From positions 14,728,517 to 14,792,516 of the forward strand of contig CM026426.1 in NCBI GenBank assembly GCA_014871385.1: DNA of 64,000 nt, in the 5' to 3' direction. The notes under the pieces are model-generated. The model was not told the origin of the DNA, did no database searches, and saw only the letters and a program-made list of their open reading frames with translations. The DNA comes from Ceratodon purpureus. Taxonomy: Eukaryota; Streptophyta; Bryopsida; Pseudoditrichales; Ditrichaceae. Shown one piece after another: positions 1-64,000 of the stretch; the stretch's first letter is position 1; each line of letters begins with the position of its first letter. Made by a program: the position numbers and the translations under genes.

Positions 1-2689
1 CGAAAATCTTAAGTCCGCCCTTGATTATGGGAACAATCGCTATGTCCCATGCAACCTTTGCTCTAACTTGCTTGTCGGGTGTGCCGCCCCAGATGAAGTT
101 TCGTACTAGAGTGCGAACTCTCATGAGCACACCCTTGGAAATATGACAGCACGATGTGAGGTACCATATACTAGCGAGTATAACCTGGTTGGAAACCAGT
201 ACTCTAGCTGCTAAAGAAAGTTTTTTACCGGACCAGGCATTAAGCTTGGACTTGATCTGGAATAAAACCTTCGCGTCCTTGTCCTTCTGGGCTAAATTCT
301 TGCCGTATGGGAAGCCGAGGAGGCGAACAACGTCCCCATCTTTGAGCCATCTAAGTCCCAAGTTCTCACCCCATGACCAGTTGCGATCAATGGTCGGTGT
401 CCAAAGAGCATAAGACTTATCCCAGTTCAGCTTAGCGCGAGAGGCGGAGCAGAAAAGATCGAGGACCTCGAAAGCTTTCTGAAGGTTGTCTGGTGGACCA
501 TAAAGATACAGCGTCGAATCATCAGCGAAGCACATTATCCTGAGGTAGGTACCATCAAGTAACCTAACCCCCTTGACTCCATAAATTGGGTCATTCATCA
601 TGTAAGTAAGTGTTTCCGAAATGATCAGATAGAGGTACGGTGCGAGGGGGCAACCTTGTCGCACCAACCGTTCTATCTCAAAGCTATCTGTCTTCCTCCC
701 GTTCACCAGGATAGCCGATTCAGCATTCTTGTAAAGGCTCGAAGTCCATCGTATCCACTCTTCGCAGAAGCCCATCTTCCGCATGGTTGCCTCTAAGAAA
801 GACCAGTTAACACGGTCATAAGCCTTCTCAAAGTCGAGGTGCATTATGACCGTGGGTTGGTTGCTTTCTTGTGACCATTCTATGATTTCAGTGGCCAGAA
901 GCACGTTGTCGAGGATGCAACGATCTTTGACGAACGCTGTCTGTGTTGGCTGAATAAGAATGGGCAGAAACGGTTGGAAACGGTTGGCCAGGAATTTAGC
1001 CCCAATCTTGTATAGGTTTGTCAGTACGGAAATCGGTCGGTAATTCTTCAAGGAAGTATGTGTACCGCCCTTAGGTATGAGTGATGTTAAGCCGAATTTA
1101 ACATCTCTGTGCATAACTCCTGTGGCGAAGGACTCTCGAATGGATTCCGTGATGCCGTCCCCTACTGTATCCCACAGCTCGATGAAGAAGTCAATCGGAA
1201 TAGTGTCATGCCCAGGAACTTTATGAAGGGGGATGTCCTTCATGGCCTTCTCTATCTCAGCCATGTCAAATGGTGCTATCAGCTGTTCATTTATTCCCTC
1301 AATAACGATACACGGAACACTAGACATGCACCTGTCTCGGGCGAGTATGTTCCGATCCACAGTGATGTCATTGGTGTATAAGGACTTATAGAACTCATAA
1401 ACGTGCTTGATGATGTCCTCTTCAGTACGCAGATAACGTGTACCATCAGCAAGCTCCTTAATAGTAGTTCGCTTGTTCCAATCCCGATGGAATTCAAAGA
1501 ATTCTCGGTTACAACGGTCGCCAACGCGTGACCATTGTGCAGCAGTTGCATTCTTAGTAGTCTCTAGCTTCGCCATTCGAACCTCCTCCAAGGCGGCTTG
1601 TGCTGAGTTCAAACGTTCCCAAGCAAGGAGGTCTGTCCAATCCTCTTGAATGGCAGCTTCAGCTTCCTCCACATGCACGAATTGGGATTTGTAGGTTTCT
1701 CTAGCCTTCCGTTTCTTGTCTTTCGAGATGGATTCGCTGAGCCTTCTAATATGCTCAAGGGCTGTAATGACCCTCACACTCGCAGAGGGTTCGGCTGCTC
1801 TGTCCATAGCCTCTCGCCAGGCAATCTCGAAACGATGAACCGCATCCGCGTCAAACAAGAGAGACTTGTTGAAAGCACAGTGGAAATGTCTCTGTAGTTT
1901 TCCAAAGGGAATCTCGAGATAAATTGCAGCGTGATCGGATATATGCGATAGAATAGGCCATATGCCGTGTCTACCTCCCCTGGAGCGAAGTTTATTATCA
2001 CAATAAAATCGGTCCAAACGTGCCCAACAAGGGGTGGGCTTCTCGCGGCACCAAGTGAACTTCTTGGTACCCACCTGTCTGTACTCGTCTCTGTAAAAGA
2101 CATCAGCAAGGCCTAGTCGTAGCGTGAGTCGAAACCAGGCGTTCTGTTCCCTATTACTCATGGTACGGGAATTGGAGCCTCCACTCCGATCATCTCCAAG
2201 TTCCGTCATATTAAAATCTCCCGCCATGACCCACTGGGCTTCTGGAAAAGGAAACAGAGAGAGCGAGTTCCAGAAAGCCGCACGCTGTCCGGAAACATTG
2301 GGGGCGTATATGTTCAGAACCCCAATAGTCTCTCCGTTGATGTTGAATGTGAGGTACTGTGCACGTCCCTCCTCACAAACTCCACATGCTATCAATCTGT
2401 CGGAGAGTTCTCGAGAAACAGAGAATCCAGTTCCTCCGAAGAAGCGATCTCCTGTAGCCGTATATAATGCATTATTCCAGAAAGTGGTACCGCCCTTAAA
2501 TTGGAGTTGGGATGTATTTTCCAAACAATCCTCAAGGGGCAGATGATGCTCTTGAAAGAGTATCAACTCTGGTTGTGGATCAGTCTTTCTAAAGAAATTC
2601 CGGATCTCACACCTCTTGCGTATTCCCTGAATCCTTAGCCCTAAGCTACGGCAATTCAGAGAAGCAATTACTATTTTGTGCACAATCAT
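1..2689 (-). CDS. LINE ORF2: endonuclease-reverse transcriptase (partial, no stop in window)
   Basis: This is one uninterrupted frame from an ATG at 2689 to the window edge, at least 896 codons. The N-terminal endonuclease of the EEP/APE fold shows its motifs in order: SLNCR near the start, FQEHH, GDFN and SDH. Reverse transcriptase follows, with NYRPIS, DFEKAYD, the (R)QGCPLAP block and the catalytic FADD box at 518-529. The enzyme would nick target DNA and copy its own RNA at the nick. The start codon overlaps the stop of ORF1 (ATGA, 2686-2689), which suggests coupled translation. The C-terminal region lies outside the window. No in-frame stop was seen, so the visible part is potentially functional. 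Confidence 0.9.
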   Translation of the reverse strand, partial: MIVHKIVIASLNCRSLGLRIQGIRKRCEIRNFFRKTDPQPELILFQEHHLPLEDCLENTSQLQFKGGTTFWNNALYTATGDRFFGGTGFSVSRELSDRLIACGVCEEGRAQYLTFNINGETIGVLNIYAPNVSGQRAAFWNSLSLFPFPEAQWVMAGDFNMTELGDDRSGGSNSRTMSNREQNAWFRLTLRLGLADVFYRDEYRQVGTKKFTWCREKPTPCWARLDRFYCDNKLRSRGGRHGIWPILSHISDHAAIYLEIPFGKLQRHFHCAFNKSLLFDADAVHRFEIAWREAMDRAAEPSASVRVITALEHIRRLSESISKDKKRKARETYKSQFVHVEEAEAAIQEDWTDLLAWERLNSAQAALEEVRMAKLETTKNATAAQWSRVGDRCNREFFEFHRDWNKRTTIKELADGTRYLRTEEDIIKHVYEFYKSLYTNDITVDRNILARDRCMSSVPCIVIEGINEQLIAPFDMAEIEKAMKDIPLHKVPGHDTIPIDFFIELWDTVGDGITESIRESFATGVMHRDVKFGLTSLIPKGGTHTSLKNYRPISVLTNLYKIGAKFLANRFQPFLPILIQPTQTAFVKDRCILDNVLLATEIIEWSQESNQPTVIMHLDFEKAYDRVNWSFLEATMRKMGFCEEWIRWTSSLYKNAESAILVNGRKTDSFEIERLVRQGCPLAPYLYLIISETLTYMMNDPIYGVKGVRLLDGTYLRIMCFADDSTLYLYGPPDNLQKAFEVLDLFCSASRAKLNWDKSYALWTPTIDRNWSWGENLGLRWLKDGDVVRLLGFPYGKNLAQKDKDAKVLFQIKSKLNAWSGKKLSLAARVLVSNQVILASIWYLTSCCHISKGVLMRVRTLVRNFIWGGTPDKQVRAKVAWDIAIVPIIKGGLKIF

Positions 2690-5114
2690 TCTGCAACGAT
2701 TGGGGCTTCAATCGTGAGCGGAGTAAATCCCAGCTCATCAGTCTCTTGAGTGGGTAATCCTAAAGGGTGACCATCATCTGGTAGGGGAGCAATAACTTGC
2801 TTCACCTTCTTGTGTAAGGGTCTCAAGGGGGATGGCTCGGGATTCATAAGATTGTCACCGAGAAATTCCTTGAGAATGTTGAGGTCCAGTGTACCTACAC
2901 ATAGGAGTCGACCGCGTTCACCAACTCCCCACATGAAATCACGGATGGAGGGGAGGATCGTGACCCATAAGTGACGCTCCGGATGTAGCAAAGGGAGCTG
3001 AGCCCTCATTATTGGAATAAATGCCATGCAGATGCAGTGGCTACCCTCACGGGGGTCATCGACCCATCTGAAAAACCACGATTCGTCGTCCCACTCCTTC
3101 ATCGGGTTATGGAGATTATTCGTATTACGAACAACCTTCCTCAAAGCAAGCGATGCTTTGTTAACCAAGTGGGTTCTAGCGTTCTTCTCTGTCCATGAGG
3201 TCTGACCTTCCATCACCGTAATTTGCCTGAATGTAACCGGTTGACGATTAGGAGAGGATGGCTCGACAAGGACTCTGAAGTCCAACTTACGGGAGTTATC
3301 CTTAGAGTTGGTAATAGGGATCGCGAAAACTCGACCCCTTAGGGGTGTCTCTTTCTTCCAAGGTAGAAGTCCTGCCGCAGCCCAAAATGCCAAAGGCACT
3401 GCCGAAACCCGGTGACCACGCTTGGCAACTTCGGCAAGATTGTGTTGCTGCTGTACACTTTCTTCACTAGTCGACTTCTCAGCTCACTTCTTGTCAGAAC
3501 CATGTTCCATCCGCCACAGGAAGCTCTTCTTCCTCTCGTTCTGCTCCTCGTACTCCTCAAGGAAGAGGTTGCTTTTCTGTATGGAGGAACCTGTAGGGGT
3601 TGGTACCAGCTTTCCCGTGTTCTTGAAATTGGGTATCTTACGATCCTTCAACTTGGCAGGTGTTTTAGGGGGAAAACGTTCCCCTGTACTGAGTGTGCCA
3701 AATTGAAAAGCAGGTGTGTTGTTGGAAGGGTCCTCCTCTCGCTCAGGAGGGGGAGATCTAAGTTTAGAGGAAACTTCTCCTTTAAACTTTGAAGGAGTCA
3801 CTGGAACCTTCGGAGGTGGAGGTAATGTTACCGAAGCAGTGCCCTTCGCCATGGGGGTCGAGGGTGATGAAGAAGCCTTCCGATTCTCCGAAGGAGCTTG
3901 CGGGGTAGGTGTCTTGTCTAGTGGAATGGGTTCCGCACGCTCGGGCCCACCAAAGAGGGTTCTGCTGGGGTTGTCCGGTGTGGCGTTAACCACCTTCAGT
4001 CGAGAACTGAGTTCCGCCTCGCGTGGTGTGTGGGTCTTTGGTGGGGACGCCCGAGGAGTCTCGCGACGGCAAGGGTCACAAGACGATTGGCGGCTACGCT
4101 GAGCTCCAAGATCCGAACGCCCCTTGGAATGCTCGCGACCAGCTCTCAATAGACGCTGAGGGTCCTCCTTGCGAGGCCGTGTGTCTCGCCTAGAAGCACT
4201 CCTCCCTCCACGAAATCGTGTCTTTCTTGGTGAATGACCACGCCTTTGTGGCTGCGCCGACCGTCGCCGATCACTGGCTGGAAGATTGTCTTTGGGCTTC
4301 TTCTCTCTCGGACAATGTGCGGCCAAGTGTCCAAAGCGTCTGCAACGACCGCATTGATTAGGGTGACCAGTGATCAAGATCTTGTGTTCTCTAAAGATAC
4401 CCTCTGCCGACTTGAGACGTATGCGCTCAGGGATCTTAGTGTAGTCCGGGACCAACACTTTCACCCGAAGCCCTGCAGTCTTGCCTGCATAAGAGTCGGA
4501 TTTCTCCACAAAAAGAACACGACCAAACTTGCCAGCAATAATCGTTAAGCAAGTCTCATTGCGCATATACTCGCTGAGGCCCAAGAATTGGAGCCAAATC
4601 GGGAATTCAAGCAAACAAGAATCTCCTGGGTTCTCGGGAGAGAAGCAGGAATTCCAGGGACTAAAAGTAATCTCCCTGCCTTCGAAGAAAAAGGTCTTGG
4701 AAAGGGAATCTTGGACTCCTATCTCAGTTGCGAAGCGGACTTCAAAGAATCCGTTGCCAATTAAAGAAGCAGTCTCTAAAGACTCATGGAGAGTAGAGCG
4801 AGCCCATTCTCGTAGGCGATCCTGACCTGGGCTTTCACCGGGAATTGGCCGAGAATAGTAAGCTTAAGAGCGGAATTCTTGAAAGTTTCAAGAACCTTGT
4901 ACTCCTTGTCTGAAAGAACGAGTTCGGGAATAGTTTCTTCGCAATGTGACTTTGCTCCATTGCCCACATGAAACGGTTTCATGTGGGGCGAATGCGCCGG
5001 CGTCTGGCCACCCATAGTAGTATCTCTAACATCCTGTCTCTCCTCTGTTCTACGCTCAATCTCCACCACTCTGGGATCGACATGCCCTGGTGCCTTCAGG
5101 GGAATGTCATCCAT
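2686..5114 (-). pseudogene. LINE ORF1: RNA-binding protein with CCHC knuckle, frameshifted and with one stop
   Basis: The best start is the ATG at 5114 (MDDIPLKAPG). The frame runs to about 4850, where a one-base shift is needed to continue in the frame that holds the rest of the protein. An in-frame TGA at 3484-3486 then separates two segments of the same frame (4614-3484 and 3483-2686). The middle segment has a knuckle CGRCRRFGHLAAHC followed by a long basic, proline- and serine-rich region. This order (DUF4283-like N-terminus, then CCHC_4-type knuckle) is typical of plant L1 ORF1 proteins, which coat the element RNA. The reading frame ends in ATGA, overlapping ORF2. It could be active only if the shift and stop are assembly errors. 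Confidence 0.8.
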
Positions 5115-5240
5115 CCTAGTAACTACCTCGCGTCCCTCAAGAACAAAGAAAAAACAGAATATATATACTACCAAGAAGTAAGCTCTGAAAGCTGTACTTC
5201 AGAAGGCGACTGCAATAAAAACCGGACAGACCTATAAAGC

Positions 5241-6790
5241 TAAGAAACCACCTACCTAAGCACTTCTAGACGTCTAAAAATACTTAGCAGCAAGATCAAG
5301 AACGCTATTCTCTAATCCCTCTGAGCGGCTTCTTGGAGCTCCAAGAACCATCCTCCCCCTCTAACCAACTGAGCTAATCCAGCAAGTGCCAGGATTGCAA
5401 TTTGAGCTAAGAACAAGGAGTTTGTTCGCTGAGGGCATCCCCAATAGCACACTAAAAAGCCTCCCTCTAAACCAAATCTATCTTTTGACTGACCTAAATT
5501 AGACATTGAAATTACCATCATTAGAAGCGCATTAAAATAAACGTGAGATATTTCTTAAGAAAAAAAAAATTGTAAAAATTTGACAAAGGTGAAATCCCTC
5601 ATTGAAAATACCACATATTCAAAATTTAGAGGGAGTGCACCAAATCTTGCTTAAAAATGGAAAGATCCACCCACACTCCCTCTACATTTTCTGCTTAGGT
5701 TTAATACAAAGTGAAGAAACTATAAGTACTGTTTTGTTTTTTATCTACACTTGTAGAGAGTATGTTCTCGTTTTTCTTCAAACTTATCAATTATATTTTA
5801 TTTCTTTCAATTTTCTGGTGTACTACCTTTTTTGAAGTTGTTATGAATATATTACGATTATGTTACTGGAATACGTGTTTTGTCAAATGTTGACATGGTA
5901 TACATAGATATAAAAGTTTAGTATTAGTACAATAATGTTTTATGAATTTGATATGCGGTAAGTGTCTTATCTGTTATCCTACTGAATAGGATGTTTCCAA
6001 TGTAGTTATGTATATCTCTATCTCACATTGTATTTGCACTGTTATTAATGAGTGTAATTTCAAACTTTGGTTCCAGATGGATTCTATACGAGTATAATGT
6101 ACATTATATACTGTCTGTTACTTTATTGAAAGCGTTTAGGTGGCACCTCGATCAACTAAAAACCTCACATGTCTAGCACTTTAGGATATGATTATACACT
6201 GAACGACAATTGTATTTGAAGAGCCCTATGTCAATGAAGCTACTCAAGTGACTGTTTAGAGGATGTTTTGCAAAGTGCGCAGCAGTGGAAATGTAACAGT
6301 AACTGGAAGATAGTGGTAAGTACCTTATGGTTTTTTTATTAATGTGATTGTTATTGTGAGTTTGCTTTCTTGTTAAACTTGTCGTATGCTTTAATAACTT
6401 ATAGCTTTGAAAATAATATAAGTGTGCACACATACATGCGACCACTAATTCGAAGTGTTAGCCAAACTCTTGATATCAATTACTGTGCTGGTGTGGAATT
6501 GGATTTTTGGATTACTTTTCTAATCGATTATGCATGTAATTGATCTAACTCTAAAAGAATTGTCCTCTCGGTTCATAAAAGGAGTTTTTGGAGTTCGTAG
6601 GACAAAGATGTAATCTTTTGAGGGAGTTTTGCACATGTTTATTGCCTAGTCTTATTCAATTATTTTGTAAATGTTTCAAACATTGTCAATTACTTCTCAT
6701 TAAGTACATTGCGGATTCAGAGTACAAGAGTTTATTTGGGTTTTGGTACACTAGACAGTAAACTGCAATCGAACATTGCATATATGGGGA
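5241..6790. other. AT-rich stretch without recognisable genes
   Basis: Apart from the tRNA-like fragment near 5360 I see only AT-rich sequence with short chance reading frames that have no protein-like composition. No inverted terminal repeats or target duplications were noticed. Confidence 0.5.
5352..5383 (-). other. tRNA-like 5' half with A box (possible SINE head)
   Basis: On the minus strand the sequence starts GCTGGATTAGCTCAGTTGG and continues TTAGAG, which closely matches the 5' half of plant tRNA-Asn including the polymerase III A box. The rest does not fold as a tRNA: the anticodon arm is missing and a B-box-like GGTTC lies too close. It is best read as a tRNA-derived fragment or SINE head just upstream of the LINE. 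Confidence 0.4.
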
Positions 6791-6791
6791 G

Positions 6792-7407
6792 ATGTCAAAA
6801 TCACCGAATGAGAACTCGAAGAAGAGGAGGACTTCTCAGGAGCCTCGAGAAGTAGAAAACGATACAAAGATTATCAAGAAGGCTAAGAGGGCGGACAATC
6901 TGGAGGGCGGACAATCTAGAGGGCGTAGATGGAATTGCTTACAGATTCAACGGAGAGTTCAGTAGAATGATGAGGCTGAAGAGGAATATGTGAGGGTTAA
7001 CTAGCATGGCGCATGGCTTGGGCGGCGAAAAAGTAGCTCTGCGAAGCACATGGAGAAGTCATTTGAGGATTGTGTAGTCTTCCCGAATCCTTGGTAAAAA
7101 TGATTTTGATAGGACACTACGAGAATACTAGGAACACCTTAAAGTTGTAGACTGTTCACGAGAGATTTGGGACATGGACCTCACATTCGATGAGTTCATT
7201 TGTCATCAACCATTTGATGAAGAAAAATGTGGATCAGATGAAGATATTTGGACTATCTGTCATGACTATCTTGATCTCCCGTATCCGCAGAAGGAAATAG
7301 AGAGGGAGTGGGGAATGCGAGCTAATTGGTACAAGGAAGTGAAGGGTAGAAAGATGATGCAAGAGACTGAAGCAAACACTGTAGCTGAGCAACATCAGAA
7401 TGCTTAA
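6792..7407 (+). pseudogene. Decayed small gene of unknown family
   Basis: An ATG at 6792 opens a basic, lysine-rich N-terminus (MSKSPNENSKKRR). In-frame TAG codons at 6963 and 7002 interrupt a frame that otherwise stays protein-like to about 7090. A second protein-like segment, acidic and tryptophan-containing, runs from about 7135 to the TAA at 7405-7407 and includes DEDIWTICHDYLDLPYPQKE. The two parts may be exons, but no splice pair I tried kept the frame. A short direct repeat (GGGCGGACAATCT) lies at about 6890-6915. I do not recognise the family; a transposon fragment is likely. Confidence 0.35.
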
Positions 7408-8219
7408 GAAGAATGTGAATGGGAGGAGTGGTGATTTCAAATTCCTTATGAGTTTGTCTGACAATGTGGTTCATGTTATTGTAGTTTCGTGTCTGTCTTA
7501 GACTTTCATTTTTGAAACATGAGTGTTTTTGCTAGTGCATTGAATATTGGGGAAAGCAGTGATGTGTTTGTAAATTACCGAATTTGTTTATCTTGCTATC
7601 CTTTGGTTGTTAGAAAACTATGTATACTTGTTGGGTAATTTCTATGCAAATTGTTTGTTTTTATTTTCTATTGTGGTAACTTACAGCTATATGGTACTGA
7701 AGTTGACCAGTGGGCTTTGAATTTAATGAGGACAATGGTATTGCAACCATTACTATTGGTTGTCTATAGTCTTACTGTTTTCTTTGAAATAGATGCTTAG
7801 CAAATTGCTTAGGAGTCAATCTAAGCAAAAATCTTAGTGGTACTGGGCTTGTCTTTGAGGTAATAAGTCCATTTTCTGTCAAAATCTCAACCACTGCTAT
7901 AGTGCTTTGACACGAGTTATACAAAATAGACTTGTATTTCATCTTCATCAAAATCGTTGATTTTAGTGATCCTCTTTGTTTAGATGAAATCCATACACAG
8001 AGATACTATGTCAATTTAAAAATTCATAGTCTCTCTATTTTATTATTTTTACTTGGAATGTAACTTTTGTAAGGGCCAAGTGGAAGTGATGGCATCTGGT
8101 TATTTCTCTATGGTCACTTTGTTTATGTATTTCTGGTGTCATGTTGTGTAGATGAAATTGCACATAGTCGTTTCACTAGTGGAAAACGGAGTTAAATACA
8201 CCAAGGTAGTACAAACTGG
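7408..8219. other. AT-rich stretch without recognisable genes
   Basis: I found nothing supportable in this interval. It ends at the target duplication of the MULE-like element. Confidence 0.5.
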
Positions 8220-8228
8220 CTCCTCGTT

Positions 8229-8520
8229 GGGTCTCTCTAAATACCCCCGTCAAGAGGTGCACCGCGGGCAGCCTCTCCTCCCGGGCAGCGGGACTCGTGG
8301 ATGAGGGTTCTGTCCGCTGTTCACCTCTTTCCGTTTCCTCCGCCCATCCTCCCCTTCCTGCCCATTCTCCCGCTTCCTCCCCGGGCGCCTCTCCTCCGCA
8401 GCCCATTCTTGCTCCGACGCTCCTCTCCTCCCCCTCGCCTCTCAGCTCGCCTCTCCTCTCCTCCCCCTCGCCTCTCACCTGCTCTCGCTCTCACTTCACC
8501 TGCTCTTCTCGTCGCTTCTT
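8229..8520 (+). repeat. Left terminal inverted repeat of MULE-like element
   Basis: This GC-rich, strongly pyrimidine-biased arm (TCC/CTC runs) is the inverse of 9162-9449. The biased composition opens long spurious reading frames on both strands, which I did not call as genes. Confidence 0.85.
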
Positions 8521-8872
8521 ACTTCCACACCTGACCCTTTCGCACCTGCTTGGCCCGGAAGCTGCTCTCCCCTGCACTCCCTTGCACCAGCTCTCCCCAC
8601 ACCTCCCTGCACCATCACTGCCGACACACCAAAAAAAAATGCACCAGAAACAATGCAACGAATCTGTGCACATCTAAGCTAAATTATAAGAAATTGGTGT
8701 TCATTCTAGACAAGTAGTAAATTCAGATGGATCAAATCAAGGCTCATACTTACATAATTATGAATGAGGATTTTTTCATACTATGGTGTCTTTGAGAATA
8801 TGGTTTGCAACTCTTCATCAATTCTGCTATCTTTTGTATTGTGAACATGTTTGTGTGTTCTTTAATTTTTTT

Positions 8873-8875
<3 letters not shown>

Positions 8876-8936
<61 letters not shown>
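8876..8936 (+). repeat. Poly-T run (about 61 bases)
   Basis: A nearly pure T tract lies in the middle of the MULE-like element. It is followed at 8950-8995 by two tandem copies of a 23-bp unit containing TTTGATCCTGCCACATA. Length in an assembly may be unreliable. Confidence 0.9.
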
Positions 8937-9161
8937 CACATTTACTTCTTCTTTGATCCTGCCACATATGATTCTTTGATCCTGCCACATACGAGATAAG
9001 CTCATACCAAATCCATCCATCTGTGGAGGCAGCACTCCTTCGACAAACCAACAGAGAATACAAGCACTAAAACATTTTTTAAAGCCACAAAGTTCACGAG
9101 CAGAATAAGAGAGAGGCAACAAGGCGACGAGGAGAACAGGTGAGAGACGAGAGCAGGTGAG

Positions 9162-9449
9162 GGGACGAGGAGAGCAGGTGAGGTGATAGCGAGAGTAGGT
9201 GAGAGAGGAGGGGGGGGGAGAGGAGAGGCGAGCTGAGAGGCGAGGGGGAGGAGAGGAGCGTCGGAGCGAGAATGTGCTGCGGAGGAGAGGCGCCTGAGGA
9301 GGAAGCGGGAGAATGGGCGGGAAGGGGAGGATGGGCGGAGGAAACGGAAAGAGGTGAACAGCGGACAGAACCCTCATCCACGAGTCCCGCTACCCGGGAG
9401 GAGAGGCTGCCCGCGGTGCACCTCTTAACGGGGGTATTTAGAGAGACCC
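9162..9449 (-). repeat. Right terminal inverted repeat of MULE-like element
   Basis: Inverse copy of 8229 to about 8520, ending in GAGAGACCC. The 9-bp duplication CTCCTCGTT follows at 9450-9458. Confidence 0.85.
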
Positions 9450-9458
9450 CTCCTCGTT

Positions 9459-9816
9459 GTTCAAGTCCACTTAACGCTGGAGATATGATTGGCTGAGCAC
9501 AAATATCTCAATTTTTATTGTTTGAACACTGAAGCTGGAATGGGGCCCGCTTTGTTTTTCTCGTGCCACTGGAACGACATCGTCAGTACCCAATGAGATG
9601 AGAGTGAGTTAGAGGGTGGTCGGATGGAGACAGTTTTAGTGTCGCACTTTTCCTCAAGTTCCTTTCTCTGTTTGTTGGTGACAGAAATCGTAGGTTTTTT
9701 CTCATCCATCTTCTTTTAGTCGTCAATCTAAAAGTTTAAAACTACCCGGGCGGTCCGAAACTTACTTACGTTGACAACGTCGGGTATCATTCCAGGTACC
9801 AAGGAAAATCGGGGTA
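9459..9816. other. Short spacer between MULE-like and hAT elements
   Basis: No gene or repeat is recognisable. It is the left flank of the hAT insertion, whose target duplication copy lies at 9817-9824. Confidence 0.5.
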
Positions 9817-9824
9817 TAGATATG
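9817..9824. repeat. hAT target site duplication TAGATATG, left copy
   Basis: Identical to 25611-25618 and directly adjoining the two element ends. Confidence 0.9.
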
Positions 9825-9931
9825 CAGGGTTGTCACGGTCGTCTGGGACACTCAGGACGTGGGGACGTCCGCGGATGTCCGCCAGCGCCAGGGGACGTCC
9901 TGTGACTTAGAAAAAAAAAATCACCCGCATA

Positions 9932-9953
9932 GGTTTCACCCCGGGGTGAAACC
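9932..9953. repeat. Perfect 22-nt palindrome in the left hAT subterminal region
   Basis: GGTTTCACCCC is followed directly by its inverse complement GGGGTGAAACC. It lies between the terminal GGACGTCC motifs and the GC-rich array and could be a transposase binding site. Function is inferred from position only. Confidence 0.7.
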
Positions 9954-9989
9954 AAATCTTCTACGCGGCGGAGGGGTTGCGGGGGAGGG

Positions 9990-10436
9990 TGCGGCCGTCG
10001 CCGCGGAGCGGGGGGGGCCGTCGGACGCGTCGGGAAGGGGCCCTCCCCGGCGACGGACCCTTGCCGTCGCCGCGGTGGGGGGGGCCGTCCCCGGCGACGG
10101 CCCCTTGCCGTCGCCGCGGTGGGGGGGGGGGTCGTCCGTGGCGACGGCCCCTTGCCGTCGCCGCGGTGGGGGGGGCCGTCCCCGGCGACGGCCCCTTGCC
10201 ATCGCCGCGGTGGGGGGGGCCGTCCCCGGCGACGGCCCCTTGCCGTCGCCGCGGTGGGGGGGGGGGGGGCCGTCCCCGGCGACGGCCCCTTGCCGTCGCC
10301 GCGGTGGGGGGGGCCGTCCCCGGCGACGGCCCCTTGCCGTCGCCGCGGTGGGGGGGGCCGTCCCTGGCGACGGCCCCTTGCCGTTGCCGCGGTGGGGGGG
10401 GGCCGTCCCCGGCAACGGCCCCTTCGACGGCCGTGA
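9990..10436 (+). repeat. GC-rich tandem array, about 8 units of 45-50 bp (block 1)
   Basis: Each unit contains the hairpin arms GGCGACGG and CCGTCGCC around CCCCTTG, then GCGGT and a run of 7 to 12 G residues. There are eight full units and a partial ninth. The array ends about 100 bp upstream of a TATA box, so it may act as an upstream promoter element or transposase-binding array for gene A. It produces several long spurious reading frames on both strands. Confidence 0.85.
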
Positions 10437-10532
10437 CAGTCCATGATCGGACGGCCCCTCGTTGACTTACGGCCTCGACGGCCGTCCTCTGTTGATTTTT
10501 AGGGCTTACCCCTTGGCATTTCAGGGAATGAG

Positions 10533-10540
10533 TATAAAAG
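10533..10540 (+). promoter_or_regulatory. TATA box of hAT transposase gene
   Basis: TATAAAAG lies 166 bp before the chosen ATG and just after the GC-rich array. A five-codon upstream frame (ATG at 10587) lies in the presumed leader. Confidence 0.65.
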
Positions 10541-10705
10541 ACCCCTCCTGAAAGTTGCCATTACACTTCTGACAGTCATTTGGGCTATGACAAAGTTCTA
10601 GGGGTACGGTCTAGTGGAGTAGGTCGTTGCACTAATTTGTCACCCGCTATACTGTCCTTGTTCAAGAATTGCGGTGGCAAATTCCCTAACGACTCCAGAA
10701 TATTC

Positions 10706-13429
10706 ATGTCGGAGCAGAGTACTTCCCCCGTGACTCGTGGCAATATATCCCCGAGAGTGAACACTCCCATGGATGTGGACTCATGCGCTGGATCCCGGGT
10801 TTCTACTCCGAAGAATGAACCCGTTTTATTTGGTGAGGGTGTACCTTTCATTTCCACTTTTCCGGGGGAAGGTAGTGGACCGTTTCCTCCTTTTAAGGCA
10901 AAGAGGCAATCTACCCTTCAAGAGGGCTTCGAAGAGACTCAGAGGCGGGAATGCGACAAAGCATGGGCCACATGTTTTTACGAGAACAGTATCTCGTTTA
11001 ACGTGGCTCAGAGTGCCTCTTTCAAGGACGCGGTGTTGAAGACGTCCAACATGAAGAGATCATACACACCTCCATCTTACCACCATCTCCGAACAAATTT
11101 ACTAGCCCAAGCAAGGACTGATTTGGAGACTTCCTTGAATGATAGGATTTTTTCAAGTGTTAGGAAGTACGGGGGAACGTTGGCCCTGGATGGGTGGACT
11201 TCTGTAAGCAGTCGCCCTCTAATAAACGCAATGCTGGTATCTCCAGCTGGTGAGTTATTCTTGGGAGCCGTTGACACGAGTGGGAAAGAGAAGGATGCTG
11301 TTTTCGTAGCAACCGTCATTGAGAAGTTTATCCAACAAGTTGGAGAACAGAACATCATTCAAGTATGCTACGATAATGCTCCGGTGATGCTTAATGCCGG
11401 AAAGTTGGTCCAAGCACTCTATCCATCCATATTTGTCCAAGGATGTGCTGCCCATGCGATGGATCTTTTGTTCGAGGATTGGAGTAAGATGAAGTGGGTG
11501 ACGGAGCTCCTAGATCGGGCTAAGAACTTGGTTAAGTTCATAAAGATAAGGCAAATGCCACTCTCGGTATTTCGAAAGCACGAGGCAAAACTTAGCTTGC
11601 TGATGCCTGGTCAGACTAGGTTTGCATCGCACTACATTATGATTTCGCGTCTACTGAAGGTTCGAGGAGCATTGGAGCAGAGCGTTGTGGATCCTGACTG
11701 GAGAAACTACGAAACGAAGAAGACCTTATCTGCCCGTGACAAAGCGAAGATCTCACGCGATGTTAAGAGGGTTGTCTTGGATGACGTTTTCTGGGAGCAA
11801 TGTGCAAACTTCAAGTGGATGACGAGTCCCGTTGTATATGCCCTACGAGAGTTTGATGCGAAGGAATCGGCATTGGGTAAAGCCTACGTCATTCTCCGCA
11901 ACCTTGAGAAGCATGTTCTCTCTTTACGCCATGAGCCCTTCAAACTAGACTCAGACAATGCTGATTACTGCGAGGACTCATTTTACGAGCGTAAAGCCAT
12001 GATTAAATCACCCTTACAGTGTGCTGCTGCGCTTCTAAACCCTTATCTTATTGACGATGAGGACCTTCGCAATGATACTGATGCAATGGCATCGGCGAAG
12101 GAGGTCTTGTTGTCGATGGCTCCTCCGACACTGAAGGAAGTGGTCATAGAAGAGTTCTTTGCATTTCGTGAAGCTTATCCTCCGTTTCGTGACGTACGTG
12201 AATCCTCTAAGTCACAACTGCCGCCTTCTGGTTGGTGGGATATATACGGATCCGCTGGTAAATTCATTTCCCCAATTGCAAAAAGGATTTTAGCTCAGCC
12301 CCTGTCTTCTTCTTCATGCGAGCGGAATTGGAGTAGCTACTCCTTTGTCCACGACAGGAAGCGAAACCGTTTACTTCCGGAGAGGGCTAATGACCTCGTG
12401 TTTGTGTATACAAATTCCAAGATAATTTCCGAGTCCAAGTTGAGTGCCTTAGGCAGGTTCTACGGGAAGTTGGAGGGGAAGGAGGATCCGAAGGCCGTGG
12501 AAACCGAGGATGTTGACTACTCTAGTGAGTCTGATGTTGATCTACCCTTCGATCATCTATCAATTGACCCCCCCATCGAGGCCCCAGTCGACGACCTCGA
12601 GGTGTCTCCGAAAGGAAAATCCCGTTGTTCTCCTGCGCCAATGGAGCGTGCTTTCGAGTATGATAGTGTCGAAGAAGAAGGTACCAACGAGGAGGATACG
12701 ATTCATCTTTCCTCTTTTTTGAATGGAGACGGTTTATTAAACAGTGATAAGATTCTCCGGGGAGGATCCTCTCATACTACCGTGGATTTGGTCATACCAA
12801 AGAAAGAGGGAGACCCCACCATTGATACTTCTAAGGTTGTTTCTCCAAACTTCAACCGCCTGAAGGACGATATGGTTCCACCCACTACAAAGGAGGATGT
12901 GCCCGTACCCGTATCGGGTGCATCTCGCACATTGTTTGGAACTGCAAAGACTAGGGTCCAAGTTGGTGGGTTTGAATCGTCCACGAGGTTGGTTGAGTTG
13001 TCTAAAAAAATGAAGGCAGATGCTAAGGCTGCTGAAGTAGCGGAGAAATGTAGGAAGAGATTGGTCCGAACCCGACAAGCGGACCCGGGCCTCCTCTCTA
13101 CTGATGACGGACTTCCAATTGGGCATCTCTTTGGGCCGAAGTTGGCTTTGGGAAAACCGGACATATTTCCTGAGAAACCCCCTGCTAGAGCCACGTCCAA
13201 GCGAAAGGCTGTAGACAAGACTCAGAAGGTGTTGGCTTTCAATCCTGGTAGGCCAAAAACTCCTTTGGATGACCCGAATGGCCCAAAGAAATTCCTGAAC
13301 CCATTCGAGTCAAAGAAGAAGAGTAAGGCGAGGGTGAAGAAGGTACGCGAGAGCGATGGCGATGACGAATACGATTCTTCCGGTCCTAGTGGGGCCGAAG
13401 TGAAGGACGACAGCGATTATGTGGCCTGA
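10706..13429 (+). CDS. hAT transposase (DUF659 / hAT dimerisation type), 907 residues
   Basis: This is the likely transposase of the giant element, which would cut and paste the CAGGGTTGT ends. The RNase H-like core shows a conserved ALDGWTS at about residue 160, YDNAPVM at about 222 and CAAHAMDLLF at about 246, matching the DUF659-type hAT family. The C-terminal dimerisation region (SSSSCERNWSSYS, then DRKRNRL) lies at about 535-560. The ATG at 10706 is preferred because an open stretch to 10580 has no ATG and a TATA box lies at 10533. No BED zinc finger is visible at the N-terminus. A tail of about 330 residues follows the hAT domain, first acidic and then lysine-rich, unlike ordinary hAT proteins. 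There is no internal stop, so it may be active. Confidence 0.9.
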   Translation: MSEQSTSPVTRGNISPRVNTPMDVDSCAGSRVSTPKNEPVLFGEGVPFISTFPGEGSGPFPPFKAKRQSTLQEGFEETQRRECDKAWATCFYENSISFNVAQSASFKDAVLKTSNMKRSYTPPSYHHLRTNLLAQARTDLETSLNDRIFSSVRKYGGTLALDGWTSVSSRPLINAMLVSPAGELFLGAVDTSGKEKDAVFVATVIEKFIQQVGEQNIIQVCYDNAPVMLNAGKLVQALYPSIFVQGCAAHAMDLLFEDWSKMKWVTELLDRAKNLVKFIKIRQMPLSVFRKHEAKLSLLMPGQTRFASHYIMISRLLKVRGALEQSVVDPDWRNYETKKTLSARDKAKISRDVKRVVLDDVFWEQCANFKWMTSPVVYALREFDAKESALGKAYVILRNLEKHVLSLRHEPFKLDSDNADYCEDSFYERKAMIKSPLQCAAALLNPYLIDDEDLRNDTDAMASAKEVLLSMAPPTLKEVVIEEFFAFREAYPPFRDVRESSKSQLPPSGWWDIYGSAGKFISPIAKRILAQPLSSSSCERNWSSYSFVHDRKRNRLLPERANDLVFVYTNSKIISESKLSALGRFYGKLEGKEDPKAVETEDVDYSSESDVDLPFDHLSIDPPIEAPVDDLEVSPKGKSRCSPAPMERAFEYDSVEEEGTNEEDTIHLSSFLNGDGLLNSDKILRGGSSHTTVDLVIPKKEGDPTIDTSKVVSPNFNRLKDDMVPPTTKEDVPVPVSGASRTLFGTAKTRVQVGGFESSTRLVELSKKMKADAKAAEVAEKCRKRLVRTRQADPGLLSTDDGLPIGHLFGPKLALGKPDIFPEKPPARATSKRKAVDKTQKVLAFNPGRPKTPLDDPNGPKKFLNPFESKKKSKARVKKVRESDGDDEYDSSGPSGAEVKDDSDYVA

Positions 13430-13790
13430 TTGGGCACGATAGTTAGAAGGCGGCATTTCCAGTGCACCACCCTAGAATGCCACTCTTTTATGAATGTCCA
13501 TTTCTAGAAACCATTATCATATTATATCTCATTTAAGCGGTGGTGCTTGCCTCTTCAATATTGTCCTCCACGTTGTGTACTTATTTTTACTTTGATTGTA
13601 CTTCTCGCAATTTCTTTCTCGTAATGAATGTACACAATCTACATATGAAGTTCGATGCATCTAAGTACTAACAATCATTTCAACACAAATGCAACTCCGA
13701 TAAAACATAAACGAAATTGTATTAAAACTAGAGGTAATTTTTGCAAGTACATATAGAAGTAGTGTAAAGTCCATACACCCGGCTCCGCAA

Positions 13791-13857
<67 letters not shown>

Positions 13858-13935
13858 TGCTCTAAATACGACTATCACCCAGTGTATTGTCACATTAACC
13901 GTAGTAATGCGGGTACCATGTCCAACGTAAATACT
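13430..13935. other. Intergenic gap between convergent genes A and B, with (TA)n
   Basis: The 3' ends of the transposase gene and the RING gene face each other here. The gap is AT-rich and holds a long TA microsatellite; no other gene is seen. Confidence 0.7.
13793..13856. repeat. (TA)n microsatellite, about 32 repeats
   Basis: An uninterrupted alternating AT tract between the two convergent 3' ends. It can form a cruciform. Confidence 0.9.
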
Positions 13936-16900
13936 CTACTCAACGTCCATTGTTTGCATTTGACCTCTGAGTTTGGCGTCGCTGGCTTGGATGTGTAATC
14001 GTACCCCCCGATCGATATCTTCTTCCACGCGATCCAAAGAACGACGATTATCTTCCCCCCATTCGGGGTCATCTTCATAAGGGGCGTCCCGATTGCGCTT
14101 CTTGGAATTCTTCCCGTTCCACAACTCCTTTGCCTTCTCAATCTTGGCTACTGTTTCTTGCACAATCTTCTCAATCCTATTGCGTGACCAACGAGAGGAA
14201 TTATCCTCCGCACGAAGTGCCCTCCTCCAGTCGTTAACTATTTTCTGAAGAGCATCGTCAAACTTCTTAGTGATCACCCAGTAGTCTAGGTCCGAATATT
14301 TGAAGGATTCCTCTGTAAAAGTGCGACGATGCTGAATGGCTTCTTCTAGTTTGGCCAATACAAGTGCCCTACCAACCGGGGTTCTGTCATACATCTTGTA
14401 CTCATCAAGTTGGCCATAGTCCCGTTCTACTTCTCTTCTCTTACCGTCGGCATCTACCACAACTTCCGGTTTAAGAAACCGGAAGAAGCGATTGCGATGT
14501 ATACTCCAATGTCCACCGAAGTTCCTACAAAAAAATTCTCGGTCCTTGGCATCCGGAATTTCACTTGCCCTCATCTCCACCTCATAGTCGTGTGTCATCC
14601 ATGAAAGATCGTCCATTCCGGCATCGTTAGCCGTAGATAGTTGGTGAGTCATTGTCTCCGGGTTCCAAGCCAGTGATTTGCCCCAATCATAATAATTCAG
14701 CTCTTTCTTAGGTAGTTGGTCTAGTGGTAAATTCCACCGATCAAACTCATGCCCAGGCGGCATCACGTGTTGTAGTCCCAGCATCTCGTAAAAACGTGAA
14801 CTAATTGGGGAGCGACACATAACACACTGTTTGTTGTTTAAAGCAGCCTTCGCGATGCAGGTTATGTGGAACTTGTGATTACAATTTCCCATCTCAAAGG
14901 CCCCTTCCGGCCCAAAATATTGTTGACAGATGGGACACGTTTCCTTCGAATATTCCTCCGACGGTTTGCGGGTATGGATAACCACACGTTTCGATTCATC
15001 CAAATGAGATGATAGTACATCGTACGGCATCCACCCCTCCTCGACCTCTAGCGCCCAGTCAATGACCCCTTCTTTATTTTTGGAACTATGTAATGTGCGC
15101 TCCATCATTTCTCCTACATCGCGCCATATCGTGATTTTTGTAGCATCCTCGCCGCCCTTGGCTGCTGCCTCGTTATACTTCTGTAAAGATGATTGGATAG
15201 CTTCTTCGACATCCATAGAAGTAATTGCACATTTCTTCATATCCTGTTGTGCTCTAGAGACTATTGTCTCCTTATCTCGTAGTTTGTGGACCCAACCAAG
15301 CCATGATAATGCCCTTATGGAAGATGGTGTATCATCTACCATCTTTATGGTGGTCTTCAGCCTTTCCAGTTCCGTACGGGCCTCGTCTCTTTCCCTTCTA
15401 GCCACCTCCAAATCCCGTAAAAGAATGTCTAATTCTATTGAATCATCCATTGGCCCTTTTCTACTATCCTCATGTCCTGGTGTTGCTTGGCTAGAGCCAA
15501 TGTCCAATGGATTTGGACCAGATGTCATTTTAGACTTCTGAGACGCCATCCCTTGTGTGGCCCCATCTTCACTTTTATTTGAAAATTTAGAAAGGCCAAG
15601 GTCATCGGAATCCTCACCATCGCTCAGTACTTCAATGATACGAACCTTTCCTTCCACCTTCACCACTTCCTTCTTCACCGTAGGCTTCACTTCTTTTGTT
15701 TTGTTTTTCTCCTTCTCTACCGGGTGGTAGATTTTGCACTCTTCCAATTGTGCATAAAAATTCATCTTCACATGGTCCAACCTTCTTGTCAAACTCTTGA
15801 TTTGTTCCGTTGCATCCATTAAATCCTTACTCAGGGCCACGTTCTCTTCGCCTAACTTCACACGGTCTTCCAGAAGAGGCTTAATGGAAGATGCCAAAGT
15901 GTCAAAGCCAAGGGCACCCTGTATCATGCCCGGAGTGATACTTCCAAATGCATGAGCCATATTTATGAGATCTGGTGCCATAGCGCCTAATACGGAAGCC
16001 CCTTCTTTCAGGGTGTGTGCAATCTTCAACACATTATGAATTTGTTGCACTTCCTCCGTGGTTTTTCTTGCAGCGTCTCCCTCTGTGGTATTCTGTAAGC
16101 CCCCACGCTGTTCATCAGAGGACACCTCCGTCAATTTGATGCTAAAATCTAGTAACTCCTTCAATGATTCATTGTTTGGCATCGACTTCACCAGCTCCAT
16201 AATCTCCGAAATGGAATGAACTGCATCCTTTGTGCTATCCTCTTCGGTAGGCACTTGTACTATTGCCAAGGAACTTGGACCATCATCCACTGAACGAGGG
16301 TTGGAGCATCCGGCTTCCGCAGCCGTAAGATGTGTTGAGCAGTCATTGTCCACCTCCACTTCCACCTCATCTACGGCTGCCTTGCCCTTTGTATCGTTGG
16401 AAGATTTCACCGTGATTTCGAGGTCTGCTCTAGGAATAGTAGGGACATTAGTTTCTGTGGCAACGGGGAACATCGTAGCGATCACATTGGCAATGGCAAC
16501 GGGCTTCTTTTCCTCTGGACGATGCGGAGTTTCATTCTGTAATTTTTTTACTTCATTCTTCGGAAAGCTCTTTAGATGTGGCCACTGCCGCTTTCGGAAC
16601 TCGCTACGACCTTCTTTGCTTCCAAAGGATCGATCAGATATAAATCCCGAATGTCTCTTACCATCCATCCAATTTTCAACGGCCTGTCTTTCGTAGTGGG
16701 GTACGTACACCAACTAATCTTCCGCTTCAATATTAGCTCTGCATATACCATACTGCAAATGGTATAATTGAAATGGCCTTTGCTGGGCTTCCGTTGCCCA
16801 AACATAGTAGTCCAGACTTCATATGCCCGATGCAAGAAATGGTCATCCATGCATGACCAGGGCTTGCAACTAAAAGTCCGTGTGTTCATCTCGTGTTCTT

Positions 16901-17108
16901 CTCGGGGCCACAACTTGTCAATGTGATACATCTTCACATACTTCTTGCACTCCTTGAAAGTCCAGAAAATCTCCCCTACAGATTCCCAGCCTTCTTCTGC
17001 TACAATGTTTTTGTTGTCTAGGATCTCCCAAGAAAAGTTGTGGCACATTCCCTTCGGCCTGTTCCTCTTCCCGGTTCCTCCAATCTCATCATGTTCCGGA
17101 TCCGCCAT
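13936..17108 (-). CDS. RING-H2 protein carried by the hAT element, two exons, 1015 residues
   Basis: Exon 1 is 17108-16662 (149 codons, ATG MADPEHDE). Intron 16661-16537 has GTAAGA and TTACAG borders. Exon 2 is 16536-13936 and ends in TAG. The splice joins two phase-0 boundaries and resolves two overlapping frames. Residues 45-140 form a domain also found in the gene at 21431. The middle is acidic with coiled-coil stretches (RDLEVARRERDEARTELERL). A RING-H2 finger, CPICQ...CNHKFHITC...CVMC, with all eight ligands, lies at about residues 680-725 and suggests a ubiquitin ligase. The 290-residue tail is tryptophan-containing and then lysine-rich. It faces the transposase gene tail to tail. Being intact inside the same transposition unit, it is likely cargo or an accessory mobility protein, possibly acting on host silencing; that role is inference. 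Confidence 0.82.
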
Positions 17109-17339
17109 AGTAACCTCGTTTTAAACAAAAACGATATGGTTTTGTTTTAAAGAAAACAAGGAGTTGATAAATGACGTTTACAAAATAACGAATACAGAAA
17201 ATTCAAAAACTCCCCCCCCCCACAATAAAAAGGGACCCCCATTTCCTCACCCCCACGTACCAACAAGCTCCCAAGTGAATTGGGAAACTGTAGCAATAGG
17301 AGAGGGACTATTGAGGAGAGTGAAGTGAGGAAGTGGGGG

Positions 17340-17890
17340 ACGGCAGTCGCCATATATGGCGACGGCCCCCAACCCTACGGCCGTCCGCCCGAGCCTAGTG
17401 CCGTCGCCCCCCGATCCTACGGCCGCGGCCAATGGCCGTCGTCCCGAACCTGACGACGGCCGTTGGGGGACGTCGGGTCGGGGGCCACGGCGACGGCCGC
17501 GGAGGCCCGTGCCTCCGCGGCCGTCCAATCGGGCTGTGTCCTCGGCGACGGCCGTCCGATGAAGGCCGTCGCCGAGGGGACGACCTTGGAGACGGCCCCC
17601 GAGGGGCGGCTTGCGGCCCTCCGATCGCGGCCGTCCCCGCGGCCGTCGCCGTCCGATGGCGGCCGACCGCGCGGGGACGGCCGCGTAGACGGCCTTGGAG
17701 ACGGCCGCGGGGACGGCACCGTCGGCGACAGCCCGCGGCCGTCCGATCGGGGCCGTCTCCAAGGCGACGGCCGTTCGATCACGGCCGCGATCGAAGGGCC
17801 GTCCCCGCGGACGGGCCCTCGCGGAGACGGCCCACGGCCGTGGAAACGGCCCCCGACCGTGGGGACGAGGCCGTCGCGGCCGCGGGAAAT
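17340..17890 (-). promoter_or_regulatory. GC-rich block 2 upstream of the RING gene
   Basis: This is about 550 bp dominated by CGGCC, GACGGCC and CCGTC motifs in both orientations, with strong self-complementarity. It sits about 230 bp upstream of the RING gene start and ends abruptly against AT-rich DNA. The same kind of block precedes each of the other three hAT-borne genes. Promoter function is inferred from this recurrence. Confidence 0.55.
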
Positions 17891-20400
17891 TTCCCTCCCC
17901 CCCCTTTTTTAAAATACAAATGGAAAAAACATATAATGCTACATCTTCCGACCACATATTACACTAAACCTGTTAATTTCTTTCACCAATTAAAATGAGA
18001 AACAGCAGTTAATGTAAACATGAATGAAAATACTTCATGGTATGCAAAGCATCTAAATTCTTCAACGAGTCATTATTCCGTACGCTCCACTGAAGTTAAT
18101 GTATGTGTCATTTATTCGAATCATTATTTCTGTTGTTTCTATCGTACGCATTTCAAGGTGGTCTATCATCGCACTCCAAAAGTTCCTTGCAGAAATCGAA
18201 CTCATCTAAACTTGTTTCAGAAATTGTAATCTAAATAGTTCTCCGTCTTCTTATTCTCCGCTTTGAATTTTTGTTTTTTTAAATACATAAGTGCTTCTAT
18301 TATACTTTCATTAAACGGCTTCATATTATCAATTTAATTCAAGTTACCATCTCTTTATGTACTTTTAACGTTCCTCCCTCTATACAATTTCCACTTTCGA
18401 ATATTGTTTTCATTTACCTCTTCTTTATTTTCCTCTATGTTTATTCCCCTCTAGTTTATGCCCTTTTTTTAACGTCTAATTTGTCTAATTTAGAACTTCA
18501 ACCCTTGAAGCTCCATAAATGTCATTTTGTGAATTTCTTCCTTTCATATCGTTTTGAACGTTCGTATTTCGATTTATTTCCTCCATGACCCATGTTAAAG
18601 TATATTTTACTAATTCGACCACTATTCCACCATTTTACTAATTCTACCCTACTGCTTTAGTTTTGAATTATATTCTACTAGATGTACCCTACTGCTTTAG
18701 TTTTTATTGAGTACTGTACCCCTCTTTCATATATACGTTTTCAACTCTCCATGTATCTCTACATCATGGCCGACTTCTATTTCTTGTAATAATTATAATT
18801 TCGATACTTTCCCTCTCAAACTATTCTTTTTTCGTCTATTATTTTGATGGTTCACTCATTTGTTTACTTATGAATATACTTCTACTTCACAGCTTTCCCC
18901 AAGTGTATCGATACGTTATTTCTTAATATTACACCCGTCGTCGTTATAGTTCTAATATTCATATCCGTCCTCAAACCTCTTGTTCTTTGTGTTGTTCATT
19001 AATTTAATTAATTACTATTCCGAAACAATACCACCCTACTAAACATCGTTCATCAGTATTTTTAGTATTCCAATAATATATATATATATTTCTAAAATTA
19101 TGTCCCGTCAATATACGTTTTCGTGTAATAATTTTATTTCCGTACTTGTAGCTCCAAGTATTTCACGTCGTGACTTTTTAATTTTTCCTTGGTATAGTAT
19201 AGTCTATGTGTCTCTATGAATTATCGTGCTTGTTAAATTCTCTCATTGTGTCATTAGTAAGTGATTACTTTTGTACGTATGTACTATACATTGTACAAGT
19301 TAGAATCCAATTCCATATTTATATTTACGTTAAAGTGTATATGAATAAACATATATTTGTATAGAGTATAATGTAAATGTGTTACCTAATTTATTTATTT
19401 TATTTCATATAAGTTGCAAGGTACAACTCAATTCTGGGCGTTGGAAACTAGAATTGTTTATAAAAACAATGATTTCAATTTTAGTCGTTCACAAATTGGC
19501 ATTATTCAGTGACGGTTGAATGTTTTCTGTTTTAATTTTGTTTTTTACTATTATCCCTTCCTCATCTCATAATGTGAGCTAGTGATTTTTTATTTTTTTT
19601 TAATGATAACACAGTACTACGGTATAGAAGTTTGTAAAATAAAAGACATTAAAGAGCAAGGAGAGTTTTTATATTTCATATAACTCTAAACCAGCCATGA
19701 GAAATTAGAATTGGACCATTTGTTATGAAAACAATGATTTGAGTTTTATTCCTCCCATGAATTGCATAATCCCAAGAGAATTGAATGTTTGTTTTGGTTT
19801 ATTTCACTTTATTATTATCTCCAGTTTCTCTCATAATCTAAACTACTATTTATGTTTTTATTTTTGATTCTACCATAATACTAAAGAACGAGAGTATGTA
19901 AAATTAAAGAAATAAAACTGGGGTAAATCATTCCATTAAAAATTAGAGTCAAAGAATCTATATAAATATTTTCATTGTATACCACTATTCGAGAAGAAAT
20001 TGGATCTATATTTCTAAGAGATTACCCTAAACCGTAAACCAGTGAAATATAAATGCAAATCTCTTAACCATTTAAACGTAAGGTGCACCGCATGAAAAAC
20101 CAAGTGTGTACATCAATTTATGCGTTGAATTACTTCTAGTGCATTCTCTCCGCGATGTTCCTCTTATCATATTGTTGTTGACATTTACTCTTTTGATTCG
20201 TTAGTATAAAATGTTAATTCATTACCGTATGCTAAAACATGAGTAACTTCGTTTCTTTAAATGACAATTGGTAAAAACTGTTTTAGTGTACCCACAATGT
20301 TTACGGTTCTTTCCATTCAATAGGATATATATTCTTCTTCATAAACGTGTTCACATTATTTGTAGATCCTAGGGGGTTATCCACCCCCAAAGAACCAAAA
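17891..20400. other. AT-rich central spacer of the hAT element
   Basis: About 2.5 kb of AT-rich sequence without protein-like frames separates the two gene pairs. Two loosely similar stretches occur at 19420-19520 and 19670-19760 (both contain a GAAA/CTAGAATT-type core followed by AACAATGATTT), suggesting an old internal duplication. Confidence 0.55.
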
Positions 20401-20639
20401 TATCACATAGTTCATTGGATCCCAATTTCAAACGTCGACCCCACCTCCCCGATCACAGGATCTTCAGGACATTCCCGACAATATCCGGGATATGTCTGAA
20501 TTTTCCATTTGTAGGAGATATGCTGTCCAAACAATCCCAAGTGGGATTGTTTGGGACAAGAAGGAGGGGGGAGAGTAGGGGAGGAGAGGGGGGAGGAGAG
20601 GAGAGAAAACACAAGGGGACGGGAGTTCCTTCGACCCTC

Positions 20640-21060
20640 CCCCCCCCCCCCCCCCCCCCCCCCGGCCGTCCCCGGGGACGGCCTTGGCCGACACCGCGGT
20701 CGCAGCCCCCCGACCCCGGGGTCGGCCGCGGCCGTCCCCGCGGTCGGAAGGTCCGTCCGCGTGGACGGCCCTGGCCGACCGCGTGGACGGCCGTGGCCGA
20801 CCGCGGGGTGGAGCACGGCCGTCCCCGCGGTGGGCCGCGGCCGACCCCAGGGACGCCCGTCGACGTGGTCGGCCGTCCCGACCGCGGGGCGGCAGTCCAC
20901 CGACGCACCCTTTGGGGAGCGGTCGCGGCCGCACGACCGGTCGCGGCCGCGATCGTGGACGGCCGCGACCGCTCCCGCGACGGACCAGTTACGGCCGTTG
21001 GATTCTCCATTCCCCGAGATCCAACGGCCGTAGGGGGGCCGTCGTTTGACCTAACTGGCT
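20640..21060 (+). promoter_or_regulatory. GC-rich block 3 upstream of the RG-rich protein gene
   Basis: It begins with a run of about 24 C residues, followed by about 400 bp of GACGGCC, CGGCCG and CCGCGG motifs. A TATA-like ATAAATGG follows near 21081. The long frames it opens on both strands are composition artefacts. Confidence 0.55.
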
Positions 21061-21130
21061 GCCTAGGGGTTCGGGCCAGCATAAATGGCTGGCCCTTCTT
21101 CCTTTTTCTTCACTTGGGTGCTCGTGCTAC

Positions 21131-21319
21131 ATGTGCTGGATTTACTTCAGCTCAGTTGCGTTCCTCCAAGCTTTTACTACTTCCCCACGGGTTATCGTGG
21201 GATTGTGTTTAGGGTTGTCAGCACTGTTTGTTGGTTATTATGAAACCAACAATATAGTGCTTCATACGTACGGTTTTTTGGCAGGAGTTCTGGGTTTTGT
21301 TTTAGTCCTTATGCACTAG
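21131..21319 (+). CDS. Possible small membrane protein, 62 residues, in the leader of the next gene
   Basis: A genuine ATG opens a short frame rich in hydrophobic residues. It has two candidate membrane segments, VIVGLCLGLSALFVGYY and YGFLAGVLGFVLVLM. It lies between the TATA-like site near 21081 and the ATG at 21431, so it may instead be untranslated leader or an upstream regulatory frame. No homologue is recognised. Confidence 0.3.
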   Translation: MCWIYFSSVAFLQAFTTSPRVIVGLCLGLSALFVGYYETNNIVLHTYGFLAGVLGFVLVLMH

Positions 21320-21430
21320 ATATATACGAGATTAAATCAACTTTTATACGGTGGGGAGAAGTTACAGGCATTGTTACGAGGTTGGTACGATACACGGTAT
21401 TCACAGCTACTCGCTTACCGGACTTTCGCC

Positions 21431-22933
21431 ATGCCTCGTAACGACCGGGGAGGACCCTCCACTCCTAAAAGGAAACACCCCTTGGATCCATACGCTACGA
21501 ATGACCCTGATTGCGTAGCAGAGTTTGGATGGGAGGGGGAACCATCACCATGGCGGATGGTAACTTGCAAGGAATATGTCAAGATGAAGCATCTCATGAA
21601 GTTGATCCCAGTACATCTACGTACCGAGGCTGCGGAGAAACAAGCAATACGGGGAGAGATCAGGATCGACAATTGTGAAAGTAATCATTTCAAAATTCGA
21701 TACAACGAGGTTTTTCGAGCAGCAGGAATCCAGAACTCCCGACCTCATATCATGTTGTATTCGAATATGGCAATGGTGTGGGCGGAGATAGTCTTACATA
21801 AGAGGGTTGACTGGACCACTGTCTCGGGCCTGAGGACAGATAGAATGAACAGAGACAGCATGGATCTTGTAACAGACTGGAGTGGACATAGCGATTGTCC
21901 CCTATTACATATTTCAAACCGTCGGAGTCCACCGGCACAAGATGCAGGAATACAAACTCTAGCCATCGAATATAATGATGAGGAACAGGAGAGACGTCGT
22001 TTAAGCTATGATGATGAAGACAACTATCGAGGGCGTCGCTCAAACGAAAATCCCAGGAATCGCAGAGGGCATCGTGGCAGAGAGTCATCGCGTACCAACC
22101 ATGAGGAGTATGGACAAAGCTCTGCCCACGGGGGACACCGTTCGCTAGATCGTCAGGACATGGGACCCCACGAACGAGGCTATGGCCACGGGGAACCGGA
22201 AGGAGCTGATTTACCCTTTGACTTTGTGGATGGTGCGTATGGACCCTATGGGGGACGACCGTGGCCAGATTATGCAACGGGATCAAGATACTTTAGTAAC
22301 TATGACGACGGCTGGTCGGAAATACCGTGTCCTCCAAGGAGTGCTAGTCCGCGCCATCGAACACCTCCAAGAGAGGTACCTCACGGTTATTCCCCAGATC
22401 GCGAAGAAGATACGCAGAGACCGGGACGTGATGATTACGCAACTCCCCCTCCATACCGCGGATATGGTGGTCATGGTACCCCATCTGCCTTATTTGCAGA
22501 AGATGATTACAGATCATCTTCGCAGACTCCGCCTGGAATATTTCCTCCACCTCTAGGTTATCACACCGACGGTACTGATCACAATAGCGGGGACAACCGC
22601 AACGTACTTCATCGCGATGACAGAGTACCACCTCCTCCTTTTGGATACCCTCCCGGTCGAGTTGTAAGAGATAGCTATTTTGAGGAAGAACTAGAGTTGG
22701 AGCGAACAAGGCAAAATTACGTACTACAGATGGAGAACCATGCGTTTCACCTTAGACGGGATAATCGAAGATTGATGGAGGAGAGAGAGAGACTTCTGAG
22801 AGCCTCCACAAATTCTGCAAGGCACGGGCCACAAGAAACGTACGATCGGGGAGGTCCAAGCGAACTCCCCAATGATGGGAACTATTATCATCCATATGAC
22901 TACAATGGATTAGGGTGGAGGGGAGACTATTAG
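21431..22933 (+). CDS. Disordered RG/GY-rich protein with coiled coil, hAT cargo, 500 residues
   Basis: The ATG at 21431 (MPRNDRGG) is the first in-frame ATG; the open stretch back to 21371 has none. Residues 30-130 match the N-terminal domain of the RING protein encoded at 17108-13936: CKEYVKMKHLMKL against CKKYVKMYHIDKL, and VWAEIVLHKRVDW against VYAELILKRKISW. Residues of about 190-420 are low complexity, rich in R, G, Y, P and D, resembling RNA-binding or condensate-forming tails. A charged coiled coil (EEELELERTRQNYVLQMENH) lies near the C-terminus. No stop interrupts it. Function is unknown. The shared domain suggests it works with the RING protein, for example as a scaffold; that is inference. 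Confidence 0.72.
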   Translation: MPRNDRGGPSTPKRKHPLDPYATNDPDCVAEFGWEGEPSPWRMVTCKEYVKMKHLMKLIPVHLRTEAAEKQAIRGEIRIDNCESNHFKIRYNEVFRAAGIQNSRPHIMLYSNMAMVWAEIVLHKRVDWTTVSGLRTDRMNRDSMDLVTDWSGHSDCPLLHISNRRSPPAQDAGIQTLAIEYNDEEQERRRLSYDDEDNYRGRRSNENPRNRRGHRGRESSRTNHEEYGQSSAHGGHRSLDRQDMGPHERGYGHGEPEGADLPFDFVDGAYGPYGGRPWPDYATGSRYFSNYDDGWSEIPCPPRSASPRHRTPPREVPHGYSPDREEDTQRPGRDDYATPPPYRGYGGHGTPSALFAEDDYRSSSQTPPGIFPPPLGYHTDGTDHNSGDNRNVLHRDDRVPPPPFGYPPGRVVRDSYFEEELELERTRQNYVLQMENHAFHLRRDNRRLMEERERLLRASTNSARHGPQETYDRGGPSELPNDGNYYHPYDYNGLGWRGDY

Positions 22934-23883
22934 AATGGGGTGCATGGTAGTACTTTCTACAGCATCGGAGCGTACCGAGACTTTAATGTGGACTTCGCAT
23001 ATTACAAATTTACAACGGAAAGTAAAAGATGCAAGCATAGTATGTACGTAGTTTGCAATTTTGTAGATGGAGGTTTAAAATGTACGGACTCAAGAATACA
23101 GGCACGTGCCACATTTTGCAAGTAGAATAGATATAATTAGTGTTTTAGAGTGTAGTTGTGTTGTCTTTTATATTGTAGTTGTCTTCACATTTGAAAGGAA
23201 TTTACCTTTTTAATATTCTTGTAGCCGTATTCGAAGTGCACATTACTATCAATATCACTATTTTTAAAATGACAACTTCCTATTGACATGGGTTACGAGT
23301 CTACGGCTTACGAGCACTAGAATATAATGAATCTCAAGACAAGTATGCAAAATAATTTTCAATTATTTTTTTGGCTAAATTAATAAGAATATCGTGAATG
23401 ATATTTTTTGATGGATGCATATTTATATCTAAGGTATTTGTTTGTACAGGGGATTATGAGCAATCACGTTTTGCGGCCCTTACGCTTTCGTCTTCACGAA
23501 AAGAACTTGAGTATACGCTTGCCAATATTTGTAAGAATAAAAATTACAAAGCATAACGGTTACAATTCACATATCGCATAATTTTCATAATTAGAATTGA
23601 GAGTATCGACTTTTAGCTAGATGTGTGGAGCCAATCCGGTTTCCTCATAATACAAGGGGTAGAAATAGACCAATCTTAGTACAGAGACCATATTTGAACC
23701 AAATGCAAGTAAACTTTATAAACAAAATATTGACCGGTGTACAAAAATTGAGATTCCAACATCTCATAATAATATAGAGTGTAAATATGACTATTCACTA
23801 CTAAGAGCTATGCCCGCCGTCCGGTAACAAAAAAAACATTATGCTTTTATAGGAATACGGAAAGGTAGATATGTAACTCCATA
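22934..23883. other. Gap between convergent genes C and D of the hAT element
   Basis: AT-rich sequence between two facing 3' ends. No gene is seen; short chance frames only. Confidence 0.6.
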
Positions 23884-25359
23884 TCAGTAACCCTCGCGAT
23901 AGTGCTCGATGGGAGTGGGCCAGTTGTGTGTATCTCTGAAACGGTTAATAAGATGTCCGAGTCCACCAATAGTTCCTCTGTTGTTTTGGCAAACTCTCTC
24001 AAGGTAACCTTCGAAAACCATTGCGAGTTCTCCGATATTCTGGAAATGGCATGTTTCTACTGGCTCGGCTTCGTGGTATGCCGTGCACATGTTGCCCCTG
24101 TTGATCTTCGCCGCTATCTTCGCAGCTGCGAAATCCTCCGATGCAACCGTCAAATCTGGAATGATTTGAATATCTTGGTTTTCCTTGTGTACGTATACCA
24201 CGCGAGGATCCACCCAGTATCGCCTCCTCATAGTCTCCTCCTTCTGATGGACACTCTTAAAAACCCAAGGCGACCTTCTGTTCTCTAGTGTCTTCGTCAT
24301 CAAGCCCCAATCACAAACCCCGATGTAGATCTTGGACTCATCTTCCGGAAAGTGAAGTAGGATGTTGTCCGGTGACAAGTCATTGTGGAGGTAACCGTAT
24401 TTGTGTACGACATCTATGATGTTACACAATGCCCAAGCAAGCTCTGTACGCTTACTTCGGAAAAGTTGGAGACGCTTCCCTAGAATCGGACTGTCGTCTG
24501 CATTCTCTCTGAAGATGTAGTCGATGGGGAGGTCACCCGGGGCCTCGTTGTCTCTCTGTAGCATGGCTCGAAGGGTCCCACCGTTCCACCTGAACATGAA
24601 TCCCACATGTTCCAACTGATGAATGGCCATGAAGCGGATGACACCAGGATGGGGAATCCTTATCGCAAGAGATTCATTGTTGTGGTCCACACGTGCCAAA
24701 TCCGGCCTCATAGACCAATTGAGCGGCCGTTTCTCAGCAAACTCCCAGTACGGTGGGATTTGCGGGTTTCCTTCGATACGAACCCTACGTATGGTAGCAT
24801 AACCACCTCTCTGGACTTCCTTGTCCAAGTAATAGAAAACTGCAAAGTCTGCCAAGATAGTCAAATGCCGTTTACGTAAGTCAGCCGCCGTCTCCATCCC
24901 AATCGGAGAATTCCACCAAGTAAAAGACGCCCGTCGATGCTTTCTTGAGCTATGGGGCGCCATTAGTCTCGTGAAGCAATCTGCCTTTGCAATAGTATCC
25001 TTGAAGGCCTGGACTCCCCCCCTTTGCGCCTTTGCATACTTAGTAATAACCTCTTTAGCATTCCATAACGCATCGTGTGCACGTTGTGACACGAAATGAT
25101 CGTAACCGGGCTTCTGTGTATCCGAATGCCAGCACGGATCCATCAAACGATCCCTAATCTTTGTCTCCATCTCTGACTTGAATTTCCTGGGCCCATCTTC
25201 CTCATACCGAACGTAACGACTATTCAATGAAACAAGGGTATTCTCCTAGTAAAATTCCACGATGAATGCCACAATATAATCCTTGCAACGTAAGCTCGGC
25301 ATGTCATCGAATTTGTTCGCCCATTCCCCCACATTCTTCTGCTTCTTATTCTTCGGCAT
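23884..25359 (-). CDS. Protein kinase-like protein, hAT cargo, one in-frame TAG
   Basis: An ATG at 25359 (MPKNKKQKN) starts a frame that meets TAG at 25246-25248 (codon 38) and then continues open to the TGA/TAA at 23884. The kinase fold is recognisable: glycine-rich RGGYATIRRVRI at about residue 180, AEK shortly after (candidate ATP-binding lysine), the catalytic loop HNDLSPDNILL at about 320 and DWG in place of DFG at about 347. The catalytic Asp, Asn and Mg-binding Asp are all present, so activity is possible. The single stop may be a recent CAG-to-TAG change, or translation may start downstream. An intron over the stop would be 44 nt or less and is unlikely. It is convergent with gene C and has GC-rich block 4 upstream. 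Confidence 0.72.
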
Positions 25360-25479
25360 CGTGGAAAGCCTTCAAGGCTTCAAGAAATCGTAACCGCAAC
25401 TCCAAAGAAACCCCCAATTCCCACAATGATTAATAAGAGCAATACAAATCCAAAGGGTTTTGAAAAAACCCGTTTAAAA

Positions 25480-25601
25480 CGCAGTCGAGGACGCGGACGG
25501 CCGTGTCTCCGGGGTCGCAAAATTATTACCGCGGCGTAATTCTCGAGCGTCGGGGACGCCACGTCCGGGACGGGGGACGTCCGGGTCGGACGTCTATTTG
25601 A
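25480..25601 (-). promoter_or_regulatory. GC-rich block 4 / right subterminal region of the hAT element
   Basis: CGGACGGCCG, CCGCGG and repeated GGACGTCC/GACGTCCGGG motifs occupy the last 120 bp before the right terminal repeat. They are also the upstream region of the kinase gene. The GGACGTCC motif occurs at the left end too (about 9893), so this is probably a transposase-binding subterminal region as well as a promoter. Confidence 0.6.
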
Positions 25602-25610
25602 ACAACCCTG

Positions 25611-25618
25611 TAGATATG
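25611..25618. repeat. hAT target site duplication TAGATATG, right copy
   Basis: Identical to 9817-9824. Confidence 0.9.
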
Positions 25619-26024
25619 ACTCGTTTGGGGGCCAAGGTTTGCGTTTTTCCAGATCGTTTTAATGCGTTTAGAGTTAGTCCAGACTACAGCAAATTCAACA
25701 CTTGACGTGGATAACACATGCAATGGACTGAGCATATTAGGCAAAGAGAGTCGGTGCTCTACTGTATTACAAAATCAAGTGGAAAACGCATCTTCACCTA
25801 GCTTAACAACAGTTCAATCCCTGTGATTGATGGAAGTTCCTTCTGTATATAGGAGAGATTCAGCTTAACCAGTACACTACCATTGCTGTCTTCCTTTTGC
25901 TGATATACTACCTACAACTATTCGATCGTTAAGACTTCCGGCATTTACAGAAATTAACATTTTTTGAGTTCAAGTCTACTCAAAGTGACACACATGCCGG
26001 ACTATTTACATTTCATCATCATTT
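25619..26024. other. Short spacer between the hAT and copia elements
   Basis: No gene or repeat recognised. It is the left flank of the copia insertion. Confidence 0.5.
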
Positions 26025-26029
26025 CTCTG

Positions 26030-26268
26030 TGTTAGAAAATAATTGTGCAATTCTAGAAGCACCTGTTAACCTAAGTCCCACCAAACCTAGACCGAGAGAT
26101 CTGTGCTACGTGTCACTCATCGGTCAGCCCAAACTATCAGTTACTTAGCAAGTTGATTAGTTAGAACTCTCAGTTAGTTAGTATTTAGTCGACCTTTGTT
26201 TTCTTCAATGTATTCAGTCTTTATTATATTGAATCAGTCTCTACATGAGATTTTGTACTTTCGCAACA
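26030..26268 (+). repeat. 5' LTR of copia element
   Basis: 239 bp, TG...CA ends. It differs from the 3' LTR at about 26050 (A for G) and near 26257 (A for G). Confidence 0.95.
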
Positions 26269-26280
26269 TGGTATCAAAGC
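26269..26280 (+). promoter_or_regulatory. Primer binding site, initiator-Met tRNA type
   Basis: TGGTATCAAAGC directly abuts the 5' LTR and matches the usual copia primer site TGGTATCAGAGC with one change. Confidence 0.85.
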
Positions 26281-26367
26281 ACTAGGTTCGAGTTTATTGA
26301 GTATAGTACTAGGTGACAGAGTCCCTAGATGGAAGTCTTTCCGTCTTCTCGTTTCTTCCTGTACAAC

Positions 26368-29300
26368 ATGGAAACAAACAAGGAAGCAACTTTAGGTGAG
26401 AGTATGAAGCTCGAAGGACCCTCAAACTACTCAATCTGGGCGTTTAATATGAAGCAAATTATGCTTAGAGAAAAAGTTTGGTCAGTAGTAGATATGCCTT
26501 AGACCACATAACAGTCAGGTACAACTAGCGATAGTACCTCATCTCCAAGTTCATGAGTTATTACACAGCAAAACACCACGACTACAGGAGGTGATGCTCC
26601 AGCCGCAAGCACGTTTACTACGTCAACATCAACCGTACTTGCCAACAATCAGAGAGCAGCCGAGTTACAGGAGCTTAAAAACAAGGCATTTGCTCTCATC
26701 ACTGGGGGGAAGCACAATAAAGTGGACCACAAAAGTGCTTAGCTCATTGCCAATTTCAGCCTGTTGTATAAACCCGCTAGAAAGTGGCATCTAAAACTTC
26801 TTGATGGGAAATTAAGTTTAGGATACGGAAAGTAGACTTGATGTACTACAACTTCCGAAATTTGCATTTGTAGTTGTTGAGTTGAGACACCTCTATGAAC
26901 ACGACAAAGTTGAACAAAGTGAATGCAGTCATTTGGAAAAGTGACCGTATTACATTGTAGTTTTGACAGAAATCACTTTTAACTTTGTGGGGCCCTTCGT
27001 TTGTACATTACGCTTGTAGAAATGATCCGGGTGGTCGTGTTTGCAATCCTAGATTGGCAAAAAGTATCCCCGGGACGTTTTTAAAACACTGTTTTCGGTG
27101 AAACTTTTTGTGAGGTTTTTTTCACCGAAAATTGTTTTTTAAATTGGAAAAAACATCCTCTGAAGACAATAGAGGGCCCCAAATGAAGAAATCAAGACTT
27201 TGGAAAAGTTCATTTTCATGATTTAGAACTGGGGGTCAAATAAAGTTTCAATTGAAGATGTTTTTTTCATTGAGATGTGTGTAAGATACCTTATGACACC
27301 TTAGAAAGTGACTAAAATGCTCAAAAACTACACCAAAATGCTCAAAATCAGCTTTGAGCTATAAAAAACAGCACACTTCATATTCACTTCCTAGTGATCA
27401 CATATTGCACTTGGTGGTCCACTTTATTGTGCTTCTCCCCCACTCTCTCGGTAAAGGACACTATCATACCACATTTGATGAGCTTTTCTGATCCTGCATT
27501 AGTTTGGAGCAAGCTCAAAAATCTGTATGAATCATCTTCTTCTGCTAGGCATCTCATGCTTAAACATAAGTTATACACTATCAGATTTCCAGAAAATAAG
27601 TCTGTAGAAGACTACCTAAAGATGATAGGAACAATAGTCACCCAACTTGGGAATCTCGGCACTCACCTTGCCGATGAAGAAATCGTTGACATTGTTCTTA
27701 TAGGATTACCACCTAGCTGGACTATTTTTCGGCAAATGATGACGGCGCGGGCGGTTCTCCCTACATTCAACGAACTGGAATCAGCATTACTATTAGAGGC
27801 AGTGAGACGCAATGTAGACAGAAACAAAGAAGATGAGGAGGAGGCATTATTTACCCGCACACAGATTCAGAATCCCAGAGGACACAGTAGCTATCGCGGA
27901 TTCCGAGGACGCGGGAGACAGCCATTCAGAGGGGGACGTCGAGGTTCCTCTCCTTACTCCAACCTGCGTACAGACACAGGGAATCAGCAACAGACGGATT
28001 ACAGGTACCGCAACGACGGAGCTTGCAACTGGTGCGGCAGTTTCGAACATTTTGAACGTGACTGCAACGTTAAAGCTTTAGAGCTTAAACTTAAGGACTT
28101 GCAGATGGAACTTACTAAGATCAAGCGCCCTGGAAGTCAGCAGGTCCATATTGACGAGGCCGAAGAAACTGAGGGTGAAGATGATGCCGACGTCTCCACT
28201 ACTCTCGAAGCATGCATGACGGAATATCCATCGGAATCTTCTTCAATGTGGTTCCTGGACTCTGGGGCTAGTAACCACATCACAGGAGACAAGAGTCTCA
28301 TTAGTAATGTTTCTGAACCCTCTATCTCCACGAATATTAGAACTGCTAGTGGAGCCACACTGCCGGTAGTTGGCAAAGGTGTTATCTCTTTGAACAAAAA
28401 TAAAGTTTTTGAACACGTTCTTTATGTCCCGGGAGTGAAGAAAAATTTACTATCTGTTGGAGCATTGGCTGATCGGGGACACAGCATATTATTTGTCAAA
28501 CAGAAATTCTATATCTTTGACAACAAGGACTGTAGGAAGATCTATTTACATGGTACACGCGACATGCAAAACAATCTCTACAGACTACAAGCAGGGGGGG
28601 ACTCGGATACTTATCTTGCAGCTCATATCGCCACCTTATTAGCTACATCATCATTAACTACTGCAGAGCTATGGCATAGACGCATCGGCCATCTGAATTT
28701 TCAAAGTTTATATCATCTTTCCAATCAGGATATGATCAGTGGCGTACCAAAACTGCCCTTGCTAAAACAAGTATGTGACACTTGCGTCATGGCAAAGCAA
28801 CAGAAGGGGCGAGCTCCTAAACTCAGCAAAACCAATACGTCCCGAGTTCTTGAACTCATTCATTCTGATATTTGCGGTCCCATTAGGATCAGATCCCTCA
28901 CAGGTTCCAGATACCTCATCACCTTTATTGATGATTACTCAAGAAGAACATGGGTATATTTCTTATCTCACAAGAGTGAAGCTCTCAGCAAGTTTCAGAA
29001 TTTTTGTCAGATGGCAGAGGCTGAAACAGGCGAACGTCTTGCAACTTTACGGACAGATCGTGGTGGTGAGTACCTATCTCACGAATTCATTGCATTTTGT
29101 TCACAAATGGGCATAAAACGGCAGTTAACCACTGCTTACTCCCCTCACCAGAATGGTAAGGCTGAGCGCAAGAACAGAAGTCTGGTTGAGACTGCCCGGG
29201 CTCTTGGACATGGGCTGTCGGGTTACCTTTGGGAGGAGTGTGTCAGGACGGCAAACTATATTCTCAATAGGTGCTCCACTAAAGCATTGGACAAAGTTAC

Positions 29301-31460
29301 TCCATTAGAGCAATACTCCGGTTGCAAACCAGATTTAAGCCATCTTCGGGTCTATGGTTGTAGAGCCTATGTGCATATTCCTCGAGAGAAACAGACCAAG
29401 TTGGAGGTTAAGTCCATACGTTGTATTCTCATTGGATACGATGACCAATCTAAATCATACAGGTGTTTTGAACCCACAAAGAGAGGCATACTTATAAGCA
29501 AGGATGTCATATTTGATGAAACTATACTCGGATTCTCTACCTCAACTTCATTAGATCCCTCAAATCCTTTCTTAGAATATCTACAACTTCATGACCAGGA
29601 AAGTGAGCACAAACCTTCACGGGCTCCAGTAGAACCTGTACAGGCCCCAGTAATTCCTGAAACCGCTCCAATCTATGAGCCTCCTGATTCTCCGCCAAGT
29701 ATCACCGCGGAATTAGCTCCAACTCCACTTCCACTTTGCAGATCTGCACGATCAAGGCAACCTCCGATTAAGCTTCAAGACTACCACTTACTTTTAGCAA
29801 ATGCGCAAGAAGTTTCACCTACCTTGCCGTCTGAGCCTATAACAAACAATATAGCCTTAGAAGATGCAATCAAAAATCCAGCCTTGCTCTCGGCATGCAA
29901 GAGGAAATTACGGCAATAGAACAAAACCACACATGGGACTTAGTAACTTTACCTGCTGGACAGAAGCCCATTTCCGCCAGATGGGTATTTAAGTTAAAAA
30001 CAGGATCATCTGGCGTCAAACACAAATAAAAAGCTAGGCTTGTAGCCTGAGGCTTTGAGCAGAGACAAGGTATCGACTACAGCGAGACCTTTGCTCCCAC
30101 GGTTAAGTGGTCAATAGTTCGACTGATCACAGCCTTAGCAGCCTCCAATGGATGGCAAATACATCATCTCGATGTTGTCACAGCGTTTCTGAATGGTGAT
30201 CTTAAGGAAGCGGTCTATATGCAACAACCTCCAGCCTTTCAGAAAGCTAGACAGGAACACCTTGTTTGCAAACTGAGAAAATCCCTTTACGGTCTTAAGC
30301 AAAGCCCGAGAGCCTGATACGAGTGCATTGACTCTCGCCTTCAGGCTCATGGACTTAAACGCTGCCAGGGGGACAACAATCTTTACTATTTCCGGGATCA
30401 TGATGAAATTGTCTTCTTGATCTTATATGTTGATGATCTTTTCCTAACTGGAAATAGTCCAGCTCGCATCTCATGGCTCAAGACGTTACTTAAACAGATG
30501 TTCAAGATAGTAGACCTCGGCTTGGTCGAAAAGTACTTGGGCGTCCAATTTGCCCACTGTCAGGAAGGGATATTCCTACATCAGCGTGCTTATGCACTTC
30601 TGATGTTGGAACGCTTTCAAATGGAGGACTGCAAACCGGCATACACCCCTCTCCCTGAAGGTTTGAAACTTATCTCCCAAACCGATTCCCCAGCCGTTGA
30701 TTCTACATCATAGTGTGAACTTGTTGGCTGTCTTCTCTATTATACGATTACAAGGGCAGATTTACAGTTTGCCATCAGCCTTGTAAGCCGATTCATGGTA
30801 AACCCTCAACAAATGCACCTTGATGCTTGTTTACATATCCTACAATATGTCAAGCATACAATCAATTATGGTATTCTATATCAAAAAGGACCCAATTACA
30901 ATCTGCAAGGGTATATTGACGCTGACTGGGGAGCCTGTGAGGATACTCGCCGTAGTACTGGAGGATACATGTTTATCATGGCTGGCGGTCCAATTTCTTG
31001 GTCTAGCAAACGCCAACCGACAATTAGTCGCTCCTCCACCGAAAGCGAATATCGGGCCCTCTCCGATGGTACTCAAGAAGGTATCTGGCTTCGCCGGATG
31101 CTTCTTGAACTTGGTTTTCTGCCCAATACTGCCATTCCGGTTAGCTGTGTAGATCTTTACATCCTCGGGGCCCTGCCATACAGCCCAATTAACATTGGTT
31201 GTGATAACCAGGGAGCAATAAAACTTGCTCGGAACTCAGTTTTCTACGCCCGCACGAAGCATATAGAATTACATCACTATTTCGTCAGAGAGCGGGTTGT
31301 AGAGGGGGAAATCTGCCTTCACTACATACCTACGTCCCAACAACCCGCAGATATTTTGACAAAACCCTTAGGTAGAAACAATTTTGAATTCCATAGAGAA
31401 ACCATCGGCATTACAGAATTTTCTACCCTACATCCTACCTCATCTCAAACTGGCCGCTAA
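26368..31460 (+). pseudogene. copia gag-pol polyprotein, disrupted
   Basis: The frame starts at ATG 26368 and is stopped at 26500 (TAG) and again shortly after. It is interrupted at 26704-27441 by an inserted element and then open from 27445 to 29919. That part holds the gag UBN2-like region, the knuckle CNWCGSFEHFERDC, the protease motif WFLDSGASNH, the pre-integrase LWHRRIGHLNF and an integrase core with HSDICGP, RTDRGGE and NGKAERKN. A one-base shift near 29890 is needed to enter reverse transcriptase, which has stops at 30027 (TAA), 30048 and 30315 (TGA) and 30711 (TAG). The LYVDD box lies near 30425 and the RNase H motif DADWGAC near 30920. The C-terminus TKHIELHHYFVRE is intact. The breaks make autonomous activity unlikely. 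Confidence 0.9.
26704..27441. mobile_element. Short inverted-repeat element (MITE) inside gag, 738 bp, 3-bp duplication ACT
   Basis: The left end is GGGGGGAAGCACAATAAAGT and the right end is a near-perfect inverse over about 35 bp. ACT flanks both sides (26701-26703 and 27442-27444). Joining the flanks with one ACT restores the gag reading frame, which confirms the borders. There is no credible coding capacity. Near 27085-27135 a hairpin with arms TTTTCGGTGAAA and TTTCACCGAAAA is present. The 3-bp duplication and G-rich ends resemble PIF/Harbinger-type elements, although ACT is not the usual TWA, so the superfamily is uncertain. Confidence 0.85.
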
Positions 31461-32105
31461 CACAGCATAATGAGGTGGACATTCACATATCTTTGGACAT
31501 AGAGTACAACTCCTATCTTCTCTAAACGCTTCTCGTGAAACACAGTGAGCCATTCCCTCACATGATTCACAACAAGTCCTAGGAACTAAACTCTTCCCTG
31601 ATAGACTAAACGACGATGATGAGTGCCACAGCCGCCGTGAATCTGGGACACCGCTAAACTCTTCCTTCCTCATGTGGTCCACTTCGGGCCTGATCTTTCT
31701 CGTAGCAACAGCAGCAGCCACCCTCGTACGCTGAAAACCTTCTCCATCCCTTCTTTCCCCGATCTCACCTGAAACCCAACAAACCCTCAATCAGAGCCAG
31801 GTCCTCTTGACATCTTAGGATTAAGGAAGGGTTATTTCTACTAAAACTTACCTGATCCTCGAAGCTGTCTTCCCAATCTGCGACTCAACTTCCTGTCGAT
31901 TCGCCTAAACCAAGTTCGGAGCAACCTACTCATGAAAACTGTCGCCGACAACAACGACAGCTTCAACAACTCCACCTGTGAGACATTTCACTGTATCAAT
32001 TAGCCTCTTCCTAAAACGATATAAAAGAATGACGACAAAGGCTACAGTTCCCTCACTCACCGGAGTCAATCTCCGTACTGCTCGATCCAGTTCTCGAGTG
32101 TTCAT
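31440..32105 (-). CDS. Three-exon antisense gene between pol and 3' LTR, 165 residues
   Basis: On the strand opposite to pol, exon 1 is 32105-32061 (ATG NTRELDR), exon 2 is 31975-31852 and exon 3 is 31768-31440 (TGA). Donors are GTGAGT and GTAAGT and acceptors are CACAG and TTTCAG. Exon lengths 45, 124 and 329 add to 498, exactly 166 codons, with compatible phases and no stop. The product has a short hydrophobic stretch in exon 2 (LLKLSLLSATVFMSRLL) and a cysteine-rich end (CCESCEGMAHC, then CTLCPKICEC). No family is recognised. It overlaps the last 20 bases of pol. It may be a captured host gene piece or an additional antisense gene of the element; transcription would have to start in or near the 3' LTR. 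Confidence 0.6.
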
Positions 32106-32132
32106 CTCCGAAAAATGCACAAGTGCTTCTCG

Positions 32133-32145
32133 AAACGAGGGAGGG
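32133..32145 (+). promoter_or_regulatory. Polypurine tract before the 3' LTR
   Basis: AAACGAGGGAGGG directly precedes the TG start of the 3' LTR, the expected place for plus-strand priming. Confidence 0.8.
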
Positions 32146-32384
32146 TGTTAGAAAATAATTGTGCGATTCTAGAAGCACCTGTTAACCTAAGTCCCACCAA
32201 ACCTAGACCGAGAGATCTGTGCTACGTGTCACTCATCGGTCAGCCCAAACTATCAGTTACTTAGCAAGTTGATTAGTTAGAACTCTCAGTTAGTTAGTAT
32301 TTAGTCGACCTTTGTTTTCTTCAATGTATTCAGTCTTTATTATATTGAATCAGTCTCTACATGAGATTTTGTGCTTTCGCAACA
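32146..32384 (+). repeat. 3' LTR of copia element
   Basis: 239 bp, nearly identical to 26030-26268, followed by the CTCTG duplication. Confidence 0.95.
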
Positions 32385-32504
32385 CTCTGTGATCCCTATG
32401 ACTGGTTTCTACGTAAAAGAAGTCGGACAAAATGATCACCATGCTGATCAATATCACCTCCTTCACTGTGCGTTCATAATTCTTCAGTATGCATTCTTTT
32501 CTCT

Positions 32505-33798
32505 TCACAGATGGCTGAGGAGATCTGCCACGGCTTTCAAGTGAGCCACCGACGTGTCGATACTGGCGATGGTGAGGACATATTGCTTCTCCGCCGCTTC
32601 CAGCTCTGAAGTCATCTTCAATACAATCTTCGTCTGCCGTTTCTTCTTAAATTCCCAACCGTGTCGCCTGTGACGTGCCATTTCGACGGCCGAGGACCAA
32701 GAATTGACCAACCTCTCGCAGACAAGTGAATTTCCGGCGAGCTCTCTTCTGGTCCGAGTCTACTGCAATGTCCTCGCTTCTTTTTGTCGCCAAGGAGACT
32801 ATACTCGCCTGCTCGTACTCCGCTGTGGCAAGCTCGATGGCGTCGCACTTCTCCAAACATTTCCTGGTTACATATTTCTCACGATCCCTCTCGGCGTTGA
32901 GCTTTGCACGTGCCTTCACCAACTCTGATTTTGCACTGTGTGCATCCTCTCGTAAATTCGCGCGCTTTGCATCAACCGCTTCGGAGACCTTCGCACGGAC
33001 CAAGGACAAACTATTCAGGGTATGGACGTTGAGGTTGGTGATCTGCACTTCCGTGACGTTGTCAACTAGACCAAAGAACGGGCGGTGAGTAGGCGGACGA
33101 CCTTCAAATTTTATTGGGAACTCCCCTGCTCCCGGATTAACAGCGAACACAACTGCTTCGGGAGACGATGGCGGGGTAACATCTTCAGCAGGGGCATGGA
33201 GTTGCATACGACAGAGGATAGAGGAACACGTTAGTTAAGCTTGATCCAAAGCACGCAACAACAGACAGCTATAACTCCAAGTCAATCAAGCAACATTTTG
33301 GCGCAAATTCACAAGTCAGAGTGGCGATGGCCACGAGTAAAACAAGAGCGGGTGTTGCAGTACCTTGAAAGCATAATTTGGGACAACTTTCCTGAATGGA
33401 TTCAAGGGTGATTTGATGTCAATGTACTCAGGCAAGATGCGAGGAACACCGCTTCGGGACTGCCATGGATGCGTCTGTTTAAACGCGAATTCAGCCCAAT
33501 TTATATCTTTGCCCATGGCCTTAGCGAGTAGCCCCCTGGCGAAATGGAAAGGAATTACACCGGATAGTGGCCACTTCAGTTGCAACACTCGCTTGTAAAG
33601 ACGCTGGACATAACGCTGATACTCGTCACTCCCGTGATTGTTGAAGGTGAATCCTGCATTTGTTTTCGGCCCCCAGAATTGGACGAGCTCCTGCCGGCTT
33701 GGTAGCATCTCCGGAGGCGACACAGTGGGGACGATGCCGTCGCTGTGGAGTCTCATATACTTGACATACCATCGGACGAGGCATCGTGGAGAAGACAT
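32505..33798 (-). pseudogene. Element-encoded protein with GKDINWAE domain and coiled coil
   Basis: The first exon starts at ATG 33798 (MSSPRCLVRWY) and encodes a helical domain ending in ARGLLAKAMGKDINWAEF. A donor (AAG then GTACTG) lies near 33361, and a second protein-like segment runs 33207 to about 32700 with a long charged coiled coil (AKRANLREDAHSAKSELVKA). A frame change near 32700 is needed to continue to the stop at 32505. The NWA-type motif also occurs in the proteins at 49411-51286 and 57857-60067. In plants this pattern is found in putative transposon proteins of unknown function. Together with the DUF7869 gene upstream it may belong to one multi-gene element. Confidence 0.5.
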
Positions 33799-34815
33799 TG
33801 CAAACTATTACAAAACTACAGAAATGAGAAGCGCCCGGGGGTACTCGGGAGAAGATGAGCTGAATGCAACTGGAACTCTGCAAATGTGGCGCAAGAGAGG
33901 ATTGCTTACAGAGATATCCTGTTCTCTGGGATTAACGACAACCGCCAATAAGGGTTATTGATCCTCCTGCAGATGAGAGGCGCTGTATTTTCATGACGCT
34001 GCATGTCATGTCTCCATGGTCCTGGGATTTGGGGAGATCGTGATGATGAGATATATGTCACAAAAGTGATCTGGAAATCAAGGACAGACTAGACTGGACA
34101 GAGTGCACTAATAGCTAAGGTAGGAGGAACTAACTAGTAATAGGAAAATTAGTGAAAATGGTCACGTCACATCTGCACACTGTGAATTTACAGCAGAGGC
34201 GCAGTGTTTTACATTATGAGCTGAAATCGATAAGAAGGAAATAAATATAAGAAAATGGTAGTTAAATGCACTCTAAACAGGTATACAGACGCTGAAAATG
34301 GAACAATTTCAATTAAACTTAGAAGAGCAAGCTAAATGTGTAGCAGAAAAAATTTCGTAACGTACCAGTACATAAAGATGCCACGCACTTAGGACGTGAA
34401 TTCAGTCAAGTCAAACAAATAACCTGCAGAGTACTAGATGACTCTAGGTGTTAACATGCAAGGGTCTAAGTGCCCCATGAATCCACTCTGTAGTATTCAT
34501 TAAAGCAGGAAACAAAATCTAGAGCAGATGAAAGGTTATGAGATGGTAATATCGTGAACAGAATTATGGATTCTTAACTACACGTGATTCCACTGATATT
34601 AGGGGACTGGACATACCTGATGCTGTTGGTGCTAGGTCCGGTATAAGATACTTCAATTGGCGACCAAAAACAAAACTTTATCAGTACAGTCTAGGGCTAA
34701 TCAAATGAAGAGCATAATTTCACACTGCTCTGAAATTTACTTTTAACTTTAAAATAAACTACTACAAAGGTCTGCAATCATACAAGCATAGGGCATACAC
34801 AAAACACCATATACG
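33799..34815. other. Non-coding stretch upstream of the coiled-coil gene
   Basis: No protein-like frames on either strand and no repeat structure noticed. Confidence 0.45.
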
Positions 34816-34848
34816 TTATTTTGGGAGATTTATCATCTCCCAAAATAA
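34816..34848. repeat. Perfect hairpin, 14-bp stem and 5-nt loop
   Basis: Arms TTATTTTGGGAGAT and ATCTCCCAAAATAA around TTATC. It may be a cruciform or the core of a small palindromic element. Confidence 0.8.
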
Positions 34849-34979
34849 TGCATTACATTGGTCGAGCTAAAATGGGCACAAGGGTCTCATAGTTGGCAAT
34901 AAAAAGCTAATAAGGAATTTCCATTAAACTGGGAGATGATCATACAATAATATCGGGAAATGAAAGAACCGGATGGTTT

Positions 34980-35785
34980 ACTAAATATATATGAAAAAAT
35001 ACAAGGTAGGTCAAACCAACCTAAATGAACATCATGCATATAACTGGAAATGAAACCAACGGATAACTTGGGCAAACTTATATTACATATATATGTGTGG
35101 AAATACAATTTAGGTCGACACTCTTTATATGTTGAATCCGTGACGGGCCCTTTCAGACCTATACAAACATTCAAGTTGCCTCGACCAACATAGTTGCCTA
35201 CAGTTTCGTAAATATGATTTAGAATCGAAGAACATACGGACTTCAGTATAGTCCCATGCCAACAAATGTATGTTATCGGCTCTAATTCACAAATCAAAAC
35301 TAAGAACTTCAACGCCAGATGTTGTTCACATTGCCTCAACCTAAACGGCTGCCTATATGCTAGTATATATGATATAGAATCAACGGACTAATGAAACTAA
35401 GTAAATATCTCTCCGAACAACTATAAGTGACCTGTTGGAATTCAATACTCATAAAGTACGAACTTCAACGCCAAATGTAGTTTAGGTCGCCTCAACCTAA
35501 ACTGATGCCTATAATGTGGTACAGATGATATATAAGCAATGGACTTAAAGACTTAAGTAGTGTCCCCTCCAACAAAATATATGTGATTTGCTAGAATTCA
35601 AAACATAAACACTATCAACTAATACGCTATATCTCATTTAGGTCGACTCGAGCTAAACATCTACCTTTGTCTAGAAAACATAATGTTGGATGAATGCATA
35701 AACAAAATTCAGTTTAGTTCTCTCCGAACAAATATAAGTGATCTGCCGAAATTCAGAACTTCAAGACTACCAACTTGAAAGCTAC
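34980..35785. repeat. Diverged tandem array, about 5 units of about 155 bp
   Basis: Recurring blocks such as AACTTCAACGCCAAATGTAG (35461, and a variant at 35307) and CTCCGAACAA followed by TATAAGTGA (about 35410, 35565, 35720) recur every 153-159 bp. Each better-preserved unit carries a 21-nt imperfect palindrome of the TTTAG...CTAAA type (35481-35501 and 35637-35657). The array lies just beyond the 3' end of the DUF7869 gene. Confidence 0.65.
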
Positions 35786-35789
35786 TTGT

Positions 35790-38627
35790 CTATTCAGAAT
35801 CAGGAGAAACAAATCTCTCCAAAGAGGCCTTTATAATGTCCAGTTGTTTGAGTGGAATCTTCAGCGTTGGATCCTTGCCGCGCCCCCGCTCGTTCACATT
35901 TGTCTTTACTTTTAATTTCCAAGCTGTTATGACGGCATCGGTACTCTGCCACGACTCAGGTACATCCTTCTCTATTGTCCAACAAAGTCTCCCATCCACA
36001 TCCTAGCCGGTATAGAATTTCAAAACATCTTCCTCTTGGGAAATTGGACGGTAAAATTGTACTTGGATCGTGTTCGGGAGGTTAGGGTTTGAATTAGGGT
36101 CAGTCAAGGCCCTCGCAAGCCAGAAAGGACGAATGTCTTCATCGCAGGGTCGTAATGCTAAGAAGTACCCTGCAAAAAGGTCTCGCGCAACACGGAATGA
36201 CGGTCCTCGGCGATCCCGTTTGTGACCAACAAAGTGATCATCCTTTGCGAACTCCTCGCGCAAAGTTCCATCCTCCTCAAACTCGTCTTCGACAGAGTGA
36301 GTGAGCCGAGTCGATGGCCAAAAACCGTGCTCCAAAGTGCGGACTGCATCAAAGGGGATGGCAAGAGCCTCTTTAACATCGTTCCAGTTGTATGAGAGTG
36401 GCTCATAGATTCTTCTGGACTCAACTGAATCAGAAGATAGCCTCTCCCAATGATCTACAAAATCCAACAACCCCTTAATCACATCAGGCAGGTTCCGCAT
36501 CTCGCGAGGCGCCACGGCACCAGGAACACCACGGGGCCATAAAGATCGACCTTCTGAATCCTCCTTCCACAACTTGATGCCCACATCCATCTCCTTTTGG
36601 CAGCCAATCGTCGTCGTGACAGAAAATTTTATATTTCATGACCGGGCATCCTGAAGAATCTACATAGAACTTGAACTGATGAGCTTTAGTGTGACCCATT
36701 AACATGTCGTCGCCATCAAGCATCCACTCCGCGATGAATTTCTTGAAAACTAGGACCTCCTGAATCAGTTGCGGAATTGTTGGTACAGCTTCATTTTTCA
36801 TGAAGACTTCATGAGGAGAGGAACTGTGGGGAAGTCCTCCCTCCGCAAAGCCATGCTCCATCGTCCGAAAAGGGCATCAATATTGTCATGAGTATGGCCA
36901 ACCAGCATGAAGTTCATGTACACTTTGCGAAACATCCGCTTCGCGGCTAATAGGGACCAGAATGAAAAAACAAATCTATTCTTGTTATCGCTGACAGCGT
37001 TATCCATTTGGACGTTAAGAATGGGAGGCAAGGGTTTCGCAGCAACACAAACCTCAGGAGGAGGGCCAAGAGGATCCAGACACATCTTTGAAGCATGCAA
37101 AAGTGCGGCACACAGTGGGTGAGAAGGATTTTCTTGAAAGAAATCCCTGGAGGTGGACTTAGGAGGTGACTCAAGATCCCGAAGGAGCTTTGCAAACGAT
37201 CCAACCGTGTAATAAGCGTCGTGTGAGTAAACGTCAAGGCCATAATGGGCATAATGCTGATCCACATGCCCATGAGCAAGCATTCCCGTGACAGCGAGAG
37301 GAAGCTTCATGAGACCGTCTAAGTGTTTGACCTTGTGGGATAAGGCCGGCGACGCTGTCTTGGAGTGGTCCATTTTATCATCCATAATTGTAAAAACTTC
37401 ATGAGGAGTGGCCTTCGACCTGAATCGATTAGGTAGTACAAGTTCCTATGCGCCATTGCAGAGTCATTGTGCAGCCTCATTTTCCTAGACCATAACAGAG
37501 ACGCCTGAGAGGTTGTTGAGGTCAACTTCTTCTGGGACTCGAACTCATCACATTTTGAGCAACGAGCAAAGTTGTCTCCTGCTCGTTTGGCATAATATTC
37601 TGGATAGCTAAGCCTCTTGATCTTGCTCAAGTTAGAAGCGGACATAGGAGGCAATCCAAAGTCCGCTAGATGTTCATCGAGGATCGGAATCTGTTCCTTC
37701 CATTTGAAATTGGAAGGTAGAACTTTAGCAACAATTGTCTCTCTTGTGGGCAGAACACAACTCTTGTGGAGCATGTGGTTGGCATGCCTGTCAATGATGG
37801 CCCCTAGGACGGCAGTTGCTACAACTCTGTGTTTCCTAGGTTTACGTAAACCAGTGTTACCGTATAATTGAGCTTTGAAACCACCAGCAGCATACTTAGC
37901 ATTTCAATAGAATGTACTGGAACTCACTCCTATGATCTTCATCCACGCGAAGGGGCAAACATCTATGCCCTCTAGAGTCACTACACTCCGCCCTACTGAA
38001 TTCTTGTGAATCTGTCTATGCACGTCGAGTTTTATATGGTTTCGGAAGTGCACGGTGGTCCTGTCGTACATACGCAATCGCAGAGTAGAGATTTTATCTC
38101 TGGGATAGTGTTGGACGCACAGTTGAGCGCAGCATGTGTTTGCCGCTACAGAGTTAATCGACGGCTACGTCATCAGAAACTCAGCGTTACGTGATATAGG
38201 TGGGGGGGGTATTCCTAAAGAAGTTATCATACGATCGTGTACGATCACCCAGGGATCGGTTATGCTCCGCAACCCAACGGTTATAAACATCACGTTGACT
38301 ATGGTGCTGTAGACTAACTCCATCCAGATAGACGTGGCTGATAGGCCACGTTTTGAAGGAGTACCTCCAATCATCCTCTGACTCTTCTTTGACTAACGAA
38401 CGTGATACCTGGACGACGACGACAAAATCACCAAGGGGGCCAATCGAGTCAGATACCAAGCTAGACCTAGGGTTCCGGATCAAACCCTCTGCTAATGGGA
38501 TATTGTCGTCACTGTAAATTGTAACAGTCTTGTTTTGCCAAAATCTTGAGGGGACAACCACAAAGTCTGGAAGCTTTGGGTTTACAGGAGCTTCAACGGG
38601 TACCTCGTCATCTGAGGAGTAATCCAT
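35790..38627 (-). pseudogene. DUF7869-type putative transposase, broken
   Basis: The gene starts at ATG 38627 (MDYSSDDEVP), acidic, and continues to about 38215. The frame then changes by a splice or by slippage in a C run. From about 38160 to 37319 a zinc-knuckle-like and helical region follows (CPFAWMKIIGVSSSTFY near 37910, CSKCDEFE near 37540), with a TGA near 37897. The DDE-like core at 37385-36798 has MDDKMDHSK, LNVQMDNAVSDNKNR and VGHTHDNIDALFGR, the signature of DUF7869 proteins, thought to be RNase H-fold transposases. Frame changes near 36800 and 36550 and a TAG at 36003-36005 interrupt the C-terminal part, which ends at 35790. Some breaks may be introns; the TAG and TGA are clear damage. 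A palindrome triplet lies upstream at 38723-38836. Confidence 0.7.
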
Positions 38628-38722
38628 TGTACCTGGAATGCAACAGTTTCAAACATACGAGAACATATTATACTCCTTGAAGAGAATTCATCTAACAGTC
38701 GGAGACCATAGTCCAGGCACCG

Positions 38723-38836
38723 TTTAGCTCCAGTCGAGCTAAATTGTACCTAGACTATGGGTAGTTCAGTTTAGCTTGAGTCGAGCTAAACTGCGCTGCC
38801 TTATGGACGGAGCAGTTTAGCTCGAGTCAAGCTAAA
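38723..38836. repeat. Palindrome triplet A
   Basis: Three 21-nt imperfect palindromes with arms TTTAGCT and AGCTAAA at 38723-38743, 38770-38790 and 38816-38836. They lie upstream of the DUF7869 gene start, probably in a leader intron, because a pyrimidine-poor but AG-ending acceptor (GCATTCCAG) precedes the ATG. Confidence 0.85.
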
Positions 38837-41320
38837 TTGCACTCTGCAAAAAGCGGCGTATTAATAGAAGTGCACATCGTCGGAATTCAGACTTGGAGAC
38901 TTAGAGTACGTATACGGTATCCTCTCTCTAATGTTTCCGAGTAGCAAAGAAAGACACTGCTAAAACACCAAGAATTGCAACAACCGCAAACATAGAACAA
39001 CCGAAATTCAGTTATACGTGTTGATGATCGAAGAAAACTGAAGAGAAGACGTACAAGAGAAACGGCGCAGTATAGCTTCCGCCTAGAAAACAACGACCTC
39101 CAAGAGAGCATCGAGAGCTCCTACACGTGAGAGAAGCAAGTGAGTAGAGAAAAGACTTCGAGCGGGGACGATTCTAGAGGTCCTTCTCTAATGTGTGACC
39201 GTTTTCATGTCGTTTTACTTTTGAATATAGGCGGGAATAATGCCGGGCCATTCGTCCCTCCACATTTGGTGGTGTGAGCAAGCGCGGGAAATATAACTTT
39301 CCCTATTCTTGGGCCCTTTTCCTGGATGCAAATGCGGAATATTTGGTGCATTAATTGTATCAAATGGGAAGGGTTGGACACGTCATAGCGCTAGACAGAA
39401 AGTTGACTTTCAACCTTGAACTTATCCTCTTCTACTAGGGAACAGGGTTCAGGGTTCATCGTTAAGGGTTTAGGGTATGAGGTCCACGGTTAAGGGTTTA
39501 GGGTTTTATAGGAATATTAAATTTATCGTATAGGGAATAAAATTAATTCGAAGATTGTTTGAAACTATTTGAATTTCGAGATTCAGGTTCATACAGAGAT
39601 GCACATTGTTAAAGACGTACATATTTTGATGTACTAGTGGATGCATTTTTTTCTCAAATTTAGTATTAAATATGATGTGGGAATTCAAATCATTACATGT
39701 GAGATAATGAATACTTCTTGATATACCTAGGTAGATATATATTTTTAAATCTACAAATAAATCTTTATGTAAAAATTTAGTTGGATATATTTATCATGTA
39801 TCTATATTCATGACATATGTTTATTTAGTTCTTTATGTATTTCAAAATGTATTCGTTTTGCCATGAATGGTGTAAGTTTATTTATTTTTGTGCTTTTTAG
39901 AATATTTATATGTTTATATACACATATCTAATCTTAGAATTTGATTCATATCAGATACAAAGACAAATACCCCTTGAAATTCTGAAATCGGTGAGGTTTT
40001 GCTACGATTAGTAATATCTATCATGAATCGGTTTTTTTAATTTGTTGTTTACATTTTTTGGGCACTTGTTTTACCTTATATTATTTTATTGTCTATGTTT
40101 GACATCCTTTTTGGAGTGGATTAGGTAGAACGTGCGGAAAAATGAATTCAAGCCAAAAAAATAATTATGAAAATCAAGAAAATTATCATGTACAAACATG
40201 TACATAGATACTGCAATTTTAAAATTTAATTTTCATTATGGAATAATAATTTAAGTTATATCAGAATCACTGAATTGCAATATTGATATTTACAAGGATT
40301 GCGAGTTTAATATTGTTGTCACTTTTTTATTTATTTATTTGTATTAACCTGATTCGGGTAATGAGAAAGTGAAAATAACTTTCTTCAAGAAGTTACTTTA
40401 AAGATAGATAGTGCGGTTTAGTCTCCATATTGTTAAATCCATATGGTTTGGTAAATTAACTCTTTCTTACCTTAAATAGAATTCACCATGATGGCTCCAT
40501 AACTCACATAGGATTGGAGAACCATGTCCCTCAATGTCTAGTGTGAAAGGGGTGCGAGGTTGCCAACCCAATGTGAGTTCCAATGAAAACTAAACAGGAT
40601 AGGAAACTCTTTTTTTTGTTTATTTTGGTGATAAATATTGGGTATTTTTTTCAGTACTTCCAATCATGCTTGTATTATGTGAAGTTGGTATTGCATTTTC
40701 ATTGTATTTGTTTCAGTCTGCATTTTGTCTGTGTTTGTTTTGGTCTGCATTTTGTCTGTGTTTTTTTAAAATAAGAAGATATTTGGAATGATATAAATTT
40801 ATGAATTTAAATTATTTTAAGACCTCTGAACTAATACGAATCTTAGTTCCGAAAGTACGACATCAAATAATTGTATTGTTTTTAAGACTTTGTATTAATT
40901 AATTTCGAATGGTGTAGTTTTATTTTTGTTTTTAATATTTAAAATATTTATATGATTGTAGTACTTAGCATATTAGAAGATATTTGATTTCATATAACTT
41001 TATAAATTTACATAAGTTTTTGACTTTTGAACTTCTATGAATTAAAGATAGAGAAGTATGTTTTTAAATGTTTTTATTATTTTCTAGCCTCTCTATTACT
41101 AAATTTATACCAAACTATGGAAATTTTAGAATACAATATGTACAAATATGAAAGCATCAAATGAATGAATTCCTTAATGTAATACTATTATATTTAATAA
41201 TATATACTTGAATATACTTCATATATATACTTGTATATACTTCGTATATATACTTGAATATACTTGAATATTCTTTTAATATTTGGATAAACTTTAATAT
41301 ACTTTATTCTTTTCGTACTA
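38837..41320. other. AT-rich divergent spacer with telomere-like patch
   Basis: It separates the minus-strand DUF7869 gene from the plus-strand ParB-like gene. Apart from a telomere-like patch at 39437-39507 I see no gene or element ends. Confidence 0.5.
39437..39507 (+). repeat. Degenerate TTTAGGG-like telomere repeats
   Basis: Repeated CAGGGTT, AAGGGTTTAGGGT and TTTAGGG units over about 70 bp, resembling interstitial plant telomere sequence. Confidence 0.6.
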
Positions 41321-41456
41321 TTTAGCTCGACTCGAGCTAAACAACACATCATCCACTAAGGGTCCAAAGCAGTTTAGCTCGACTCAAGCTAAACTGCTGG
41401 GACGTCCAGTTTCATATTTCTTGAATGAACCACCATTTAGCTTGAATCGAGCTAAA
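41321..41456. repeat. Palindrome triplet B
   Basis: Three 21-nt palindromes at 41321-41341, 41373-41393 and 41436-41456, the first nearly perfect. They end 40 bp before an apparent 3' splice site (CTCCTTGTAG, 41489-41498), so they appear to be intronic in the ParB-like gene. Confidence 0.88.
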
Positions 41457-41498
41457 TGGCTTCGAATTTTTCTAATGTTAAACGTTTGCTCCTTGTAG

Positions 41499-42068
41499 TG
41501 AGGAGAAAACTCGGGTACTTGAGGCGCTACAACATTTCTTCAAGCTTGTTCCAAATTCAGCCTCGGATGATGATGACGGGGATGACTCAAGGACGTTTGA
41601 GGCGTGGACTTTCAAAGACCCCTCGAAGGTGAAACGTTGGAGTTTGCGATGGGTTGCGCACATCCCGTATCTAACCTTCGCTACCGTTTACAAGGGTAAA
41701 GTCGAAGATCCCCAGGTCACTGACATGGAAACGAAGGTCATTGAGTTTGACCATAAGGAGAAAGACCTCATAAAGATCATGTGCTCATCTACCAGGATTA
41801 ATCCATACTACTTCACCATAGTAGTGGACGTATCAGAGAACGTCTTCGACCTGATTTCCTTAATGGAAAGTCTATCTCATTCTTACTACAATGAGATAAA
41901 GAAGACATTGAGGCAAGAGGTATTAGACAAGAAATGGGCAACCAAAGAAGGCCGTACTCTCCAGGCGAAGCCGCTAGCATTCAAACTGAGGAATGTCCTC
42001 AACAGCCTTACGCTCGCCGCAACAGAGGCAAAGGCTAGGCTAACCCACGGCAATTCTCCAATGGACAT
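41499..42068 (+). pseudogene. ParB-like gene, 5' fragment left of the 12-kb insertion
   Basis: From the splice acceptor at 41498 an open frame encodes EEKTRVLEALQHFF and then a globular domain (WSLRWVAHIPYLTFATVYKG, then a conserved VVDVSENVFDLI). It is cut at 42068 by the 12-kb element. Joining 42068 plus one TA to 54122 keeps the frame (codons run from GAC across the junction into GTG TCT), showing that 54122-55700 is the continuation of the same gene. The upstream exons are not identified. Confidence 0.65.
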
Positions 42069-42070
42069 TA

Positions 42071-42105
42071 GGTGCAAAATGGGGTCAAGAAAAGGCCGTG
42101 TAAGC
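42071..42105 (+). repeat. Left 35-bp terminal inverted repeat of the 12-kb element
   Basis: Matches the inverse of 54085-54119 at 33 of 35 positions. Confidence 0.9.
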
Positions 42106-42864
42106 CTGCCCAAATTAGGTGAACCCCCTGCCCAAATGCCGCTCTGTGGCTAGCAGTGGGTGCGAGAATCGCTGCCCGCAGAGTTGATAGAGCAACTTAA
42201 TGGTCTCGGGATGGGGTTGCGGGGCGGGGTCGGTGAGCCTAGTGGCGCCGAGGTGGCTCCATTGTTTGGTGAACCACGACTTGTCGCATTTACTGCCCAT
42301 GAAGCCCGATTCGAAGGAGAGATGACGGGAGATTGGTGTCAACTGTTTCAAGATTCGAAGTTTGCTGCCACAATGGGAAGAAGCCATAGAGCTCGGTGGA
42401 GACGAGGTTGGTCTCCCCACCTGAGAATGGGGAGAATCGAAGTTGGGTGCGTAGAATTCGGGTGTTGCAGGACCAACGACCCAATTCTGAGGTGGAATTC
42501 CAGAGAGTCAAGGGAAATTGTGACAACTAAACCAGTGAGCATGATTTTACAGATACGCGCTGGCAGCAATTACAAATTCGAGCAGCAAGCATTCAAAGGG
42601 TGTTCTTGCAACACCTATTGCCGTGGACTGAAGAGGTTGTGTAAGTGTCGATTTCTCTACAATGGGGAGTTTGGGTCGTGCATGGGAGATGATGCTATTC
42701 ATTTGATCCTGCAATTTCCTTGAGTGGCTATGGTATAGAGTTTGGTTGTTGAGAATTCTCGAGTTTTGGGTATTTGGCAATCTTAAAAACGTTTTTCTAC
42801 ATACTTCCACACCGATCCGGGGCATTGAGAGCTTGAAGCACTACTTCCGAATTCTGGACTCACG
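42106..42864. other. Left subterminal region of the 12-kb element
   Basis: Long frames exist on both strands here but none looks like a real protein. The sequence is the leader between the terminal repeat and the first gene and contains one imperfect GCTGGCAGCA motif at about 42560. Confidence 0.5.
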
Positions 42865-45800
42865 ATGGCAGCAGGATTGGCAAAGCCTTCAAGCTACCGT
42901 GTTGGAATTTTCCTTCATGCACGCTATGCACCACTTGTTATGAGAGGTTCATTGAGATCCGAGCAACCCTGCCCATCAACATTTCCAGGATAGAGGGCAG
43001 CCGGGGATACAAACATTGACTTGTGGATCGATGGCAACATTTACCCGGTTGATCCAGGAATAGGGAGGCCACCTCATTTCAAAACTCTTAGGGATTGCCT
43101 AGAATTCATTTGTCATGGAGAGCGAGGTTTGTACAGATATGCACGCAGATTGGGTCTCGTTGATGGAGGAGGATCTACACAGCGTGAGATGGAAATGCAG
43201 GGCCGACATTTAGAAGAAGAGCTGGGGAAGGTGAGACCGACCTTGTTGGCAGCAGAGAGAGGCTTGACCATAACAGGGACATTGAGGAAACATGCATGCA
43301 ATTGCGGATTGAATTGGAGACTATTCGTGGCGAGATGAGCAGCATGGAGAGAAATCATAGGGTGACGGTGCAGGGCTTGGAAATCGAGGTGTATTGCTGG
43401 CAGCAAGCAAGTCAGCGCCAACAAGAGGGGCCTAGCCCTTTGAAGGACATGCCTATGGGGATGCGACGTAGGGCTCGACCACTTAGGGGGATTTATGAGT
43501 TGAATCATGGTTCAAGGTAGGCGAAACGCAGAGTGAAGCTCATGAGGACGCATTTGCAACCTCATCTCGCGGATGCTGTCAACGACAACAACCGGGTCAA
43601 CCATGAGAAGCAGCAACTTCATGGGGATAAAGCTTTCCAAACAATAACTGCTGTAGCGTTAGCAAAGATACTGTCTAGGCATGAAGGTCTAACCCTCGCA
43701 ACTGAGCCATGTATGGAGCATGTTAAGAGAAAGATTGCTAGTAACGTCCTCAAGGCAATTGGAAAAAAAGTAGAGCCCGGTAGTATTCTTGCTGCCTGCG
43801 ACCAAGCAGGGGTGTCTTATTGCGGCTATGGTGCTATTTACCAAGCCGTGAAGGATCCACTTCAGGATTTGACCAAGGATGGCAAATCCAACATACTACC
43901 TAGTCCCTACCACGTTAGAAAGCTTCGGCAGGAGCTAAATGCGAACTTGCCACAATTCATTGGCCAGTACTACCACGCTGATGGAAGGATGGAGCTGCCA
44001 ACAGTGTCAAAGAAAAGCAAGAAATCCGTGGAGCAGCGAAAGGAGGTGGTCTTAGATGAAAAAAACTCGCTATTCACGGACCTTGAGGTGGTCCAGCAGA
44101 GCATTGTGATCTTTTATGGCATCACGGAATCAGGTATGCATCCTCTTCTTTTCTTGTTGGCAGCAACGGTGAATGTCCGTTTGCTGCTATCAATTGCATT
44201 GTGTGTCTTTAACAAAGGAAGCTAATTCGATTGCATTACACAAACATTCTCACGTGAGGATATTCTTGCAGAGTTGCGAGGGGCTCCGTTGATATCTGTC
44301 CTCAAGATGGATGAGGCAGAGATTGTAAACGGGAAGAAATCTGAATGTGTTAGCATCACGTTGATGAATAGGGCTTTGGACGCTAACATTCAGGTGGACC
44401 ACGAGAGGTACTTCTCAGTACAATCCGAGCAAGAGATTTGGCCAGTTGCCACGTTTTAGGTCAAGAAGGAGTCCTACGATGTTCTCTGGTGGATATTTGA
44501 AAAGTCGAACTTCCCGGCTGTGATTGCAGCACAGTCAAGTGGCGAGAAACTCACGGTTCCTGAAGTTGGAGAATTCCAGGTGGAGTGGCATCTTGCTGCG
44601 GACATGAAGACAATCAAGTGTATGTACGGGCTTCAGTCAGGGCAGTCGTGTGCAATGAAATGCATATACTGCGACCAGAAGAGGATAAAGCCCACTGTGG
44701 CGACAGCAAGTCAGGCAAACGCTGCCATCAAGAGCCGTGGTAAAGCAAATTGGGTGGGGGGGCTATTTTCCAGCAGCGTACCAGAGGAACCTTGTGACAT
44801 GACAACATCTACTAGATAGAGGCCTATCCTGCCGATTCCTTTGTCCAGAGTGCACATTTGTACATTGCATGCCTTGGTTCAATTAACGGAGAAGATTGTG
44901 CACATGCATATCATGTATGTTTGGAACATACAGAATCAGAGACTTGGGACTACTGCAATCGAATAGATGGAGAAGTCGTTGTCCGCGATTGGGGCTCATG
45001 GTAGAAACGTGGAGATTAAGAGGGACCCCAAGTTAAGTGGCACCACTAGAAACGTGCCGCAAAAACCCTCTTTGAGTGGTAATGTTGCCAGCAGACTTTT
45101 TAGGCCAAGCGTTTGGTCTGGCAATGATAAGGCCTGGAAGGATATATGTCAAGCTGAGAATAATAATGCCGGAAATGGAGCTGACCGCATTGCAAAGTAT
45201 TAGATGTGGCAAGTCTTTGAAGAGGTCGTACCATATTTGACAGGATTGATGTTGACAGCAGAGCAACGGATGCAGTTCAAGCAGAAGATACACAAGTTGA
45301 GAAAGGCATACTTAAAGGCCTTTGGAGAGGAGCATGTCACCCATTATATGGTATGCTCACGGCTCTGTTTGTTGTTGCTTTTGGTCTTTCTTCAGTGAAC
45401 CGTCTACTTGACCTAAGTATCCGGCTTTTAACTTCCTTTTTCTTGTTGACAGCACGTAATTGTACGGCACTCCACTTGGTTTGTGGAACACTATGGGAGC
45501 CTTGGAGTCTAGAGCTGCCAAGGCATGGAGAAATCACACCACCAAGCGAAGGCGGCACATCAAGCACATACATCCCATAGTGGTGGGAAAGCCCGTACTA
45601 GTGCGATTCTCCAGCAGTTCGAGCATTGGTACCAAAACATACAACATCGATATAGGAAAAAAAATGGAGATCCAGGGAGCTATACCTGACCCCGATGACG
45701 GACCACGGGCCCTAGCGGCATCCAGGAGACGCGAGCGGTGGCAACAATCAAACGCTGCCATCGATTGCGAGGAGTGGAGGTCAAGGAGGAGGCGTGTTGG

Positions 45801-46023
45801 AGGAGCATATGTTCTTGAAGAAGTCGTGGAGGGCGAAGGAGATGGCATGATGGAAGAAGAGCCGGAATGGAATGCCAACGGGGACATAGTTGGCAGTGGG
45901 GGCGAGGAAGATGAATAGAGGGACGCTGCTGGCAACTATGAGGACATCGGGGATGCTGGCAACAGGGGTGCCGGGGAAGATATTGCCTCCGATGTCGACA
46001 TTGCTTGTGCTGACAGCGACTAG
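42865..46023 (+). pseudogene. Gene 1 of the 12-kb element: DDE-like transposase candidate, with many TAG stops
   Basis: The start is uncertain (ATG 42865 or later). A segment from about 42994 leads by a frame change near 43240 into a charged coiled coil. From 43296 one frame runs to about 45349 with only TAG interruptions (43518, 44457, 44817, 44964, 45201), allowing for an intron from GTATGC near 44133 to TTCTTGCAG near 44271. A conserved block, HLAADMKTIKCMYGL followed by CAMKCIYCDQ, and PILPIPLSRVHICTLH resemble uncharacterised element proteins thought to have an RNase H fold. A second intron ends in GTTGACAG near 45450, and VEHYGSLGV, TAG at 45510 and an acidic tail with TAG at 45916 follow. 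A slip in an A run near 45660 changes frame. It is probably the mobilising enzyme; the superfamily is not recognised. Confidence 0.55.
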
Positions 46024-48322
46024 GGGGCTGAGAGACTTCAGCACGGTTGATATGTTTTTTCTTTTTATACAATGTTTTGTAGGAGGATACTGTTGTAGAG
46101 AAGTAATACCTATCATTTCAAAAGTATCCTGAAGAGAGTATAATGAATCGAACAGTTTCATGGTTTTATTCTAGGTTTTGTTTTGTTTACTTCTTATTAT
46201 GTTTTTTCTCATTGCTATAGAATGATGTTTTTGAAAGTTCGTTTGAGAACTACCAAATAATATTTTAAAGAATACATGTATTCTGTAAGATCTTTAGATC
46301 GAAGTTGAATACAGGAGATCCTTTTAACTTAATCTTTGGCGTTTGAATTGATGTTAATGAAAATAGTGTACGAGGCCGGGAAGAGGAGATAAGCTCGTTA
46401 GTTATTATCTCTTTTTAAATTTATTTCTCATTCCTTTAATGGTTTTTTGACTTTTAATTTAATTTTATTTCATGTCTTTCCTGCCATTTCTCTAAGTCGA
46501 CGTTTTCTAAATTCCTTTGTGATTTTCGAATTTCTGATATTTTAGTGTGAACTTTACTCGTTGACTACATGGTTTCTCATTTATAATTAATGAGAGGCGC
46601 TCTTCTTAAATTTATTTCCAAAATTCATGATATTTTGTTTTGGTTTCGGTCTGTTTTTTTTTTTTTTTTTCAATTTATTTATTTGGGTTTCCATTTTGTT
46701 TTTATCTTTATTTTATTCTTCCAATATTGTAATGTGAACTTCATTCATTGATAACGGAGTTAATAATTTATAAAAGAATAGTTTTTGTTCTGTTCTGCTT
46801 CTTATCATGTTCAATTTCTCGATACAAACGTTTTGGAATTTAATTATTTTATGAATTTTTGTTTCCTTTTCGAATTTGTTTTCTAATTTTTTATGTTCAT
46901 AATGTATTCTTTCAGACCTTTAGACGGAAGTGGAATAATCAAGTAGTTATTAAAATGATTTGATACATTTTAATTTATATTAATGAATATAGTCTACAAG
47001 ACCGGGACAAGGATAGGTGCTCGTTCCCAATTATCTTCATCTCTACATTAATTATTAAGTAACTATAATAGTTCCCCTAGAATAAAGTAAGGTACTTCGT
47101 ACGAAGGGTAAGAAATACGAAAATAACATATAAAAACAAAAAAATAGCGTCAACTACACTTTTCCGCGTAGTTATTCTAGAATAAATTATAAGATTTTCA
47201 CAAACTTATACAAACCATATTCTTCAATTTATTAAATATGAATAATTGAATTTTCTGGTTCTTAATTTTTGAATTTTATGCTCCAATGTGTTATATACGA
47301 AAGTTTAGAGGAAAGTAGAACAGTTGAAAATTTTCTAATTTGATTTGGTTTGTTTTAATTTATATTAATGAATATTGTCTACAAGACCGGGTCAAGGAGA
47401 GAAGTTTATTAGTTATTATATTTTTTTCAAATTTATTTTAGAGGCCTTTAATGGATTTATGTTTTTTGATTCTATGTTTATCTCCTTTTCCGAATGTAAA
47501 AAATTGAAGATCACTTATTTTTATTTCAGAGACGCACGAAATATGAAAGAGAAAATCTATTATTTTTTGGATTGTTCTCAATTTTATAGATTATTTTTTC
47601 TGAATTTTTGATATTTTTAAATTTACCAAAATTATAAAATATAAATTAAAAAATTTAGAAATAATATTAATTTCTTGGTAGGAAAGGTAAGAAATATCCA
47701 AAAAAAAATAAAAAATGAAATAGTAGAACCAAATATACTTTCCCGCGGAGTTATAGGAAAAAAGATTATAAGAATTTCATAAACTTATACAAGTCATATT
47801 CTTCAATTTATCAGATATGAATAATATTTTATACACCTTTTTATTTTTCGAATTTCATGTTTTTCTCATTTAACAGCAAAAGTTCCCTTCAGAACTACTA
47901 ACTAATAATTTTTGTTATGTTTCCTAACAATTGTTATTTTTGAGTTTGCTTTGTTTTGGTCCTAATCATTTTTTTTTTCTCCCATTTTTTCCTACATACA
48001 GAAATTGTACAATGAACTGTACGATAAGTCATAATTAATAGTTGTCTATCATTATTTTAGACCTTTTCTTGTTTTAGTTCCAAATTTGTTTTTTTGTGTT
48101 TATTTATTTCCCTTTTCATTTTTAGATTTGGTTAGTTTCCGAATTTCTTTAATTTTTTTCCGATAGTCAAGTATTTTTAAAATCGCCGAGTAAGGTTTTA
48201 TTTTCATTTTGGTTTTTATTTTCATTTGGTGTTTATTTTGATTTGGTTTTTATTTTGATTTTGTTTTCCTTCCAACTTCAGAGAATTCTCTTATCTCTCA
48301 TCATTTGTTTTTTGGGTTTTTA

Positions 48323-48363
<41 letters not shown>

Positions 48364-48460
48364 CCTATCTTGTTTTTGATTTGATTTGATTTGATTTTTT
48401 TTTCCCTGAAGATATTTAATGTGATGGGATGTTGTAGAGGGGCTGCATTATAATGGGCGC
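46024..48460. other. AT-rich spacer with diverged direct repeats, between genes 1 and 2
   Basis: Related segments recur: one centred on TCTACAAGACCGGG (about 46990 and 47378, variant near 46370) and another on CATATTCTTCAATTTAT (about 47217 and 47797, 580 bp apart). A 39-base T run lies at 48325-48363. No genes seen. Confidence 0.55.
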
Positions 48461-48769
48461 CGGTCATCCCCCTATGACCGTGGCGCCCATTCCCGCGCGG
48501 GGTAGAGAGAGGGAGGAGTGGCCTCTCTTCCCCCCTTCTTGCCCTTGTTGCTGCCAGCAACGTCTCCGTGACGCCACTGCTTGAGGCGAGCTTGGGTGCA
48601 AGCTGCGGCACGAGGCTGCAAGAGGCAAGCGTGTGCGGGGGAGCTGAAAGGGGTGTTGCGGAGCGGAAAGAGAGGCGTACAGGAGGGAGTAGTACAAGGT
48701 GAAGGTTCGGCGCGGGACAAAGAGGCGCACAAGGAGGGTTGATCGAAGAGGAGGGAGCTGTCCAAGGGA

Positions 48770-48895
48770 GGAAGGTGGATGGAGTTGAAGGAGGAAGGAG
48801 GGAGCTGAAGGAGGAAGGGAGGAGCAGAAGGAGGAAGGGAGAGCTGAAAGAGGAAGGAGGAAGCTGAAGGAGGAAGGAGGGCGCTCAAGGACTGC
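48770..48895 (+). repeat. GA-rich tandem repeats upstream of gene 2
   Basis: About six units built from GAAGGAGGAAGGAGGGAGCT. They lie about 0.5 kb before the coding start and could be promoter-associated; the long frames they open on the other strand are artefacts. Confidence 0.7.
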
Positions 48896-49410
48896 AGGTA
48901 AGCTGGCACGGTCTTTCTTCACTGGGATTCATTGTTTCTGCGGATTTCAAGGCGGTTGGGGATTTTGTAGTTGTCTTTGCGATTTCATAGCTGATGGGGA
49001 TTTTGTACTTGGTTGTCGGTAGAGAGGCGTGGCTGAGCAAGGGAGGGCGGGAGGGACAACATCGGAGGCCGAAGGGGCGCTTAAGGGGCCGCGGCAGTAT
49101 TCAGGTATTTCTCCCAACTGCTTGTATGTTTCGGTTTTGTGTGCGCAGCAGCAAGAAGCCATGAGCCTAGGAGCTTGAAGCACTGAGCATAGTGTAGCAC
49201 GTGCGAGTCCAAATGTGAAGGTGTCTCTATTCAAAAATTTCCATGTAGTGTATGCAAGAAGCCAAGGTTAAGGAGGGAGCTACGGTTCTTGCTGTTAGCA
49301 AAGAGCCTAAGCATATTCCTCGTCTGTTTTCTACATCATTTAATTAAGAGCTAGAGAGCTTTAAGTGTGGATACAATGTGTCACTAACATTTCTATGTTG
49401 TGTTGCAGCC

Positions 49411-51286
49411 ATGGTTGCTGGCAGCAAGGACGACGGTGTGCTCACGCCCTAGGACCTCCCTTTCGACCTCAAGTCTCTACCGCAGGATGCGGCGGACAAG
49501 CTTGTGGTGATTGCGCCCTTTCTTCTTGGTAGGAAGAGCGCAAACTACAACATAGATTTCTTCCATCATACACTTGGCCTCTGCAGAACCGGGATATCCT
49601 TCACCGAGCTCAGTAGTGACAAGGTATGCAAGAAATCCTTGTTTATAAAGAGATGGCCGGAACGACATGGAGGGCTATCGAGGCTTACACACTCCAGCAC
49701 GCGCAGGTGTATGGAGGTGAAGGCCCTGACAACGGGACATTCGGTACCTCCTTCCTTCGAGGCTGTCATATGACCTTCGAGTTGGGCAAAGACGTCAACT
49801 GGGCAGAGAAAGCCACGACCTTGCAGAAGGCACGTGAGAAGGGGGCTGCCCGCAACCCTCTCAAGCTCACACCCCCAGCCTTCAGAGAGCAGATCGAGGC
49901 CCTCATCGACGTGCTCGCTGGCCACATCGACGACAGACCCTCTGCTGGCAACACATCCTTGCCCATTGAGGGAGTCGGCATTCAACCTAGCCAGGGCCTC
50001 CTTGTTACGGGGAGCAGCAGCAAGGGAGGGCCTGCAGCAGAGGGAGCTCGGGGTCGGACTCGAAGCCAGCTCAAGGCGAAGGCGGCCTTGATCACCGAGG
50101 AGGAGAGCGTGCCCAAGTCTTCACTTGCTGGCAGCAAGGATGAAGACCGACCACCACGGATCTGAAGGCGAAGCTGGACCAAGCCAGGGCCAAGAAGGCG
50201 AGAGCTCAGGCCGACCTTACGAAGAAGGAGGCTCAGAGGGAGAGCCTTGTTGGAGATATCAAAAACCAGAAGACCTTTTTGAAGGAGAAGGAGGATGAGG
50301 AGGGCCGGTTCTATGACGAGATTGCCGCCCACCGTGCTGCCAGCAAGCTAGCCGGGGCCGCTAGCAACACGGAAGAGTAGAAGCGATTGGATGCTCTGGC
50401 TCGTCTTGGTGGTGATCAGATGGCCAATGCGAGCAAGGCTGCCGAAGAAGCCCAGCTTCGCATTGACAACAAGGAGAAGCAGCTGGCGGCATTGATGGGG
50501 GACATAGAGAGGTGCAAGGCCGAGGTCGGTTTTCTTAGCGTGGAGATCATGTCCATGGAACTGGCAGCGGCATTCATTCGCCCAAAGAGTGTGCTTCCAC
50601 ACCTGCCATCCAAGTTTCGAGCCCTCCCCATTCAGGTTTCCGACCCTTGCCCCTTCTATGCACGGTACTTTGTTGACGCCGCTTGTGTACCCCTGAACTG
50701 CGGCTGCTTGGCACACTCACATTGCATGTTTGAGGTTGTCTTCTCCCTTGACGCCAAGTGTAGCCGTTGCTGCCGCTCCTTGAGTGGGGGGTGGCTTGGG
50801 AAATGGGGATTTCCACTGCATGAGTCAACTCAAGCGGAGCTCCAGCACCTCCAGGAGGTTCTCAAGTCCGAGGTGGGAGCACCAGACCTCCAGAGGCCCG
50901 TTGCTGGCAGCAAGAAGGCCGCTGAGCCCTCTTCTCCTCCTTTGGGGGAGGAAAACCAAGTCAGGAAGAAGACTCGCTTTCAAGAGGTTGAGGGGGCTTT
51001 GGATCCGCTTGTCATTGCCAAGATCTCCGCTCAGCCCCTAGTATCCGTGGCCTTGCTGCCAGCAGAGGGAGGGGATGGCAATGGTGTTGCCAGCACCTAG
51101 AAGTCAGATGACCTGATCTTCCAGCGGGAGACACAAGCCCCTCCACACCAGGAGGCCGAAGACACAACCTCTCATGGTGGTGGACTCAGCTCCAGTACCA
51201 CCGAGTCCGCGGAGACATCTCAAGACCCGGCTGGAGCAGCCCTGGAGAAGCTAGTTGATGCCATCGCGAGCTCAGTAGAGGCTTAG
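49411..51286 (+). pseudogene. Gene 2 of the 12-kb element: NWA-domain, coiled-coil, RING-like protein
   Basis: An acceptor (GTTGTGTTGCAG) is followed by CCATGG at 49409-49414. Exon 49411-49623 ends in AAG before GTATGC; the next exon starts at 49707 after GCGCAG, phase 0. The helical domain ends in CHMTFELGKDVNWAEKATT. A one-base shift near 50160 leads into a coiled coil (DLKAKLDQARAKKARAQADL) and then a variant RING, CGCLAHSHC...CSRCC, at about 50695-50775, followed by GGWLGKWGF. TAG codons interrupt at 49450, 50378 and 51098; the final stop is at 51284. A homologue with an intact RING and splice structure lies at 62796-64000. It may be a ubiquitin-ligase-like accessory protein; that role is inferred from the RING only. 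Confidence 0.6.
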
Positions 51287-51996
51287 AGTCTATGTTTTTT
51301 GTTGTTGATAGTGCCATAGCGGATTAGTATTAGTGGCATTTACTTTGTTCCACGTTGCATCTTCATTTGCTGTCCTGATTTTCAACTCTATGTTTGCAGC
51401 TGCGGTGCCAGCAAGTAGTTGCTGGCAGCATTGTGTAAGTAGTTCCGATTGGGGGGGGGGGGGGGGTTGGGGTCAGACCTTCTAGAAACCGAACCTCATT
51501 TTTTTTGGACACTTATGATGAATGTTATCCTATTTTATTTCCATTTTGTTCATGTGGCTGCCACATTGGTCGTGATGGTATGGAAGTCGCCTTGGTCTTG
51601 AACCTTAATCTGTGCTGACAGCAACATGTTCTAGCAGAAGACTTGCATTCATCAAGGGAGAAGGTTACAGACCGTTCTAGGGATGATTGACCATATATTT
51701 AACCATACATGATGTCTCAAGCACAACGCATAGTCCCTTACAAGTGTACAGAATCATTCTGGCATCGGTTTACTGAAACGTGGAGCCATTTCAAACACTG
51801 TGGTCAGACTTGTGAAGACCCTAATAGATCACCTTAATGCGGTGGTGAAAACGTTGTTGTCCTACACCTCCACTATCTTGATGGTTTTGAGAACCGCCAC
51901 CTTACCAAGAAGTACACGCCTCTCATTACGTATGTTGATCTACATCAATGCTTCCAACAAATTGCGTTAGTACCGTTATGCTGGCACCAAGTAGCA
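51287..51996. other. Gap between the convergent genes 2 and 3
   Basis: Contains a G run near 51453 and one TGCTGGCAGCA motif near 51420. No coding sequence seen. Confidence 0.55.
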
Positions 51997-53220
51997 TCAC
52001 CTTGCGTATCTAAAACCAATGGAGTGATGTTCCTTATATGTACCTTTTTTTTCACGTGAACCGTCTGCTTCCACCAGAACCATGTTGTACTCTTTGGAAT
52101 CTTTGTCTCCGAGCGTCATTGCAATTTCATGGCGCAAGTGGAATAGGGGCCAGTCCTTGCCCACTTCAAATGCTGGCATTGGTCTCCCTCTAAATGTACA
52201 GCAAACTTCTACCATCTCCACCTATGGTAGATGGTCAATTGCATTCCATATGTTGTTGGCAGCATCGCGAAACCTTGTATACTGGAATCTGGTGTATAGT
52301 GTTTGCCTGCCCACATGGTACCGGAAGACAACGCTGGACCTATTCACAACGCACTTGATAACATCCTGGCCAGTGTGAAACTTCTCAGCCCATTCAGGAT
52401 TCATCAGACTGCTTAGGAGTGCCTCAAACGGAGAGTGTAGAACGAAGAGTGTAGGAGTCCGCCGAATGCTGTCACATGCGACCGCAAACAAGTCCACCAT
52501 AACGTGGACAGGCATAAACCATTGCTCATGGGCGATACTACTACCAGTGGACGCTTTCATCGCATTCAAAAAATCTGCTGTCAACTTCGTCCTGAAGGCT
52601 TTAGAGGTGTGCATGTCTAGCAAAGGCCACTCCACGTCGTTGAAACGAGGGAGCGGGATTGGTTCTATCCTCTCGTACAGCGTAGGCTCTATCGGGGTAA
52701 ATTATACGCCACCAAGGAAGAATGTACACGTGTCCAACAAGTCTGTATGGCTTCGACCATTCCGCGCCGCCTCCCCAATCTCTGCATGGAGCACAAGAAT
52801 GGGACTGATGATAGACGTGGGGTGCACCCAATCATCAAAGTGCAAAAAGTATAGGTAGTTGGTCGTGCATTGCCTACTTGCTGCCACAGCGGGATCCAAG
52901 CTTAATTGGCGAGGCTGATAAGCATGCCGCACAAGCACCTTATCCAGGTTGCTTGTTCCACGCACACTAAGTCTTCATGAGAAATCCATGATCTGAGCTT
53001 TGAAGGCCCCTCAAAATTTATCTCCACCATGCCGCCTTGCCTCTCTACCCCATGGCCCTTCCGACTTTGGTTGCAGCAGAACCTACGAATCCCGATCCAG
53101 CCTAATTGGGATCCAATTGCCAGGGACATCTTGATCGTTGTGCAAAATTACGCTCAGAACTACCGATTTTGGCCGTCTAGCGATGCTTCCCTAAACCCCA
53201 AGGTATTGGCAGACACATGA
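51997..53220 (-). pseudogene. Gene 3 of the 12-kb element: unknown protein
   Basis: Homology with 56553-61672 defines the frame. Conserved pieces include VVLHNDQD-type N-terminus (about 53165), KVLVRHAYQPRQLSLDP, LHFDDWVHPTSIISPILV with GEAARNGRS, PLLDMHTSKAFRTKL, WFMPVHVMVDLF and FEVGKDWPLFHLRHE near the C-terminus. Breaks are TAG at 53084 and 52222, TAA at 52702 and frame changes near 52965. I recognise no known domain. It is convergent with gene 2, an arrangement kept in the second copy. Confidence 0.55.
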
Positions 53221-54084
53221 ATGAACTATAAAATCTCCCTTTTATACCAATCAAGGCGAGGGAACATGCTGCCAGCATAGGGAAAATCACATTTGCATAG
53301 TTTGAGCACTTGAAGACAGCAAAATCCTGAGTTGGTAATCAAAGATGAAGTTTTTTCTAATCTTGCCTAGTCACAACCTTGCCCCCAGGAGGCAAAAAAG
53401 CCTAGATCATGTTAAGACAGGGAATTGATCGATACGAAAAAAAAACTACCTAGTTTTGTAGCTCGCTAGTAGCGAACGGCACATTGAGTTGACAGCGAAG
53501 AAAGCCGCACTTCCACCTTGATTCACGATGTCCTACTCAAGCACAATTCGCTACATAAACAACACCCACAACCCCAAATTACCTCGTCCACTCCTAGCAA
53601 GTGCCAACTCTTGCTGCCGGCACCAAATTTCCACAATCACGTGTTTCTCCCTTTGCATTAATCGGCACCCACTCTCCCAAATCAGCTGGGATCCTCTCAG
53701 CCCCAACTCCCGCTGGCTGCAAACAATTTCCCAAGTGCATCGCTTCTCCCGTAGCGCCAAACACCTGTTGGCTGCACTCACTCCCTACGGGTTTCAAAAA
53801 CTTCGGCACTCACTCGTCGTCGGTGGAGGAGGTAGGTGGGCGGACTCATAATTTCCTCGCTCTTAATGCTGGCAGAAAGTTTGTTGACATGAGCAGGCCG
53901 GCTCAGGATCCGGTCCTTGCTCCGCTAGTCCGCTGTCAGCCTTCCAATGTAGCTGTGCCCTCCACACGCCTCGCGAGGAGGTCATTGGTTTGAGCCCCCC
54001 TGGCGGTTGCTGGCACCACCGTGGCACAAGACGTGCCATGTCAAAAAGTACGCGGGCAGCGGCCATTTTTTTCTCTCACGTGCC
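53221..54084. other. Right subterminal region of the 12-kb element
   Basis: No credible gene. Holds TGCTGCCAGCA at about 53268 and related variants near 53610 and 53870. Frames on both strands are short and composition-driven. Confidence 0.5.
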
Positions 54085-54119
54085 GCTCACACGGCCTTTT
54101 CTTGACCCCGTTTTGCACC
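54085..54119 (-). repeat. Right 35-bp terminal inverted repeat of the 12-kb element
   Basis: Inverse of 42071-42105 with two differences, followed by TA at 54120-54121. Confidence 0.9.
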
Positions 54120-54121
54120 TA

Positions 54122-55702
54122 ATGATGTGTCTGGAGTGACATCAACGGGGAGCCAAATGGGAAGCCAACAGACCGGACGCAATTGAGGCAAAGCACTGGT
54201 TCCTTCGCAAAGCCGGGCCGCTTCTGCAACTCCTACACCCCTCCTACCAGCGAAGAAGAAAGGCCTTGAGAAGAAGACTGACATGCCGAAGCCTAGGGTA
54301 AACCAGCTTGTATTTGAGGAGGACCTAGCAACAAGTCTTATCTCTGTTCTCGTGGCACTTCCAAAGGAAAACAAGGTTGGAGAGGTCTTGGACTTTGACA
54401 ATGCCATCCGTATGTACCAGAGTTTTTTTGCTGATTGCCACGAGGTGTTTGTCTTTAAAGCGGATGGGCAACTGAAGAAGATTCTTGTGGACGTGACGAA
54501 GTGCAAGAACGCACCGGCCCTTTGGACTATCCGTGCATATGAGAAGCGGGGCATGGAGGAGATGAAGAATTACTTGATTAACATGCCGGATAGGACACAG
54601 AAGCAAACACTGTGTGTGATGCCAGAGACAGAGCTCAGACCCCGTCAAGAAAGTGATCTAAAGGGCTGTGATTTCTGGATCATCAACGGACAACACAGCG
54701 TTGCGGCATCCAAATCACTCATTGAGGATAACTCAACTGAGGAGTTGGTCAGAGACTTCAGGAAGTGAAACGCTTACATTGTTTGGACGAAGGATATGGA
54801 TAAGCTCCGAAAGATCTCGGCATTTATAATCGAGTCAACCATCTGGCGCCCTTTAAGCCAACTTCGGCGAGCGATATCCTTGCCGCGAGAACAGTGTGGG
54901 TTAAGTATGGTAAGACGCAACCAAAACATGCCGCCGCTGGTGCAACTGACTCTAGGACTACAACGTCTAGAAGAAATCCATCCTCGAAGACTTACGACGT
55001 AAGTTCACTGACTCTTTAGCATGTGCGATTTAGCTCGACTCTAGCTAAACTGCTTGGAATTTAGCTTGACTCGAGCTGAATGTATATAACTTTGTTTGTT
55101 TACGTTGATCGGATATATCTAACCCACCTTAGCTTGACTCGAGCTAAAATGTAATTTGCGTGAAAGCATCATCTAAGGTATGTCCTGTGTGTATGCAGAA
55201 CTTTGTGTTAGCAATCAGGGAGCGCTTCGCAATGATCGATGTGGCCAAGCATCAAGCCCTGGTGTTGAAGAAGGGAGGGAAGAATAAGGTTATCGCCCTT
55301 ACAAACGAGCTGAAGATCATCACATCCAGCGATCCGACGTGGCACCTGTGGAAGGAGGTGATCACCTCTACGGCATGTGGTGGACTCTTAGACCCCGACA
55401 TCGAATACCCTCACAAGAAATTTCATCAGAGTGAGAGGTTCGTTCTAGACAAGGATGGAACGCTTCCGAGGGAGTTCTTCAAATGGCTGGGGAACTTAAC
55501 AGAGGCGGATCACTAGAAGCTCTCTAAGCACATCCTGCATAAGTCTGGGCCAAGTCGGAAGTATACGTGTCTGAAGGTTGTCATTAAGCACAATTCAAAT
55601 GTACTGGAGGACTGCTACACGGTCGAGGAGTGGGTAGAGCGGAGAAAACGTAAGGTTGTAGCTCTGGCGGAACTGAACAAGATTTGCCGAACCTACAACT
55701 AA
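54122..55702 (+). pseudogene. ParB-like gene, 3' part right of the 12-kb insertion
   Basis: The frame continues from 42068 across the insertion. A serine- and lysine-rich linker (TGA near 54168) leads to a domain with FVFKADGQLKKILVDV and CDFWIINGQHSVAASK, resembling the DGQHR-type box of ParB/sulfiredoxin-fold proteins. TGA at 54766 and a one-base shift near 54822 follow. The exon ends at 54998 (GTAAGT donor). An intron holds palindrome triplet C, and the next exon starts at 55199 after TATGCAG, both phase 0. TAG at 55514 interrupts the end. ParB-fold proteins bind or cut DNA or use nucleotides; the activity here is unknown. Protein-like sequence continues in another frame to about 56000. 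Confidence 0.6.
55029..55148. repeat. Palindrome triplet C, inside an intron
   Basis: 21-nt palindromes at 55029-55049, 55060-55080 and 55128-55148, between the donor at 54999 and the acceptor at 55198. Confidence 0.88.
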
Positions 55703-56552
55703 TCAAGAGAGGCGTCCTTGATATTCCGGCTTGGAAGCAGTTCAAGAGGAATTACCATGTCACCAAGGAGTCCAAGCACGTTTTGCTTGATTGGGGTATT
55801 CGGGACTCATACAGGACTAGCTCCAGAGCTACGCAGACGTCCTCCAAAGATCTCTCCCCATATGTGGTTGAGTTCTTCAGAACATTCCTTAAGGTGCGAA
55901 ATGGGTTTCAGAGTCCATCAGCTCAGATGTGGTTTCTCCCATTCATCAGACAGCCTCGACTTACCTTTGGATCTTGGCCCTCCAATATACAGAGGCATTA
56001 GAGAAAATTTGAGGTCCTGGGATGCCCAAATCCGAAATTGGAATATCCGCATTTTGTCAAAATAAAAATTGCCAAGAAATTCCACATGCAGATTGCCATG
56101 GTGGAGTATAAGTCGGTGACATCAGATTTTGAATGGGTGGGAGCCAATCGCGGATGGTGGTCCTGGATAATGCTGGATAGTGAAAAGATAATCGAGGGTC
56201 CTTGTTGGGAGTGGGGTGTACCTCGGTTTTGGGGCCTTGGCTGTCCTTGGTGGCAACACCCACACACGTGTTGGGGCCGCGTAGTGGATGTCCTTGTTGG
56301 CAACACCATCACACGTGCTAGAGAGTCGGGACAGGTAGTGGCGCCGGAATTCGATGAACAATGATGTGACCATAGATGGTCAACGGTGATTTTGGGTGGG
56401 AAATGTGGGATCATTGGTTGTTTGAGTTTAGGAAGAATCAGCTTGCAACTGTTGCTGTGATGTTGTTGCTAGTGAGGAACAGTGTCGAAATTCTTTGAAT
56501 CAAAAGTTCTTGAGGTAGTTGGAAGTATGGAGAACCGCTGACCAACTTTGCA
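55703..56552. other. Mixed remnants between the ParB-like gene and gene 3 copy 2
   Basis: To about 56000 a frame starting GVLDIPAWKQFKRNYHVTK looks like further ParB-gene sequence. From 56040 to 56360 a tryptophan-rich frame may be remnant sequence of the next element. The border of that element was not found. Confidence 0.35.
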
Positions 56553-57697
56553 GGTTGCTGCAGTTGTTCTTCACAGCACTCACAACACCGATGGGGAATG
56601 GATTCCAACGAGGTATGAGCGGATGTCATGGGTGAGGCTGAATCCTGGGAGTATTGGGGCTTGGGCTAGAGATGCGCGACCCCATGGCGGCGATGACATG
56701 AGGGGAACCTACAAGGCTCAGATAAGGGATTTTAAATTGCAAGGTAGATCATTGCAAGGTTGTCACCAAGAAGCCGGAACTGCAGTCCGTGTTGGTGAGG
56801 CATGCCTACCACAGGCATCAGGTGCTACTGGATCCACAGATTACTCGGGATCGGGTTCCATGCAATTGTGAGTCACGACTAACTCTAAGTTAACCATCAA
56901 TTTTCTCATGTGGCCATCCCTTTATGACGAGGAGTCATTAATTTTGTGGTTTGCTTTGGGTGTTGGGAACAGTTTTATACCAGTCGTATTTTGAAGATTG
57001 GGTCGACCCTGATTCCATACTGGGAGTGATCATGGTTGTGCACAGCGATGTTGGTGAGGCAACTCGCAATGGGCGGTCGTATAAGGAGCTGCTTGATGTT
57101 GGCATCTTTTTTTCTAATCTTGTCTATGTTCCACCTACGCCAGGGCTTTTGTATGGATCAGTCGAGCCATTGCTATTGCCATCATTCAGTGATCCGGAGT
57201 GGCCTCACCCAGATATGCATACTAGTGAGGCATTTAGAGCTAAACTGTATGCAGACTTTCAGTCTGTAACAAAGTCCACCACTAGGAGCCGTATGGGCCA
57301 CCTCCAGTGGTTTCTTCCTCTACATGTCTTCTGTGGGATCCGAGAAACTCAGAATAAACCGGAAGAGCCTCATCCGGCGTAAGTATTCCATTAATTTTTC
57401 ATTTTTTTTGGTTAAATAGGTAAAAACTAGCTAGACACTAGCTGTATTAGGAGTTAACACAAACCGGATACTCCAGAAACCTTAAAACAGTTAACGCAGG
57501 AAGTATTCTCGGAACCTTAAATCCGGAAACTCGGAAGAGGAAACACGGAACGGGTCAAAGATCCGAGAACTGACCGTTACTGTAACCGTGTCTAGGATCC
57601 GAATCGACGCGGAAGTCATCATGACTCGGATAGGCGTCTAACCCGGTACGGTGGCGGCTGCAATTACGGGCCACCGCAGCGTTTATGATGCCTGGGG

Positions 57698-57705
57698 TAT
57701 ATAAG
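57698..57705 (+). promoter_or_regulatory. TATA box of the 736-residue protein gene
   Basis: TATATAAG lies 159 bp upstream of the ATG at 57857. Confidence 0.65.
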
Positions 57706-57856
57706 CGAGGGTGTTAGGGTTTGGAGTTCCTCTTTGCGAACTGGGAGTAGGGAGTGAAAGAGTGGTGAGGTGTTTTTGTCTTTTCCGATTCACCGGGAGT
57801 TGGATTGCCGGGTTTCTTGCTGTCGGATCGTAGAGGGAGAGAAGTAAGGCGTAGAA

Positions 57857-60067
57857 ATGGCGCACGTGCAGTGTAGCGTCCTTAGTCCCGGAACTCCGGT
57901 GAGGGAATCGGAGATGGAAGAGCTGATCGTCGACCTCATCCGGATGAGGTGTGAGGGATTGTTGTCACGGCCGTGGTTACTGAAGAGTGAGGTGATGGTG
58001 AGGGAAGTCCTGGAAGGGCCGGACAATCGGTGGGATAATACGATCCGAGGCAAGCCCACACTGTGGAATGCGGAACAGTGGGCGGCAGCTTACGATTTCG
58101 AGCAGACCGGGCTCCTTTGGGCGACCCGGACTGATAGATACGTGCAGGATAAGTTTCACGGAAAGATCCATAGGAATAATGGATACGAGATAGACGCCTG
58201 CAAGGATAGGAGGCAGAGGCAGGTCTTAGCCTTCCTCGTTCCGATCCTGTATCCGCTGAAACCGGCACAGGTCACCATTACGGTCGGGAACACCATCCTC
58301 GGAGCGTACTCAAGAGAACGTCCGATGAATTGGGCCGCACTCATGGCGGAAGTTGTGCAGAAGATGGTTCCGGGGATTGGAAAGAAGCCGATCCCGATCT
58401 CCCCTTTCCTCTCCCACCTTTACAAGGCGTATGAGTTGCTGAGCAATAAGGAGGAAGAGACGTATACGGCGGCGAAGAACTTCCTCAAATTTTCGGAGAT
58501 TCCGCCTGGAATGGAATCCAATCCGCGAGGCAAAACCTCGGATACAGCATCCACGGAAGATGAGGACGATACGAAGGAGGTTCCGAACCCTGGCGCTACT
58601 AGGGCTCAGTCCAGGTCACGATCGGAGCGGGCTGCGTCACAGCACGCGGAGCCCTCTACGGCCCGGGGAGATACGGAACGGAGGGAGGTCAGTTCCGAGC
58701 GGGGGTTTCCGGTGGAGCTATTCCGGGGGATTCGGGAGGAGACTCACCGGGCGCAGGCTTCTTACGATCGGATCGAGACACTGTTCCGGAGAGTCTGCAC
58801 ATCTCTGGGAGGTTGCTTACCGGAGGAAGTGATCCGAGAAGTGGAATTGTTGAAGGACGCCCCGAAACTTCGGAGTGAGAAGAAGCAGCTGGAGCTTCAG
58901 TTGCAGGAACTGACAAAGGAACTGGCGGCGAAGAGTGAGGAGATCCGGAAGTTCCATGCCGAGCAGGAGGAGACCTTGGGGGAGCTTTGGATGTTGGTAG
59001 GGAGTTCGGGTGCGGTAATCAACAAGGCCCGGCTGTTTGATGAAAACGTATTGCAGCCGGCCGATTTCGAGAACAAGCAGAGGATCATTCTGATCCTTTC
59101 CAAATGCGAGCACTCGATGAACCTGATTTTGAAGAAGTTTCGGCAGCTGCTCAATCCGAGTACCGGAAGTCCGAGTACTGTATTCACTGGTCGGAGCCTC
59201 CCGCTCCCCGGATCTCCCTCTCGGGCTGTTGTAGGAGAATCTCGAGGAGTAGGGTTCCGAACCCCGATAGGGAGTAACCTCCAAGTCGAAGAGCGGATGA
59301 CAGCCGACGCGGACACCGTCATGACGAATCGGACGATCGCCGAGATGATCCGGGAAGTCCAAGCACAGACGGCGTCACCCGGAACCAGTACGGTCAAGCA
59401 GAGTTGCGCGATCCCCACCGGTCAGGCGGAAGTTACCGGAACTACAGTCACCGAGAGGCGGATCGAGGAGAGGACGGTTACGAAGACTCGGTCCGTGCCG
59501 TCGGATGTTCTTCCACGACTCGGAGAGGAGGTGATCATTGCGAATTACCGAGGGGAGATAGCGGGACCGGAATGGGGACGAGCTAGTTCACCACCCGGAC
59601 AGACCCGGGTGACTCAGGAGGGGGGACTTACCCCTTCACCCACAGCCAAGACCGGAACGGTGACGCCTACCCCCACCGGAACGCCAGCAGGGGATTCCCC
59701 TTCGGACAGTGTCGGTGCTCAGAGAACTTTGCGGAAGAGGAAGGAGCCGACAGAGAAGGCCACCATTACGATTTCAGAGTCCGACTTGGAGACTTATGCG
59801 AGCTCTCCGGTTGAGACAGCCGAAACTGGGACTCAGACCCCTACGACCGGAACCCCTCGCGCACATATGATACCGAAGTCTCCCAAGTCTCCCAAGAACC
59901 GGATCGTTACCCGGTTGTCCTTGGAGGCTCAGGCGAGGGAGTCAAAGGCGGAACGGAGTGCTAGGCATAAGGCGGAGCAAGCAGCAGGAGTGGGCGGATC
60001 AGAGCCGCGGGTGATCAGGTCGAAGGATCGCGAGCAGGAGAGCCACAAGAAGACAAAGAAGGGATAG
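57857..60067 (+). CDS. Intact 736-residue element protein with NWA-type domain
   Basis: A single open frame from ATG 57857 (MAHVQCSVL) to TAG at 60065. Residues 1-215 form a mostly helical domain with LLWATRTDRYVQDKF, FLVPILYPLKPAQVTI and SRERPMNWAALMAEVVQKM, the same pattern as the GKDINWAE and GKDVNWAE regions of the proteins at 33798-32505 and 49411-51286. It resembles putative plant transposon proteins of unknown function. Residues of about 325-380 form a coiled coil (LRSEKKQLELQLQELTKELA). The remaining 350 residues are rich in T, S, P and E with a basic end. A gag-like or accessory role is possible. The absence of any stop suggests a young or selected copy. Confidence 0.75.
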   Translation: MAHVQCSVLSPGTPVRESEMEELIVDLIRMRCEGLLSRPWLLKSEVMVREVLEGPDNRWDNTIRGKPTLWNAEQWAAAYDFEQTGLLWATRTDRYVQDKFHGKIHRNNGYEIDACKDRRQRQVLAFLVPILYPLKPAQVTITVGNTILGAYSRERPMNWAALMAEVVQKMVPGIGKKPIPISPFLSHLYKAYELLSNKEEETYTAAKNFLKFSEIPPGMESNPRGKTSDTASTEDEDDTKEVPNPGATRAQSRSRSERAASQHAEPSTARGDTERREVSSERGFPVELFRGIREETHRAQASYDRIETLFRRVCTSLGGCLPEEVIREVELLKDAPKLRSEKKQLELQLQELTKELAAKSEEIRKFHAEQEETLGELWMLVGSSGAVINKARLFDENVLQPADFENKQRIILILSKCEHSMNLILKKFRQLLNPSTGSPSTVFTGRSLPLPGSPSRAVVGESRGVGFRTPIGSNLQVEERMTADADTVMTNRTIAEMIREVQAQTASPGTSTVKQSCAIPTGQAEVTGTTVTERRIEERTVTKTRSVPSDVLPRLGEEVIIANYRGEIAGPEWGRASSPPGQTRVTQEGGLTPSPTAKTGTVTPTPTGTPAGDSPSDSVGAQRTLRKRKEPTEKATITISESDLETYASSPVETAETGTQTPTTGTPRAHMIPKSPKSPKNRIVTRLSLEAQARESKAERSARHKAEQAAGVGGSEPRVIRSKDREQESHKKTKKG

Positions 60068-61000
60068 ATTCCTCTCGCTGCCACTGGCCGTAAACTTTCC
60101 GGATTTATAGGAGTAGATTTCGGATCGGGAGATTCGGTTTAGTCGTAAAGTAGAATTCTAGGTAGATACTTAGGGATTAGGGTTTTTATTGAATTACCGG
60201 CGCCGCCGCTTTTGTGAAAGCCCCTGCTTACTTAAACAGGGCAGGCGATGCGGTCCGGGTCTTCGTTTTTGCATGTTTTCTCCCTATATTCCTTATCAGT
60301 AAAGTATCTGTGTTTTGCAAGTACTGTGCGTGATTTCCCGCTAAGTGTGAATGATCCGGGAAGGATATGAGAGTTCCGTTGTAGCTCGGATAGGAAGGTG
60401 ATGGGAGTTGTGACGAGACCCAAACCGGAAAGGAAATGGGATTGAGCGGAAAGATTTAGCGGATTGTCGTAGGAGTGAAGCCTCACTGTTCCGTCCCCAA
60501 ACCAACCTCATACGGAATAGCCGTCGCTAGGGTCGAAGCGGATCAAGGGGTACTTGGTCGGGCTCCCTGAACTTCTGAAGAGGTTCCGTGCACAGTGAGA
60601 GGGGGAGTCGGAACGTGGTACGGGTCGCCTAGGGATAATCGGATCCTAGTTCTCCCAGATCCGGATTGGTTTGTCGTTGTAGTCTCACGGATCGGAGAGG
60701 ATCGTCTGTGTGACCTGCTGGCCAGAGTACTCTAGGACAGTTGTGAGACGGTAACTGATCCGAGACGTTGGGGTTTGTGGACGAAACACCTGATGAGAGA
60801 GAGGAAGAGAGAGAGATAGTTAAGGAGTTACGTTCCGGAGACACTATCCGAGCAGTGGCAAGACTCGGAATGATTAGAAGTAACTACTTGGTGAAACACT
60901 ATTGAATCCCTGGACGATACTCGGAACCTAGTGACAATACGGAAGTTTACGCTCAATTAGAGTGCTATCCGGATGTTAGTTGCGTTTCCGTGTTCCGACA
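60068..61000. other. 3' untranslated and terminal part of the 3.7-kb element
   Basis: No coding sequence. Rich in short CGGA and ATCCG words; a GAGA run at about 60793-60815. Confidence 0.5.
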
Positions 61001-61672
61001 TCTTCGTAGACCTTTTTGCTGCAGCTAAAGACACTATGAGACGAACATCCACGTTGTATATCGTAGAGAATCCCTCGGAAGAAGTGTTCACATCTCTGAT
61101 GGATCCAGGTTGGCTAACCAAAGTAGTGTTTGGTAAGGATATTGTGCGGTGCACAATATCCTTACCTTCTGTAACTTTCAGGTGTGTTGCCACTGTTGTC
61201 ATCGTTTGATGCTTGTTGCCACTGTTGCCGCTGTTGCCATTGTAATGCCATTTCTGCATGCTATGACCGAAGCTCTCTTGTGTGAAGCTCTCGTATGTGT
61301 TTATTGCACAGGTACCACATTTGAAGATCAGTGTTGTACTCGAACTTTAAATACGGGAGGGAGCGTCTGGCGCAAGATGGTGTAACTTGGGAACTAATTG
61401 ACCAAGTGCAGGAAGAAGACATGGTGGTGCTTCCATGTTTTTTTCAAGGACTGCCAATGGCACGGTTTGAAGTTGGTCGAGGGTGGCCGTTGTCACATAT
61501 TCGTCAAGAGGTTGCTATCACCTTGGGCGACGTGGCTCCAGAGGAATTCCGCTTTGTGCTCAAGCGAGTTGGGTATCCAGACGTCAAGGTGAACCGCAGA
61601 CACGAAGGTTCCAACACTGTATCACAAGTTCTACCACCGTGGACTTTTGAGATAGTAGCACTTACCAGCTAG

Positions 61673-62795
61673 TTTTGAGCTTAGAGTGGCTAGTGCCGCA
61701 GGTGTATTTTTTAGTAGACACGTTGTAAACACGCGAGGCAGTTAAACGGATGTAGACCTGGAAAGGTAGTTTTGTATACATCTCAAGCTGAATAGGAACT
61801 ATGGCTCAGCCATGGTTGAATTCTAGCTAAATGGTGGAGGTTTCATAAATATACGTTTGTTTTCTACCCAATTATCCATGTTTCAATTTGTATATTATTT
61901 ATTAGCTTATTTGTACCATTCTCAGTGTTCACGAAAATGTGCGATCAGTGTTCACACGAATTCAGAAAAACCAGATCACCCCAACACAGTTAACCAAACC
62001 TCAATATTTTCTTCATTGGTGGCATAAATTACGATGTAATGTGCCTCGCTTTGAATCAGGTGTTCAAGAAATCTGAACAACCTGCAAATACAACACAGAG
62101 AATATAATTCAGTCTGCCTTTGTTGCCACCGCCTTTAAAATAATCTGCCTTTGTTGCCGCCACCTGCAAATACAACACAAAGAATATAAACTGCTAGCAA
62201 CATCTAGACGACGTCAATGCAAGTTGCATGCATGTCAACGGTGATTAGAATCGGTCCTTTGGTCGCTTATCTTGTCCAATTAGAGTTCACCTATCCTCGG
62301 AAAAAAGGCTGATTAAAGCAGTGAAGCAACAACTCCAAAGTATCATTCTTGAGCTGCAAACTCATTCGACAGAAACTAGGCTGTGCTTCATTGGGTAACA
62401 TAAAAGAACACAATCATACAAGCCAGGCACATATGAACACCGCAAATCCTTCATTGAAAGATTCTCCAATCCATAGTATGGAGACTGAACTAAATGAATT
62501 TGTCAGTAAGCTCGGGAAGAGGAAACAGAGTGTAGAATTGTAACGCGTGAAGTGGAAACAAGCGAAGTGGAAACAGAGTGAAGTGGAAAGACCATGGAGT
62601 GGAAACAAAGGGGAAGTGGAAACGTCCATGAAGTCATGAAGTTGTGAAAAAATGCCAACTTTTTTTTCATCAAAATGTTCAGCACAAGGCCACGAAGTGA
62701 ATGGAGTACAGGCTTAGCTATTATAAACACTACAACCACTTTGGTACTAACGCCATGATAATAAAACTCGGCCGCTAACATCTTTGAACTAAACA
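61673..62795. other. Gap between convergent gene 3 and gene 2 homologues of copy 2
   Basis: AT-rich. Near 62530-62620 a short tandem repeat of GTGGAAAC/GAAGTGGAAA units is present. No gene seen. Confidence 0.5.
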
Positions 62796-64000
62796 CTAGG
62801 TCGATATGCTCTGCTCAACGGTCGATATGCTCTGCTCAACCAACAAATCCAGTGACATTGGGGAGGAATGTGGCGCTGGTGGCAACTTGCCACTACTTGG
62901 CTTGTTGGAAGAACGGCTTGGCACGTCCTCTGCAGCTGTTGGGCATGGTTCAACGTCCCAAACAAGGCTTGTACCTTCCTGGAGCCCCCTCTTGAACTCT
63001 TCTAGCTTTTGTTTTGCTGTTTAGAGGGCAACACATCTAGCATTAGTACTTATTTCTTTAGAGAGACAACGTTGTTCCAAACGAACACATGGACAATTCT
63101 GGCACATTAAATCATAACTGAAATTGTAAGCATGATACTAAACTAAAAAGAACCTTGGCTAAAATTTTGAAAAATGCAGGGAGCAAAAAAACACTAAAAC
63201 TTACTGTGATGCGCCAAGGTTGCAACGGCCACATTGACAACTTCACTGTGTATGCTACCAGCGGGTCGGCTAGCAACTGGTTTGGGACGTGGGAACGCTG
63301 GAATAAATGGAGAAATTGGTGGTTGAGGCGATGGACCCTTTACCTTGACCTTCGTTTTGGCCACCTTTGGAGCTGGTCGACCTTGAGCATCGCCAGCATC
63401 TTCTCTCATTCGCTTCACAAAGCCAGAGTCTGGTGGACTCGATAGACATTTGCCTTTGCTGTCACGCGAGACTGGACCAGAGCTCTCCAGCCCATCAAAC
63501 CCCCATGATTCCAACCAACTTGCATCACCGAGTTTGCCGCAGAGAGGGCAATTGCCACGTCCCGAAATCAGCGCTGGAAACAAGCACCAAGGGTGAAACA
63601 AACAACCACATGAATATGGCACTGCACAATTTGAAACAAAGAGGTAGTTGCAGCATCTACACGCTGAGTCAAGGTTAATTTTTAGAGGGACGCCTGCTTC
63701 AGACATATTCTTCCCAACAAGGCGTTTCGGCTTGATAGAATGCTGCGCAATTCTCTCAGATGCACAATTCTTCTTGAGTTGGCGCAGCTGCTCTTGGGAA
63801 CTCCGGTAAGCTGAACTGTTGCGCTCTAAGGTTGATGTCAACGTTGCTGCTTCCCCTTGGGCGGCCTCCAATGCATCGTTGTTTGCAGCAATTGCTTTGC
63901 TGATCTCCCGTTGCTCCTTGTCTACATCCGCCTTCTCTTGGAGCTCTCTGGCTGTAGCATGCTTCTTGCTTCTTCTCCGCAGATCTTCCTTCTTAGAGTT
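62796..64000 (-). CDS. Gene 2 homologue (copy 2): coiled-coil RING-like protein, 5' end outside window
   Basis: An open exon runs from the window edge to 63205 and ends CACA before GTAAGT. The intron is 63204-63017, with acceptor TAAACAG. The last exon is 63016-62796, ending TAG. The splice keeps the frame (1 + 2 bases). The N-terminal visible part is a charged coiled coil (KKEDLRRRSKKHATARELQE). A variant RING follows: CRCC, CAVPYSCGCLFHPWC, CPLC, then WLESWGF. After that comes a disordered, K/P-rich tail and a final duplicated heptad VEQSIST VEQSIST. It matches the protein at 49411-51286 in order and motifs. No stop interrupts the visible part. The NWA domain would lie beyond 64000. Confidence 0.7.

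Follow-up and report, generated by a model that had tools for sequence, protein, structure and literature searches.

A four-gene hAT transposon in the moss Ceratodon purpureus with a motif-rich island before each gene

Elements of the hAT superfamily are usually pictured as single-gene transposons of a few kilobases. The interval 9817..25618 of the window, the 64,000-nucleotide stretch of Ceratodon purpureus DNA analysed here, therefore raises the question of whether a hAT transposase and three further genes can travel as one element and, if so, what the additional genes do for it. The contig that contains the window is 110 Mb long and is, by gene name, the V chromosome of this moss. The interval is one hAT element, with the following features.

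9817-9824 and 25611-25618: left and right copies of the target-site duplication TAGATATG, an exact 8-bp match
9825-9833, plus strand: left terminal inverted repeat CAGGGTTGT, 9 bp
9825..10700: island A, GC- and CpG-rich, a 44-bp tandem array with GGCCGTCC, upstream of the transposase
9863..9900: left subterminal palindromes GGACGTCC, starting at 9863 and 9893
10706..13429, plus strand: hAT transposase, 907 aa, intact, with Pfam domains
13936..17108, minus strand: gene of the RING-H2 protein, with two frameshifts here and about 1,060 codons in open copies
17109..18100: island B, GC-rich and dense in the motif, upstream of the RING gene
18100..20300: AT-rich centre separating the gene pairs, without the motif
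20300..21430: island C, GC-rich and dense in the motif, upstream of the disordered-protein gene
21431..22933, plus strand: disordered accessory protein, 500 aa, intact
23884..25359, minus strand: gene for a protein-kinase-like product, 491 codons with one in-frame stop
25360..25610: island D, shortened in the window copy, upstream of the kinase gene
25575..25582: right subterminal palindrome GGACGTCC
25602-25610, minus strand: right terminal inverted repeat CAGGGTTGT, 9 bp

The 9-bp repeats CAGGGTTGT at both ends are short inverted repeats of the hAT type, and their only two exact copies in the whole window are those at the element ends; because two or more copies also occurred in 9 of 100 shuffled windows, the ends by themselves are little proof. 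A scan of the window found 467 CAGGG...CCCTG pairs spaced 0.1-30 kb apart, only one of which, the element ends, is flanked by an exact 8-bp duplication. This sole duplication and the recurrence of the ends in other copies rule out ends that arose by chance, and uphold the matching ends and exact 8-bp duplication that an earlier note had read from the window.

Ten further copies were fetched, the best-scoring 10 of 49 others. The four gene sequences stand in unchanged order in all ten, at ~98% identity and with some genes broken; the left end is that of the window in all ten, apart from a single change in one, and both ends were found in seven. These seven two-ended copies measure 16,619-16,804 bp, as against 15,786 bp for the window element, and in all six copies with readable flanks the 8-bp duplications, a hallmark of hAT elements also seen in the window copy, are perfect and all distinct. 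Pairwise divergence between copies is 0.20-2.15%, with some pairs differing by merely 0.2-0.3%, and copies are spread over the V contig and no fewer than 10 other contigs of C. purpureus. Genome searches gave at least 50 transposase, at least 51 RING and at least 86 kinase matches, mostly stop-free (43 of 51 for RING and 56 of 86 for the kinase, among the matches listed), with a convergent RING gene 467-599 bp from the transposase in 35 of 50, again among the matches listed. The four genes of this hAT have been mobile together, as a single unit of 16-17 kb. The earlier note had proposed such joint movement and, as a check on it, a search for copies bearing the same ends and different duplications; such copies were found, with all four genes between the same ends, and mobility of only part of the interval was not seen, the whole four-gene interval being mobile in the fetched copies. 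Joining the flanks of the window copy and of six other copies yielded no junction-spanning match, and no empty site, in the DNA fetched; apart from matches of the flanks to themselves, this search returned a single 58-bp match at 81%.

Pfam assigns two domains to the transposase, DUF659 (E 1.1e-34) and Dimer_Tnp_hAT (E 8.8e-10; 38.7 bits against a cut-off of 21.4), the latter being the dimerisation domain that is a hallmark of the superfamily, so that its identification as a hAT transposase is confirmed. Its likely catalytic residues are D162, D223 (uncertain) and E539, the first and last of which align with Hermes in alignments that are weak (E 0.13), the second Asp lying beside a gap. An N-terminal BED zinc finger is common, if not universal, in the hAT superfamily; in this ORF there was no Pfam match to one and a pattern scan found no BED-like spacing, nor was one seen by eye in the upstream frames.

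The RING protein comprises an N-terminal domain, a helical middle, a RING-H2 and a conserved C-terminal region. Its match to zf-RING_2 (E 2e-07) and its C3H2C3 zinc ligands, all eight of which are unchanged in 12 of 12 aligned sequences (at positions that we take to have the usual zinc-binding roles of a RING-H2), substantiate the RING-H2 protein named in the earlier note. The top solved-structure matches of the RING domain are those of RNF24 and Arkadia, and the protein is likely a ubiquitin ligase. The AlphaFold model of the whole protein had a mean pLDDT of 38.6 and was set aside. The accessory protein begins with an N-terminal domain, the core of which is predicted with pLDDT ~90, followed by a long low-complexity tail, disordered as judged by eye. 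A finding new to this analysis is that one domain forms the N-terminus of both the RING protein and the disordered protein, as profile comparison indicates (hhalign probability 99.8%). The fold of this shared domain found no match at E 0.001 in the PDB or among viral models, and Pfam offered no confident match, with weak zf-C3HC hits, reaching E 0.0054 at best, in 9 of 27 members.

The kinase-like gene of the window matches Pkinase at E 2.4e-05, under the Pfam gathering score, whereas Pkinase is matched at E<=0.001 in 35 of 39 aligned relatives. K210, E229, D327, N332 and D350, presumably the catalytic Lys, Glu, HxD-type Asp, Asn and DxG Asp, are unchanged across an alignment of 39 of the 73 relatives found, and by these residues the product is a predicted eukaryotic protein kinase. 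Its nearest relatives stand at 96/78/61/50% identity; the relatives found include, by name, one V-linked Ceratodon protein, one from Ceratodon chromosome 3 and one from a bacterial MAG, the last likely a contamination; the kinase query found no relative among viral contigs. Nearest identities are 81/66/40% for the 11 RING relatives, from a search that scored only the 7,992 candidates with the most words in common, and 98/77% and then 35-57% over part of the length for the 27 relatives of the disordered protein. The similar steps in which the identities of the three extra proteins fall suggest that these genes may travel together elsewhere too. One kinase relative, on C3, is solitary: it is open over 494 codons and has no element around it, the 19 kb fetched holding no match to the transposase or to the RING and disordered-protein relatives tried, and no GGCCGTCC motif. 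A divergent element around it was thereby rejected, with transposase, partner genes and motif all missing from those 19 kb.

Three uninterrupted genes and a fourth with a single stop were initially counted in the window. The single stop, in the kinase gene at 25248, stands; the uninterrupted genes are two, the transposase and the disordered protein, since the RING gene, compared with one open copy, is frameshifted by a single base at two points, near 16602 and near 14018. The accompanying proposal that all four genes are under selection held in part. Judged by dN/dS between copies, selection is clear on the transposase and the disordered protein. For RING it is weak (0.55, p 0.02; 0.81, p 0.23; and 0.87, p 0.48 on variants found in more than one copy), and for the kinase it is not significant (0.66, p 0.21; 0.57, p 0.07). 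At greater distances, aligned relatives show no change in the kinase core or in the zinc residues of the RING.

A second new observation is that a CpG-rich island full of GGCCGTCC precedes each of the four genes. All 25 occurrences of GGCCGTCC in the window lie inside the element, within the four islands, and each of the seven copies with both ends holds 55-64. One two-ended copy has 14, 10, 14 and 24 motifs in islands A to D and none in coding sequence or the centre. Array length in island A differs between copies, and island D, shortened in the window, is ~1.1 kb long and contains 24 motifs in another copy, that at C1:9171479. Specificity to the element was judged on the window and on fetched flanks; 17.4 kb of flanks from six copies held 3 motifs, all beside one copy. 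Two 10-mers are common to all four islands, which was matched in 0 of 200 shuffles, and the half-site GGACG occurs in the islands (as GGACGGCCGTCC) and also near the ends (as GGACGTCC). Islands that are GC-rich with ordinary CpG content may be nothing more than strong promoters, and CpG values near 1 occur also in some window bins outside the element.

The extra genes might, as the earlier note suggested, counter host silencing or control transposition, and the islands before all four genes give that suggestion a concrete form. Through the GGCCGTCC arrays the element probably maintains the expression of its own genes. We put it at somewhat better than an even chance that the three extra genes form a self-protection and regulation module acting through the element-specific motif, within a four-gene hAT that is one unit. 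By analogy with VANC, discussed below, the accessory proteins would bind the motif and block silencing. The domain common to the RING and disordered proteins is the predicted binder of the half-site GGACG in GGACGGCCGTCC and GGACGTCC; the disordered protein would coat the arrays and hold promoters open against DNA-methylation silencing, on the model of VANC; the RING protein could carry ubiquitin-ligase activity to the same sites and there either eliminate a silencing factor or keep the transposase in check; and the kinase might tune its disordered or RING partner. A bolder picture, which we entertain tentatively and on balance doubt, is that of a moss hAT lineage that is a virus-like, self-governing element, with a private promoter code, its own DNA-binding guard, and a ubiquitin ligase and a kinase directed to those very sites to dismantle host silencing.

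Among other explanations, a role in transposition itself is the strongest, if an unlikely one. Because the transposase ORF is without a BED zinc finger, Pfam giving only the two domains named above, the shared domain might act in trans to recognise the ends, on the pattern of two-protein Harbinger elements, with RING and kinase controlling transposase amount or activity. The GGACGTCC palindromes within 80 bp of both ends, with their half-site in common with the islands, fit this; however, islands B and C, at >5 kb from either end, are dense in motifs as well, which makes promoter control a better fit than end recognition. Distinctly less probable is that the extra genes came from the host, captured by chance in a hAT, and ride along as passengers that play no part in its life cycle. 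The presence of the four gene sequences together in 10 of 10 fetched copies, the stop-free majority of the RING and kinase matches listed, the motif island common to all four genes and the domain common to two of the three extra ones all speak against this, even though gene capture by DNA transposons is known, the C3 kinase relative is solitary and open, and constraint on kinase and RING between copies is weak.

It is very improbable that the element consists of two fused two-gene units, the convergent pairs transposase/RING and disordered/kinase, mobile only through the surviving outer ends. Each pair is indeed flanked by islands, 2.2 kb of AT-rich centre lies between them, and the RING and disordered proteins have a domain in common, as after duplication, but the window holds just the two outer CAGGGTTGT sites and no internal ends, and the seven two-ended copies are all full-size. 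Such a fusion is a possible origin rather than the present unit.

A four-gene hAT with young copies is a testable case of how a large DNA transposon escapes silencing, and bears on whether transposons can deploy ubiquitin ligases and kinases in opposing their host and on the function of a new shared protein domain. All four genes are open in 3 of the 10 fetched copies, so that the parts can be assayed singly.

Ac, Tam3 and other ordinary hATs have an 8-bp duplication, short CAGGG-type ends, a hAT dimerisation domain and subterminal repeats, all of which the moss element has too, but they carry one gene in a few kilobases where the moss element has four in ~16.8 kb. By title or abstract opening, none of the open-licence papers listed is about a multi-gene hAT in mosses. 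In rust fungi, the TET+ hAT7 elements (Kojima 2025) are likewise of hAT lineage with an extra gene thought to be anti-silencing, but differ in their 7-bp duplications, TET/JBP dioxygenase cargo and fungal host (PMC12730594); a term search of its text found neither 'ring finger' nor 'moss'. The same paper describes fungal IS3EU elements with an alpha-kinase, DNA transposons in which a kinase gene also lies opposite to the transposase (PMC12730594). IS3EU is of another superfamily, and the moss kinase is Pkinase-like.

The closest parallel is VANDAL21 of Arabidopsis. It, too, is a DNA transposon with several genes, and its non-coding regions are enriched in a motif that often forms tandem repeats; VANC binds the motif accumulated in the non-coding tandem repeats of its own VANDAL element and lowers methylation sequence-specifically (PMC5735166). 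The moss element likewise has an element-specific motif dense in non-coding tandem repeats. Its transposase is hAT where that of VANDAL21 is Mutator-like, its motif is GC-rich and palindromic, and to our knowledge its RING and kinase genes have no counterpart in VANDAL elements. The likeness lies in motif layout rather than in a comparison with the VANC protein, and in that sense the motif islands and accessory genes of the moss element appear to resemble the VANC anti-silencing system of Arabidopsis VANDAL.

The element is a hAT transposon by its duplication, its ends and its transposase. As the earlier note had claimed, its matching ends are flanked by an exact duplication, TAGATATG, which is the sole exact 8-bp duplication among the 467 CAGGG pairs lying 0.1-30 kb apart in the window. 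Palindromes of the form GGACGTCC occur less than 80 bp from both ends, and three of the window's four are found there. A sequence search placed the terminal repeats at these window positions:

9825-9833, terminal repeat
25602-25610, terminal repeat

Beyond the element, the window holds a Copia-type retrotransposon polyprotein with gag, GAG-pre-integrase and integrase core (27478-29919, plus strand) and a piece of a DUF7869 protein (36798-37385, minus strand), which is probably a remnant of a different mobile element.

The whole four-gene unit is mobile. At least 50 transposase matches, 95-100% identical, are spread over 11 contigs including the window's own (best 50 of 1,384 candidates scored), and 32 of the 50 listed are free of stops. 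The ten copies fetched for detailed comparison were the best-scoring of the 49 other transposase matches, a choice that favours copies near the window's. In every one of them the four gene sequences follow one another in unchanged order, with some genes broken, in agreement with the proposal that the package had moved as a unit. Both ends were located in seven copies (16,619-16,804 bp), the remaining three having gaps (N) toward the right, and the predicted association of the same ends with different duplications was borne out in all six two-ended copies with readable flanks, where the 8-bp duplications are perfect and all different (GCTCAAAG, TGCCCACG, AAAAAAAT, TTTGTTTC, GTAATGAC and CCAAACTG). 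Divergence between pairs, the window copy included, is 0.20-2.15%, which points to recent transposition. Compared with most of the ten, the window copy is missing about 300 bp ahead of the transposase gene, as well as most of the GC-rich stretch upstream of the kinase gene (island D). An additional copy (14.6 kb fetched) lies on C6, the contig that holds the window at 14,728,517-14,792,516, and has the four genes in one stretch at about 97% identity; its transposase gene has a single stop and its disordered-protein gene two.

Searches with the other genes likewise gave lower bounds, as only the best candidates were scored: at least 51 RING matches (best 51 of 1,193; 43 of those listed without stops) and, with a distant relative as query, at least 86 kinase matches (best 86 of 1,149; 56 without stops). 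For 35 of the 50 listed transposases, a listed convergent RING partner lies at 467-599 bp. The presence of all four genes side by side is established for the copies that were fetched. Among the matches listed, stops are commoner on C6 than on other contigs, with stop-free genes numbering 12/23 versus 20/27 for the transposase, 20/27 versus 23/24 for RING and 27/51 versus 29/35 for the kinase. The window kinase has a 96% match in KC19_VG055000 of Ceratodon purpureus, where 'VG' presumably denotes the V sex chromosome. Three RING matches of identical score within about 0.1 Mb (C6:100.69-100.80 Mb), each adjoining a transposase match, suggest a segmental duplication on the V contig. One of the 86 kinases is solitary, on C3 (9421637-9423121; L052:6137-7621). 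It is open over 494 codons, has DWS in place of DWG, scores 68% to P0017 and 50-57% to three other kinases tried, and adjoins an ORF that is aquaporin-like by eye; no other element parts were found around it in the fetched C3 stretch, and it is possibly a domesticated or ancestral host copy.

The earlier note had counted three uninterrupted genes and a fourth with a single stop. In the window copy the transposase and disordered-protein genes are open and the kinase gene has one stop; the RING gene carries two frameshifts. Each gene is open in some copy, and all four are open in three of the ten fetched. Omega was estimated by counting codons that vary among the copies in which the gene concerned is open, with p-values that are rough because related copies are not independent (synonymous/non-synonymous counts): 0.28 for the transposase (33/26; 10 copies; p 1.7e-6), 0.39 for the disordered protein (19/21; 8 copies; p 0.003), 0.55 for RING (23/38; 7 copies; p 0.02), becoming 0.87 (p 0.48) with variants common to more than one copy, and 0.66 for the kinase (9/18; 6 copies; p 0.21). 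Against the additional C6 copy the values are 0.47 (p 0.002), 0.55 (p 0.05), 0.81 (p 0.23) and 0.57 (p 0.07), in the same order. The suggestion that the genes are under selection is supported for the transposase and disordered protein, weakly for RING, and not significantly for the kinase. Over greater evolutionary distances, kinase core residues are invariant in 39 aligned relatives (of 73 found), and RING ligands in 12 aligned sequences.

Each gene has directly upstream of it one of four GC-rich islands (A-D, for transposase, RING, disordered protein and kinase), and all 25 window occurrences of GGCCGTCC fall inside them. The seven two-ended copies have 55-64 occurrences each; in the copy at C1:9171479, islands A-D hold 14, 10, 14 and 24, with none in coding sequence or in the AT-rich centre between the gene pairs. 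The flanks of six copies contain three in 17.4 kb, all adjoining one copy. The half-site GGACG, which is also half of the subterminal palindrome, reaches 21-31 per kb in the islands of the C1:9171479 copy, against 0-2.6 per kb across its coding stretches and centre. Island A consists of 44-bp tandem repeats, and the number of units differs between copies (2-11 by one measure). Island CpG is not depleted (observed/expected 1.04-1.33), which is weak evidence because, among 1-kb window bins outside the element, many at 0.5-0.7, some reach 1.0.

The RING and disordered proteins are homologous over about 150 N-terminal residues (hhalign probability 99.8%, E 5.8e-28), with C46, H54, C82 and H86 invariant when the window RING protein is aligned with 26 sequences of the disordered family. 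The structure model of this shared domain has a confident core and found no match among solved structures; weak zf-C3HC matches, seen in 9 of the 27 members with a best E of 0.0054, hint at a fold that binds zinc. Some relatives are shorter and are made up of the domain plus a low-complexity tail. Four unnamed window proteins loosely resemble the RING protein by eye, with an N-terminal 'NWA'-like motif region or RING-like cysteine clusters:

32647-33798, minus strand, unnamed protein
49626-51100, plus strand, unnamed protein
57857-60067, plus strand, unnamed protein
63194-63706, minus strand, unnamed protein

Shared-domain profiles gave no significant match to these four.

In Arabidopsis, VANC21 binds a nine-base motif dense in the non-coding regions of its own element, often in tandem repeats, and methylation is lost at the motif regions (PMC5735166). 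The moss layout is the same in kind, from which we infer that one of the element's own proteins, most probably by means of the N-terminal domain common to two of them, would read the motif and keep promoters active; the RING protein is predicted to bring E3 activity to motif sites, and the kinase to tune a partner. The chief alternative gives the shared domain a role in recognising the ends, a reading raised by the transposase, in which no BED finger was found by Pfam, an ORF pattern scan or inspection of upstream frames by eye.

Among the papers listed in literature searches, none describes a hAT in which one motif code governs RING and kinase genes together with a new domain present in duplicate. 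Multi-gene hATs exist in rust fungi, in the form of hAT7 with a TET/JBP gene, and fungal IS3EU elements carry a kinase (PMC12730594). The moss element is like hAT7 in being a multi-gene hAT, with RING, kinase and disordered-protein genes rather than TET/JBP, and like IS3EU in its transposon-borne kinase; with the VANC21 system it shares a kind of layout, a motif that is concentrated in the element (in the window and fetched flanks), non-coding and partly tandem, here arranged as one island per gene.
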